From an uncultured Acidobacteriota bacterium (GTDB lineage: Bacteria > Acidobacteriota > Polarisedimenticolia > Polarisedimenticolales > Polarisedimenticolaceae): a stretch of 54,520 nt of DNA. The notes beneath the pieces are model-generated. The model searched no databases and was not told where the DNA came from. It saw nothing but the letters and a program-made list of their open reading frames with translations. Below, in pieces: positions 1 to 54,520 of this stretch. The translations under genes were made by a program, and so were the position numbers. Numbering within the stretch: the stretch's first letter is position 1; each line of letters starts with the position of its first letter. The stretch spans positions 1 to 54,520 of the forward strand of contig CALZKF010000003.1 of the NCBI GenBank assembly GCA_945787955.1, written 5' to 3'.

Positions 1-2
1 AG

Positions 3-476
3 GCCCTGGACACCGTAGCGGCTGATGGTCACAAGGCGTTGGTGTTCTCACAGTGGACTACCATGCTGGACCTGTTGGAACCGCATCTGGCCGGCAGCGA
101 TATCCGGTTCACCCGGCTGGACGGATCAACCCGGGACCGGGCCGGTGTGGTCGCATCGTTTCAGGATCCCGGCGGACCGACCGTGCTGCTGATCTCCCTG
201 AAAGCGGGCGGTACCGGTCTGAACCTGACAGCCGCCGATCATGTATTCCTCATGGATCCGTGGTGGAACCCGGCGGTGGAGGACCAGGCCGCCGACCGGG
301 CCCACCGCATAGGCCAGGAACGGCCGGTGCTGGTGTACCACGTGGTGGCGGAGAACACGGTGGAGGAGCGCATCCTGGAACTCCAGAATAAGAAGCGTGA
401 GCTGGCCGATGCGGCCACCGGTGCCGGAGTCGGGCGCGGCCTGAACCGTGAAGACCTGCTCGCTCTTCTGCGCTGA
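3..476 (+). CDS. SNF2-family DEAD/DEAH-box helicase, C-terminal fragment (truncated by window start)
   Basis: Frame is open from base 3 ([18 protein letters not shown]...); helicase C motifs [43 protein letters not shown] are characteristic of SWI/SNF2 proteins. Confidence 0.93.
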
Positions 477-522
477 TCCGGACTAAGCTATCCGGCACAG
501 GCGGTAAAACAGGAGCCGGACC

Positions 523-933
523 GTGACCGACATCAACTACCTGGCTGTTATTTGCGCGCTGGGCCTCTCCCTCGGCCTGGGTGTGTTGTGGTACTCACCG
601 CTGATGTTTGGGCGGGTATGGTACCGGCTGAAGCGATACACACAGGAAGAAGCGGAGAAGCTGCGGGGGAGTATCAGGCCGGCCTACGTCGTTACGGGTA
701 TCAGTTACGCCACCATGGCTCTGGTTGTGGCGGTTCTGGTGGCGGTACTCGGATTGACCAGTGCCTCCGAGGGCCTGGTTCTAGGATTCCTCGTGTGGCT
801 CGGGTTCGTTTTTACTACCGGTCTCATCGCCAATATGTTCTCGGAGCGGCGGTTCCGATCCTTCATGATCGATACCATCTACCAGCTGGCCTGCCTCCTG
901 ATCATGGGCAGCATGATCGGAGCCTGGCGGTGA
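523..933 (+). CDS. DUF1761-type membrane protein
   Basis: 136 aa, hydrophobic; GVLWYSPLMFGRVWYRL and late FMIDTIYQL motifs resemble DUF1761. Confidence 0.75.
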   Translation: MTDINYLAVICALGLSLGLGVLWYSPLMFGRVWYRLKRYTQEEAEKLRGSIRPAYVVTGISYATMALVVAVLVAVLGLTSASEGLVLGFLVWLGFVFTTGLIANMFSERRFRSFMIDTIYQLACLLIMGSMIGAWR

Positions 934-1235
934 ACGATTCCCTGCTGGTGCCCTGGGACGGAACGACCCCGATCCGTATTCTGGGCCGTCCGGTGGATGT
1001 GCCGGAGAACAATGTTCTGCTGCGGTGCTTGCAGCATCTGCTGCCGGAGACGGTGACGTACGGCCGGTTCTGCTGGAACGACGAGTGCGGCAACAGCGAA
1101 TTCCGCTACCGACTGCCCGGTGATCCGGAGGAGCGGGTGGAACGTGCTTGCCGTTTCGTGCCGGTGGCCGGCATGGAGATCACCGCCGTGTCGGAGCAGT
1201 TGCGCCAGGTGCTGGCGCCGTTGCTGGAACGCTGA
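930..1235 (+). CDS. Small Cys4 protein, probable 2Fe-2S ferredoxin-like
   Basis: GTG start overlapping the upstream TGA (GTGA); VNDSLLVPWDGTTPIRILGRPVDVPENNVLLRCLQHLLPETVTYGRFCWNDECGNSEFRYRLPGDPEERVERACRF with four cysteines. Confidence 0.65.
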   Translation: MNDSLLVPWDGTTPIRILGRPVDVPENNVLLRCLQHLLPETVTYGRFCWNDECGNSEFRYRLPGDPEERVERACRFVPVAGMEITAVSEQLRQVLAPLLER

Positions 1236-1249
1236 CCCTCAGGCCGGGA

Positions 1250-4200
1250 CTACTCCACTACGTTGTAGACTTCGATCTCGGCCAGGCCGGTGCTCCATGT
1301 GGCTCCACTGGTGGCATTCACCGTCATCCGCACGCTGGTAACCGTTTTTGGGGCGAACAGGACCTCGTCTCCGGCGCCCGAGTCGTCCAGGGGGCCTACC
1401 GTGATGCTGGTGCCGTCGCTGAAGCTCAGGGTGCAGCCGTTGATGCGGTCAAACAGGTTGATACGGTCGAACAGCATGATCCTGTCGATAGTCTGGGGAG
1501 TATCCCAGGACAGCTCAATCCAGGCGCCGACCCGCTCGACCTGGGTCACCCATTCCCGGGTGCTGTCAGTGGGATAGCCGTCGATGAAGCCGTCCACCGC
1601 TTTGAGGGCGGTCTGACCACTGCCGGCCCTTTCCGTGGAGGCGGTCACCGAGGTCGCCGTCGGGGCGATATTGGTACCGCCGGGCCCAGGGGGCGCCAGG
1701 ACGGTAATGTCCACCGTGTCGGGAGTGCTGTCGTCGGTGCCGTCGTTGACGGTGAGGCGGAACGTCAGCAGCTGGTTCGATGTCAGGCCGGTCGGTGCAG
1801 GGAACGTAGGCGCCGCAGAGGCCGCACCGGTCAGGACTACCGGTAGTCCACCGGTCTGTATCCACGAATAGGTCAGGGAATCCAGGTCCGGATCGGAAGA
1901 GCCGGTGCCGTCCAACTGGACGGTGACGCCTTCGTCTACGCTCTGGTCCGGCCCGGAGTCGGCATTGGGCGGCCGGTTGGCGTCGGGATCTTCAAGGTAG
2001 ACCTCGATTTCGGCCAGTCCTACGCTCCAGGTCGATCCGGCAGTGGCATTCACCGTCATCCGGACACTGGTCACCGTCCGCGCTGTGAAGAAAATCTCGT
2101 CGCCGGCGCCGGCGTTGTCCAGCGCTCCGACAGCGATACTGGACCCGTCGCTGAACGTGAGTGTGCAGGCGGTGATCCGGTCGCTGAGATTGATCCGATC
2201 GTACAGGATAACGCGATCGATGGTCTGCGGCGTGGTCCAGGTCAGTTCGATCCAGGCTCCGATCCGTTCCGCCTGGGTGGACCACTCGCGGAGGCTGTCG
2301 CCCGGGTACCCGTCCACAAAACCGTCAACGGCCTTATCCGCACCCTGGCCGCTGCCGGCCCGGTCGGTTGAGGCGGTGACGGCGGACGCGTCCGGCGCGA
2401 TGTTGCCGATTCCTCCCCCCGGCGGCGGTGGGGCCATCGTGATGGTGACCAATGTGGTGTCCGGCAGGCTGTCGAATTCAAAGTCACTGACAACCAGCTG
2501 GAAGGTCAGGAGTTCGTCTGCGGCCAAACCGCTGGGGGCGAGGAAGGTCGGCGAAACAGCGCTGGCCGACGACAGCGTCACCGGGATGCCACCGGTCTGA
2601 CTCCACAAATAAGTAATCAAGTCGCCGTCCGGGTCGAAAGATCCGGTACCGTTCAGTTGAACCAGGACCCCTTCGTCCACCGTCTGACCCGATCCCGCAT
2701 TCGCCGTCGGCGCACGGTTGGGAGGTGCCGCGGCAAGGACGGTGATGGTGACGCTGTCCGCCGGACTGTCGGCCTCGCCGTCGTTGACGACCAGCCCGAA
2801 TGTCAGCAGCGCATCATCCAGCAGGCCCGTTGGTGCGACGAAGGTCGGCGATGGGCTGGTGGAGTCGGATAGGGCCACCGTGATGCCGCCGGTCTGGGAC
2901 CACAGGTAACTCAGCGGATCCAGGTCCGGATCGGAAGATCCGGTTCCGTCCAGCTGGACCAGGACACCTTCATCGGCAGTCTGATCCGGGCCGGCATCCG
3001 CCACCGGCGCCCGGTTGGCGTCGGGGTCCTGCAGGTAGACCTCGATCTCGGCGAGGCCGACGCTCCAGGTTGATCCTCGGGTGGCGTTCACCGTCATGCG
3101 AACGGAAGTGACGGTTCGGGTGGTGAACAGAATCTCGTCACCGGCGCCGTTATTGTTTAGAGCGCCGACGGGAACGGCAGACCCGTCGCTGAAGCTGAGG
3201 GTGCAGGCGGTGATCTGATCGTCCAGGTTCAGCCGATCGTACAAAATGACCCGGTCGATGGTCTGGGGTGTGCTCCAGGTCAGCTCGATCCAGGCACCGA
3301 CCCGCTCGCCCTGAGTGGACCATTCCCGGGTGCTGTCGCCGGGATAGCCGTCGATGAAGCCGTCCACCGCTTTCTCCGCGCCCTGGCCGCTGCCGGCCCG
3401 GTCCGTTGATGCGATAACGGTTGCTGCGTCCGGTGCGATGTTTCCGGCGCCTCCGCCTGGAGGGGGCGGGTCCATCAGGACCATGATGTCCACCAGGTCC
3501 GGTGCGCTGTCGTCCTGGCCGTCGTTGACGATCAGGCTGAAGGTCAGCGTTTCGTCGGCGGTGAGACCGACAGGTGAAACGAAGGTGGGAGAGGCGGCTG
3601 CGGGGGTAACCAGGGTGACCGGTGTTCCGACGGTCTGGACCCAGCTGTAAGTCAGCGGGTCGAGGTCCGGATCCGAGCTGCCGGTGCCGTCCAGCTGGAC
3701 AGTGACCCCTTCGCCGACCGACTGGTCCGGCCCGGCATCGGCCACCGGCAACTGGTTGGGCGGGTCGGCGGCGATCACGGTGACGGAAACCGAGTCCGGT
3801 GTGCTGTCCAGTTCGGAGTCGCTGACGACCAGCCGGAATGTAATGACCTCATTCGCTATCAGCCCGGTCGGGGCGGCGAAGGTCGGCATCGATGCCGCCG
3901 GATCTGAGAGGGTGACCGGGGTTCCTGCGGTCTGGAGCCATTCGTAGGTCAGGGCATCACCGTCCGGATCGGAACTTGCGCTTCCGTCCAATTGTACGAT
4001 CTCGGCCTCGTCGGCCGTCTGGTCCGGGCCGGCGTTGGCGATGGGGAAGTGGTTGCCGGTGGCGCTCTGGGCTTCGAAGGCCTGGAACTCGGCGAGCCCG
4101 ACGTTGCGGGTCAGGTCCCGGACCTGGTCCACCGTCATCCGGACGCTGGTCACGGTCCGTGCGCTGAATTCATAGATGCTGCTGCGGCCCCAGTTGTCCA

Positions 4201-5725
4201 GCGGGCCCAGGACGACGGAACTGCCATCACTGAAGTCGAGGGTTGCGCCCTTGATGTGGTCCTCATGGTTGGGGCGGTCGAACAGCATGACCCGCCCCAG
4301 GGTCACCGGCGTCGGGAAATCCAGCTGCAGCCAGGCGCCGATCCGTTCCCGTGACGAACTCCACTCCCGGGTTTCGTCCCCGGGATAGCCGTCGATGAAA
4401 CCGTCGATCGCCTTGAACGCTTCCGAGCCGGCCCGCTCGGATGACGCTGTGGCGGTGGCGCCGGGGGCGGCGTTCGGCCCGTAGGCCGGCGCCAGACTGG
4501 CGATGACGTCTACGCGGACCAGATCGGGCGGCGTCAGGGAGATACCGTCGCCAACGACCAGTTCGAACGTCAGGCTCTCGTTCCGGGAGAGTCCGGTAGG
4601 TGCGTTGAAGCTGGGAGACGGTCCGTCGGCGCCGGTCAGCGATACCGCCGTGCCGTCCACCTGGACCCAGGAATACGACAGCAGTTCGCCGTCCGGATCC
4701 AGGCTGGCTGATCCGTCCAGCGCGACGAACGCCCCCTCGAGGGCGACCTGGTCCGTACCGGCCTCCGCCACCGGGGGCCGGTTGGCGCCGGTCCGGCGCT
4801 CGGGCCAGAAAAACTCGTCTTTGTGGACGAAGCGGCCGATGTAGCCGTTCACCGCATCCTGGGTTTCATGTGATCCGACTGCCTGGTACTTGGCGTTCAG
4901 CGGATAATTCGTCCCCTGCAGCAGCAAAGGCACGTCGATGCTTTCCCGCTCGCTCCAGGCCAGCCCGACGGAAGCGAGTCCGGGGATCTCGTCAAAATAG
5001 ACCGTCGGGTCCAGCGGGTTCGGCCAGGAACTGTTGTCGCCGAACCAGACCAGGCTCTTGTGCAGGGTCGGATTGTAGCCGGGGTTTTCCGCAATGACCT
5101 CATCCAGAGCCTGGACCACGAAACGGCAGGTCGTGGAGTGGTCGTCGTGGCTGTCGAATTCCGAGGTCACGTAAATATGCTGCGGCAAGGAATCGCCGAT
5201 GATCGCCTTAAGGTCCAGGATGACGTTGCGGCCGTTGTAGGCCGCCGGGCTTCCGAAACGGTACGTGTGATAATCCGAGCCGCCCAGGCCGCGCTGGCCG
5301 TAAGTCACCGACTGGCCGTTGTGTGTCGTCAGCTGGTCGGTCAGGTTCGGAAAGGAGTTGAACAGAGCGTTCAGGTAGCCGTCCGGATACCCTAGAAAGA
5401 TTAGGTTCTGCTCCAGCATCCCCAGGTGGTCGATCTGGGCGGTGGAACCTTCGTCCTGGCGATCCAGGCCGCGCTGAATGCCGGCCCAGTCCCCGTTGGT
5501 CATGAACACGACCTGCACGGCGTCGCCTCGCTGCAGTGCGGCGTAGACCACACCGGCGGCTGTGATGATGTCATCGTCCGGATGGGGTGCGACCACCAGG
5601 CTGGAACCGAACGCGGCCCCGTGCAGCAGGATGCAGGCGATGAATACGGTGATCCGCAGCATCGCCGTGGTCGGCCCGGGATTCGTGGTATTGAACAGGT
5701 TCATGGCGACAGGTTTCTCCGACAC
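1250..5725 (-). CDS. Secreted PIG-L family deacetylase with multiple PKD-like and discoidin (F5/8 C)-like modules
   Basis: Signal-like N-terminus, SLVVAPHPDDDIITAAGVVYAAL (HPDD motif) and FDSHDDHSTT; then repeated ADAGPDQ..EG..VQLDGTGSSDPD..TYSW..Q and NIAP..ASTDRAGSGQ..KAVDGFIDGYPGD..REW modules. Start is GTG at 5725 or ATG at 5704. Confidence 0.88.
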   Translation of the reverse strand: MSEKPVAMNLFNTTNPGPTTAMLRITVFIACILLHGAAFGSSLVVAPHPDDDIITAAGVVYAALQRGDAVQVVFMTNGDWAGIQRGLDRQDEGSTAQIDHLGMLEQNLIFLGYPDGYLNALFNSFPNLTDQLTTHNGQSVTYGQRGLGGSDYHTYRFGSPAAYNGRNVILDLKAIIGDSLPQHIYVTSEFDSHDDHSTTCRFVVQALDEVIAENPGYNPTLHKSLVWFGDNSSWPNPLDPTVYFDEIPGLASVGLAWSERESIDVPLLLQGTNYPLNAKYQAVGSHETQDAVNGYIGRFVHKDEFFWPERRTGANRPPVAEAGTDQVALEGAFVALDGSASLDPDGELLSYSWVQVDGTAVSLTGADGPSPSFNAPTGLSRNESLTFELVVGDGISLTPPDLVRVDVIASLAPAYGPNAAPGATATASSERAGSEAFKAIDGFIDGYPGDETREWSSSRERIGAWLQLDFPTPVTLGRVMLFDRPNHEDHIKGATLDFSDGSSVVLGPLDNWGRSSIYEFSARTVTSVRMTVDQVRDLTRNVGLAEFQAFEAQSATGNHFPIANAGPDQTADEAEIVQLDGSASSDPDGDALTYEWLQTAGTPVTLSDPAASMPTFAAPTGLIANEVITFRLVVSDSELDSTPDSVSVTVIAADPPNQLPVADAGPDQSVGEGVTVQLDGTGSSDPDLDPLTYSWVQTVGTPVTLVTPAAASPTFVSPVGLTADETLTFSLIVNDGQDDSAPDLVDIMVLMDPPPPGGGAGNIAPDAATVIASTDRAGSGQGAEKAVDGFIDGYPGDSTREWSTQGERVGAWIELTWSTPQTIDRVILYDRLNLDDQITACTLSFSDGSAVPVGALNNNGAGDEILFTTRTVTSVRMTVNATRGSTWSVGLAEIEVYLQDPDANRAPVADAGPDQTADEGVLVQLDGTGSSDPDLDPLSYLWSQTGGITVALSDSTSPSPTFVAPTGLLDDALLTFGLVVNDGEADSPADSVTITVLAAAPPNRAPTANAGSGQTVDEGVLVQLNGTGSFDPDGDLITYLWSQTGGIPVTLSSASAVSPTFLAPSGLAADELLTFQLVVSDFEFDSLPDTTLVTITMAPPPPGGGIGNIAPDASAVTASTDRAGSGQGADKAVDGFVDGYPGDSLREWSTQAERIGAWIELTWTTPQTIDRVILYDRINLSDRITACTLTFSDGSSIAVGALDNAGAGDEIFFTARTVTSVRMTVNATAGSTWSVGLAEIEVYLEDPDANRPPNADSGPDQSVDEGVTVQLDGTGSSDPDLDSLTYSWIQTGGLPVVLTGAASAAPTFPAPTGLTSNQLLTFRLTVNDGTDDSTPDTVDITVLAPPGPGGTNIAPTATSVTASTERAGSGQTALKAVDGFIDGYPTDSTREWVTQVERVGAWIELSWDTPQTIDRIMLFDRINLFDRINGCTLSFSDGTSITVGPLDDSGAGDEVLFAPKTVTSVRMTVNATSGATWSTGLAEIEVYNVVE

Positions 5726-8700
5726 TCAGTTAAGGGTTTCAAAAACTTCCAGTTCCGCGAGTCCGATGCTCCAGGTCGACCCGCTCGTGGAGTCCACGGT
5801 CAACCGCACGCTTGTTATGGTCCGGGCGGAGAAGGTCAATTCGTTCCCTCCTCCCGTGTTGTCCAGCGCACCGGTTGACAGCGAGCTGCCGTCGCTGAAA
5901 GTCACCGTGCAGGCGGTGATGTGGTCGTCCGGATTCGGGCGGTCGTAGATCATGATTCGGTCCACCACCCTCGGCGCATCCCAGGCCAGTTCGATCCAGG
6001 CTCCGGCCTGCTGTACTACCGTGACCCACTCCCTGGTGCTGTCGTTGGGGTAGCCGTCGATGAATCCGTCCACGGCCTTTTCCGCGCCCTGGTTCCGGCC
6101 GGCGCGCTCCGAAGAAGCGGTAATCAAGTCCGCAACCAGTGCGATGTTGGTCCCTTCCGGAGGCGGTGGCGCGCTGGAAAGCACCGTAACCTCGACGAAA
6201 TCCGGTGCGCTGTCCAGGCTGCCGTCCCGAACCACCAGTTGGAAGACCAGGACTTCGTCCGCCGGGAGGCCGGCAGGGGATGTGAAGGTCGGCAGCGGGG
6301 AGGTCGGGTCGGACAGCGTTACGGCGGTTCCGGATGTCTGGGACCACAGCCAGGACAGCACGGCGCCTTCAGGGTCGGTACTGGCGCCGCCGTCCAGTTG
6401 GACAAGCACCGCCTCGTCCACGGTCTGGTCCGGGCCGGCGTCAGCCTCCGGTGGGAAGTTCGGCGTCATCCCGGCTGATTCGAAGACTTCGAATTCGGAC
6501 AGGCCCGCGTTGTAGGTGTCCGCGCCGACCACGTCGACGGTGAAGCGTACCCACAGGATGGTCCGTGGCTCGAAGTCGACGATTACTCCGGACCCGGCGT
6601 CTTCCAAGGGCCCGACCGGGATGGTGGAGCCGTTACTGAAAGTCAGGGTGCCCCCCTCGACGAAATCATACTCATTGGGCCGGTCGTAAAGCACGACCCT
6701 CTGGACGGTGCGGGGAAGAATCCAGGACAGTTCGATCCAGCCGCCCGGGCCCTCGCCCAGTGTGGCCCACTCCCGGGTGTGGTCCCCCGGATAGCCGTCA
6801 ACGAAACCGTCGATCGCCTTGACGGCGGTCTGGCCGGTGCGCTGGTTTTCCGTGGAGGCGACGGCGATCGCCTCAGGCGCGATATTGGCTCCCAGGGCGC
6901 CTGAGCCGGCACTGGCGCCGACGGTGATCTCCACCGTGTCGGAAATGCTGGTGAGCAGGCCGTCGTTCACCGTCAACTGGTACACCAGGACTTCGTTGGA
7001 GGCCAGCCCGGTCGGGGCGGTGAAGGTCGGAGCCACTGCCGACGGGTCGGACAACGGAGCCGGTGTGCCGGCGGTCTGGATCCACCATAGGGTCAACAGG
7101 TCACCGTCCGGGTCGGAACTGCCGGAACCGTCCAGTTGGACTGCTACCCCTTCCTCCACCGATTGGGCCGGACCGGCGTCGGCCACCGGAGCGCGGTTGA
7201 TGCCTGTTGTTCCGCTCTCGAACACTTCGAGCTCGGCCAGGCCGACATTGCCGGTCTGTGTTCCGACCCGGGTGGCCGTCACCCGCACACCGGTCACTTC
7301 CCGGGGCGCGAAGTCGATGGTCCGTCCTGTGCCGTCGTTGGGAACCGCATCGAATGCCAGGACCGCTCCATCGCTGAAGGTCAGGGTCCCTGTCACCATG
7401 TGATCGTATTCGTTGGGCCTGTCGTGCACCACAATCCGCTGGATCGTCCGCTGTCCGGCCCAGTCCAGCTGCAGCCACGCGCCGACCCCTTCATGTTGCG
7501 ATGCCCATTCCCGCGTGTGGTCGCCGGGGTACCCGTCCACTATCAGGTCGATCGCCTTCTCGGCGGTCTGGCCTGTGCCGGCGCTCTCGGTCGAGGCTGT
7601 GGCCAGCGCCTGGGGTGCGATATTGGCCCCGAGAGGGACGCCGCTGGCCGTGGCGAACACGGTAACCCGGGTTGAAGCAGGTGCACTGTCTGTGAAGCCG
7701 TCGTTGACGGTCAGGCGAAACAGGATGTTTTCGTCGGCGCTCAACCCGACCGGGGTGGTGAAGCTCGGGGTGGAGGAGGCGCTGTCGGACAGGGTCACCG
7801 GGACGCCGCCGGTCTGGACCCAGCGGTAGGTCAGCGGATCGCTGTCCGGATCATAGCTGCCTCTGCCGTCCAGGCTGACCGGAACGCCCTCGATGGCGGA
7901 CTGATCGGCGCCGGCGTTGGCTACCGGCGGCTGATTCTCGCCGCTGGCCAGCACCGGGTAGATCTCCATCTCGGCCAGGCCGATGTTCTGGCTCTGCCAG
8001 CCTGTAGACAGGATCCGGAAAGTCATAACCGATACTGTCCTGGCCGGGAATGTGATGATCGAAGACCGGCCGTAATTGTCCACTGCGTGGATCTCTACGG
8101 CGCTGCCGTCGTCGAACTCCAGCACACCTTCGATGATGTGGTCCTCATGGTTCGGCCGGTCGAAAAGGATGACTTTCCCAATCGTCACCGGGCGGAGCCA
8201 TTCGAACCGGATCCAGGCGCCGTCGGTCTCCCGCGTGGTGATCCACTCGGCGGTATGGTCGCCGGGATAGCCGTCGATGATGCCGTCCACCGCCTTGAAG
8301 CCCTCGGAGTCGGTGCGCTCGGTGGAAGCGGTCACCGTGGCTTGCGGGCCAAGGTTGTCGCCATAGACCGGTCCGTCGGCGGCAAGGACGGTGATTAGGG
8401 CGATATCCGGAAAACTGGTGAACACCCCATCCTGCACCGTCAGGGCGAAGGTCAGGATTTCGTCGGCCGGCAGCCCGGAAGGTGAGGAGAATGTGGGACT
8501 GGGGCTGGTGGGATCGTCCATTACAACCGGCGTGCCGGTAACCTGTTCCCAGGTGAAGAGCAACGGGTCGCCGTCCCCGTCGAAGCTGGCGGTGCCGTCC
8601 AGCTGCACCGGTACGCCCTCGGCCACCGTCTGGTCGAAACCGGCGTGCACGCGAGGTGGCTGATTCAGACCGGAATGAGACTCCACCCAGAAAAACTCAT
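1250..8700. repeat. Tandem protein-coding modules (PKD-like about 90 aa and discoidin-like about 140 aa), imperfect at DNA level
   Basis: Recurring translated blocks across both PIG-L genes; DNA blocks such as ccgtcgatgaagccgtccaccgc recur. Confidence 0.85.
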
Positions 8701-9574
8701 CCTTGTGGATGAACCGGCCCAGGTACCCGTCCAGACCACCCTGGGACACATGGGCGCCGGTGGCCTGGTACTTGGCGTTCTCCGGATAGTGCTGTGATTG
8801 CAGCGCCGGCATCACATCCAGGCTTTCCCGTTCTTCCCAGACCAAGCCGGTACCTTCCAGGGTCGGGATCGGCTCAAAATATTGGAACGGATCGAGGAGG
8901 TTGGGCCAGTTCTCGTCACCGCACCAGACGATGGTGGTGTGCAGCATCGGATTGTAGCCGGGATTGCCGGCCGACACCTGGTCCAGGGCCGCCTTCATCA
9001 CATGGTAGGTGGTGTAATGGTCCGAATGAGTATCGTGGATGCCGGTGACGAAAATGTGGTCGGGCAGGGAGGCGGCCAACAGGTCCGCCAGGTCTCCGAC
9101 CATGTTGGGCCGGTTGTAGTCCGCCGGCAGACCGTGGAGGTAAGTGTGGTAGTCCGAGCGGCCGAGCCCACGGCTGCCGTAGGTCGAGGATTGGCCGTTG
9201 GGGGCGAGATAGACATCGCTGGCCAGGGTGTAGTTGCGGTAGATCTCGTCCAGGCCGCCGTCGGGATAACCGAGGAAAATCAAGTCGTCCTCGATCATGC
9301 CGAGGAAATCGACTTGGGATTCCACAGCCTCATTCTGCCGGACAAAGCCGATAGCGGTGCCGCCTACGTCCCCGTTGGTCATGAATGCGACCTGGACCTG
9401 ATCGCCGCGCGCGAGGGCGTGATAAATTACACCGGCCGCCGTGATGATGTCGTCGTCCGGATGAGGCGCAAGGACCAGCACTCCGGCCAGGCTTACCGGC
9501 GCCAGGATCAGGAGCAAGGCGCCTGCCGCCAGGGCGACGCTACCCGTTCGAGCGATGGTACCTACTATTCTCAA
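5726..9574 (-). CDS. Secreted PIG-L family deacetylase, tandem paralog of the downstream gene
   Basis: VLVLAPHPDDDIITAAGVIYHALARGDQVQVAFMTNGD and DTHSDHYTTYH motifs; same alternating PKD-like / discoidin-like architecture. Confidence 0.88.
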   Translation of the reverse strand: MRIVGTIARTGSVALAAGALLLILAPVSLAGVLVLAPHPDDDIITAAGVIYHALARGDQVQVAFMTNGDVGGTAIGFVRQNEAVESQVDFLGMIEDDLIFLGYPDGGLDEIYRNYTLASDVYLAPNGQSSTYGSRGLGRSDYHTYLHGLPADYNRPNMVGDLADLLAASLPDHIFVTGIHDTHSDHYTTYHVMKAALDQVSAGNPGYNPMLHTTIVWCGDENWPNLLDPFQYFEPIPTLEGTGLVWEERESLDVMPALQSQHYPENAKYQATGAHVSQGGLDGYLGRFIHKDEFFWVESHSGLNQPPRVHAGFDQTVAEGVPVQLDGTASFDGDGDPLLFTWEQVTGTPVVMDDPTSPSPTFSSPSGLPADEILTFALTVQDGVFTSFPDIALITVLAADGPVYGDNLGPQATVTASTERTDSEGFKAVDGIIDGYPGDHTAEWITTRETDGAWIRFEWLRPVTIGKVILFDRPNHEDHIIEGVLEFDDGSAVEIHAVDNYGRSSIITFPARTVSVMTFRILSTGWQSQNIGLAEMEIYPVLASGENQPPVANAGADQSAIEGVPVSLDGRGSYDPDSDPLTYRWVQTGGVPVTLSDSASSTPSFTTPVGLSADENILFRLTVNDGFTDSAPASTRVTVFATASGVPLGANIAPQALATASTESAGTGQTAEKAIDLIVDGYPGDHTREWASQHEGVGAWLQLDWAGQRTIQRIVVHDRPNEYDHMVTGTLTFSDGAVLAFDAVPNDGTGRTIDFAPREVTGVRVTATRVGTQTGNVGLAELEVFESGTTGINRAPVADAGPAQSVEEGVAVQLDGSGSSDPDGDLLTLWWIQTAGTPAPLSDPSAVAPTFTAPTGLASNEVLVYQLTVNDGLLTSISDTVEITVGASAGSGALGANIAPEAIAVASTENQRTGQTAVKAIDGFVDGYPGDHTREWATLGEGPGGWIELSWILPRTVQRVVLYDRPNEYDFVEGGTLTFSNGSTIPVGPLEDAGSGVIVDFEPRTILWVRFTVDVVGADTYNAGLSEFEVFESAGMTPNFPPEADAGPDQTVDEAVLVQLDGGASTDPEGAVLSWLWSQTSGTAVTLSDPTSPLPTFTSPAGLPADEVLVFQLVVRDGSLDSAPDFVEVTVLSSAPPPPEGTNIALVADLITASSERAGRNQGAEKAVDGFIDGYPNDSTREWVTVVQQAGAWIELAWDAPRVVDRIMIYDRPNPDDHITACTVTFSDGSSLSTGALDNTGGGNELTFSARTITSVRLTVDSTSGSTWSIGLAELEVFETLN

Positions 9575-9894
9575 TGTACAGACCCGTCCATCGTTTCAAG
9601 CTGCGCCCTGACAGGCATCCGGGGCATTTCGGTTCTGCACCCCGCGGCTGCCGCAATGCACTGAAATTACAGTGACTTCAGGGGGGCAGCAATGCCCAAT
9701 TCGTAACCGGAGACCCTAGGAATCAGATCGTGATCGACCTAAATCGATCCGGATCTGTTGATGTTTTCGATTATGACCTATATTTGTAGAGAATTAAAGG
9801 TGCAGCAGGACGGGGTGACCCGGTTTCTGGAACGGATGCCTGATTTTTCTTTAAGAGATTGTGAAGATCGGCATTTTCCAGATAGGGGGCTAGG

Positions 9895-10716
9895 ATGAGC
9901 GAGTTGCCGTTGTTTTTTCCGAGTCGGTCCGGTGAACTGTTCGGCACCCTGCACCGGCCCGAGGGCCCGGCGCGGGAGATCGGGTTTGTGTTCTGTTCTC
10001 CTCTACTGGAAGAGAAGCTTTGGGCCCATCGCCTGTTCGTCAATTTTGCCCGGGAACTGGCCGCCTGCGGTTATGCGGTGATTCGTTTCGACTACATGGG
10101 CCACGGCGACAGTGACGGAGTGTTCGAGGATGCCAGCATCAATACCAGACTGGCCGACATCGATGCGGCTGCCGATAATCTTCTGCGGATGACCGGGGTT
10201 GAAAAGGTCGGGTTGCTCGGGTTGAGGTTCGGCGCGACCCTGGCAGCGGTGGCGGCGGATCTTGTGCCTGATAAATACCGGGACCTGATCCTGTGGGAGC
10301 CGTTGCCGAAAGGGTCCGCCTATATGCAGGAACTGCTCAGGATCAATCTGGCGACCCAGATGGCTTCCTACAAGGAGATACGTGTCAATCGCAAGGTGAT
10401 GGCGGCTTCCCTGGCCGACGGGGGACTGGTCAACGTCGACGGTTACGGCCTGACAGGCCCGCTGTTCCAGGAGGCTCAGGGCATCAACCTCCTGGACGGG
10501 CCGAGATCTTACCGGGGGAGGACCCTGATCGTACACCTCCATCGCCAGGCCGAGGCGATCGCTCCGGTTCTGGAACAGTTGGGGGCTCTGTATGCCTCGG
10601 TGAGGATGGACAAGGTGGCGGTTGAGCCGTTCTGGAAAGAAATCAAGGCGTACGTTCCGTCCTGCAGGCCGCTATACGACATTACGAGGCGGTGGCTGGA
10701 AGAGGATCGGGCATGA
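9895..10716 (+). CDS. Alpha/beta hydrolase, exosortase A system-associated hydrolase-like
   Basis: LPLFFPSRSGELFGTLHRPEGPAREIGFVFCSPLLEEKLWAHRLFVNFARELAACGYAVIRFDYMGHGDSDG; GLRFGATLAA. Confidence 0.75.
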   Translation: MSELPLFFPSRSGELFGTLHRPEGPAREIGFVFCSPLLEEKLWAHRLFVNFARELAACGYAVIRFDYMGHGDSDGVFEDASINTRLADIDAAADNLLRMTGVEKVGLLGLRFGATLAAVAADLVPDKYRDLILWEPLPKGSAYMQELLRINLATQMASYKEIRVNRKVMAASLADGGLVNVDGYGLTGPLFQEAQGINLLDGPRSYRGRTLIVHLHRQAEAIAPVLEQLGALYASVRMDKVAVEPFWKEIKAYVPSCRPLYDITRRWLEEDRA

Positions 10717-11595
10717 CGGCCGAAGCGGTGTCGTTCCCCAACCGGAACGGCAGGCAACTGTTCGGGATCTTCCACCCGGCCGGAAAGGGGCGCAAGGAGA
10801 CCTGCGTCGTGCTTCTCAGCCCCGGCATCAAGAACCGTGTTGCGCCTCACCGCCTCTACGTCAAGCTGTCACGGCATCTTCAGGGACTGGGGTACGATGT
10901 GTTCCGCTTCGATCCGGAAGGGCTGGGAGACTCCGAGGGAGAATGCGATTTCAAGTGGGTCGCCGACCTGTACGGGGCGATTCAGAGCGGTTGTTTCAAG
11001 GAGGATACTTTGGCGGCGCTGGATTGGCTGGAAGCCAACAAAGGCGCGGGCAAGTTCATTGTCGGCGGACTCTGCGGCGGCGCAATCACCGGGATGTTCG
11101 CCGGCCGGGATGATCCCCGGGTGACCGGCTTGCTGAGTTTCGGCATCCCGGTGGTTCTGGAGTCGTCCGATCCGAAAACTGAGAGGTTCGTCAGCGAGGG
11201 TCAGAAGGACAAGCTCCGCCGCGGCTACCTGGCAAGGTTGTTCCAGCCCCGTTCCTGGCTGCGGCTTTTGACGTTCCAATCCGATTTCCGCCTGTTGTTC
11301 AAGTCTCTGCTTCGCCGCCGCCGGCCCGGTGCGGAGGCCGAGGCTCCGTCCCGGGGTGGCGGAGACCCGTTCAACCCCGAATTTCCATCCGCTTTTGTTC
11401 AGCGGCGCGGACAGGATCTCCTGGGAGTTCGAGGAACTGTTCGCCGGCCGCCACGAGACGATGCTGGAGAAATATCGCTCCCGGATAGATCGTCAGATCA
11501 TCGAGGGCGCCAACCACATCATGTCGTTCCAGGAGTGGCAGGACACCATGGTGCGGACCGTGGATCGCTGGCTCGAAGAACGCTTCTCCTGTTGA
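10713..11595 (+). pseudogene. Second exosortase A-associated-like alpha/beta hydrolase, frameshifted near 11385
   Basis: Start MTAEAVSFPNRNGRQLFGIFHPAGKGRKETCVVLLSPGIKNRVAPHRLY in one frame; the family-like C-terminus (LLFSGADRISWEFEELFAGRHETMLEKYRSRIDRQIIEGANHIMSFQEWQD) is in the +1 frame. Removing one C of the CC at 11385-11386 joins them as NPEFHPLLFSGADRI. Confidence 0.75.
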
Positions 11596-11679
11596 CGGAA
11601 CCGCCGATTCCTTATTACATTGAGCGGCACCAAGGCCCGACGATCCCGGCCGGATGGCGCCCGAAGGGAGAACCGCTCC

Positions 11680-13719
11680 ATGAAATGGCTGATCTCAGGC
11701 AGTATCCCTCTGCTGATGCTCCTACTCTCCTGTAACACCGCCGTGGCTGATATCTGCAAACAGGAGTCGTTCGACGTGCCCGGATCGAATCTGGCGTATG
11801 GCCTGGATTCGGTGCGGGGTGACCGTTTCACCGGAACCTGCGGGTATCCGGTGGCCTGGAGCACCGGCGCACAGTGGTGCGTGGAGCACGCCGATTCCGG
11901 CGGGGACGGAGGCCAGGGCGACGGCGCGGCGCACATCATTTTCCGTGCAGGCGAGAGCCAGTTCAACGCCGGGTGGTTTTGGGGGCACGCATGCGGGTCG
12001 TGGCTCAATGGCGACACGCTCCGGATCCGGTTCAAGATACGATTCGATGAAAATTATATCTGGAACGAAAGCCACAACAACAAATTCATGATCTGGGGCA
12101 GTGGCGGATATCGCATGATCCTGTTCATCCGTGGGGAGTACTGGACCTCCGCCAACTGCCGGCCGTACGGGTCCGGTTCCTACAGCCGCTGCTCCAACGA
12201 CGGATCGGAATGTTCCGGCGATGGGGACTGCATGGATCCCAACGGCGTGCAGTACACCTGCGTGGAACAGGGGACATACCTCAACAGCGGCGCCCTGGCG
12301 GTCGGACACGACATCAGCAACCCCTGCGCCGGGCCGGCCCCTGCCGCAGGTGGCGCCGGTCTCGGCGGCACCGACTGGTTCTACGTTCAGGTCGAGGTCA
12401 AGAGCGGCCCGGACGGATTCGAAAAGATCTGGATCAACAACAATAATTACGACCAGCCCAATGCCTGTACCGGAAGCGCCACCGAATGCCCCGGCTCAAC
12501 GGAGTTCGACTACCCGCCGGGCAGCAATCCTGTCTCGGACATCCTGGTCGACGGCTGGGATACCGAACAGACCGTAGGCGATTTCTGGACCGATGCGGTT
12601 TCCCGGGACATGGGTTATTACATCGACGATATGATCTGGGAGCAGAACGGATCCTTCGATGCCGTGTGGTACCCCGGCGGCGTGCCGGCCTGCGCCGACG
12701 GCCGGGACAACGACGGGGACGGCCTGACCGATCACCCGGCCGATCCGGGCTGCAGTTCGGCGGACGATCCAGGCGAGAACAACTGCAACAACGGTATCAT
12801 CGACGGTGGCGAGGTTTGCGACGGTTTACAGTTGGGAGGGCAGTCCTGCAGCACTCAGGGCTTCGAGGGCGGCGTTCTGGGGTGTGCCTGGAACTGTGTG
12901 GATTACGACACCACCGACTGCGCCGGCTCATCCACGGGCAGCAGCGCCGTGCCGATGTTTACCTCCGATTTCGAATCCGGTGACTTTTCGGAGTGGGACG
13001 GCCGCCGGGAGCAGAGCCCGGGAGATCTTCAGGTCGTTGCCGACGCCGCATGCGCCGGCGGCAGCAGTTGCGCCAGGGCGCGGTTGACCGCAGGCACCAA
13101 CAGCGACAGTTATGCGGACCACTACTTCGGTGACCATGCGCTCGTCGGCGACCCGAAAGTTGAAGAACTTTGGCTGGAAACCAGCGTGATGTTCGAAGCC
13201 GGCTACGTGTGGCCGAACTCCGGGCAGAAAATTGCGATCCTCAATGCCACCGACGGAAGCAGTACCCAGAGACGGTATCAGGCGATCCTGAAGGTCGATC
13301 CGGACGGCCGCTGGTCACTGCAGCACAGTGATATCGACGATTGGCAGTTTTTCGAAAAACCGCAAAACGTCGGCACCCCGCTGACGGTTCCGTTCGACTC
13401 CTGGGTCCGTCTCAAACTTTACGCCGCCATGAACCAGCCGGGGCTCAGCGACGGCGTCCTCCGGCTGTGGGTGGATGGGGTTCTGAAGGCGGAGTACACC
13501 GACGTCGATCTCCGTGAATCAACGGAATACGGCTTCGGAAAACTGATCCTGTCCAGTTGGGCCACGGACGCCAGCGGCTCCGACGGTTTCGAATGGTACG
13601 ACGACTGGGTCCTGTCCGCGTCGGACCCGGACGCCGGATCCGGCCTTCCTCCGGCCGGGGCGCCGGGGACGGTTGGCGGGGTTGTGCGCACCGATACCTA
13701 CCCTGGAGAGGACAACTGA
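11680..13719 (+). CDS. Secreted ConA-like/polysaccharide-lyase-like protein with central Cys/Asp-rich repeats
   Basis: SD GGGAG, signal peptide MKWLISGSIPLLMLLLSCNTAVA; NNKFMIWGS..RMILFIRGEYW; CADGRDNDGDGLTDHPADPGC..CNNGIIDGGEVCDG; C-terminal FTSDFESGDFSEWDGR..GQKIAILNATDG. Paralog of 25359-27527. Confidence 0.75.
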   Translation: MKWLISGSIPLLMLLLSCNTAVADICKQESFDVPGSNLAYGLDSVRGDRFTGTCGYPVAWSTGAQWCVEHADSGGDGGQGDGAAHIIFRAGESQFNAGWFWGHACGSWLNGDTLRIRFKIRFDENYIWNESHNNKFMIWGSGGYRMILFIRGEYWTSANCRPYGSGSYSRCSNDGSECSGDGDCMDPNGVQYTCVEQGTYLNSGALAVGHDISNPCAGPAPAAGGAGLGGTDWFYVQVEVKSGPDGFEKIWINNNNYDQPNACTGSATECPGSTEFDYPPGSNPVSDILVDGWDTEQTVGDFWTDAVSRDMGYYIDDMIWEQNGSFDAVWYPGGVPACADGRDNDGDGLTDHPADPGCSSADDPGENNCNNGIIDGGEVCDGLQLGGQSCSTQGFEGGVLGCAWNCVDYDTTDCAGSSTGSSAVPMFTSDFESGDFSEWDGRREQSPGDLQVVADAACAGGSSCARARLTAGTNSDSYADHYFGDHALVGDPKVEELWLETSVMFEAGYVWPNSGQKIAILNATDGSSTQRRYQAILKVDPDGRWSLQHSDIDDWQFFEKPQNVGTPLTVPFDSWVRLKLYAAMNQPGLSDGVLRLWVDGVLKAEYTDVDLRESTEYGFGKLILSSWATDASGSDGFEWYDDWVLSASDPDAGSGLPPAGAPGTVGGVVRTDTYPGEDN

Positions 13720-14807
13720 CAGGTGAGTCGCTCTGCATCGGCGGCGCCGAGCTGGTGGTGTCCAATCTTGCCCGTAACATGGACGCAGGACGTTTCGATG
13801 TGCGGGTCGGGTACATCAAGAAACTGGGGGAAATCGGTGATTCCCTCATCGCCGATGGCTACCGGGTTGACCCGGTCGCACCTCCCGGGATCCCCGGCGG
13901 GCACTACCTGACGTTCCTGAATCTACGGAGATACGTTCGGCGGGAGAAAATTCGGATCGTCCATACCCACGGCGTCGAGGCGATGGTGGATGCCGCCCTT
14001 TGCCGGAGCATCACGTCGGATGTCCGTGTGATGAACACGTTCCATTTCGGGAACTACCCCCACATCAGGCCGGGGAACCGCCGGCTGGAAAACCTGTTCT
14101 GGAGAGGCCCCGACAGCCTGGTGGCGGTAGGCACCCGCCAGTGCACATCGATCCGGGAGACCTACGGAATTCCGGAGGACCGCATCACCACGGTATACAA
14201 CGGTGTCGTGGAGCATCGGTCCGGCATCAACCGGGAACTGCTGGCGCCGTACCTGGACAGCGGAAAGGTGCTGATCGGCTCCATTTCCACCATGATCGAA
14301 CAGAAGGGGATTCCCGATCTTCTGGAAGTGGCGGCAGCCCTGCGGCAGCGCACCGACCGGGCCCTGTTCCTGGTGGCGGGGGACGGCCGTCTCCGGGAGG
14401 AGATGATCGCCCGCCGGGACGCTATGGGGCTGCAGGACACGGTGCACTTTTTCGGTTGGGTTCAGGATGCCGCCGTTACGTTCCTGCCGGCGCTGGATAT
14501 CTTCCTGCAGACCTCGCTGTGGGAGGCGATGTCCATGGTCATTCTGGAGGCGATGGCCGCCGGGAAGGCGATCGTCGCAACCGACGTCGGGGACAATCGG
14601 TTCATGATCGACAACGGTCGCACCGGTGCTCTGACCCAGCCCAGAGACGTGGCCGCCATGACCGATGCCCTGGAAAAACTTTGCGTCGATCCTTCGCTGC
14701 GGGAACGGTTCGGAGCCGATGCGGAAGCCGATTACCGCACCCGATTCACCGTGGACGTCATGGTATGCCGCTACCAGCAACTGTACGACGAACTGCTCAA
14801 GGGGTAG
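13716..14807 (+). CDS. Glycosyltransferase family 4 (start codon unclear)
   Basis: IGGAELVVSNLARNMD, IVHTHGVEAMVDAAL, VYNGVVEHR, LFLVAGDGRLREEM, FLQTSLWEAMSMVILEAMAAGKAIVATDVGDN. No ATG/GTG/TTG near the expected start; CTG at 13716 follows GGAGAGG. Confidence 0.8.
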   Translation: MTGESLCIGGAELVVSNLARNMDAGRFDVRVGYIKKLGEIGDSLIADGYRVDPVAPPGIPGGHYLTFLNLRRYVRREKIRIVHTHGVEAMVDAALCRSITSDVRVMNTFHFGNYPHIRPGNRRLENLFWRGPDSLVAVGTRQCTSIRETYGIPEDRITTVYNGVVEHRSGINRELLAPYLDSGKVLIGSISTMIEQKGIPDLLEVAAALRQRTDRALFLVAGDGRLREEMIARRDAMGLQDTVHFFGWVQDAAVTFLPALDIFLQTSLWEAMSMVILEAMAAGKAIVATDVGDNRFMIDNGRTGALTQPRDVAAMTDALEKLCVDPSLRERFGADAEADYRTRFTVDVMVCRYQQLYDELLKG

Positions 14808-14813
14808 GTGCGG

Positions 14814-15458
14814 TTACAGTTGTCCGGCGGCCGACGCCAGGTCGTAGCCCCGGTTACGGAACACCGGCAGGACCTTGTCCAGGATCTCCGGCAGATAACG
14901 GTTGTCATCGTGGAGCACGACGATCTGCCCGGGGGCGGCCTGTTCCTCAAGCAGCGCCGCCGCCGTCATGGCCGCCTCGCCGGACCGGCAGGCCCAGTCC
15001 CGCACCCCCAGAGTCCAGTTCACCGTCCGGAGCCCAAGGAGCCGTGGCACCAGGAGGCTCACCGGGGACAGGTGGCCCTTGGGAGGGCGGAACAGGGCCG
15101 GCGTGATGCCGGTTGCCCGGCGCACCACATCCTGGCAGCGGGCCACGTCCCGCTTGTATTCCCGGAACGGTGGATCTCTTTCGTTGTTATGGGTGTAAGT
15201 GTGATTGCCCAGCACGTGACCCTCGTCCCGGATGCGGGCCAGGAGGTCGGGGCAAGCTTCCGCCAGGCGGCCGACGACAAAGAAGACCGCCCGGGCATCG
15301 AAGGCCTGCAATCGGTCCAGAACCGCCGGCGTGACTGCCGGGTCGGGGCCGTCGTCGAAGGTCAGGAGCAGGCGGTCACCGGCCGGCGCCGGCAGTGAAC
15401 GGATCAGCAGGCTGCGGGGGATCAGGTTTTTGACCCCTGCCCGGATCGTCCGGATCAT
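14814..15458 (-). CDS. Polysaccharide deacetylase (NodB / CE4-like)
   Basis: DRLLLTFDDGPDPAVTPAVLDRL, HVLGNHTYTH, LFRPPKGH motifs. Confidence 0.92.
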   Translation of the reverse strand: MIRTIRAGVKNLIPRSLLIRSLPAPAGDRLLLTFDDGPDPAVTPAVLDRLQAFDARAVFFVVGRLAEACPDLLARIRDEGHVLGNHTYTHNNERDPPFREYKRDVARCQDVVRRATGITPALFRPPKGHLSPVSLLVPRLLGLRTVNWTLGVRDWACRSGEAAMTAAALLEEQAAPGQIVVLHDDNRYLPEILDKVLPVFRNRGYDLASAAGQL

Positions 15459-15485
15459 GCCCTTAGCACTCCCTCGAACCGCGGT

Positions 15486-16370
15486 TCAGACATAATTGAG
15501 CCTCCCCAGGGTGGGGGCCAGCACGTCCTGGACGAGCCGCTGCTGTGCCGCAGTCAACTCGCTGGTCCAGCGCACGTTCATGTTGCGCAGGCCGTAAGAC
15601 TCCACCGATCGCTGGAAGGCGGGTTCCCAGGGCAGGCCGGCGAACTCCACAACCTTCTTCATGGTGTTGACCGGATCGTCCAGCAGCGTTTCGTAGCGCA
15701 ACTCAAAGAACTGGTCGTCATCGAGATATTGCCTGCCGTTTTCCACCGCTTCCATGGCGATCTTCCACTGGATCGCCGCCAGGGCGACATAGGAACGACC
15801 ATGGCGCTCCCATTCGGCCTGGTGTGCGGCGGACAGTTCGCCCCAGCGCCAGTTCTGCGGCCCCTGGTAACCGAGCCACCAGCCGACGTTGATCATCGAA
15901 TTCACCACAGCCCGGCCGTCACGCAACACGTGGAGGAACCGGGCGTCGGGGAAGATCTCCCGAATGTACCCGATCCGTGGCCATCCGGTCGCTTTGAGCA
16001 TGATCCGGTCACGCCTGGGGGTCGTGAATTCGGCCAGCACCTGGCGCATCTTCTTTTTGTTGCGCTCGGTGACGTCACCGGGGACCAGGTCCCGGCAGGT
16101 GCGCCGGAACCCTTTGGCATGGTACTCCCAGAAATCAAAGCATTCCCAGGGCGTGAACCGCTTGGCCAGCATCGGCCCCAGCAGCGGCATGTCCAGGCCG
16201 CGCATCAGCATCCGGTTGCGGCCCGGCTTCCCCGGGAACCGCTTGCCGACCGCCGAAAGCCAGGACAGGTTGGGGTGGTGGGCCAGTATGTTGTGGACCA
16301 CAGTGGACCCGCTGCGTCCGATCCCGATGATGAAGATCGGTTGTTGTACCTTCATAATGTGGTGCTCCAC
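15486..16370 (-). CDS. Sulfotransferase family protein
   Basis: IFIIGIGRSGSTVVHNILAHHPNLSW (5'-PSB loop) and FLHVLRDGRAVVNSMI (3'-PB). Start may be the inner ATG at 16355 (MKVQQPIF). Confidence 0.9.
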   Translation of the reverse strand: MEHHIMKVQQPIFIIGIGRSGSTVVHNILAHHPNLSWLSAVGKRFPGKPGRNRMLMRGLDMPLLGPMLAKRFTPWECFDFWEYHAKGFRRTCRDLVPGDVTERNKKKMRQVLAEFTTPRRDRIMLKATGWPRIGYIREIFPDARFLHVLRDGRAVVNSMINVGWWLGYQGPQNWRWGELSAAHQAEWERHGRSYVALAAIQWKIAMEAVENGRQYLDDDQFFELRYETLLDDPVNTMKKVVEFAGLPWEPAFQRSVESYGLRNMNVRWTSELTAAQQRLVQDVLAPTLGRLNYV

Positions 16371-16379
16371 GGCCGAAAA

Positions 16380-17447
16380 CTACCAGATACCCAGAATGCG
16401 GGCAAGAAACATCGGAAGGGTGCGAGCCCCGCCGTCGTAAATGTTGTTCCGTTTCAGTAGGAAGCGGTCGTCCCCTGCTCCAACATGCCCCCGGCGGGTT
16501 GAAAACGCCAGCCGGTAGCCTGCCTCACGCACCAGGCTTGCGATCGCTTCGTCGCAGTTGCCGTTGGGGTAGCTGAAAAACTCCACCGGCCTGCCGAGTC
16601 GCTCCTGAATGAGTCGGCCGGATTCCCCGATCTCGTGTCTCGCGTCGGTGTCCCCAAGGGTCAGTATGCGATGATCCAGGCCGTGGCTTCCGAATACGAC
16701 GCCGGCTTTCTGCATGGTCTGCACTTCTTCCCAGTTCAGGAAGTGGCGCCGGCGTCCCTCCGGTTCCGCAGCATCCGGGAGATGGGATTCCAGCCTGCGG
16801 ACCCAGGCATCGATCGCCGTTCGAGGTTGGCTCTTCCAGGCCGGAACGAACCGGGAAACGGCGTCCCGGGCCGGGCCGTCTGCACCGGCCAGCAGCGGTG
16901 CGATGCCGGCCAGTTCGGGATCGGCCTCGATCCTGGTGTGGAGGCCGGGGTCGGCCCTGCAAGCCAGCCGAGCGTCCAGAATCGCGCCGGTCATCGATTC
17001 CTGCCAGAACCGCCGGTCGGTCCCGACGAACCCGGCGGCCAGGAAGATGAGCGGGCGGATGTCGTACTTCTGCAGGATCGGCAGGGCGTGTTCCAGGTTG
17101 TCCTGCCAGCCGTCGTCGAAGGTCACCATGCAGGACATGGGCGGAAACGGCAGCCTTTCCTCGATGCAGCCGGCGAACTGTTCCGGAGTCAAGACCTGGA
17201 ACCGCTCCCGAACAGCCCGCATGTGCATTTCGAAGGTAGCGGTGCTGACGATGATCCCCGGATGGGAAGGGCTGTTGGGTATACGTTGCGTCGGAAGGAC
17301 CCGGTGGTACATCAAGACCAGCGCGCGATCCTGCATGGCGGCCCGCAATTTCCAGGTCGTCACGCCGGAGCGGTAAAGGAGACTTGCCGTGCCGGACCGG
17401 ATATACGGTCCCAGTCGCCGGACCGTGGATCGGATATAATTTTTCAT
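16380..17447 (-). CDS. Polysaccharide deacetylase family protein (NodB / CE4-like)
   Basis: ALVLMYHRVLP, CMVTFDDGWQDNLEHALPILQKYDIRPLIFL, VFGSHGLDHRILT. ATG at 17447 (MKNYIRSTVRRLG) preferred over the longer ORF start. Confidence 0.9.
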   Translation of the reverse strand: MKNYIRSTVRRLGPYIRSGTASLLYRSGVTTWKLRAAMQDRALVLMYHRVLPTQRIPNSPSHPGIIVSTATFEMHMRAVRERFQVLTPEQFAGCIEERLPFPPMSCMVTFDDGWQDNLEHALPILQKYDIRPLIFLAAGFVGTDRRFWQESMTGAILDARLACRADPGLHTRIEADPELAGIAPLLAGADGPARDAVSRFVPAWKSQPRTAIDAWVRRLESHLPDAAEPEGRRRHFLNWEEVQTMQKAGVVFGSHGLDHRILTLGDTDARHEIGESGRLIQERLGRPVEFFSYPNGNCDEAIASLVREAGYRLAFSTRRGHVGAGDDRFLLKRNNIYDGGARTLPMFLARILGIW

Positions 17448-17569
17448 CTGCCTGGGCGGCCCTCGCGAAAAAATGCCCTGAACCGCGAGTATAATATACG
17501 TTCCGCAGGGTCCGGAGCGGTCCGAGTCGGCTGTGGAAAACAGCTTCACCGGAGGCGGAGGGAGGCAGG

Positions 17570-18562
17570 ATGGCCGACTCAGAGAGAGGACCGTTCCTGA
17601 GCGTCGTCGTGCCTGCACGGAATTCGGCGGATACCATCGCGGAATGCCTCCGTTCTCTCCGGCGGCACCTGCCGCAGACCTGCTCTGAAGTGATCGTCGT
17701 GGACAACGGCTCCAGCGATGGCACCGGGCGAATCGCACGGGAGGAAGGGGCTCGGGTGATCGAGGCGCCCGGGGTTTTCGTCTCCGAGGTGCGCAACGTG
17801 GGCGCCAGGCAGGCAACCGGGGACGGGGAACTGCTGGGGTTCATCGATTCCGATTGCACCATCACACCCGGTTGGTACCAGGCGGCGGTGGCTCTTCTGG
17901 AGAGTGACCGCACCATCGGTGTGGCCGGCAGCCGGCACGTCATCCCGGAGAATCCGTCCTGGGTGGAGGAGGTCTGGTTCCGATCGCACCGCTCCATGGA
18001 ACGGAAAGACCCTCTGGATGTGGCCTACATCCCTGCAGGGAATCTGGTGGTGCGGAAGAAGGTGTTCCGGCAGGTCGGCGGTTTCGACCCGACCATGGAA
18101 ACCGGTGAGGACCCGGACCTGTGCAACCGGATAGGTTCGGCCGGGTTCCGGATCGTGGAATGGGATGCTATCCGCTGTGTACATCTGGGGGAGCCGAAGT
18201 CTCTTGTGCAGGTCTTCCGCCGTGAGAGATGGCATGGCCGCGGTGTCCGGCTGCGGTACGCCGACGGCAGGCTCGCACCGGTCGTCGTTGCAACCGCGCT
18301 GTTTCTCGTGCTGGTCCTGGCCGGTGTGGCCGGACTCGCCGCCGCCGTTGTTGTCGGGTTGACACTCCCGGTGGCGGCCCTGGTTCCGGCCCTGGCGATC
18401 CCTGCGGTGTTCGCGATCACAAAGGGCAGGAAATTACCGGTTACCCAGCTCCCGGCGCTGGCTCTGGTGTATACATTCTATTTTCTGGGACGTGCCGCTT
18501 CCCTTCCCGTTGCGGCGGCCCGGGCGATGTTCAAAAGGAAGGGGCCCACGGCTGATGCCTGA
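17570..18562 (+). CDS. Glycosyltransferase family 2
   Basis: LSVVVPARNSADTIAECLRSLRR, EVIVVDNGSSDGTGRIA, GFIDSDCTITPGW, C-terminal TM segments. Confidence 0.92.
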   Translation: MADSERGPFLSVVVPARNSADTIAECLRSLRRHLPQTCSEVIVVDNGSSDGTGRIAREEGARVIEAPGVFVSEVRNVGARQATGDGELLGFIDSDCTITPGWYQAAVALLESDRTIGVAGSRHVIPENPSWVEEVWFRSHRSMERKDPLDVAYIPAGNLVVRKKVFRQVGGFDPTMETGEDPDLCNRIGSAGFRIVEWDAIRCVHLGEPKSLVQVFRRERWHGRGVRLRYADGRLAPVVVATALFLVLVLAGVAGLAAAVVVGLTLPVAALVPALAIPAVFAITKGRKLPVTQLPALALVYTFYFLGRAASLPVAAARAMFKRKGPTADA

Positions 18563-19709
18563 ACCGCGCCGCAAGGTCCTGCACCTCATCGACAGCTATC
18601 GGCTCGGTGGTCCGGGCAAGACCATCATCAATTCCGCCCGCTTCATCGATGAACACCGCTTTGAAATCCAGGTCGCTTCCTTCGCTCCCGAGGACGAGCG
18701 GCTGAACGAGTTCGGCCGCATGGTGCACTCGGCCGGGATCCGTTACCACGGCCTGCAGGAAACAGGCCGATTCGACCTCTCCCAGGCCCGGGTGCTCCGG
18801 GAACTGCTGCTGAAGGAAGAGTTCGACATCCTCCACACTCACGGGTATAAACCGGACATCCTCGGGTACCTGGCATGCAGGAAAGCGCCCGGGACCCGGC
18901 AGGTTACGACCCACCACGGCTGGATCGAGAATAGCGCCACCCAGAAGCTGTTCACCCGCAGCGCCATCGCCCTGACGCGGAAGATGGACGGCACGGTCTG
19001 CGTTGCCTCGCACCTGATGGACCGGCTCCCCGCCCGTGTGCGTGATTCCTGGCGCAGTACGCTGATCCACAATGCCCTGGTTCTTGAAGACTACGTTCCG
19101 TCGGGCCACAGGGCGACGATCCGCCGTAATCTCGGAATTACCGATGATGCTGACCTGATCGGAGTTGTGGGACGGCTGAGCCTGGAGAAAGGTTGCCTGG
19201 AGGCGCTGGATGCGTTCGCTGAACTGCACCGCCGGGTGCCCGGCGTTCACCTGGCGTTCATCGGCGAGGGTCCGATGGAGGCAGAACTGAAGTCCAAACT
19301 GGACGGCAGCGGCCTCGGGAACAAGGTTCACTTCACGGGGCATCAGTCGCCGGTTCAACCATGGCTCGAAGCGCTGGACCTGTTACTCTCCCCATCCAGG
19401 ACCGAAGGGCTGTCCAATGTGTTGCTGGAAGCGCTGGCGTTCCGGCTGCCGGTAGTGGCGACCCGGGTTGGAGGCAATGGTGAAATTATCCGGGACCAGG
19501 TCAGCGGCCTGCTGGTGGAACCGCTGCGGCCGGGTCTGCTGGCCGCCGGTATGGAGCATGTCGTGACCGATCCAGGAGCTGCACGTGAGATGGCCCAAAC
19601 CGGCCAGCGCACCGTACGGGAATCGTTCGGATTCGAGACCCGCATGCGCAAGATGGAGGCGTTCTACGAAGCGGTCCTCGCCGGAAGCCGCGGGGAGGCC
19701 GGCAGGTGA
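18555..19709 (+). CDS. Glycosyltransferase family 4
   Basis: KVLHLIDSYRLGGPGKTIINSARF, ILHTHGYKPDILGYLA, IGVVGRLSLEKGCLEALDAF, LLSPSRTEGLSNVLLEALAFRLPVVATRVGGNGEII. Confidence 0.92.
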   Translation: MPEPRRKVLHLIDSYRLGGPGKTIINSARFIDEHRFEIQVASFAPEDERLNEFGRMVHSAGIRYHGLQETGRFDLSQARVLRELLLKEEFDILHTHGYKPDILGYLACRKAPGTRQVTTHHGWIENSATQKLFTRSAIALTRKMDGTVCVASHLMDRLPARVRDSWRSTLIHNALVLEDYVPSGHRATIRRNLGITDDADLIGVVGRLSLEKGCLEALDAFAELHRRVPGVHLAFIGEGPMEAELKSKLDGSGLGNKVHFTGHQSPVQPWLEALDLLLSPSRTEGLSNVLLEALAFRLPVVATRVGGNGEIIRDQVSGLLVEPLRPGLLAAGMEHVVTDPGAAREMAQTGQRTVRESFGFETRMRKMEAFYEAVLAGSRGEAGR

Positions 19710-21148
19710 GTGTCGGCGGTAAGAAAGTGATGTCCAGTTTCGGCTGGGTTGCCCTGGCGAATTATTCCAATCGGTTGTTCCGGTTCATCACCACCCTGAT
19801 CCTGGCCAAACTGCTGACACCCGAAGACTTCGGCATGGTGGCGGTCGCCAGCATGGTCATCGAATTGCTGTACCTGATGAAGGACCTGGGTGTCAGCCAG
19901 GCCTTGATCTACCGCCAGGAGGACTCGGAACTCAGCGTGAATACCGGAATGATCCTGGTTACGGGGATCAACACGCTGCTGTTCCTGCTGGCCGCCGCCG
20001 CATCGCCCTGGATCGCCCGATTCTACGACAACCCGGAACTGATGCCTGTGGTGTTGCTGCTGTCGTCCAACCTGATCTGGATCGGCCTCAAGGCGGCGCC
20101 GGAAGCGAAGCTCCGGAAAAACATGGAGTTCCGGAAGCTGGTGGTACCGAATGTTGTTCCGGTGCTGATCGCCTCCGCCGTCTCCATCGTGATGGCGCTG
20201 GCCGGGTACGGCGTCTGGAGCCTGGTGATTCGGGCGCTGATCGTCAATATTCTCGGCACACTCTTGATCTTCCGCTACGCCCGCCACCGGCCGTCACTCA
20301 GGTTCAGCCGGTCCGCGGCACGTGATTTGCTGAGCTACGGCAAGTTCATCGTCGGCACTTCGGTGTTCCTGGTCCTGTACTACAACCTGGACAAGCTGTT
20401 CATCAGCCGCTGGGGAGGGATTGTGGCGCTGGGGTATTACACTCTGGCGATGCGGATCGCCAGCTTGCCGGTGTCCGAACTGAGCCATGTCGTTTGCAAG
20501 GTCATGTTCCCGGTGATGTCCAAGCTGGGCAAAGAACCGGAGAAACTGCGTGCCACGTTTCTGAGCACCGTGAAGTACAGCAGTCTGCTCGCGATCCCGA
20601 TGTCCCTCGGAATCGCAGCATTCGTTCCACCGGTAGTCAGGGTGGTTTACGGCGATAAATGGCTTGCGATGATCCTGCCCCTGCAGCTGCTGGCGTTTTA
20701 CGCCCTGTTCCGTTCCCTGAGCTCCATCATCCATGAAACCTTCAAGGCGACCGGCGTGCCTCACCTGATGCAACGCTACGTCATCGTTCGCCTGGTGCTC
20801 CTCCTTGTGGCGGTGGCCCCGGTAATGTACTTCAAGGGGTTGAACGCCATGTGTGCGGCCATGGTCCTGTTGAACCTTCTGGTCACGACGATGGAGCTGA
20901 TTACGATCTCCCGGCGGATCGAACTGCCGGTATTGTCCATCCTGGCGACCTTCGCACGGCCGCTGGCGGTGGCCCTGGTTCTGGTCCTGGGGGTCTACAA
21001 GGTGGTGTCGTGGTGCGGTCTCTCGGACAGCTTGCCAACGGTGATCGCAGCCATCATCTTTATCAGTGTGGCCTACGCAGGTATAGTGCTGTCGACCGAT
21101 AAACTTCTACTGGCCGAAATCCGCCGGTTGTCCGCCCGCGGAACATGA
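19706..21148 (+). CDS. Lipopolysaccharide/exopolysaccharide flippase (Wzx-like, PST family)
   Basis: Polytopic; SFGWVALANYSNRLFRFITTLILAKLLTPEDFGMVAVASM; GTG start overlapping the preceding gene. Confidence 0.88.
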   Translation: MSVGGKKVMSSFGWVALANYSNRLFRFITTLILAKLLTPEDFGMVAVASMVIELLYLMKDLGVSQALIYRQEDSELSVNTGMILVTGINTLLFLLAAAASPWIARFYDNPELMPVVLLLSSNLIWIGLKAAPEAKLRKNMEFRKLVVPNVVPVLIASAVSIVMALAGYGVWSLVIRALIVNILGTLLIFRYARHRPSLRFSRSAARDLLSYGKFIVGTSVFLVLYYNLDKLFISRWGGIVALGYYTLAMRIASLPVSELSHVVCKVMFPVMSKLGKEPEKLRATFLSTVKYSSLLAIPMSLGIAAFVPPVVRVVYGDKWLAMILPLQLLAFYALFRSLSSIIHETFKATGVPHLMQRYVIVRLVLLLVAVAPVMYFKGLNAMCAAMVLLNLLVTTMELITISRRIELPVLSILATFARPLAVALVLVLGVYKVVSWCGLSDSLPTVIAAIIFISVAYAGIVLSTDKLLLAEIRRLSARGT

Positions 21149-22275
21149 GGTTGCCGAGACCAGTGCAAGACAAATTCATCAGTCTGTTGGGCGCTATCTA
21201 CACGCGGATTCCCCGCCAATACCGGCCCGCCATCAAATGGGCGGTGTTCGGCACCCTTCTCCGGCTGCAGTCCCTGGTAACCCTGCGCAGGATTCGGAAG
21301 GGCCGGCGAGTGGAGTTTCTGGATTTTGAAATCGCCAACCTGGAACCGTTCGAAACCCTCGATCCGGCTTCGAACCAGATCCTGGTGGAGTCGATCTGCA
21401 GCACAGTCAGCCCCGGAACAGAACGGGCGGTGCTTTCAGGTCTGCCCGGCGCACGCCGGTCGTTCCCCTACCAGCCCGGTTATTCCTGCGCCGGCCGGGT
21501 GCGGAAGATCGGAAAAAAGGTCTCCGGCGTCAGTCCGGGGGACAGACTGGTCGGTCGGATGAAGCACACCAGCCTGAGCGTCCTCCCGCCGGGAGGACTG
21601 TTCCGGGTACCTGAAGCGGTGTCTTGCGAAGAGGCCAGTTTTATGGAACTGGGGATTATTGTCCTCCAGGGCATCCGGAAGGCGGGGATCCGACCCGGGG
21701 ACCGGGTCGCCGTGTTGGGTCAGGGCCTGATTGGCCAGCTTTCGAACAAATTTGCCAAGCTGGCGGGAGCGGGGCGGGTGATCGCCGTGGCCCAAAGCCG
21801 CCGGCGGGAGGCGACGGCGATCGGTCGAGGCGGTGCCGATGAATATGTGGCGCTGGCGGAAGACCCCACCGCAGTGGACCGGATCCGAGCCGATGTGGTC
21901 ATCGAGGCGGTCGGGACGCCCCAGGCTGTGGTCCAGTCTCTGCAGTGCGCCATCCCCGGAGGAAAGGTAATCCTGCTCGGGTCGTCCCGGGGCATCGGTC
22001 GCGGAGTGGACTTCAAAGGTCTGGCCCAGGACCGGGGCATTGACATCATCGGCGCCCATATTTCCGCCATGCCGGACCGGGAATCGAGTCCGGGTCGCTG
22101 GACCTACCGAGAGGAAGGTGAGTTGTTCCTCCGCCTGCTGGAGGAAAAAAGGATAACCGTTTCGGACCTCGTGACCTGGCATGCCGATCCCTCGAAATGC
22201 AACCAGGTGTTTGAGGTCCTGGCCGCCGGCGGAGCGAACCATGTCGGCATCGTTTTTCAGTGGAGTCCGGAATGA
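21145..22275 (+). CDS. Zinc-binding (MDR) dehydrogenase-like oxidoreductase
   Basis: QILVESICSTVSPGTERAVLSG, YQPGYSCAGRVRKIGKKVSGVSPGDRLVG, VAVLGQGLIGQLSNKFAKLAGAGRVIAV Rossmann motif. Confidence 0.85.
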   Translation: MRLPRPVQDKFISLLGAIYTRIPRQYRPAIKWAVFGTLLRLQSLVTLRRIRKGRRVEFLDFEIANLEPFETLDPASNQILVESICSTVSPGTERAVLSGLPGARRSFPYQPGYSCAGRVRKIGKKVSGVSPGDRLVGRMKHTSLSVLPPGGLFRVPEAVSCEEASFMELGIIVLQGIRKAGIRPGDRVAVLGQGLIGQLSNKFAKLAGAGRVIAVAQSRRREATAIGRGGADEYVALAEDPTAVDRIRADVVIEAVGTPQAVVQSLQCAIPGGKVILLGSSRGIGRGVDFKGLAQDRGIDIIGAHISAMPDRESSPGRWTYREEGELFLRLLEEKRITVSDLVTWHADPSKCNQVFEVLAAGGANHVGIVFQWSPE

Positions 22276-22306
22276 AGGCTCGGGCCGGAAAGCAAAGGAG
22301 ATAGCG

Positions 22307-23368
22307 GTGGAACCGTTAAAGATCGGGATTGTCGGGGCAGGCGCCATCGCCCAGCGCAACGCCAGGGAAGCGGTCGCTTCCGGGGTTGCCCGTCTGGCAG
22401 GTGTCTTCGACGTCAATCACAAGGTCGCCAGGAACATGGCCAAGGCGCTGTCGGCTCCATTTTTCCCGACCATCGATGCGATGCTGGCCAGTCCGGACGT
22501 GGATACGGTCCTTATCTCCGTGCCTCATCACCTGCACCGCTCCCTGGGTGTCCAGGCGGCCGGATGCGGCAAGCACGTCATGATGGAAAAGCCGGTGGCC
22601 AACAACCTGGAAGAGGCCGATGCGATCATCAACGCCTGCAAGGCCAACGGGGTTGGCCTGACCGTGAACTACAGTTTTCGGTTTCTGCCGAAAATTCAGC
22701 GTGCGAAGCGGTTGGTGGAACAAGGTGCGCTGGGAGATATCACCGGGATTCAGATCCTTCAGCACCAATACAAGGATCCGGGATACTGGACAGGCGCACG
22801 CAGCAATTCTCCCGACGATTGGCGGGCTTCCCGGGAAAAATGCGGCGGTGGCTTTCTGATCATGACCACCTGCCACATCATCGACTACGTCCACTTCATT
22901 ACAGGCCTCCGTACCGAGCGGATTTACAGTGAATACGGCACACTGAGTTCTCCTGCGGAAGTCGAGGACATCATCAGCATCGCCTGCAAGCTGGAAAACG
23001 GAGCGGTCGGGAGCCTGTGCGCCAGTTCAATCATGCGCGGCGTGGATCAGAATGAGGAGCGGATCAGCGGGACCAACGGGACCATGGTTCTGGATGAAAG
23101 CGGCATCACCCTGTTTTCGACCCGGCCGGTGGATGGCCTCAAACCGGGAAAGGTCCACCGGATCAAGAAGTTCCCTGATGTGAGCTGGACAGCCGAATGG
23201 GTGCGCGAATTCGCGACCTCTATCCATGAGAGCCGGGAGCCGGCGGTGTCGGGCCTGGATGCCTGGGACAACCTGGCGTTCATCACTTCGGCCTACAGAT
23301 CGATGGAGGAGGGCCGGGCCGTCCAGGTCCCGATCCACCCTGCACGATCGGGAGAACGGGAGAGATGA
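22307..23368 (+). CDS. Gfo/Idh/MocA family oxidoreductase
   Basis: GTG start; KIGIVGAGAIAQRNAREAV, VDTVLISVPHHLHRSLGVQAAGCGKHVMMEKPVANNLEEADAII, GGGFLIMTTCHIIDYVHFITG. Confidence 0.93.
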   Translation: MEPLKIGIVGAGAIAQRNAREAVASGVARLAGVFDVNHKVARNMAKALSAPFFPTIDAMLASPDVDTVLISVPHHLHRSLGVQAAGCGKHVMMEKPVANNLEEADAIINACKANGVGLTVNYSFRFLPKIQRAKRLVEQGALGDITGIQILQHQYKDPGYWTGARSNSPDDWRASREKCGGGFLIMTTCHIIDYVHFITGLRTERIYSEYGTLSSPAEVEDIISIACKLENGAVGSLCASSIMRGVDQNEERISGTNGTMVLDESGITLFSTRPVDGLKPGKVHRIKKFPDVSWTAEWVREFATSIHESREPAVSGLDAWDNLAFITSAYRSMEEGRAVQVPIHPARSGERER

Positions 23369-23916
23369 CGGTGCAGGCCGAATCGGTCCATCCGCTCCTG
23401 GCCTGTGCGTTACACGCCTGGCAGGAACTCGAACTGGAAGTAGGGGAGACCGCCCTGGTAGCCGGCGACGGGCCGCTGGCGGATATCTTCCGCCTGGCGG
23501 CATTGTGGCATGGCGCCAGTCCGGTGATCAAACTCGGTGCCGGCGGCGGACAGGTCGAGGGCGTGCGGAGCTGCGAGGTGCCGGACGACGACCCGGAATC
23601 GGTCCTTGATGAACTGGCGGTACAGTTGGCCGAGGCGCCGGCGGTCGCCGCGGTGGACCTGACCGGCCGGGCGGTGGTGGCGGACATGTTCTTCGAAATA
23701 CTGCCGCGGTATTCCCGACTTCTCCTGGCTGGAGATACCGGTGAGCCGCTTACCATCGACTACTACGTCAATATCCACCGCAAGGGGATCGGGGTTCTCG
23801 CCCGCAGGGCCGATCCGAATACGGCGGATGCCCGCATGTTGCAGCGTGCATCGGACCTGCTCGCATCCGCCGAGCGGGCGGCGGCCTGCCGCAAGGCGGC
23901 CGACTCCGGTTCATGA
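23365..23916 (+). CDS. Short MDR/Rossmann-like protein (half-dehydrogenase), function unclear
   Basis: 183 aa; LELEVGETALVAGDGPLADIFRLAALWHGASPVIKLG resembles an MDR NAD-binding domain without the catalytic domain; overlaps both neighbours by 4 nt. Confidence 0.6.
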   Translation: MTVQAESVHPLLACALHAWQELELEVGETALVAGDGPLADIFRLAALWHGASPVIKLGAGGGQVEGVRSCEVPDDDPESVLDELAVQLAEAPAVAAVDLTGRAVVADMFFEILPRYSRLLLAGDTGEPLTIDYYVNIHRKGIGVLARRADPNTADARMLQRASDLLASAERAAACRKAADSGS

Positions 23917-25136
23917 CACGGCCGAATTCCGCCGGGGCAGGCAGGAAACCGATTCGTGTCTGCATGGTCAGCTTCTACTACGAGCCGAACTACAGCGGTT
24001 CGGCTATCCAGGCCGGGAACCTGTCGCGCTATTTAAAGCGCAGGGGCGTGGAACCGTTTGTCGTCTCCGCCAGGCTGGACAGTCGGCTCGCCTTGGAGGA
24101 GGTCGAAGGGATACAGGTCCACCGCATCCCGGTCCTGAAAGGCGGAGACCTGCAGATCCCCTCATTCTGGCTCAGCCTGGCCTGGTTCCTGTGGCGGAAC
24201 CGCAGGTCGTACGACATCGTCCATGCCCATGGAACCTTGCAGCACGGGTCCGCTGCCATCATGGCCCGACTCCTCGGCAAAGGCTCGATCCTGAAGGTCG
24301 CCATGCACCGAAGCGATATCGCCTTCGGCAGGCAGGGCAGGATCTGGGGCCGGATCAACCGGTTCTACGTCCACCGGTTCCACCGCTACATCGCCACCAG
24401 CCGGCAGATCTATGAAGAGTTCGAGGAAGAGGGCATGGCTGCGGAACGGATCGTCCGAATCCCCAACGGCGTCGATACCGAAAAGTTCCGGCCGGCGGCG
24501 GACCCTGGGGAGAAGGCCGCCCTGAAGGCAAAGCTCGGCCTGCCTGCCGTGCCGGTGGCCCTGTTCACGGGAATCGTCCTGGCCCGCAAGAACGTCGACT
24601 TCGTGGTTCGTGTGTTCCTCCGCATGCGCAAGGCTGGAATACCGGGACACCTGGTCATCGTTGGCCCCGGCGAGGGCCGTAGCGGGGAGCCGTCCGGACC
24701 TTACTTCGATTCCCTCCAGGCGATGATACGTGAAGCGGGAGCGGAAGCCGACGTCACCTTCACCGGCCGCCGGCCGGATGTGCAGGATTACGTTCGGGCC
24801 TCGGACCTGTTTCTGTTCGCGCCGCGGAAGGAGGGCATGCCGAACGTCCTGCTTGAGGCGATGGCAGGAGGCTTGCCCTCCGTGGTTTCCCGGATCAGCG
24901 GTATCGAGGATGTCATCGATTCCGGTGTCAACGGTTATGTGTTTGACCTGGACCAGGAAGATCGGTTCGTGCAGGCGGCTGCCGACTTGATGAAGGACGG
25001 GGTTTTGCGGTCCGTCATCGGCGCGAAGGCGAGAAGAGACATCCGGAAACGGTACTCCCTGGACGCCATCGCCGATCGATATGTAGAGCTATACCGCTCC
25101 CTCCTGGACCGGCCCTCCGAAGAGCTGTCCCGGTAA
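23913..25136 (+). CDS. Glycosyltransferase family 4
   Basis: VCMVSFYYEPNYSGSAIQAGNLSRYLKRRG, IVHAHGTLQHGSAAIMARLL, RIPNGVDTEKFRPA, LFAPRKEGMPNVLLEAMAGGLPSVVSRISG. Confidence 0.92.
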   Translation: MTRPNSAGAGRKPIRVCMVSFYYEPNYSGSAIQAGNLSRYLKRRGVEPFVVSARLDSRLALEEVEGIQVHRIPVLKGGDLQIPSFWLSLAWFLWRNRRSYDIVHAHGTLQHGSAAIMARLLGKGSILKVAMHRSDIAFGRQGRIWGRINRFYVHRFHRYIATSRQIYEEFEEEGMAAERIVRIPNGVDTEKFRPAADPGEKAALKAKLGLPAVPVALFTGIVLARKNVDFVVRVFLRMRKAGIPGHLVIVGPGEGRSGEPSGPYFDSLQAMIREAGAEADVTFTGRRPDVQDYVRASDLFLFAPRKEGMPNVLLEAMAGGLPSVVSRISGIEDVIDSGVNGYVFDLDQEDRFVQAAADLMKDGVLRSVIGAKARRDIRKRYSLDAIADRYVELYRSLLDRPSEELSR

Positions 25137-25275
25137 CAATTACCAGTCCGTTCTGACGGATTTGCAATCGTTCCGGCCCCGACGGGGGCCGGCTGCCTGC
25201 CACCTGGTGGGTAAAAACAGGCTGTCATGCACATTCCTGCGTGCATTGTGGGGTTTGGAGGACTAACTTGATAGT

Positions 25276-25291
25276 TGGCATCCCGGTTGCA
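25276..25291 (+). promoter_or_regulatory. Putative sigma-54 (RpoN) promoter
   Basis: TGGCATCCCGGTTGCA fits TGGCAYRNNNNTTGCW with one mismatch (C for R) and exact spacing, 67 nt upstream of the ATG at 25359. Confidence 0.6.
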
Positions 25292-25358
25292 CGAATGAAG
25301 GTCACCCGGTTCCTAATAATGTTTTGGGTCGACCACACCTTGCAGAGGAAGGAAAGTA

Positions 25359-27527
25359 ATGAAAAGGGTCATTGTCCCGCTGATCATGTTGGTCGGATTG
25401 ATCGGAATCGTCCAGGCCCAGATCTGCAAGGACGAGAGTTTCGACGTATCCAACGGCCTGCTTTACGGTCTGCAGAATCTACGCGGGGACCGGCACGCCG
25501 GTACGTGTTCCTACCCTGTGTCCTGGGAAGCCGGCAGCAAGTGGTGCGTGGAACACGTAGGCGACGGTGGCGACACCGGTGCGGGTGACGGTGCAGCCCA
25601 TATTATTACGCGATCCGGGCAGAACCAGTTCAACCAGGGTTGGTACTGGGGCGCCGCCTGTGACAACTGGTCGGCCAGCAACGGCGACATCATGCGGATC
25701 AAGCTCAAAATCAAGTTCGATTCCCGCTACAGCTTCAACACAGGAGGCCAGAACAACAAGTTCATGATCTGGGGATCCGACCAAGGCGGCAAGCGAATGA
25801 TCCTGTTCTTGCGGGACGGCTACTGGACCGCCTCGGATTGCCGGCCGTACGGATCCGGGTCGTACCCCCGGTGCGGCAACGACGGCTCCGACTGCTCCAG
25901 CGGCGGGCATTCCCAGTGTGTCAGCGGAACCAACGTCCAGTACTGCTGTGTCCCCGACGGGACCTACCAGGGCAAGGGTGTCTTCACGGTAGGCGCCGGG
26001 ATTTCAACACCGTGCACCGGTCCGGCCAACGCCGGGACGGCCACAGGGTTCGGCGTAGACGAGTGGGTCTACATGCAGACCGAAGTCAAGACCGGGCCCA
26101 ACGGCTACATCAAGATGTGGGTCAACAACAACAACCAAAATGAGCCCAATGCATGTACCGGAAGCGCTGCGGAATGTCCGGCGTCGGCGACCTATGGTTA
26201 CCCTGCGGGACGTGGTCCGGTGTCTACGATCACCGATACCGACGTTTCCAATTGGGGCGGAATGCAAACCATCGGTGATTTCGTTACCGACGCCCTGCCC
26301 CAGGACATGGGGTTCTACCTGGACGACATGGTGTGGGAGCGCAACGGCACGTTCGATTCCAACTGGGTTCCGGGCGGCGGCACCACCCCGGGCTGTGATG
26401 ACGGTTCCGATAACGACGGGGACGGTCTGACCGATTACCCGGCGGATCCCGGGTGCCAGAGCGCGTCGGACAACGACGAGCGGGGCAGTGCAGCCTGCGA
26501 CGACGGCGCCGACAATGACGGAGACGGCCTGTCCGACTTCCGGCTCTCCGGCGGCGACCCTGGATGCGCCTCCGCCTCGGACAGCGACGAGAACAATTGC
26601 GGGAACGGCACCATCGAGGGAAACGAAGCCTGTGACGGTTCGGAGTTGGGTGGGCAGACGTGCCAGAGCCGGGGATATGACAGCGGTACACTCGGTTGCG
26701 CCGCCGGTTGCGAATCCTTCGATGAGGGCGCCTGCGTCGGTTCTTCGGGAGGCGGGAGCATCAATACGCTGTTCACCTCCGATTTCGAACAAGGGGACTG
26801 GTCCGAGTGGAACGGCCGCCAGGAGCAGACTCCCGGCGGGTTGCAGGTGGTGGCGGATGCGGGCTGTCCCAGTGGCGGCTACTGCGCCCGTGCCCTGCTC
26901 ACCCAGGGCACCAACAGCGACAACTACGCCGATTACTACTTCGGCGATTTCTACACGATCGGCAATCCGAAAGTGGAAGAGGTCTGGCTGAGTCTCAAGG
27001 TCAAGTTCGACAGCGGGTACGTCTGGCCGAATTCCGGGCAGAAGGTGGCGATCCTGAACGCCACCGACGGGGCGACCAGCCAGCGCCGGTACCAGGTGAT
27101 CCTCAAGGTGGCGCCGGAAGGGGACTGGTCGCTGCAGCACAGCTATATCGATACGTGGCAGTTCTTCGAAAAGCGCCAGAACGTCGGGACAGCCCAACCG
27201 GTGGTTCAGGGTCAATGGGTCAAATTGAAGGTCTACGCCAGGATGAACACACCCGGCGCTTCAGACGGGATCATCAGAATGTGGGTCGATGATGTACTCA
27301 AGGCCGAGTACACCAGCCTGGATCTGAGGCAGAGCACCGACAACGGCTTCGGCAAGCTGAATCTGTCCAGTTGGGCCACCGACGCCAGCGGCTCCAACGG
27401 CGCCGAATGGTATGACGACTGGGTGATGGCCGAGTCCGATCCGGACAGCGCCGTCCCGCCGCCCGATGGGAATCCTGCGACGCCGGACTCGGTCTGGCGG
27501 ACCGATACCAAGCCTTCCGGCGACTAG
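25359..27527 (+). CDS. Secreted ConA-like/polysaccharide-lyase-like protein with Cys/Asp-rich repeats, paralog of 11680-13719
   Basis: SD aaggaaa, signal peptide MKRVIVPLIMLVGLIGIVQA; ICKDESFDVSNGLLYGLQNLRGDRHAGTC; CDDGSDNDGDGLTDYPADPGC; CGNGTIEGNEACDGSELGGQTC; DFEQGDWSEWNGRQEQTPGGLQVVADAGC. Confidence 0.75.
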   Translation: MKRVIVPLIMLVGLIGIVQAQICKDESFDVSNGLLYGLQNLRGDRHAGTCSYPVSWEAGSKWCVEHVGDGGDTGAGDGAAHIITRSGQNQFNQGWYWGAACDNWSASNGDIMRIKLKIKFDSRYSFNTGGQNNKFMIWGSDQGGKRMILFLRDGYWTASDCRPYGSGSYPRCGNDGSDCSSGGHSQCVSGTNVQYCCVPDGTYQGKGVFTVGAGISTPCTGPANAGTATGFGVDEWVYMQTEVKTGPNGYIKMWVNNNNQNEPNACTGSAAECPASATYGYPAGRGPVSTITDTDVSNWGGMQTIGDFVTDALPQDMGFYLDDMVWERNGTFDSNWVPGGGTTPGCDDGSDNDGDGLTDYPADPGCQSASDNDERGSAACDDGADNDGDGLSDFRLSGGDPGCASASDSDENNCGNGTIEGNEACDGSELGGQTCQSRGYDSGTLGCAAGCESFDEGACVGSSGGGSINTLFTSDFEQGDWSEWNGRQEQTPGGLQVVADAGCPSGGYCARALLTQGTNSDNYADYYFGDFYTIGNPKVEEVWLSLKVKFDSGYVWPNSGQKVAILNATDGATSQRRYQVILKVAPEGDWSLQHSYIDTWQFFEKRQNVGTAQPVVQGQWVKLKVYARMNTPGASDGIIRMWVDDVLKAEYTSLDLRQSTDNGFGKLNLSSWATDASGSNGAEWYDDWVMAESDPDSAVPPPDGNPATPDSVWRTDTKPSGD

Positions 27528-27553
27528 CTCCGGCCGCACCGGCCTCCTTGTCT

Positions 27554-27590
27554 GAGCCTGTTCCGACTTTTCGGAGCAGGCTCTTTTTCT
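27554..27590 (+). terminator. Rho-independent terminator
   Basis: GAGCCTGTTCCG-acttt t-CGGAGCAGGCTC (12-bp stem with one G-U) followed by TTTTTCTT, 27 nt after the 25359-27527 stop. Confidence 0.88.
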
Positions 27591-27768
27591 TGGTTCTATA
27601 ATTAATTAGCTTACGCGATATGTCGTGTTGCAGGACGCGCCGATAAATTACGTTAATGTGACTTGCGAGAGCGCTGATGGTCAGTATATATGTAGTCACA
27701 CAAGGCGCGAAAGAACGACAAACTCCGAATGGATTGTCGTTCCGATTCAATTTAAGAGGAGAGATTCC

Positions 27769-28851
27769 ATGAAGAAGAGTACGCTCAAAGCGTGCGGCAT
27801 TTCCTGCATCGTGTTGCTGTTTATCCTTGCTTCCAGCATGGTGATGGCAACTGATACCGGAGAAGAGCCGCCCAAGGTATGTGACCCCGGCATCTGTATC
27901 GACCTGGTCTACGAGTGCACCGACACTCCGGTCGGGGCTCCGTTCCAGACACGGGGCGTCGTCACCAACTGCGGACCCCAGAAATTCGATGAGGTCTTCG
28001 TCAAGGATCTCGTCGACGCCACCGTGGAGCCGCCGGTCTACATCCTGTCCCCGTTCACCCTGGATCCAGGGGCATCCGTCGAATTCTTCAGCGATTTTGT
28101 ATCCGACGAGTGCCCTGCCGTACAATCGGCGGTTGTTGAGGCCAGGGTCTATGACACCGGGGCGCCGTGCCGCGTCAAAGCGTTTGCAGACGCTACGTGT
28201 GACTGCCTGACCCTCGACGACACCTGCCGTACCCCCGGCTTCTGGGGCACCCACGCCGGAATGGAAAAAGACGAGGCATTCAATATCACCCAGATGGTGA
28301 TCGACGCCGCCCCGGCCGGAATCATGGTCTGCGGCGAAGTGGTGGACAACACCTCCCTGATGACCGCCGGCTCGGCCCTCGAGGCGATGTGCGTCCATCC
28401 CCGCGGCGAACAGCTCCACCAGCTGGCCCGTCATCTCACTGCCGCCGCGCTGAACTGCGTGGTATCCGGCAGCGGCATGGACTGCGACGGCACCTCCATC
28501 GAGGCGATGTTCAACAGCTGCAACAGCGTCTGTATGGCCGGCGTCGATGACCAGGCGATCACGGACTGCGGCCTGGAGATCGACTGCTGGAACAACGGCG
28601 GCACCATGCTGGACACCGGCATGTGCCAGTTGGGGACCTGCAGCGAGACCGGCGAGGCCTGCGAAGAGGACCTGGACTGCGGCTACAACCTGGACGGCGG
28701 CGAGCTGACCTGCATTCCGTTCACGGACACCTGCCACGACCGGCCGCTGGTCAACGACGATCTGGGCCTGGACTTCGATCCTCCGGGACCGGCCGGCTCA
28801 TCCAAGGCGTGCAACGACGCCATCAAGAACGACATCTATTTCCTGGACTGA
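27769..28851 (+). CDS. Secreted Cys-rich protein with TPGFWGTH motif
   Basis: SD aagaggagag, signal peptide MKKSTLKACGISCIVLLFILASSMVMA; many Cys; CRTPGFWGTHAGMEKDEAFNITQMVIDAAPAGIMVCGEVV. Confidence 0.75.
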   Translation: MKKSTLKACGISCIVLLFILASSMVMATDTGEEPPKVCDPGICIDLVYECTDTPVGAPFQTRGVVTNCGPQKFDEVFVKDLVDATVEPPVYILSPFTLDPGASVEFFSDFVSDECPAVQSAVVEARVYDTGAPCRVKAFADATCDCLTLDDTCRTPGFWGTHAGMEKDEAFNITQMVIDAAPAGIMVCGEVVDNTSLMTAGSALEAMCVHPRGEQLHQLARHLTAAALNCVVSGSGMDCDGTSIEAMFNSCNSVCMAGVDDQAITDCGLEIDCWNNGGTMLDTGMCQLGTCSETGEACEEDLDCGYNLDGGELTCIPFTDTCHDRPLVNDDLGLDFDPPGPAGSSKACNDAIKNDIYFLD

Positions 28852-28877
28852 TAGCGGTTCCAGACGGTAAGCACTAA

Positions 28878-28912
28878 AAAATGGCGGGGCCACACGGCCC
28901 CGCCATTTTCTT
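28878..28912. terminator. Bidirectional rho-independent terminator between convergent genes
   Basis: Perfect 14-bp stem AAAATGGCGGGGCC-acac-GGCCCCGCCATTTT with A/T tracts on both sides. Confidence 0.92.
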
Positions 28913-28929
28913 TATTCCGGGAGCCCGAA

Positions 28930-30060
28930 CTAAAAGACTTGCTGGAACTGGAGGAACAGCTCATCCTCGTCGGCTCCTGTGACGCCGTCCAGGTTCTCGC
29001 CCATGCGGTAGGTCATCTGGACCTTGCTCTTGTGCTTGTTCCAGAAGTAGTTCGCGCCGACAGAGGCCCGGTTCCAGGCTTCCTGGTAGTTGTCGGCGTC
29101 CATGCTTTCGTAGCCGGCGACAATCTCGAACTTACCCGGCCTCACCATGTAACCGCCTTCCACGGCGTACTTGTCCAGGTCGGTGGTTCCGTTCAGGTAC
29201 ATCCCGGCGGTGATGGCTGTGTCCACCAGGTCGCCTGAGATCACCTGGTACTCGCCGTCCACCGACCAGCCGGCGGCACGGAAGCCGAAGCTGGCCTCAA
29301 AGCCGTGGGCGCTGTCCAGGGACTCGGCGGAGCCGTTGTTGTCATCGTCGTTGGACCAGGAGAACGCGGCTATGCTGACGGTCAGTTATTTCTTACGATC
29401 AAAATCGCCCTGGCCCATTTTGAGATTGCCGAACGGGTGGAAGTCGACCCGGCCGGCCACCAGTATCCCTTCGTTCCAGTCATCACCGTGGTTGGCACCG
29501 CTGTCGAAGTCCATCTTGTCCTCGTCGGGATCGATCTCGGCAGCGCCCAGGCCGACGCCCCAGGTCACCTTGTTGCTTGCACCGGCGCCGTCCAGACGGA
29601 CCCCGATCATGCGGTCCGGCGATCCGAAATTGTGGTCGCCGACGAAGGTGCGTTCCACCAACTGCTGACGCTTGGAGGAGGTCAGGGCCTCCCTTGAGAA
29701 AGGCATCCTCTGGTTGCCGATGGTCAGGTTCAGCCCGTCCCAGCCGGTGTAGCGCATCCAGGCGTCCTTGACCGCCACCTCGTTGTCGCCGCTGGCCTTG
29801 CCGACATCGAACTGAACCTTGGCCAGCCAGTTCTTCGTGACCGAGCCTTGGATATAGGACCGCAGCCGGCGTAAAAACAACTCATCGGTGGATTCGCCGC
29901 CGTCGGGATCTTCCCTGTGGTACTGCACCTGCACCCGGCCGCCGATCTCAATCTTCTTGTCACCGTCCTCGTGGACCACGAGTCCTGCGAACGACAGTCC
30001 GGCCAGCATCGGCAGGATCACCGCAACGGCCAGGATGCGAATCATCGATCGTTTCAACAT
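28930..30060 (-). pseudogene. OprO/OprP-type porin interrupted by an in-frame TAA
   Basis: MLKRSMIRILAVAVILPMLAGLSFA signal, GRVQVQYHRE..ELFLRRLRSYIQGSVTKNWLAKVQFD, MPFSREALTSSKRQQLVERTF; TAA at 29386-29388 then the same frame continues LTVSIAAFSWSNDDDNNGSAESLDSAHGFEASFGFRAAGWSVDGEYQVISGDL... to the barrel-end QQVF. Confidence 0.85.
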
Positions 30061-30182
30061 TGCTTCCTCCTGGAACGGCCGTGTGGGCCGGTTATAATTA
30101 GTTGCATCAACAAGTGTATTGGAGATTCTCCACATCATCAGCAGGTTACCTTCATGTAAAATCGACGTTACGTGGAGGCCGT

Positions 30183-31571
30183 GTGCATTATCTCACCATC
30201 GATCAGGGCGGCCACGGCAGTCGTGCCGCTCTCTTTGACAGCCGGGGCGGTCAGATTGACGCCGAACACCGGCCTGTAGGGGAGAACCGTCCGGCTCCAG
30301 GCCGGGTGGAACAGGATCCGGAGGAAATCCTGTCTTCCGTCCGTGGAGCCATGGAAGAATTGCTGGGGCGTCACGGCGGAATCGCGGTCGCCGCCGCCGG
30401 TCTGGCCACCCAGCGCTCCAGCGTGATCTGCTGGGACCGGCTGAGCGGGGACCCCTTGACGCCGGTGATCAGCTGGCAGGACCGGCGCCGGCAACCGTTT
30501 GAACCTCCCCACGATTCGGCCCATGAGGAAGTACACCGCCGCACCGGCCTCCGGATCTCACCGCACTACGGTGCGGGAAAAATGCGCTGGTGCCTTACCG
30601 AAAGCGATTCGGTCCGGACCGCTTTTTCGGAGGGCCGCCTGGCCTGTGGCCCGCTGGCCAGCTTCCTGCTGTTCCGTCTGGTGGAAGAGCGCCCCCTGAT
30701 GGTGGATCCGGCCAACGGGTGCCGCACCCTGTTGTGGAACCTGGAGGAAGGCGGATGGGATGAAGAACTGCTGGTGTGGACCGGGATCCCCCGGTCGGTT
30801 CTCCCCCGACCGGCGCCCACCGTTTTCCGGTTCGGCAGCCTCTCGACCTCGGCCGGACCTGTGCCGCTGACGGTGCTCAACGGGGACCAGTCTTGTGTAC
30901 CGTTCGCTCTGGGAACGCCCCGCAAGGATACGGTGTACGTCAACCTCGGCACCGGCGCTTTTCTGCAGCGCCTCCTGCCTTCCGGTGAGATCGTCCCCGC
31001 CGGGATGCTCCGTTCCGTGATCCTGGATGATGGCAAACGAAAGGTCCAGGTGCTGGAGGGGACGGTGAACGGCGCCGGGAGCGCCCTTGCGGTGCACCGC
31101 TGCCATGAAATCCCTGGACAGTGGTTGGAGTCGCCGGATCCGCCGCTGTACCTCAACGGCATCTCGGGGCTCGGCTCGCCCTGGTGGGTGCCGGACTTCC
31201 AATCACGTTTCATCGGTGATGGAGATCCGGTTGCCAGGCGGGACGGGGTGCTGGAGAGCATCCTGTTCCTGATCCGGGTCAACCTGGATCGCATGGCGCT
31301 GTCCGAACCGGCGGCGCGGCTGGTTGTCACCGGCGGCCTGTCCCGGTCCGATCCGGTTTGCCGCCGTCTGGCCGACCTGTGCGGGGCGATTGTTGTCCGG
31401 CCGTCCATGGATGAGGCGACATCCGCCGGGCTGGCGTTCCTCACGGCCGGATCGCCGGGGGACTGGAACGTGACCGGAACGGCGGAAACGTTCACGCCTG
31501 CCGGGAATCACCCGATCCGGCGCCGGTACCGGCGCTGGCTCACCGCCATGGAAGCTTCATTGCAGCTTTAG
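30183..31571 (+). CDS. FGGY-family carbohydrate kinase (glycerol kinase-like)
   Basis: GTG start; YLTIDQGGHGSRAALFD, AGLATQRSSVICWDRLSGDPLTPVISWQDRR, TVYVNLGTGAFL, LVVTGGLSRSDPVCRRLADL. Confidence 0.85.
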   Translation: MHYLTIDQGGHGSRAALFDSRGGQIDAEHRPVGENRPAPGRVEQDPEEILSSVRGAMEELLGRHGGIAVAAAGLATQRSSVICWDRLSGDPLTPVISWQDRRRQPFEPPHDSAHEEVHRRTGLRISPHYGAGKMRWCLTESDSVRTAFSEGRLACGPLASFLLFRLVEERPLMVDPANGCRTLLWNLEEGGWDEELLVWTGIPRSVLPRPAPTVFRFGSLSTSAGPVPLTVLNGDQSCVPFALGTPRKDTVYVNLGTGAFLQRLLPSGEIVPAGMLRSVILDDGKRKVQVLEGTVNGAGSALAVHRCHEIPGQWLESPDPPLYLNGISGLGSPWWVPDFQSRFIGDGDPVARRDGVLESILFLIRVNLDRMALSEPAARLVVTGGLSRSDPVCRRLADLCGAIVVRPSMDEATSAGLAFLTAGSPGDWNVTGTAETFTPAGNHPIRRRYRRWLTAMEASLQL

Positions 31572-32711
31572 CTCGGCTGTATCGGCCTTAGGGGCGGCAG
31601 CCGGCAAGGCCGGCCTGAGCCGCTTCAGCGTCTTCAACGCCGATGCCCGGTAGCCGGTGAGCTTGCCGCCATAGAGGGTGACCAGACGAGGCGGACGGCC
31701 TGTGCCCGGCAGCAGCGCCATTTCACGGGGCCTGCGGAACAGGTCGCCCTGCCCCCGGAGCAGGACCCGCAAGCCGGACCAGCGGTCCACCACCGTGGCA
31801 TCCAGATCCGGAAAGTAGTGCCTCACGTTTTCCAGGAGGTAATCCACTTCCTCCCGGGAAGGCTCGGTCCGCTCCGGGTCGCCGGTGAACACCTTTTCGG
31901 TGGTGCCGACCAGGCCGCGTCCTTTCCACGGCATGAGGAAGATCCCACGCCGGTCCGACAGGGCCTCGGTGTAGTAGATCCCCCTGGACGGACCTTCCTG
32001 CAGGACCAGGTGAGTGCCCTGGACCAGGTCGATGCCGATCCCGGGCTGGCCCGGATTCACCATTTCAAGGACCCGGTTGACCCATGGCCCGGCGGCGTTA
32101 ACCAGGGTGCGGCAATCCTCCTCACGTTCTCCCTCGGTGGTCCTGAGCCGCACCTTGAACCCTCCCTGAACCTCGGTGGCCGAAAGGAATTCGGTGTGCT
32201 CCCGGATCACGGCGCCCAGGCCGGCGGCGGAGCGCGCCACCGCCTGTGTCAGCAACAGATCGTCGGTGGCGGCGTCCCAGTACTGGAACACGTTGCGAAG
32301 GCCTTCCCGTCGCAGGCCGTCCAACTCGTCCCACCGGGACCGGGGCAGCGACCGGAAACGGTTCTCCTTCCCCAGCCCGCCCAGGACGGCGTAGAAGCTG
32401 AGGCCGGCCCGTACCTGCCAGGCCGGACGGGACGTGTCGTCGTAGACCGGAATATAGAACCGCACCGGTTTCACCAGGTCCGGTGCGATGCGGAGCAGGA
32501 TGCTTCTCTCGCGCAACGACTCCCGCACCAGTCCGAAGTGTCCCGATTCCAGGTAGCGCAGTCCGCCGTGGATCAGCTTGCTTGAACGGCTGGAGGTGCC
32601 GTGGCCGAGGGTTTTATGCTCAACCAGGTGTGTGTCGTACCCGGCTGCGGCTGCGGCCTGGGCAACGCCGGTTCCATGGATTCCGCCCCCGATGATCAGG
32701 ACGTCAATCAT
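31557..32711 (-). CDS. glpD: FAD-dependent glycerol-3-phosphate dehydrogenase-like
   Basis: MIDVLIIGGGIHGTGVAQAAAAAGYDTHLVEHKTLGHGTSSRSSKLIHGGLRYLESGHFGLVRESLRER; NAAGPWVNRVLEM; RGIFLMPWKGRGLVGTTE. Confidence 0.9.
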   Translation of the reverse strand: MIDVLIIGGGIHGTGVAQAAAAAGYDTHLVEHKTLGHGTSSRSSKLIHGGLRYLESGHFGLVRESLRERSILLRIAPDLVKPVRFYIPVYDDTSRPAWQVRAGLSFYAVLGGLGKENRFRSLPRSRWDELDGLRREGLRNVFQYWDAATDDLLLTQAVARSAAGLGAVIREHTEFLSATEVQGGFKVRLRTTEGEREEDCRTLVNAAGPWVNRVLEMVNPGQPGIGIDLVQGTHLVLQEGPSRGIYYTEALSDRRGIFLMPWKGRGLVGTTEKVFTGDPERTEPSREEVDYLLENVRHYFPDLDATVVDRWSGLRVLLRGQGDLFRRPREMALLPGTGRPPRLVTLYGGKLTGYRASALKTLKRLRPALPAAAPKADTAELKLQ

Positions 32712-33426
32712 CACCTTTCCCCAGCATGCCCGGAAGATCAAAAGTTTCCACCAGGTCCACGCCGCGCTGCAACAGACTTTTTCCCAGGCCCTGGTCGATA
32801 ACGTCGTAGACCCCCAGCTTCGGGCCGCAGGATCGGAGCACACCCTCGACAGGAAGCCGGGAGACGTTGCAGAACAGGTACTCGTATTCGGCGGCCGCAG
32901 CGCCTGCGGCCTGCTCCCACTCGTTCAGGATCAATCCGGTCCGGGGCCAACCTGTCCGAGCCGCCTCCAGGAGGTCCTGGCGGTAACTGATCAAGACCTC
33001 ATCCGGCCCGGGGCGACCGACCGCTCCGTATATCGCCGCCAGTACATCCTCGACGCCGAACGTTTCCACAGCCACTGCTTTGACCTCAATGAACAGGGTG
33101 AGTCCGGGTCGCTGTCGGCAGAGCGATACAAACGCCGTCAGCGTCGCAGGAGGGAGGCCGGTGAATCGGTCCTTGAAGTAATCCGGCTCGGAGAACGACA
33201 GCCGGGTCAGTTCAGCCAGCGTGTGGTGGTGAACCGCCCCCGGTTCACCGCAGATGCGTGACAGTGTCCGGTCATGGTGCAGGATGACCTGCCGGTCCCG
33301 GGTCAGCTGGACATCGATCTCGATGAACCGGGCGTCCAGATCCAGGCAGCGCACCAAACCCGGGATGGAATTCTCGGGGAACTCAAGCGGACTGCCGCGG
33401 TGACCGACCAGGGTGTCTTGTTCCAT
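32704..33426 (-). CDS. Glycerophosphodiester phosphodiesterase
   Basis: VGHRGSPLEFPENSIPGLVRCLDLDARFIEIDVQLTRDRQVILHHDRTLSRICG is the GDPD signature. Confidence 0.93.
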   Translation of the reverse strand: MEQDTLVGHRGSPLEFPENSIPGLVRCLDLDARFIEIDVQLTRDRQVILHHDRTLSRICGEPGAVHHHTLAELTRLSFSEPDYFKDRFTGLPPATLTAFVSLCRQRPGLTLFIEVKAVAVETFGVEDVLAAIYGAVGRPGPDEVLISYRQDLLEAARTGWPRTGLILNEWEQAAGAAAAEYEYLFCNVSRLPVEGVLRSCGPKLGVYDVIDQGLGKSLLQRGVDLVETFDLPGMLGKGDD

Positions 33427-33432
33427 GGGGGC

Positions 33433-33438
33433 ATTATA
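33433..33438 (-). promoter_or_regulatory. Putative -10 box (TATAAT on minus strand) 6 nt before the GDPD ATG
   Basis: Minus strand reads TATAAT-GCCCCC-ATG; no Shine-Dalgarno visible. Confidence 0.5.
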
Positions 33439-33669
33439 AGGAAATCGGGACCGGATGATCCCGATTGTGAACAGGTGGGACGCGGCCCGTCAGCCTATGT
33501 GGGCGAAGCAACGCTTGCGGGGCCTTGCGGGCCTTGTGGTCGACAGGCCACGCCCAAGTCTGTTCACACTGAAAGCATACGCCCCGTAGTCTCGTATCGT
33601 CAACCTGAAAGCCGACTCGGAAAGGTCACTGGTCAGGGTATTCCACCTTGACTCCAAGGAAGATGTAAA

Positions 33670-34662
33670 ATGGTAATAAGGCAGGACCGGGTTGTACCGG
33701 ATAAGGAAGGGCAAGTTTTGGCTCAGGCACCACAGTATCCAAAGGAAGCGACCTCAGACGGCGCGTTTCGGAGGCAGGACAGCCGGTTCCGGCGCCGGGT
33801 CGAAAGCAAGGGACGGTCACCGTTCCCGCCGGACCCCGGCCGCTACCACCTCTACGTGTCCTACGCCTGCCCGTGGGCTCACCGAACCATCATCACCCGC
33901 AACCTCAAGAAGCTGCAGGACGTGGTCAGCATGTCCGTCGTGGATCCGATCCGGGACGAGCGGGGCTGGGCGTTCAGGAAGGGAGAAGGGCACACACCGG
34001 ATCCGGTGAACGGATTCGATTATCTGGCCGAGGCGTACCTGGCCTCGGACGAGAGCTTCGACGGCAGGGTGACGGTCCCTGTGCTCTGGGACCGGGAGTC
34101 CGGCACCATCGTGAACAACGAATCATCGGAGATCATCCGGATGTTGAACGATGCGTTCAATGATCACGGCGACGGTTCGGTGGACCTGTACCCGCCTGAG
34201 CTCCGTGACGAGATCGATCGCGTCAACGATCTGGTTTATCACACGGTGAACAACGGGGTGTACAAGGCAGGCTTCGCCATATCCCAAACGGCCTATGCGG
34301 AAGCTTGCCTCGCTTTGTTCCGGACACTGGACCGGCTGGAGCAAGGGCTGGCCACACAACGTTTTCTTGTGGGCAATCGGCTCACTGAGGCGGATGTCCG
34401 GCTGTTCACCACATTGGTCCGGTTCGATGCGGTCTATCACGGCCACTTCAAATGCAACATCCGGCAGTTGAGAGACTATCCCAACCTGTGGGGATACACC
34501 CGGGATCTGTACCACCATCCCGGTATCGGCGAGACGGTGAACATGGATCACATCAAGCGGCACTACTATGTGACTCATACCGCCATCAACCCGACCGGTG
34601 TGGTCCCGGCGGGGCCGGACCTCAAGTTCGATCCGAGTCCCGAGCGGACTTACCTTGGTTGA
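33670..34662 (+). CDS. yqjG: Glutathionyl-hydroquinone reductase (omega-like GST)
   Basis: YHLYVSYACPWAHRTIITRNLKKLQDVVSMSVVDP, IVNNESSEIIRMLNDAF, LTEADVRLFTTLVRFDAVYHGHFKCNIRQLRDYPNLWGYTRDLY. Confidence 0.93.
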   Translation: MVIRQDRVVPDKEGQVLAQAPQYPKEATSDGAFRRQDSRFRRRVESKGRSPFPPDPGRYHLYVSYACPWAHRTIITRNLKKLQDVVSMSVVDPIRDERGWAFRKGEGHTPDPVNGFDYLAEAYLASDESFDGRVTVPVLWDRESGTIVNNESSEIIRMLNDAFNDHGDGSVDLYPPELRDEIDRVNDLVYHTVNNGVYKAGFAISQTAYAEACLALFRTLDRLEQGLATQRFLVGNRLTEADVRLFTTLVRFDAVYHGHFKCNIRQLRDYPNLWGYTRDLYHHPGIGETVNMDHIKRHYYVTHTAINPTGVVPAGPDLKFDPSPERTYLG

Positions 34663-34677
34663 AGCGGTGAGGAGGCA

Positions 34678-35148
34678 ATGATGAAAACTCTCGTGGCAAC
34701 TATTCTCGTGGCGGCCCTGGGGCTTCCCTGGGCCGTGGCCGGCGAGCCGGAGAAAAAAAAGGCGAAAGAAAAGAAGGAACAAGAAAAGCAGGAAGTCATC
34801 ACCAATGAAACCCTGAAGAAGAAATTCGGAGAACCGGAGCCGGCCGCAGCACCGAAAAAAGCGGACAAGGGCGAAGCCGCTCCCAAGGCGACCCCGCCGG
34901 CTCCTGCATCGGCAGAGCCGGATCCGGCCCTGCGGATCGCGGAGCTGAAAAAAGAGGAGCAGCGGATCCGGAGACGGATCAAGTCTCTCAAAAACCCGTT
35001 CCTGCCCAGGGTTCCGCCTACCGAGGAGGAGAGCAAGGCCGAGGAGGGCAAAGGCGCCGATGAACGGGTTCAGATGCTGGAGAAGCGCCTGGTGGAGATC
35101 AAGGATGAACTGAAGAAGCTGGAGAAACCGCCCGGCCGTACCGGATAG
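34678..35148 (+). CDS. Secreted Lys/Glu-rich, coiled-coil-like protein of unknown function
   Basis: Signal peptide MMKTLVATILVAALGLPWAVAG then charged PEKKKAKEKKEQEKQE. Confidence 0.6.
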   Translation: MMKTLVATILVAALGLPWAVAGEPEKKKAKEKKEQEKQEVITNETLKKKFGEPEPAAAPKKADKGEAAPKATPPAPASAEPDPALRIAELKKEEQRIRRRIKSLKNPFLPRVPPTEEESKAEEGKGADERVQMLEKRLVEIKDELKKLEKPPGRTG

Positions 35149-35278
35149 GACACATCCTGTGGTGGACCGCACACGGTCCGCTCCGTTGTCTTCACTCGTA
35201 AACCTGTCTAAACAAAGAACCGAAGGGTTGGCACCGATCGTGCCCCTGTTGCAGGTATCCGATGCAGCAGGAGGGCCG

Positions 35279-37321
35279 ATGATGATCCGATCCGAATTCC
35301 TGAACTCCAGTCTCCACCGCCTTATGGACCGCCTGGCCTGGGCCTGGCTTCTCAGCGTGCCGGTGTTGATCGCCGTCGCCATCCTGTCCGGCAGCCTGCC
35401 TCTGAAACTCACGGCTCCCGGAGCGGGGGATCCGGCATCGGCCGCCCTGATGCCCGGCGCAGGTGGAGGCGAGATGGTGATCCGGTCCGGAGGGTTGGAC
35501 CGCTCCATCCCGATCCACTCCAGCGAGGTGGAACTTCAGGTGACCGGCATGCTGGTCCACGGACGGACCACCCAGACTTTCGTGAATCCTACCGACCGTG
35601 TCATCGAGGCGGTCTATCGTTTCCCCCTCCCGGAACGGGCCACGATCCATGCCATGGAGATGCGGATCGGCTCTCGGCGGATCGTTTCCGTGGTCCGTGA
35701 GAAGGAAGAGGCGGACCGGGTCTACCGCGCCGCCATGGCGGAGGGCAAGAAGGCTGCCAAGGTCGACCAGGATCGGCCGAACCTGTTCACCACGAAGGCC
35801 GCCAACATCAATCCGGGTGAAATGGTGGTGGTGGTTCTGGAGTACCTCCAGGAACTGGAATGGGAAGACGGACGGTTCCGCCTCGTCTATCCGCTGACCT
35901 TCACACCTCGTTGTGGTGGAACCGATTCCCTGGCTGAGGATCGGGTTGCGCTGGAAGCGTGGACAGCCCCGCACGTAAAACTGACGGTCCGGCTCGATGC
36001 CGGATTTCCCCTTGGCGATGTGGAGTCCACCTCTCACCCGGTAACTTCCCGGTACGAAGAGTCAAGCCTGGTCGTTGAATCTCCTGGTGACGGGCTTGTC
36101 GCCAACCGTGACTTCATCCTGGAGTGGGCTCCAGCCGTTGGCCGCCTGCCTGCTCTGGCGTCCTTCGTGGAACCGCTGGACGATGGCCGTTACGCCATGT
36201 TGATGCTGTTGCCCCCGGCGGGCGAAACACCGCAGGCCCCCGGCATTCCGACCGATACGCTGTTCGTCCTGGACATTTCCGGATCGATGGAAGGCCCGTC
36301 CATCGCCGCCGCCAAACGGTCCCTGGCAACCTTCCTGCGCGGCCTGAATCCGGGGGACCGGTTCCGGATCCTGCTGTTCAATGACGAGACGCAGTGGCTG
36401 GTCGGGGAAAGTGTGTACGCCGACGGCGCAACGGTGGAGCAGGTCTGCGACCGGTTGGACCGTGTGGAAGCCGGGGGCGGGACCGATATCGAAGGCGCCC
36501 TGGTGGAAGGGCTTGCCGTTTTCGCCGGCGACGGAGAACGGTTGCATCCCAGGATCGTATTCCTGACGGACGGTGCCGTCAGCAACGAGGATCAACTGTT
36601 CCGCCGCGTGACTTCCGGCCTGGGGAACGTGCGGCTGCATGTTCTGGGGATCGGGGCTGCCCCGAACCGTTACCTCATGAAGAAGATGGCCGGTTTTGGC
36701 CGGGGTGTATGCAGTTTCATCCCGGATTCAAGCGATGCCGAGGACCGTATCCAGCGGTTCCTGGAACGGTTGGCCAGACCGGTGATGGCCGACCTGCATC
36801 TGGAATGGCCCGGGTGTCCCTTGGAGGCGTATCCCGCACCGCTCCCCGACCTGTACCTCGGACAGCCGATGATCATTTCCGCGAGGCTTCCGGACGGCTG
36901 CGAGTCCGGCGCCCCTGCAGTACTAAGGGGCCGGTTGGCAGGCGGCGAAATCCGGATCCCGTCCGCACCGGGTGATGGGCCGGCCACCGGCGTAGGAACA
37001 CGCTGGGCCCGGGCCAGGATCGACGAGTTGATGGACTCCAGATTCGAAGGGTCGCCGGAGGAGACGGTCCGGACCCAGGTCATCGAAGTCGCCTTGGGGT
37101 TCGGGCTGGTGACCCGCTACACCAGCATGGTGGCGGCGGAGGAGTTCGCCAGTTCCCATAGCGACTACGAAACCTGCAATGTCCGCAGCCTGGCGCCGAA
37201 CGGTTCTCCTGGTGATCGCTTCCTGGGGCAGGGCGGAACCGTTCGTCCCCTGGTCCGGTTGTTGGGAATCGGCCTGCTGATCGCCGGAGGACTTGCAATG
37301 CTGCTCTCAAGGATGTGGTGA
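35279..37321 (+). CDS. VIT and vWA domain protein, marine-proteobacterial sortase-target-like
   Basis: SD GGAGGG; N-terminal TM; VIT-like VELQVTGMLVHGRTTQTFVNPTDRVIEAVYRFPLPERATIHAMEMRIG; vWA MIDAS DTLFVLDISGSMEG; C-terminal hydrophobic helix. Followed directly by a sortase. Confidence 0.88.
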   Translation: MMIRSEFLNSSLHRLMDRLAWAWLLSVPVLIAVAILSGSLPLKLTAPGAGDPASAALMPGAGGGEMVIRSGGLDRSIPIHSSEVELQVTGMLVHGRTTQTFVNPTDRVIEAVYRFPLPERATIHAMEMRIGSRRIVSVVREKEEADRVYRAAMAEGKKAAKVDQDRPNLFTTKAANINPGEMVVVVLEYLQELEWEDGRFRLVYPLTFTPRCGGTDSLAEDRVALEAWTAPHVKLTVRLDAGFPLGDVESTSHPVTSRYEESSLVVESPGDGLVANRDFILEWAPAVGRLPALASFVEPLDDGRYAMLMLLPPAGETPQAPGIPTDTLFVLDISGSMEGPSIAAAKRSLATFLRGLNPGDRFRILLFNDETQWLVGESVYADGATVEQVCDRLDRVEAGGGTDIEGALVEGLAVFAGDGERLHPRIVFLTDGAVSNEDQLFRRVTSGLGNVRLHVLGIGAAPNRYLMKKMAGFGRGVCSFIPDSSDAEDRIQRFLERLARPVMADLHLEWPGCPLEAYPAPLPDLYLGQPMIISARLPDGCESGAPAVLRGRLAGGEIRIPSAPGDGPATGVGTRWARARIDELMDSRFEGSPEETVRTQVIEVALGFGLVTRYTSMVAAEEFASSHSDYETCNVRSLAPNGSPGDRFLGQGGTVRPLVRLLGIGLLIAGGLAMLLSRMW

Positions 37322-37322
37322 C

Positions 37323-37991
37323 ATGCCGGGTCGCAGGATCGGTGCTGCATGCGGCCTTGTCCTACTGCTCGGTGGCGGATCGATCCTGGGAGGCGATCTC
37401 TATCTGGGCGCCAAGGCGGCGCTGGCACGGGTCCTGATCCGGCAGGCGTTCAGCCGGCACCTGGCGGACGGCGAGTTGCACCCGCCCTGGTCCTGGGCAG
37501 ACATGGCGCCGGTGGCCAGGCTCGACTTCCCCGGCAGGGGTATCCGGCGTTACGTCCTCACAGGAGCGACCGGAGGGTCCCTGGCGTTCGACGTCGGCCA
37601 CATCGACGGCACCGCCCTGCCCAACCGGTCCGGGAATTCCGTGCTCACCGGGCACCGGGACGGCAGGTTCGCTTTCCTTGAGGAGTTGGAGGAAGGCGAC
37701 CCGGTAATGGTTCGCACCTTCGCCGTGGTCCGGGAATACCGTGTCGCCTCCGTTTCGGTGGTACAGGCCGGAGACGCAACCGTACTCGAGAATGATGGTG
37801 ACCGCTTGACCCTGGTGACCTGCTGGCCGTTTGGCGGGATGACTCCATCGACTTTGCGGTACGTCGTATCGTGCCGGCCGGCGCATGCAGTACGATACGA
37901 CCATGAGCCGGACCTTTCCACGGATCGCCGCTACGGTTCTGCTGTTGACACTGCCGGTGGCGGCGGCGCCTCCAACCTGCCTGGTCCTTAG
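37323..37991 (+). CDS. Class GN-type sortase
   Basis: NSVLTGHRDGRFAFLEELEEGD (His), DGDRLTLVTCWPFGG (Cys), PSTLRYVVSCRP (Arg). Confidence 0.88.
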   Translation: MPGRRIGAACGLVLLLGGGSILGGDLYLGAKAALARVLIRQAFSRHLADGELHPPWSWADMAPVARLDFPGRGIRRYVLTGATGGSLAFDVGHIDGTALPNRSGNSVLTGHRDGRFAFLEELEEGDPVMVRTFAVVREYRVASVSVVQAGDATVLENDGDRLTLVTCWPFGGMTPSTLRYVVSCRPAHAVRYDHEPDLSTDRRYGSAVDTAGGGGASNLPGP

Positions 37992-40095
37992 CGGCGGATC
38001 GGCCCGGGGGGCGGCGCATGTCGGGGTCCTGGAAGCGTTGGAGGAACTCCGGGTTCCGGCGGATTGCGTGGTAGGAACCAGCATGGGCGCCGTGGTCGGC
38101 GGTCTGTACGCATCGGGCCTTGCACCTCAACGCATCCGGGAGATCGTGGTCTCAACCGATTGGGACGACCTGTTCACCGACAGGCCTGCCCGGGAGAGCA
38201 TCCCGTTCCGCAGGAAACAGTTCGACAATCTGCCGCTGTTTGAATTCGAGTTCGGCCTGAACCGGTCCGGGCTCACCCTGCCAACCGGCCTGATCGCCGG
38301 GCAGAAACTGGATTTTCTTCTCAAAGCCCTCCTGCTTCACACAACTGCGGTGGAATCGTTCGACGATCTGCCGGTGCCGTTCCGGGCTGTGGCCACCGAC
38401 CTGGCCAGCGGCCGGATGGTGGTACTGGACCATGGCGATGTGGCCACCGCTCTCCGGGCCTCCATGTCGGTTCCGGGTGCTTTCAGCCCGATCCGGATCG
38501 ATGGAGTGGATCTGGTGGACGGCGGCATCGCCAGGAACCTGCCGATCGGTGTGGCGCGGGACTGGGGTGCGGTCCGTATTATCGCCGTGGATATCTCCAA
38601 CCCGGTCCGGCCCCAGGAAGAGGACATCAGCGCCCTGGGAGTGGTCAGCAGGACAATGAACATGCTGATGGAACAGAACATGGAGATATCCCGGCGGTCG
38701 ATCGGTCCCCTGGATATTTTTATTATCCCCGACCTGGGAGATATCGGTCCGGCGGATTTCGACCTTGTTGCGCAGGCGGTGGATTTAGGGAAGGCGGCGG
38801 TCCTGGCGGAGCGGGACAAGCTCGCGCCGTTCATCGCTTCCGACGAGGAGTTTGATTCCTACCAGCAGCGCAGGGATGAGCGCTTGACGCCGGGGGGAGA
38901 TCCGCCGGTCCTGCATGAACTGGTACTCGCCGGGCTCGATCGGGTCGATGCAGGCCGGGTAACCAGCCGGCTGAAAACCAGGGTCGGTGAACCGCTGGAC
39001 CTGAACGTCCTGGGGAGGGACCTGGCCCGGATCTACGAGATGGGGGAGTTCGAACGGGTGCAATTCGACCTCGATCCCGGGCCGAACGGCAACGTGCTGC
39101 AGGTTCAGGCGACGGAAAAATCCTGGGGGCCGAACTTCGTGCGGTTCGGTCTGGAACTGGAGGCCGATTTTCGTGGAAGTGGAGAGTTCGCCGCGCTGGT
39201 GGAAATGAACCGGGTCGGCATGAACAGGCTGGGCGGCGAGTGGAGGACCCTGCTGGCCATCGGCGAGGAGAACCGCTTGACGACCGAGTTCTATCAGCCG
39301 CTCCACCGCCAGGGCAGGTGGTTCGTCTCGCCATGGTTTATTGCCGGCCGTGAACGAGAAGATCTGTTCAACGAGGACGGAACGGTGTCCCGGTTCCTCG
39401 TGGACTCCTTTGAAGGCCGGCTGGACCTGGGATACCAGTTCGGTCGTTACGGTGAGATCCGGGCCGGGATCAGCCGCGGCCGTCTCAACACCGATCTCGA
39501 TACCGGCGGTGTCCTGCAAAACGCGTCCAGGGTGAACACCGGCGGGTACAGGGCGGCGCTCACGGTGGACCAGCTGGACAGCGCCAACTTTCCACGGCAC
39601 GGTTTTTTCCTGCAGTCCGAACTGTTCCTGTCCAGGGAAGGCCTGGGTGCGGAGCAGGAGTTCAACCAGCTGTACACGCGACTGGTGGATGCCGGCAGCT
39701 GGGGGCGCAACTCCATGGTTGGAGTGATCTCCTTCGGGTCGGACCGTGGAACCACCTTGCCTCCCTATGCTGAATTCAGTCTGGGTGGGTTCCTGAATCT
39801 CTCCGGAATCCCACCTGAATCCTTGAGGGGGCAGTCGTCCGCCCTGGCCCAACTGGTCCTGTTCCGGCAGATCGGCAGCATGCCTCCCGGTTTGGGGCGG
39901 GGGATCTATCTCGGCGGCTCTCTCGAAGCCGGTAACGCCTGGCCGATCGGCGCCAAACCGGCCTGGGACGACCTGCGGCCGGCCGCAGCGCTGTTCCTCG
40001 GCGTCGATTCGGTTTTCGGACCGTTCTTCCTGGGGTATGGAAGGGCCGACACCGGGGATGGATCGTTCTACCTGTTCCTGGGCCGGCCGTTCTAG
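37903..40095 (+). CDS. Patatin-like phospholipase with POTRA and beta-barrel (PlpD / type Vd secretion-like)
   Basis: Signal MSRTFPRIAATVLLLTLPVAA; LVLSGGSARGAAHVGVLEAL, GTSMGAVVGGLY (GXSXG), VDGGIARNLP (DGG); POTRA-like segment; barrel ending YLFLGRPF. Confidence 0.88.
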   Translation: MSRTFPRIAATVLLLTLPVAAAPPTCLVLSGGSARGAAHVGVLEALEELRVPADCVVGTSMGAVVGGLYASGLAPQRIREIVVSTDWDDLFTDRPARESIPFRRKQFDNLPLFEFEFGLNRSGLTLPTGLIAGQKLDFLLKALLLHTTAVESFDDLPVPFRAVATDLASGRMVVLDHGDVATALRASMSVPGAFSPIRIDGVDLVDGGIARNLPIGVARDWGAVRIIAVDISNPVRPQEEDISALGVVSRTMNMLMEQNMEISRRSIGPLDIFIIPDLGDIGPADFDLVAQAVDLGKAAVLAERDKLAPFIASDEEFDSYQQRRDERLTPGGDPPVLHELVLAGLDRVDAGRVTSRLKTRVGEPLDLNVLGRDLARIYEMGEFERVQFDLDPGPNGNVLQVQATEKSWGPNFVRFGLELEADFRGSGEFAALVEMNRVGMNRLGGEWRTLLAIGEENRLTTEFYQPLHRQGRWFVSPWFIAGREREDLFNEDGTVSRFLVDSFEGRLDLGYQFGRYGEIRAGISRGRLNTDLDTGGVLQNASRVNTGGYRAALTVDQLDSANFPRHGFFLQSELFLSREGLGAEQEFNQLYTRLVDAGSWGRNSMVGVISFGSDRGTTLPPYAEFSLGGFLNLSGIPPESLRGQSSALAQLVLFRQIGSMPPGLGRGIYLGGSLEAGNAWPIGAKPAWDDLRPAAALFLGVDSVFGPFFLGYGRADTGDGSFYLFLGRPF

Positions 40096-41333
40096 CGCGG
40101 CAACTGCTCCACCTGGCCCGGGGACTCGATCTCATCTCCTGAACCGGCTCCCAGATCCTTCAACTTTCTGGCGGAAACGAGCACCCGGGACTCCATGGTG
40201 GCCATGGTCTTGTTGTACGACACCACGGTCCGGTCCAGGTTTTTTCTCAGGTCGGCGAAATGGACCGCCATTTTCCGGATGCGCTCGTGGAGCTCACGTC
40301 CCAGATCCCGGACCTGCATTGCGTTCTCCGCCACCTTCTCCTGCTGCCAGCCGTAATGCACCGCACGGAGCAAAGCGATCAGGGTCGTGGGGCTGGCCGG
40401 GATGACGTAACGGTCCACGCCGTATTCGATCAGACCCGGATCGTTCTGCAGAGCGGCGGAGAACAGCATCTCCCCCGGCAGGAACATGATTACGAATTCC
40501 GGTGACGGATCGAACTGGGACCAGTATCCCTTGCTGGACAGACTGAGGACTCGCTCCCGCACCTGCCGGGAATGTTCCAGCAGCTTCGCCTTGCGGATCG
40601 CTCCATCGGATTCCATCGCCTCCAGGTAGGCGCCCAGTGGAGCTTTGGCGTCGACCACAACGCTCTTGCCGCCCGGTAGCCGCACGATCATGTCCGGGCG
40701 CATGCGGCCGCCCTCCGATTCGGCGGAGTCCTGCTCGGTGAAGTCGCAGTGCTCCTGCATGCCTGCCATCTCCACTACCCGTTTGAGCTGGATCTCGCCC
40801 CAGCGACCCCGGGCGACGGGGGAGCGCAGCGCCTGCACCAGTTTCCGGGTCTCGTCCCGAAGGTGCTTCTCGGTGTCGGCCATGGTCTCGATCTGCTGCC
40901 GGAGGGCGGCGTACCCTTCAGTCCGTGCCTTCTCTACCTCCCCCAGCTTCTGCTCCACTTTCTTGAGGGAATCGGACATCGGGGTGATCAGGTCGTCCAC
41001 CGCCTTGGTTCTGGCGCTGAGGTCGGTCACCGCTTCCTTCTGCAGGTTTTCCATCATCGGACGGAGCAGACCGAGGAACGAGCTCTGGTTCTCTTTCAGC
41101 GAGTCGGCGGACAGCGCCTTGAACGCATCCCGAAAACTGGATTCGACTTCTCCCAGGAGGCGGAGCTTTTCCTCGGCGGCGTTGCGTTCGTGGCGAAGAT
41201 CGGCCTCGAGGGACGCCACGACCGCCGCCTTGCGGGAAGCGGCGATGAACCAGCCCAGTACGAAGCCGACGGCCGCCCCGGCGCAAGCCAGAGCGACCAG
41301 CATCCAGAGCGAGAAGTCGACCACAGACGACAT
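40092..41333 (-). CDS. rmuC: DNA recombination protein RmuC
   Basis: ARGRWGEIQLKRVVEMAGMQEHCDF..RPDMIVRLPGGKSVVVDAKAPLGAYLEA; FVIMFLPGEMLFSAAL; YVIPASPTTLIALLRAVHYGWQQEK. Confidence 0.96.
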   Translation of the reverse strand: MSSVVDFSLWMLVALACAGAAVGFVLGWFIAASRKAAVVASLEADLRHERNAAEEKLRLLGEVESSFRDAFKALSADSLKENQSSFLGLLRPMMENLQKEAVTDLSARTKAVDDLITPMSDSLKKVEQKLGEVEKARTEGYAALRQQIETMADTEKHLRDETRKLVQALRSPVARGRWGEIQLKRVVEMAGMQEHCDFTEQDSAESEGGRMRPDMIVRLPGGKSVVVDAKAPLGAYLEAMESDGAIRKAKLLEHSRQVRERVLSLSSKGYWSQFDPSPEFVIMFLPGEMLFSAALQNDPGLIEYGVDRYVIPASPTTLIALLRAVHYGWQQEKVAENAMQVRDLGRELHERIRKMAVHFADLRKNLDRTVVSYNKTMATMESRVLVSARKLKDLGAGSGDEIESPGQVEQLPR

Positions 41334-41482
41334 GGTGCCGTGTACCCCCGGGTTCTCGGCTGCGGCAAGCGGTTCGGGCGGATTCCCGTTCCCGCGCCGT
41401 CAACCGGACTGAAGTCGGTTTCATGGTAGCATTCGCGCCTGAACCGGATGCAGCATCCTTTTGTGTGGGAGAACCCTGCCTA

Positions 41483-43162
41483 ATGATGAACTGGATCGAA
41501 AACGCCGCCGCCGGCCTGGCCGACCTGGTCAACGGACTATTGGGTCCCATGGCCGATTTTCTGGAACAGTACGTGTGGAACTGGCCCGAGCAGGCGCCGC
41601 TTCTGGCGGTCCTGCTCCTGGGAACCGGGCTGTTCGTCACCGTACGGCTGGCCTTTGTCCAGGTCAAAGGGTTCAAGCATGCCATCGACATCGCACGGGG
41701 CGTTTACGACGACCCGAATGATGCCGGTGATCTCAACCACTTTCAGGCCCTGACCACCGCGCTGTCGGCCACCGTGGGGATCGGCAACATCGCCGGGGTG
41801 GCTATCGGGATCCGGATGGGCGGGCCCGGCGCACTGTTCTGGATGTGGCTGACCGCCTTCTTCGGCATGGCTCTCAAATACGCCGAGTGCACCCTGGCGC
41901 TGAAGTACAGGCATCTCCACAAGGACGGCTCGGTGTCCGGCGGGCCGATGTTCTACATCACCAAAGGGCTGGGCGGTAACTGGAAGATCATGGGGGTGGT
42001 ATTCGCCGCCTGCGCTGCGGTCTGCTCCTTCGGCAGCGGCTGCATGAATCAGTCCAACACCCTGGCGGTGCGGGTGGAAACCCATTTCGGTATTCCGGCG
42101 GTCTGGACCGGCCTCATCTTCGCCTCGCTTGTAGCGCTGGTGATCATCGGCGGGATCAAGCGCATCGGGCGGGTGACCTCGATCCTGGCCCCGTTTATGG
42201 CGATCCTGTACGTCGGAGGGGCGCTGGTCATCCTGATGATGAACCTGAACCTGGTGCCCGGCGCCTTTGAAACAATTATCACCCAGGCGTTCGCTCCGAA
42301 ATCGCTTGCCGGCGGAGCCGCAGGCTCCATCCTGATGACCGTCATGTGGGGGATCCGCCGCGGCCTGTTCAGCAACGAGGCCGGGCAGGGCAGCGCGCCG
42401 ATCGCCCACGCCACCGCCAAGACCGACGAACCGGTGCGGGAGGGGCTGGTCGCCTCCCTGGGCCCGTTCATCGACACCCTGGTTATCTGCACCATGACCG
42501 GCCTGGTGATCATCGTCAGCGGCGCCTGGACGGACAAGGTGCCCCAGACCCTGGATCTTGGCTCTGTCACCGTCCATTCAGCCGCACTGGAGCAGGCTTC
42601 GGCGCCGATGGCGGAACTGACGGTCCGGGACGGACTCCTGGACCAGGTCTCGGTGGGATACCTGAGGAACACGGTGGACAACGTCCGGCTGCTGGACGAG
42701 GCCGGCTCATCCTGGAACGGCACCATCCTGGTTGACCACGAAGGCGCTGCGACCCTGGCCGAGGGGGCCGCGCCGGTCTTCATCGAGGGCGACGCCTTGC
42801 TCACAGGGGCGGACATGACCGCCCTGGGGTTCGAGAAGATGCTGGGTAACGCCGGTTCGATCCTGGTCACACTGGCTGTGATCCTGTTCGCGGTTTCCAC
42901 CGCCATCTCGTGGTCGTACTACGGTGATCGCTCCGTGGAGTTCCTGTTCGGACCCCGGGCGATACCGATCTATCGATGGATCTTCGTGGCATTCTTCTTC
43001 CTTGGATGCATTCTGCCGCTCAAGGCGGTATGGACCTGGGGGGATGTGGCGCTGGGCATCATGTCGATCCCGAACCTGATCGCCCTGGTTCTCCTGGCCG
43101 GCAAGGTCAGGGAGATGACCCGGGACTATTTCTCGCGTGAACATATCCCGTATGGCCGTTGA
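41483..43162 (+). CDS. Sodium:alanine symporter (AGCS) family protein
   Basis: LNHFQALTTALSATVGIGNIAGVAIGIRMGGPGALFWMWLTAFFGMALKYAE; GIRRGLFSNEAGQGSAPIAHATAKTDEPVREGLVASLGPFIDT. Confidence 0.93.
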   Translation: MMNWIENAAAGLADLVNGLLGPMADFLEQYVWNWPEQAPLLAVLLLGTGLFVTVRLAFVQVKGFKHAIDIARGVYDDPNDAGDLNHFQALTTALSATVGIGNIAGVAIGIRMGGPGALFWMWLTAFFGMALKYAECTLALKYRHLHKDGSVSGGPMFYITKGLGGNWKIMGVVFAACAAVCSFGSGCMNQSNTLAVRVETHFGIPAVWTGLIFASLVALVIIGGIKRIGRVTSILAPFMAILYVGGALVILMMNLNLVPGAFETIITQAFAPKSLAGGAAGSILMTVMWGIRRGLFSNEAGQGSAPIAHATAKTDEPVREGLVASLGPFIDTLVICTMTGLVIIVSGAWTDKVPQTLDLGSVTVHSAALEQASAPMAELTVRDGLLDQVSVGYLRNTVDNVRLLDEAGSSWNGTILVDHEGAATLAEGAAPVFIEGDALLTGADMTALGFEKMLGNAGSILVTLAVILFAVSTAISWSYYGDRSVEFLFGPRAIPIYRWIFVAFFFLGCILPLKAVWTWGDVALGIMSIPNLIALVLLAGKVREMTRDYFSREHIPYGR

Positions 43163-43181
43163 ATTCGACAGGAATAGCATC

Positions 43182-45221
43182 ATGAAAAGAATCGTATGTT
43201 GTGCCGCCGTGATCGTCCTGGCCGGTTTTGCCCCGGCCGTCGAGCCCCATCCGTTCACCGTCCATGATCTTCATGCCATGGACCGGCTGTCCGGTCTCTC
43301 GGTTTCGCCGGACGGCAGCACTGCGCTGTTCACCGTTCGGAGCACGGACTTCGACAAGGATGGCGGGACAACCGATCTGTGGACTGTCCCGACGTCAGGT
43401 GGTGAACCGCGACGGCTGACGACCCACTCCGCCGCGGATCATTCCGGCGCCTTTACACCGGACGGAACTGCTGTTCTGTTCCTCTCTTCCCGTTCAGGGT
43501 CTTCCCAGATCTGGAAAATCCCGATGGATGGCGGCGAAGCCCGACAGGTTACCGACCTTACGGCAGGGGTCAACGGATTTCTGCAATCGCCCTCCGGTGA
43601 CCGGTTGTTGATGGCGCTGGAAGTGTTCCCCGACTGCGACACCCTGCAATGCACGGTGGACCGTCTGGACGCCCGGGCTGCCGACAAGGCTTCCGGCCGG
43701 ATTCATGACAGCCTGTTCCTGCGGCACTGGGACACCTGGAAGGACGGCCGCCGGTCCCACCTTTTCATTATGCCGACTTCAGGGGGCGAGCTTCGGGATC
43801 TCATGGCAGGGATGAACGCAGATTCGCCTTCCAAACCGTTCGGCGGCATGGAAGAGGTTTCGTTTACCCGGGACGGAACCGGCGTTGTGTTCACCGCCCG
43901 GCAAGGCAAGGGTGAAGCATGGTCCACCGACCTGGATCTGTACCTGGTGCAGGCCGACGGCTCGGCCGAGCCGCAGGTGCTGACCTCCGAAAACGAAGCG
44001 GTGGACACGACCCCGGTATTCTCGCCCGATGGAGGCGCCCTGGCATGGCTCGCCATGGAGCGCCCCGGATTCGAGGCGGACCGCCTCCGGATCATGACGA
44101 GATCCTGGCCGGATGGAGAAACAAAGGTTCTGGCCGAGGATTGGGACCGTTCGGTGCGAACCATGTTCTGGGCTCCGGACGGCAAGACGGTCTATGTCAC
44201 CGCCCAGGATCTGGGCAACGTTTCCCTGTTCTCGATTTCCGTTCCCCGGGGCAAGGTCAAGCGTCTGGTCTCCGGCGGTCAGGTCCAGTCGGCGGCCAGG
44301 TCCGGCGACCGGCTTGTGTACGGGCTGGAAACCTTCCGGTCCCCGGTGGAGTTTTTCACGGCGGACCTGAACGGCAAGGATGTCCGATCCCTGACCCGTA
44401 TCAACGAAGACCGTCTGAACAGCGTTCTCATGGGAGAGTATGAGCAGTTCTCGTTCAAGGGATGGAACGATGAAAAGGTCTACGGCTACGTGATCAAGCC
44501 GGTGGGGCTGATGGAAGGCCGCAAGTTCCCCGTGGCGTTCATCATCCACGGTGGACCTCAGGGTTCGTCGGCCAACGGTTTCCATTACCGCTGGAATCCG
44601 CAACCGTACGCTGCCGCCGGGTACGGCGTCGTTATGATCGATTTCCACGGTTCCACCGGTTACGGCCAGGCGTTCACCGATTCCATCAGCAAGGACTGGG
44701 GCGGCAAACCGCTGGTGGACCTGCGGAAAGGGCTGCAGGCGGCGTTGGACAAGTACGATTTTCTGGATGGCGACCGAGTCGCCGCCCTGGGGGCTTCGTA
44801 CGGCGGGTACATGGTGAACTGGATCGCCGGTAACTGGCCGGACCGTTTCCGGTGTCTGGTCAATCATGACGGCGTGTTCGACACCCGCTCCATGTATTTC
44901 GAGACCGAAGAGCTGTGGTTCGACGAGTGGGAGCATGGCGGCCTGCCTTGGGAAAGCCCGGAAACTTTCGAAGAGTTCAACCCGGTCGCTCACATCGGCA
45001 AATGGAAAAAACCGATGCTTGTGATCCATGGCGGTCTGGATTACCGCGTGCCCGACACACAGGGCATCGGCGCCTTCACCGCCCTGCAGCGCCGTGGTAT
45101 TCCGTCCAGGTTTCTTTATTTTCCCGACGAGAATCATTTCGTGCTCCGGCCGTCCAACGCCGCCTTGTGGCATGAAACGGTCCTGGGCTGGCTGGACCGC
45201 TGGACCAAACCGATGCCATGA
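43182..45221 (+). CDS. Secreted S9-family prolyl oligopeptidase / acylaminoacyl peptidase
   Basis: Signal peptide MKRIVCCAAVIVLAGFAPA; WD-like N-domain; VAALGASYGGYMVNW (GXSXGG), IHGGLDYRVPDTQG, PDENHFV. Confidence 0.93.
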   Translation: MKRIVCCAAVIVLAGFAPAVEPHPFTVHDLHAMDRLSGLSVSPDGSTALFTVRSTDFDKDGGTTDLWTVPTSGGEPRRLTTHSAADHSGAFTPDGTAVLFLSSRSGSSQIWKIPMDGGEARQVTDLTAGVNGFLQSPSGDRLLMALEVFPDCDTLQCTVDRLDARAADKASGRIHDSLFLRHWDTWKDGRRSHLFIMPTSGGELRDLMAGMNADSPSKPFGGMEEVSFTRDGTGVVFTARQGKGEAWSTDLDLYLVQADGSAEPQVLTSENEAVDTTPVFSPDGGALAWLAMERPGFEADRLRIMTRSWPDGETKVLAEDWDRSVRTMFWAPDGKTVYVTAQDLGNVSLFSISVPRGKVKRLVSGGQVQSAARSGDRLVYGLETFRSPVEFFTADLNGKDVRSLTRINEDRLNSVLMGEYEQFSFKGWNDEKVYGYVIKPVGLMEGRKFPVAFIIHGGPQGSSANGFHYRWNPQPYAAAGYGVVMIDFHGSTGYGQAFTDSISKDWGGKPLVDLRKGLQAALDKYDFLDGDRVAALGASYGGYMVNWIAGNWPDRFRCLVNHDGVFDTRSMYFETEELWFDEWEHGGLPWESPETFEEFNPVAHIGKWKKPMLVIHGGLDYRVPDTQGIGAFTALQRRGIPSRFLYFPDENHFVLRPSNAALWHETVLGWLDRWTKPMP

Positions 45222-45424
45222 CCGGCGTACGGTTGCGCAACCGGCTTTACGGTCTTTTCCTGCTGGTATGCGTTGCCTCTCTGGGATGGCCGATCTACCC
45301 GCTGCTCGGCTCGCGGATCGAACCGTTCATCCTGGGCGTGCCGTTTTCCCTGTTCTGGATGATCGGCTGGGCCGGCCTTTCGTTCCTGGCGCTCCTGATC
45401 TACGACCGCACCGGACCACGCTGA
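45218..45424 (+). CDS. DUF3311-type small membrane protein
   Basis: 68 aa, WPIYPLLGSRIEPFILGVPFSLFWMIGWAGLSFLALLIYDR, immediately upstream of an SSS transporter. Confidence 0.75.
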   Translation: MTGVRLRNRLYGLFLLVCVASLGWPIYPLLGSRIEPFILGVPFSLFWMIGWAGLSFLALLIYDRTGPR

Positions 45425-45425
45425 G

Positions 45426-46901
45426 ATGGACTCCCGGCTGCAGATCCTGGCGATTTCCGGAGCCTACCTGCTGGCCTGCCTGATCCTCGGCATGGTGCCC
45501 GGACGGAAATCCGGCACCGGCGCCACCGGCTATGTGGCAGGGGACCGATCCCTGGGAATTGTGTTGATGTACTTCATCACCGGTGCAACCATCTTCAGCT
45601 CCTTCGCGTTTCTCGGCGGACCGGGATGGGCCTATTCCAGGGGAGCGGCTGCGTTTTATATCCTCGGATACGGAGTGCTGGGGATGGTGCCGTTCTATTT
45701 CCTCGGCCCGCGGGCGGCCAGGGTGGCGCGGAAGTATGGCTTCGTCACCCAGGCGGAGATGGTGGCGCATCGCTACGGCAGCCCGGCTGTGGCCGGCCTC
45801 ATGGCGGTGGTCAGTGTTGTCGCGTTCGTGCCCTACCTTGCCTTGCAGATGAAAGGAGCCGGGTACGTGCTCTCGGCAGTGACCGAGGGCAAGGTGCCGG
45901 ACTGGGCAGGGGCGGCCCTGGTGTATGGCGTCGTACTTATCTACGTTCTGAGGTCCGGTGTGCTGGGTGTCGGTTGGACCAACACGTTCCAGGGTATTTT
46001 CATGATGGCGATGGCCTGGGGGCTCGGCCTGTACCTGCCGGCCAGACTGTACGGAGGCGTCGGTGAGATGTTCCGGCAGATTTCCGAAGTCAGACCGGAA
46101 CTGTTGCTGGCGCCGGGGCTGGACGCCGCCGGTGAGGTCTGGTCCTGGGGTGAGTTCACATCAGCAGTCCTGGTTTCCATAGTCGGTTTTTCCGCCTGGC
46201 CACACCTGTTCATGAAGGCTTTCACCGCCCGGAGCGACCGCATCATCAGGCGCACGGTGCTGCTGTACCCGACCTTCCAGATTTTCCTGGTTCCGCTGTT
46301 CTTCATCGGGTTCGCCGGCGTCCTGTATCCGGGTTCCCCGGACAGTCCGGACCAGATCCTGCTCTACATGATCCTGGATATGCGAATACCGGCCGTTGTG
46401 GTCGGCCTGTTCTGCGCCGGCGCGCTGGCGGCCTCCATGTCGTCCGGGGATGCCATGGTCCATGCCGCCGCTTCGGTCGCGGTTCGGGACGGCTGGGTGG
46501 CCGCCCTGGGCAGGAACCTGACCCCGGGGAAGGAGAAAGCTGCGATCCGCTGGATGGTCGTGGTTGTCATGGGACTGGCTTACGCCGTGGCTGTTTCCTA
46601 CAAAGGTTCCCTGGTGGCACTGTTGTTGTCGGCGTATGGCGCGGTGGTGCAGTTCACGCCTGTCCTGGTGGCGGCGCTTTATATCAAAAGGAGCACCGGA
46701 CCGGGTGTGGTCGCAGGTGTTCTTGCAGGCTCGCTCATCACCCTTCTTTTCGTACTCTATCCGGACGTCAGACCCTGGCCGATCCATGCCGGGTTGTACG
46801 GCCTGGTGGCCAATGTTGCGACTATCTGGGCGGTGTCCATGCTGACCCCGGAGTTCCGATCGTCCGGTCGAGATGCCTTCCTCAGAATCGCATCGGAGTG
46901 A
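45426..46901 (+). CDS. Sodium:solute symporter (SSS) family protein
   Basis: Polytopic; GYVAGDRSLGIVLMYFITGATIFSSFAFLGGPGWAYSRGAAAFYILGYG; AGALAASMSSGDAMVHAAASVAVRDGW. Confidence 0.92.
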   Translation: MDSRLQILAISGAYLLACLILGMVPGRKSGTGATGYVAGDRSLGIVLMYFITGATIFSSFAFLGGPGWAYSRGAAAFYILGYGVLGMVPFYFLGPRAARVARKYGFVTQAEMVAHRYGSPAVAGLMAVVSVVAFVPYLALQMKGAGYVLSAVTEGKVPDWAGAALVYGVVLIYVLRSGVLGVGWTNTFQGIFMMAMAWGLGLYLPARLYGGVGEMFRQISEVRPELLLAPGLDAAGEVWSWGEFTSAVLVSIVGFSAWPHLFMKAFTARSDRIIRRTVLLYPTFQIFLVPLFFIGFAGVLYPGSPDSPDQILLYMILDMRIPAVVVGLFCAGALAASMSSGDAMVHAAASVAVRDGWVAALGRNLTPGKEKAAIRWMVVVVMGLAYAVAVSYKGSLVALLLSAYGAVVQFTPVLVAALYIKRSTGPGVVAGVLAGSLITLLFVLYPDVRPWPIHAGLYGLVANVATIWAVSMLTPEFRSSGRDAFLRIASE

Positions 46902-46905
46902 ACTG

Positions 46906-47535
46906 ATGGGTCGTGAAGCGCAGGAGTCCGACGCGTTCCTGGTTCTCCTGGACGGCCCGGAAGCTGAGCTCAAGGTTCGGGGCTCCCGGTTTATCGGGCA
47001 GGCCTTCCATGCGCCGGACCTTGAACAGGTAGAGGCGCGGCTGGCATCGGTCCGGAAGCGCTACCATGCCGCCACCCACCACTGCTGGGCGGCCCGGGTC
47101 GGAGGCTTGGATCGACTTGTGGAGCGAACCGAGGATGACGGCGAGCCCTCGGGTACCGCCGGCGCTCCGATCCTGAAACCGCTGGCCGGCCGCAGGTTGC
47201 ACAACGGGCTGGTGGTGGTGACACGCTATTTCGGTGGTGTGAAGCTCGGCACCGGCGGGTTGGCCCGGGCGTATTCCGATGCGGCGGTCCTGGCCCTGGA
47301 TCCGGCTCCGGTGGAAACCGTCCTGCTGGAAGATACCGTGGCCCTGACCTGTTCCTGGGGCGACATGGGAACGGTAGAGGCGGTCCTTGCCAGGGCCGGC
47401 GGGAAGGTGTCAGGTGTGGCCCGTAGTTTTGAGGATGAGCCGCACCTTGAAATCAGGGTGCGGCGGTCTGCCGCACCCTCCTTGAAGCGAGACCTGGTGG
47501 AGTCCACCGCCGGGCGGGTGCGTTTCACGAGTTAG
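46906..47535 (+). CDS. yigZ: YigZ / IMPACT family protein
   Basis: KVRGSRFIGQAF, RYHAATHHCWAARVG, EDDGEPSGTAGAPILKPL, NGLVVVTRYFGGVKLGTGGLARAYSDAA. Confidence 0.94.
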   Translation: MGREAQESDAFLVLLDGPEAELKVRGSRFIGQAFHAPDLEQVEARLASVRKRYHAATHHCWAARVGGLDRLVERTEDDGEPSGTAGAPILKPLAGRRLHNGLVVVTRYFGGVKLGTGGLARAYSDAAVLALDPAPVETVLLEDTVALTCSWGDMGTVEAVLARAGGKVSGVARSFEDEPHLEIRVRRSAAPSLKRDLVESTAGRVRFTS

Positions 47536-47787
47536 TCGCCCAAATCGGTCTACAATGAGGGTGCTTATACCTGTTCCGCATCCGGTGTTGGTGGTAATAG
47601 TATCCATGTAGTTACAGTTTGCCGGGGCGGAAAACTTCGTTCTTGAAAATTGAGGTTCTTGTACCGAATGATGCGCGACATGGAACCAGGCCGGTAGATC
47701 GGCATACCCAGTGGTTCAATCTGAAGTGAGTGCACTAGTTAAGCCGATGTAACCGGAAACCTCAGACCCAAGAACAAGCTCCCCTTT

Positions 47788-49245
47788 CTATCCCGTCGTC
47801 CTTTCCGCCCCGGCAGCATTTCCCACCCATGAAATGCTGATCACCAGCAGTGCGCTGATAAGCACCGCTGCGGCCTTCATGTCCAGGACCGAGCCGAGGG
47901 CCTCGAAGTTTTTCCAAAGAATGGTCGCAGCCATGCCGCCGACCATCCCGGACAGCGCCCCGGCAAGGCTGGTTCGCTTCCACCACAGGGCCAGGAGCAG
48001 GGGAGGGCCGAACGATGCCCCCAACCCGGTCCAGGCATAGGAAACGGTGGTGTCGATGATATGGGAATCGTGGATGGAAACCCATGCGATATACAGGGCG
48101 ATGCCGGCGATCCCCATGGTGGCGGTCCTGGACATCAGCACCAGCCGCGCGGGGGAAGCACGGATCCGGAGCAGGCGGACACAGATGTCCTCCACCACCG
48201 CCGAGGATGCGACCAGCAACTGGCTGTCGGCACTGGACATCATTGCGGCAGTCGCCCCGGCAATCATCAGCCCGGCCAGCCAGCCGGGCATCAACGCCAA
48301 GGCCAGAAGCGGCATGACTTGTTCCGGGTTGTCCAGGTTCGGCCCCAGGACCGCTACGCCGATGATGCCGATGAACGGTGCGCCCCAGTAGGACAGCAGG
48401 GTCCACGCCATGGCGATGAGGCCGCTCTTGGGGAGCTCACCGGTTTTTCGGATCGCCATGTAGCGGGTCAACAGGTGGGGCTGGCCCAGGTACCCCAGAC
48501 CCCAGGACAGGTTGGCCACCACCACACCGAACAGGAACGCCGCCCCGGCCTGGCCTCCGCTCATGGAGAGGAAGCCTGTGCCGCGAACCTGCAACGCCTC
48601 GGCCAGGTTCCCAAATCCGCCGATGTGGATCAGTCCGACCACCGGCAGGACCACGGCGACGCAGGTCATCAATACACCCTGGATCAGATCGGTCCAGGCT
48701 ACCGCCAGGAACCCTCCCAGCATGGTGTACAGCAGGACCACGCCGGCGCCGATCAACAGGCCGTACTCCGCCTTTATATTGAAAGTCGCCTCCAGCATCA
48801 TCCCCGCCCCGTTGAGCTGAGCGGCCAGGTAGGCGGTGTAGAACACCAGGATGGCTATAGTCGAAAACAGGCGCAGCAGCCGGCTGCCGTCGCCGAACCG
48901 CATTTCGAAGTAGTCGGGGAGGGTCAGGGCGCCCATGGCGGCGGTTTGTCTCCGCAGCGGTATGGCGATGAAGGTCCAGGAAAACAGGATTCCGGCGGCG
49001 ATCCCTATGACCGACCAGAACCCTACGAACCCGGCTCCATAGGCCGCCCCCGGAAGACCGAGGAGAAACCAGGCCGATTCGCCGGAGGCCCGCTCCGATA
49101 TGGCGGAAACCCAGGGGCCCAGCCGTCTGCCGCCCAGGACATAGTCGTCCAGGGATTTCATGTACCGGGAGGACACGATCCCCACGGTCAGCATGACTGC
49201 CAGGTAAACAAGCAGGCCTGCGAGGATGGAGCCGTCGCCGGTCAA
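47788..49245 (-). CDS. Sodium/proline symporter-like SSS family transporter
   Basis: TTG start; YVLGGRRLGPWVSAISERASGESAWFLLGLPGAAYGAG; AGATAAMMSSADSQLLVASSAVVEDI. Confidence 0.92.
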   Translation of the reverse strand: MTGDGSILAGLLVYLAVMLTVGIVSSRYMKSLDDYVLGGRRLGPWVSAISERASGESAWFLLGLPGAAYGAGFVGFWSVIGIAAGILFSWTFIAIPLRRQTAAMGALTLPDYFEMRFGDGSRLLRLFSTIAILVFYTAYLAAQLNGAGMMLEATFNIKAEYGLLIGAGVVLLYTMLGGFLAVAWTDLIQGVLMTCVAVVLPVVGLIHIGGFGNLAEALQVRGTGFLSMSGGQAGAAFLFGVVVANLSWGLGYLGQPHLLTRYMAIRKTGELPKSGLIAMAWTLLSYWGAPFIGIIGVAVLGPNLDNPEQVMPLLALALMPGWLAGLMIAGATAAMMSSADSQLLVASSAVVEDICVRLLRIRASPARLVLMSRTATMGIAGIALYIAWVSIHDSHIIDTTVSYAWTGLGASFGPPLLLALWWKRTSLAGALSGMVGGMAATILWKNFEALGSVLDMKAAAVLISALLVISISWVGNAAGAERTTG

Positions 49246-49343
49246 TCGTCCGCCCGGGACCGGTTGAAGCGATAAGCAGCAATCGACAACAGTGCCAGCA
49301 CGAGCCAGGCGCCGGCTACTATGAATAAGGTCCAGCCGTTCAC
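49242..49343 (-). CDS. 33-aa single-TM protein, candidate small accessory subunit of the SSS symporter
   Basis: Read directly (absent from ORF track): GTG start, M/VNGWTLFIVAGAWLVLALLSIAAYRFNRSRADD, stop overlaps the symporter TTG start (TTGA). Confidence 0.65.
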   Translation of the reverse strand: MNGWTLFIVAGAWLVLALLSIAAYRFNRSRADD

Positions 49344-49379
49344 GGCCGGATTATAGGCGATCCCCGTTGACGGACAAAC

Positions 49380-50660
49380 TCAGAAACTGAGCGGGCCGGA
49401 TTCAGGGCGATAGCTCGTCGTTTCCCGTTCGTGCAGGAACGTATCGATGGCCAATTGGTCTTCAGGTCCACCGAACTGTTCAAACTCCATCCCCATGCCC
49501 GGAATCGGAATCACCGCGGTGTAATCGGGGGACAGTTCCGGGGGTACGGAGCGCACCACTTTCCCGATCACATGGACGTTGCCCTGGTGGCCGGGAAGAG
49601 GAAAATTAACGGCGCAACGCATACCGATATCGATCGGGGCCGACGTTTGTACGAACACGCCGCTGGGGGACAGGTCCCTGGTGTAACCGACCAGGAGGGA
49701 TTCCGAGCCCTCGAAATACACCGGTACCTGAACCGGCACCCGCGGCCGCCTGAGGTAGCACCAGACACGGTTACGGCCCAGGGCCCGGGCCTCGTCCAGC
49801 GCTTCCCGTGCGCGTCCGATCAGGGCCTGAGGGTTCAGGGCGTCGGCTGGGAACGAGGCCGACCCGAGGCTCAGCGTGATCTTGCCGGGCCAGATGTTCC
49901 GTGGAAAGAAACGGTAACGTTCTACGGTTGATCTCAGTGCTGCCGCCATCTGCCGCGAGTCGCCGCGGCCGGCGCCGGGGAGCAGGATGGCGAAGTCATC
50001 GTTCTCCAACCTTCCGGGGATGCCGTCGTCCTCGGTGGCCGCCCGGAGTATGTCCGCTATCTTGCGGAGGACCGTATTGCCCTCCTCGTATCCGAGCTTG
50101 TCGTTCACATTGCGAAGTTGATCGACGTCCGCCAGGATCAGCGCCACCGGATTGGCTGTGATGCCTGCATGCTCCACTTCCTTTTCGAGGAGTACCGAAA
50201 ATGCGTCGGCGTGCAGCAGGCCGGTGAGGGGATCGATTTCCTCCCTGGAAATCTCGCCCTCGTTGGGGCCGGAACGGGCCACCACTCTTTGGATTGTGAC
50301 CTGGGCCCGCTGGCCCTGGCCCGCAAGGCGACGTACCGTCGCTTCGACATCCAGGGATCGTCCATCCCGGCAATGGATGCGGAGAAGTGTTGTTGCTTGC
50401 TCTTTGGGGATTTCCACCGTGCCGGCGAACAGTTGGGGCCGTGCATCGGCGCCGCGTTGCTCCGAGATGCGTCCGGCGGCCCCTGCGCGATGGCCGTGCC
50501 CCACCACCGTGGCGGCGTTCCAGCCTGTGAGAGCTTCCATGCCCTCATCGAACCCCAGGACCATGCCCTTGCCGTCGATGATGAACGAGCCGTTCCGGTT
50601 CCAGCGGCCCCCTGTGGAGCGGCTGGGATGGCCAATTTCGTTCCTCAGCGTTACCCCCAT
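49380..50660 (-). CDS. PAS-like / degenerate GGDEF / PilZ multidomain protein
   Basis: SD AAGGAGG; IIDGKGMVLGFDEGMEALTGWNAATVVG; DPLTGLLHADAFSVLLEKEV..LILADVDQLRNVNDKLGYEEGNTVLRKIADIL..GRLENDDFAILLPG; PilZ-like YTRDLSPSGVFVQTSAPIDIGMRCAVNFPLP. Confidence 0.85.
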   Translation of the reverse strand: MGVTLRNEIGHPSRSTGGRWNRNGSFIIDGKGMVLGFDEGMEALTGWNAATVVGHGHRAGAAGRISEQRGADARPQLFAGTVEIPKEQATTLLRIHCRDGRSLDVEATVRRLAGQGQRAQVTIQRVVARSGPNEGEISREEIDPLTGLLHADAFSVLLEKEVEHAGITANPVALILADVDQLRNVNDKLGYEEGNTVLRKIADILRAATEDDGIPGRLENDDFAILLPGAGRGDSRQMAAALRSTVERYRFFPRNIWPGKITLSLGSASFPADALNPQALIGRAREALDEARALGRNRVWCYLRRPRVPVQVPVYFEGSESLLVGYTRDLSPSGVFVQTSAPIDIGMRCAVNFPLPGHQGNVHVIGKVVRSVPPELSPDYTAVIPIPGMGMEFEQFGGPEDQLAIDTFLHERETTSYRPESGPLSF

Positions 50661-51006
50661 TGTGTAACCTCCTTCAATAGCGAAGTTAGGTCATGGGTAC
50701 CTGCCGGGCAAGGGATAGGCAAGAATTATTAAAAGAAATATGGAAAGCGGTTCGGGGGGGGCTACAGTTCTGATTCGCAAGAATTTCCCCTCCTCGGGCC
50801 GCGATGGAACCAAGTAATGAAGATGGCGGACGATGCAGAGCATCCCGAAGGCTTAAAACTCCTTGAAAAAAGGGCCTGTTTTCCGTATCTAGGTCTGGAA
50901 CATCTGCCCCCGTAACCGGTTGCGGCACACCGTATGGATTGGCTGAGCGGTTGTCCGACCGGTAACCCGGGAACAAGCATCGGGAAACGCCTCTCGAACA
51001 GGAGGG

Positions 51007-51525
51007 ATGTGGGTGTCGCTGTCAGGACCAGCCAAGGTACTCGGGATTCTGGCCCTTGGGCTGTTTTTTTTTACAGGCCTGGCAGCCACCGAGCCCTATG
51101 TGATGGCCCGGATTCTCCCCGAGTGGGATGAGACCGGGGAGACCCTGCGACTGTCCATCATCCCGGATCAGGCCCTCGTCAACGCGACACTGCGTCTTGA
51201 AATCCCCGGATCACTGGCCCTGGAGCCAGGCGCCGGGCCGTTCCAGGACCGCTTCGTGGAACGGGTGGCCCAGGAGGGTCACAGGGCGTTGGAAGCGGGG
51301 CTGGGAGAACTCACCGCACGTTCCATCCTGCGCTTGTCCTTCAGGCCTTCGGCCCACCGGCTCCGGGGTGGCGTGGTCGCCTTCATCCTGGAAGGGGAAA
51401 CCGTCCAGGGAAAACAGGTTCGGGAAGCGATCGGAGTGGCGGTGGGACATCCGGGTGAACGGCCGGTCCGTCGCCACGGCGCCCTGGAGTTCCCGGCAGT
51501 ACCCCTCTCGGCAGAGCCCCAATGA
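51007..51525 (+). CDS. Secreted hypothetical protein
   Basis: SD aggaggg, hydrophobic N-terminus VLGILALGLFFFTGLAA; overlaps the next gene by 4 nt (ATGA). Confidence 0.6.
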   Translation: MWVSLSGPAKVLGILALGLFFFTGLAATEPYVMARILPEWDETGETLRLSIIPDQALVNATLRLEIPGSLALEPGAGPFQDRFVERVAQEGHRALEAGLGELTARSILRLSFRPSAHRLRGGVVAFILEGETVQGKQVREAIGVAVGHPGERPVRRHGALEFPAVPLSAEPQ

Positions 51526-54520
51526 TCCGGAAGGAGGGGGCACGGTGGATTATCGGGCTATGCCTGCTGGCCCTCTGCGCGCCCGCCTGGGCGGACTGGA
51601 CCGCCACCGGCACGGTCTCCTACCAGGACCGTGAGTTCGATCAAACCGGGTTCACCGGCCTCGAACCGTCACTTCCGGTCCGGTTCGCCGATGTGGAGAT
51701 TGTGGATGACGGCACCGGAGCGGTGTTGGCCGCCGGAGCCACCGATAGCGGCGGAGGCTTCTCCATATTGGTCACGGATGCCGAAGTCCGGAACGTTTAT
51801 GTCCGGATCCTCACCGATTCGAATCAGACCCCGGATCTGTTCCTGCAGGTCACCGATGTCCTGAGTGTTCCGTACGCCATCGCCGGCAACGTTATTATCT
51901 CCCACGATCCCGGGACCGACATCAATATGGGTGCCGTGACCGCCCTGGTCGGAGCCGGGGGGGAGCCGTTCAACAGCTTCGATATGGGTGTCTACGGCGC
52001 CGACTACATCGCCTACCTGCAAGGCTCCCGGCCCGACGCCGCACACTCCCTCCGCATGGTCTGGGAAGCGGCCCGGGGATGGACCGTCTCCAGCGCTTCG
52101 GTCAGTCGCCTGGATATCCGGGACACCGGGGCCTACGACGATACGGTGCTGTTCCACGAATACGGGCACTATGCCGTATACAACTGGGCCGACAACGACA
52201 ACCCGGGGGGCTCCCATGCCCTGGCGGACTGCAATCAAAACCCGGCTCTGGCCTGGGACGAAGGGCATGCGTCGTTTTTCGGAAACTCGATCATGCGGCA
52301 CTTCGGCCTGCCTCGCCCGCACATTTATGTCGCGACAACCGGCGGCGTCGGACCGGGCCACATGCGGACCTGGTTCGATCTTGAAACCGAGGTCCGATTC
52401 GAGTGCAGCGGCAGCACCGGCGAGGTGGCGATTTACACCGCACTCTGGGACATGTTCGACGGGCCTGCCACCCAGGACGACACGCCCGGGACCGACGACG
52501 GCCCGATGGACACCCTGGCCCTGCCGGACTCGGACCACTGGGACAACATGGTCAACGGACTCGCGGGCAGAACGTTCATCACCGCGGAAGATTACTGGGA
52601 TCCCTGGTTCCTGCCCCCGCTGTCAAAAGGCCATTTGACGGAGATGATATCGATCTGGTCCGGCGGAGTTGAGATCGAGTATTTCGAGGACGGCAACGAA
52701 TCGAACGCCACCCGCCCCGAGGCGACGCCTCGCCTGGCCGACGGCACCGTGAGCCACGGCACCTTCTTCCTGGATCCTGAGGCGGATGGCGCCGGAGACA
52801 GCTCCCGCGAGGACGACTGGTACTCGTTCCAGGCCGTGCAGGACTGGCGCTACCAGGTCGAGACCCTGAACCTGCTGTCCGATGTGGACACGACCGTTCG
52901 GATCACCGGGGCGACCGGCGGCGGATCTCTTGCCAGCAACGACGACCGGGAGGTCGGCGACCCATCTTCATTCGTTGAATGGGTCGCCACCGCCACCGAT
53001 ACGTTCTACGTTGAGGTCACCGATGCCAACGACGGCACCTTTTACGGTTCGTACGATCTGATTATCACGCCCCCGCTGGATACCGACGGCGACGGCATCC
53101 CTGACGAACTCGATATTTGTCCAACGGTGGCAGACCCGGCGCAGGCCGATGCCGACGTCGACGGAGTCGGCGATCTTTGCGACAACTGTCCCAATGACAT
53201 CAACGCCGGCCAGGAGAATGCCGACGGCGATCTCCTGGGAGATGCCTGCGATGCATGTGTGGACGACCCGGACAACGACATCGATTCCGACGGCATTTGC
53301 GGTGATACGGACAACTGTCCGAACGTCCCCAACAACGGCCAGACCAACAGCGATACCGACAGCCTGGGCGACGCCTGCGACAACTGTCCGAGTATCGACA
53401 ACGAAACCCAGGACGATCTGGACGGCGACGGTCTGGGTGACGTATGCGACAGCGACCGGGACAATGACGGTGTTGACAACGGAACCGACTGTGCTCCGGA
53501 CCTCCAGCCGATGGCCGCTCTCCCCGGTGAGGTGCTGATTCACATTCTGGATACCGACGGCGGCACGGTGACCTGGGATCACGTCGTCGAGGGCGCCGTC
53601 TACGACCTGTACCGCGGCAGCTTCTGGACCGGTATTACTCCTGTTTACAACCACACCTGCCTGGCGGCCGGGCTGACCGGGAATGCCTACGTCGATCCGA
53701 CCAACGGCGCATCCGGGGAAATACGCTACTTCCTGCTGGCGGCCCGGAATGCGTGCGGATCCGGCCTGCTGGGAGAAGGGATCAGCGGCCAGCGCCCCAA
53801 CAACAACGAGTGCGCCATCCAGACCGGTGTGGACGCCGACCAGGATGGAGTGGACGATTACATGGATTCCTGCCCTGTCGTGGCCGACCCCGGCCAGTGG
53901 GACGGTGACCAGGACCGCACCGGAGATGCCTGTGACAACTGCCCGGTGGATGCCAATGCATCCCAACTCGACACCGATCTCGACAGCGCCGGCGACGTCT
54001 GCGACACCGACGATGACGGTGACGGCATCGATGACGGCGTGGATAACTGCCCGCTGGTTGCCAACCCGTCCCAGTTGGACACGGATATGGATGGCATGGG
54101 CGATGCCTGTGACACCGACAGCGACACCGACGGCGACGGTGTGGAGGATACGCTCGACAACTGTCCGCTGACGGCCAACCCGTCCCAGCTGGATACCGAC
54201 CTGGACGGCGCCGGCGACGCCTGTGACACCTGTCCCAACGATCCGGACGATGACATCGATTCCGACGGTGTCTGTGGTGATGTGGACAACTGTCCGAATG
54301 ATGCCAACGCCTCCCAGCTCGACACCGACCTGGACGGCGCAGGAGACGCCTGCGACGCCGACGATGACGGCGACGGTGTGGACGAGGGCTTGGACATCTG
54401 GCCGCTGACGGCTAACCCGTCCCAGCTGGATTCCGACCTGTACGGCGCCGGTGACGCCTGCGATGCCGACGACGACGGCGACGGTGTGGACGACGGCGTG
54501 GATAACTGCCCGCTGACGGC
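51522..54520 (+). CDS. Secreted protein with HEYGH metalloprotease-like domain and thrombospondin type 3 repeats (runs off window)
   Basis: Frame read continuously from ATG 51522 to 54520 with no stop (not in ORF track): signal [53 protein letters not shown]; many [15 protein letters not shown] repeats. Confidence 0.88.
   Translation, partial: [999 protein letters not shown]
53076..54520 (+). repeat. Thrombospondin type 3-like Asp/Cys repeats (two blocks split by an about 105-aa insert)
   Basis: Repeated D-x-D-x-D-G-x-x-D..C-D-x-C-P translations; near-identical DNA such as cccgtcccagctggataccgacctg. Confidence 0.9.

Follow-up and report, generated by a model that had tools for sequence, protein, structure and literature searches.

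Bacterial polysaccharides change in charge and stickiness when they are de-N-acetylated, a step usually ascribed to CE4-type enzymes, of which PgaB/IcaB and the NodB-type enzymes differ in fold and family from the LmbE/PIG-L proteins. The LmbE-like (PIG-L) enzymes, CE14 in CAZy, include MshB, BshB and the Pyrococcus diacetylchitobiose deacetylase. The known LmbE-like enzymes covered in PMC4101496 are single-domain proteins with small substrates, and their metal ligands and general base are tabulated there (Table 1). Herein, we analyzed two neighboring minus-strand genes, A and B, in a 54,520-nucleotide stretch of DNA (the window) from an uncultured Acidobacteriota bacterium of sediment. Their products are like the CE14 enzymes in the HxDD plus H motif, the PIG-L Pfam match and the predicted fold, but differ from them in extra conserved segments of the catalytic head, a signal-like N-terminus and a tail of approximately 1,000 aa made up of binding modules and spacers. 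The task proposed for them, deacetylation of a polysaccharide by an exported enzyme, is that of PgaB/IcaB and the NodB-type CE4 enzymes, and Pfam gave no NodB or polysaccharide-deacetylase (CE4) match in A or B. The parts are of known kinds; what is new is how they are combined, the subfamily of the head and, in carrier genomes, the near-exclusive association with DUF7402. This arrangement is plausible but unusual, and the literature searched yielded no mention of DUF7402 and no paper joining PIG-L with PKD and discoidin terms.

Gene A (5726–9574) encodes a protein of 1282 aa and gene B (1250–5725) an ORF of 1491 aa, both at the coordinates first given. The start of gene B is probably an inner ATG, at 5704 or 5662, rather than the GTG at 5725; GGAGA lies directly upstream of ATG 5704, and either ATG leaves a signal-like stretch ahead of the head. 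The signal-like N-terminus that the initial annotation had described in each protein was supported when judged by eye and suggests export. Pfam placed PIG-L (PF02585) once in each protein, in agreement with the earlier description (70.1 and 74.9 bits against a cut-off of 28.2). It also gave four DUF7402 matches per protein (635 and 622 bits), and K319L-like PKD domains numbered four in A and six in B. The GC3 of the pair was 0.80, inside the range of the neighbors tested (0.75–0.83), so that a recent foreign acquisition of the pair is unsupported.

Every module was positioned with our own HMMs, and the D modules (DUF7402) were also located by the DUF7402 search. In gene A, the catalytic head (8663–9481), delimited with the help of an alignment and a structural model, is followed by four PKD-D pairs: PKD 1 (8381–8665) and D1 (7958–8356), PKD 2 (7652–7936) and D2 (7220–7624), PKD 3 (6917–7198) and D3 (6482–6886), and PKD 4 (6179–6460) and D4 (5741–6148). 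In gene B, the head (4781–5599, HMM and alignment) is followed by PKD 1 (4499–4783), D1 (4076–4474), the doublet of PKD 2 and PKD 3 (3473–4054), D2 (3035–3442), the doublet of PKD 4 and PKD 5 (2435–3016), D3 (1997–2404), PKD 6 (1694–1978) and D4 (1265–1672). The repeats of gene B were also visible in the DNA as copies 1038 bases apart, corresponding to one PKD-PKD-D unit. The alternation of PKD and discoidin modules described earlier for both proteins is thus strict only in A, because B has two PKD-PKD doublets.

The heads carry the HPDDD and HxDH-type motifs noted in the initial annotation. In A these comprise His38, Asp40 and Asp41, with HSDH at 183–186; in B they comprise His48, Asp50 and Asp51, with HDDH at 193–196. 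The HxDD plus H pattern agrees with the LmbE metal-ligand table (PMC4101496). In an alignment of 12 head sequences, HPDDD (motif I) and two residues of motif II, Asp and His (D156 and H157 of the alignment), were kept in all rows covering them; in the Polyangiaceae head, Arg replaces the first His of HxDH. The alignment also revealed a segment TY..RGLG..DYH.Y..G..A.Y, located between the two motifs, as well as HKDEFFW at the end of the head. These two segments, RGLG-DYHTY and HKDEFFW, mark the head as a distinct subfamily; they had no counterpart in the displayed alignments with solved relatives, and they probably shape the pocket.

The AlphaFold (AF2) model of the head had a pLDDT of 86.9 and a pTM of 0.89. 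All 42 solved structures matched by Foldseek at E ≤ 0.001 had the LmbE fold (Rossmann-like), the best being MshB (E 2.8e-9), followed by the Pyrococcus diacetylchitobiose deacetylases, with moderate TM-scores of 0.5–0.6. A sequence-profile search of the PDB led to the same MshB and Pyrococcus deacetylase group. The GalB hydratase (5cgz) was also among the structural matches, indicating that the fold alone is no proof of deacetylation.

For the D module, the second copy of B was used for folding, and the AF2 model (pLDDT 95) was a beta-sandwich of the CBM32 carbohydrate-binding type. It had 241 structural matches at E ≤ 0.001; among the 50 of these that were listed, all were CBM32, F-type lectin, or enzymes with galactose-binding-like domains of such kind. 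The top matches were the chitosan-binding modules 4zz5, 4zy9 and 4zxe (DD1 and DD2 of the Paenibacillus sp. IK-5 chitosanase), which were matched by the sequence profile too. The D module is like these modules in predicted fold, core Trp, strand order and profile match. The F5_F8_type_C family (PF00754) scored 87 and 81 bits on the two proteins (cut-off 28.2), bearing out the expected relation of the repeats to carbohydrate-binding folds. The earlier assignment of the modules as F5/8C-like stood in part: F5_F8_type_C and REJ overlap as weaker matches, but the best score belongs to DUF7402.

Differing from DD1 and DD2, DUF7402 has its own set of invariant residues (Asp27, Glu40, Trp41, Asp69, Asp75, Gly129, Leu130 and Glu132; Arg70 and Asn72 are close to invariant), which appear as the motifs EW, DRPNxxD and GLAE. 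The chitosan contacts of DD1 we take to be Glu14, Arg31 and Glu61. At the columns of the presumed contacts Arg31 and Glu61, the D module has the invariant Glu of EW and the conserved Arg of DRPN, respectively. Chitosan, suggested as a ligand by the best fold matches, is weakened by this charge swap; judging from these columns, the D module is unlikely to bind it in the manner of DD1, and its ligand is probably another one.

Gene A shares an intergenic gap of 320 bases (9575–9894), likely a divergent regulatory region, with a rightward abhydrolase gene at 9895. This gene leads a plus-strand locus of polysaccharide type (9895–27527) with two alpha/beta hydrolases, sugar dehydrogenases (a Zn-dehydrogenase and a GFO/IDH protein), three GT4 glycosyltransferases (13557, 18492 and 23913), one GT2 (17570) and a Wzx-type flippase (19706). 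Two plus-strand genes (11620–13719 and 25359–27527) bracket the glycosyltransferase genes; their products, of approximately 700 aa, each have a polysaccharide-lyase-like domain at the C-terminus. Within the locus, a minus-strand gene (15486–16370) encodes a sulfotransferase (Sulfotransfer_3, 99 bits). Together with the adjoining N-deacetylase candidate it recalls, by analogy, heparan-type N-deacetylation followed by N-sulfation, although the compartments may differ.

GT4 genes were found within 10 kb of the head gene in four of nine lineages, against an expectation of at most 0.64 (P ~0.002). This test covered one glycosyltransferase family in a small sample, counting two Polarisedimenticola genomes as one lineage and taking lineages as independent, with two Methylobacter included, one of which had GT4 neighbors and the other none. 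The remaining five lineages (L033, L035, L037, L038/L039 and L040) had no GT4 within 10 kb, which rules out a universal tie to polysaccharide loci. The link therefore appears real but is not universal.

Synteny of the tandem pair extends to Ca. Polarisedimenticola svalbardensis (assembly JACXWD; PMC8528874), of the same genus as the source genome, where the pair is split over the ends of two contigs. At one of these ends a copy lies by the same helicase as here, and at the other its partner lies next to the abhydrolase and polysaccharide genes also found here. An assembly artifact is therefore unlikely. In the tree, both of the svalbardensis copies clustered with B (98/96), suggesting that a duplication or conversion took place later in that lineage.

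The head subfamily is rare and patchy across phyla. Full-length heads were present in only 4 of the 396 Acidobacteriota sampled, with a gap in the scores between 285 and 72 bits, and elsewhere in Myxococcales, Polyangiaceae, two Methylobacter, Defluviicoccus and one Desulfobacterales. In a draw of 251 genomes from the order of Methylobacter, full-length heads were confined to the two Methylobacter; among 237 Myxococcota, one genome had a full-length head and three had weaker relatives at 114–164 bits. No head relative was found in viral contigs, and plasmids gave short ordinary PIG-L matches only, none spanning 80% of the head. Besides the carriers, 388 Pseudomonadota and 223 Myxococcota were sampled, and none of them gave DUF7402 at E ≤ 1e-20. 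All eight DUF7402 copies of the source genome lie in A and B, and in ten further carrier genomes 25 of 26 copies lie in PIG-L proteins, a near-exclusive pairing that applies to carriers only since these genomes were picked for having the head. Weaker DUF7402 matches occur in other proteins of Acidobacteriota at large. Across members, the tails were more variable than the heads: the G007 member ends in TSP3 repeats, the Polyangiaceae member has InlB-type repeats, and the Desulfobacterales member (L035, 362 aa) is a head only. In a PIG-L protein of Ca. P. svalbardensis (L036, 2–4501), 17 MopE-type metal-binding repeats replace most of the PKD and D modules.

With roughly even confidence, we interpret A and B as exported, multivalent, glycan-tethered N-deacetylases of a surface or matrix polysaccharide. 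In the head of A, His38-Asp41-His186 would bind one divalent metal, with Asp40 as the general base; in that of B, the ligands would be His48-Asp51-His196 and the base Asp50. The head would strip an amino sugar of its N-acetyl groups. The CBM32-like DUF7402 tail, with the PKD domains as spacers, may keep the enzyme on the polysaccharide, and the substrate here would most likely be the product of the divergent locus at 9895–27527, a polysaccharide of the surface or matrix. The analysis shows the domain content, predicted folds, the intact metal motif, conservation and synteny, and the GT4 enrichment; we infer export, activity, substrate, D-module binding and action on the polysaccharide of the cell itself. 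The initial annotation had proposed such an enzyme, and the LmbE metal motif, the carbohydrate-binding fold of the D module, the signal-like N-terminus and the GT4 enrichment in four of nine lineages are consistent with it; the link it drew to the adjacent polysaccharide locus suits the neighborhood but falls short of proof, with five lineages lacking a nearby GT4. A broader proposal, in which we have somewhat less than even confidence, is that these heads form a separate, previously undescribed subfamily of exported LmbE-fold proteins, patchy over several phyla, which de-N-acetylate a polymeric polysaccharide of the surface or matrix, to which dedicated DUF7402 modules hold them, and so use another fold for the task of CE4-type enzymes such as PgaB. 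If these LmbE-fold enzymes do act on extracellular polymers, they would be a second enzyme class for polysaccharide de-N-acetylation and would give DUF7402, a Pfam domain with no function assigned, a likely role in glycan binding.

The polymer might instead be foreign. Secreted for scavenging, the proteins would deacetylate amino-sugar polymers or oligomers (chitin, peptidoglycan or mucin-like matter of the sediment) for food and bind the foreign glycan through their D modules. Some of the nearest solved relatives are known to deacetylate chitobiose, and several members lie away from GT4 genes. We nevertheless consider this unlikely, as the GT4 enrichment in four lineages points to synthesis loci, and no chitinase, hexosaminidase or SusC/SusD-type uptake genes were seen among the annotated neighbors within the window.

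The head might also act on another class of substrate, such as a glycolipid, a glycopeptide or a non-acetyl amide or ester, while the tail merely anchors it to the cell surface or matrix. The LmbE fold serves small molecules and a hydratase (PMC4101496; the GalB match), the RGLG-DYHTY and HKDEFFW segments are without counterpart in the solved relatives displayed, and the head is kept while tails change to MopE or TSP3 repeats. The tails are mostly of glycan-binding type, however, and the nearest solved relatives act on N-acetylglucosamine derivatives, which makes this quite improbable in our estimation. That the heads are no longer catalytic and the proteins serve as matrix scaffolds or lectins, as the many binding modules per head and the Arg of the Polyangiaceae member might suggest, is very improbable: HPDDD and the motif II Asp and His are kept in all alignment rows that reach them, and a member consisting of the head only exists.

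Several further proteins were observed in the relatives and in the window. The sole non-PIG-L copy among the 26 DUF7402 copies is in a beta-helix, fn3 and DUF7402 protein encoded next to a Methylobacter PIG-L gene (L034, 15508–18111, minus strand). Five proteins of approximately 600 aa (L119, L120, L121, L122 and L123) have DUF7402 at the C-terminus, and the N-terminal parts of those of L119 and L121 had no match in the Pfam scan. A protein from a genome of the same family (G004; L118, 286–2010) likewise has a PIG-L-like N-terminal half followed by DUF7402, but differs in its single D module, the lack of PKD, a PIG-L score under the cut-off and the motif HADDW instead of HPDDD. On the contig of the polysaccharide locus, a minus-strand gene (49380–50660) encodes a GGDEF and PilZ protein, a possible c-di-GMP regulator. 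At the contig end, an open-ended plus-strand gene (51522–54518) encodes at least 999 aa of a protein that has eight repeats of the TSP3 calcium-binding type.
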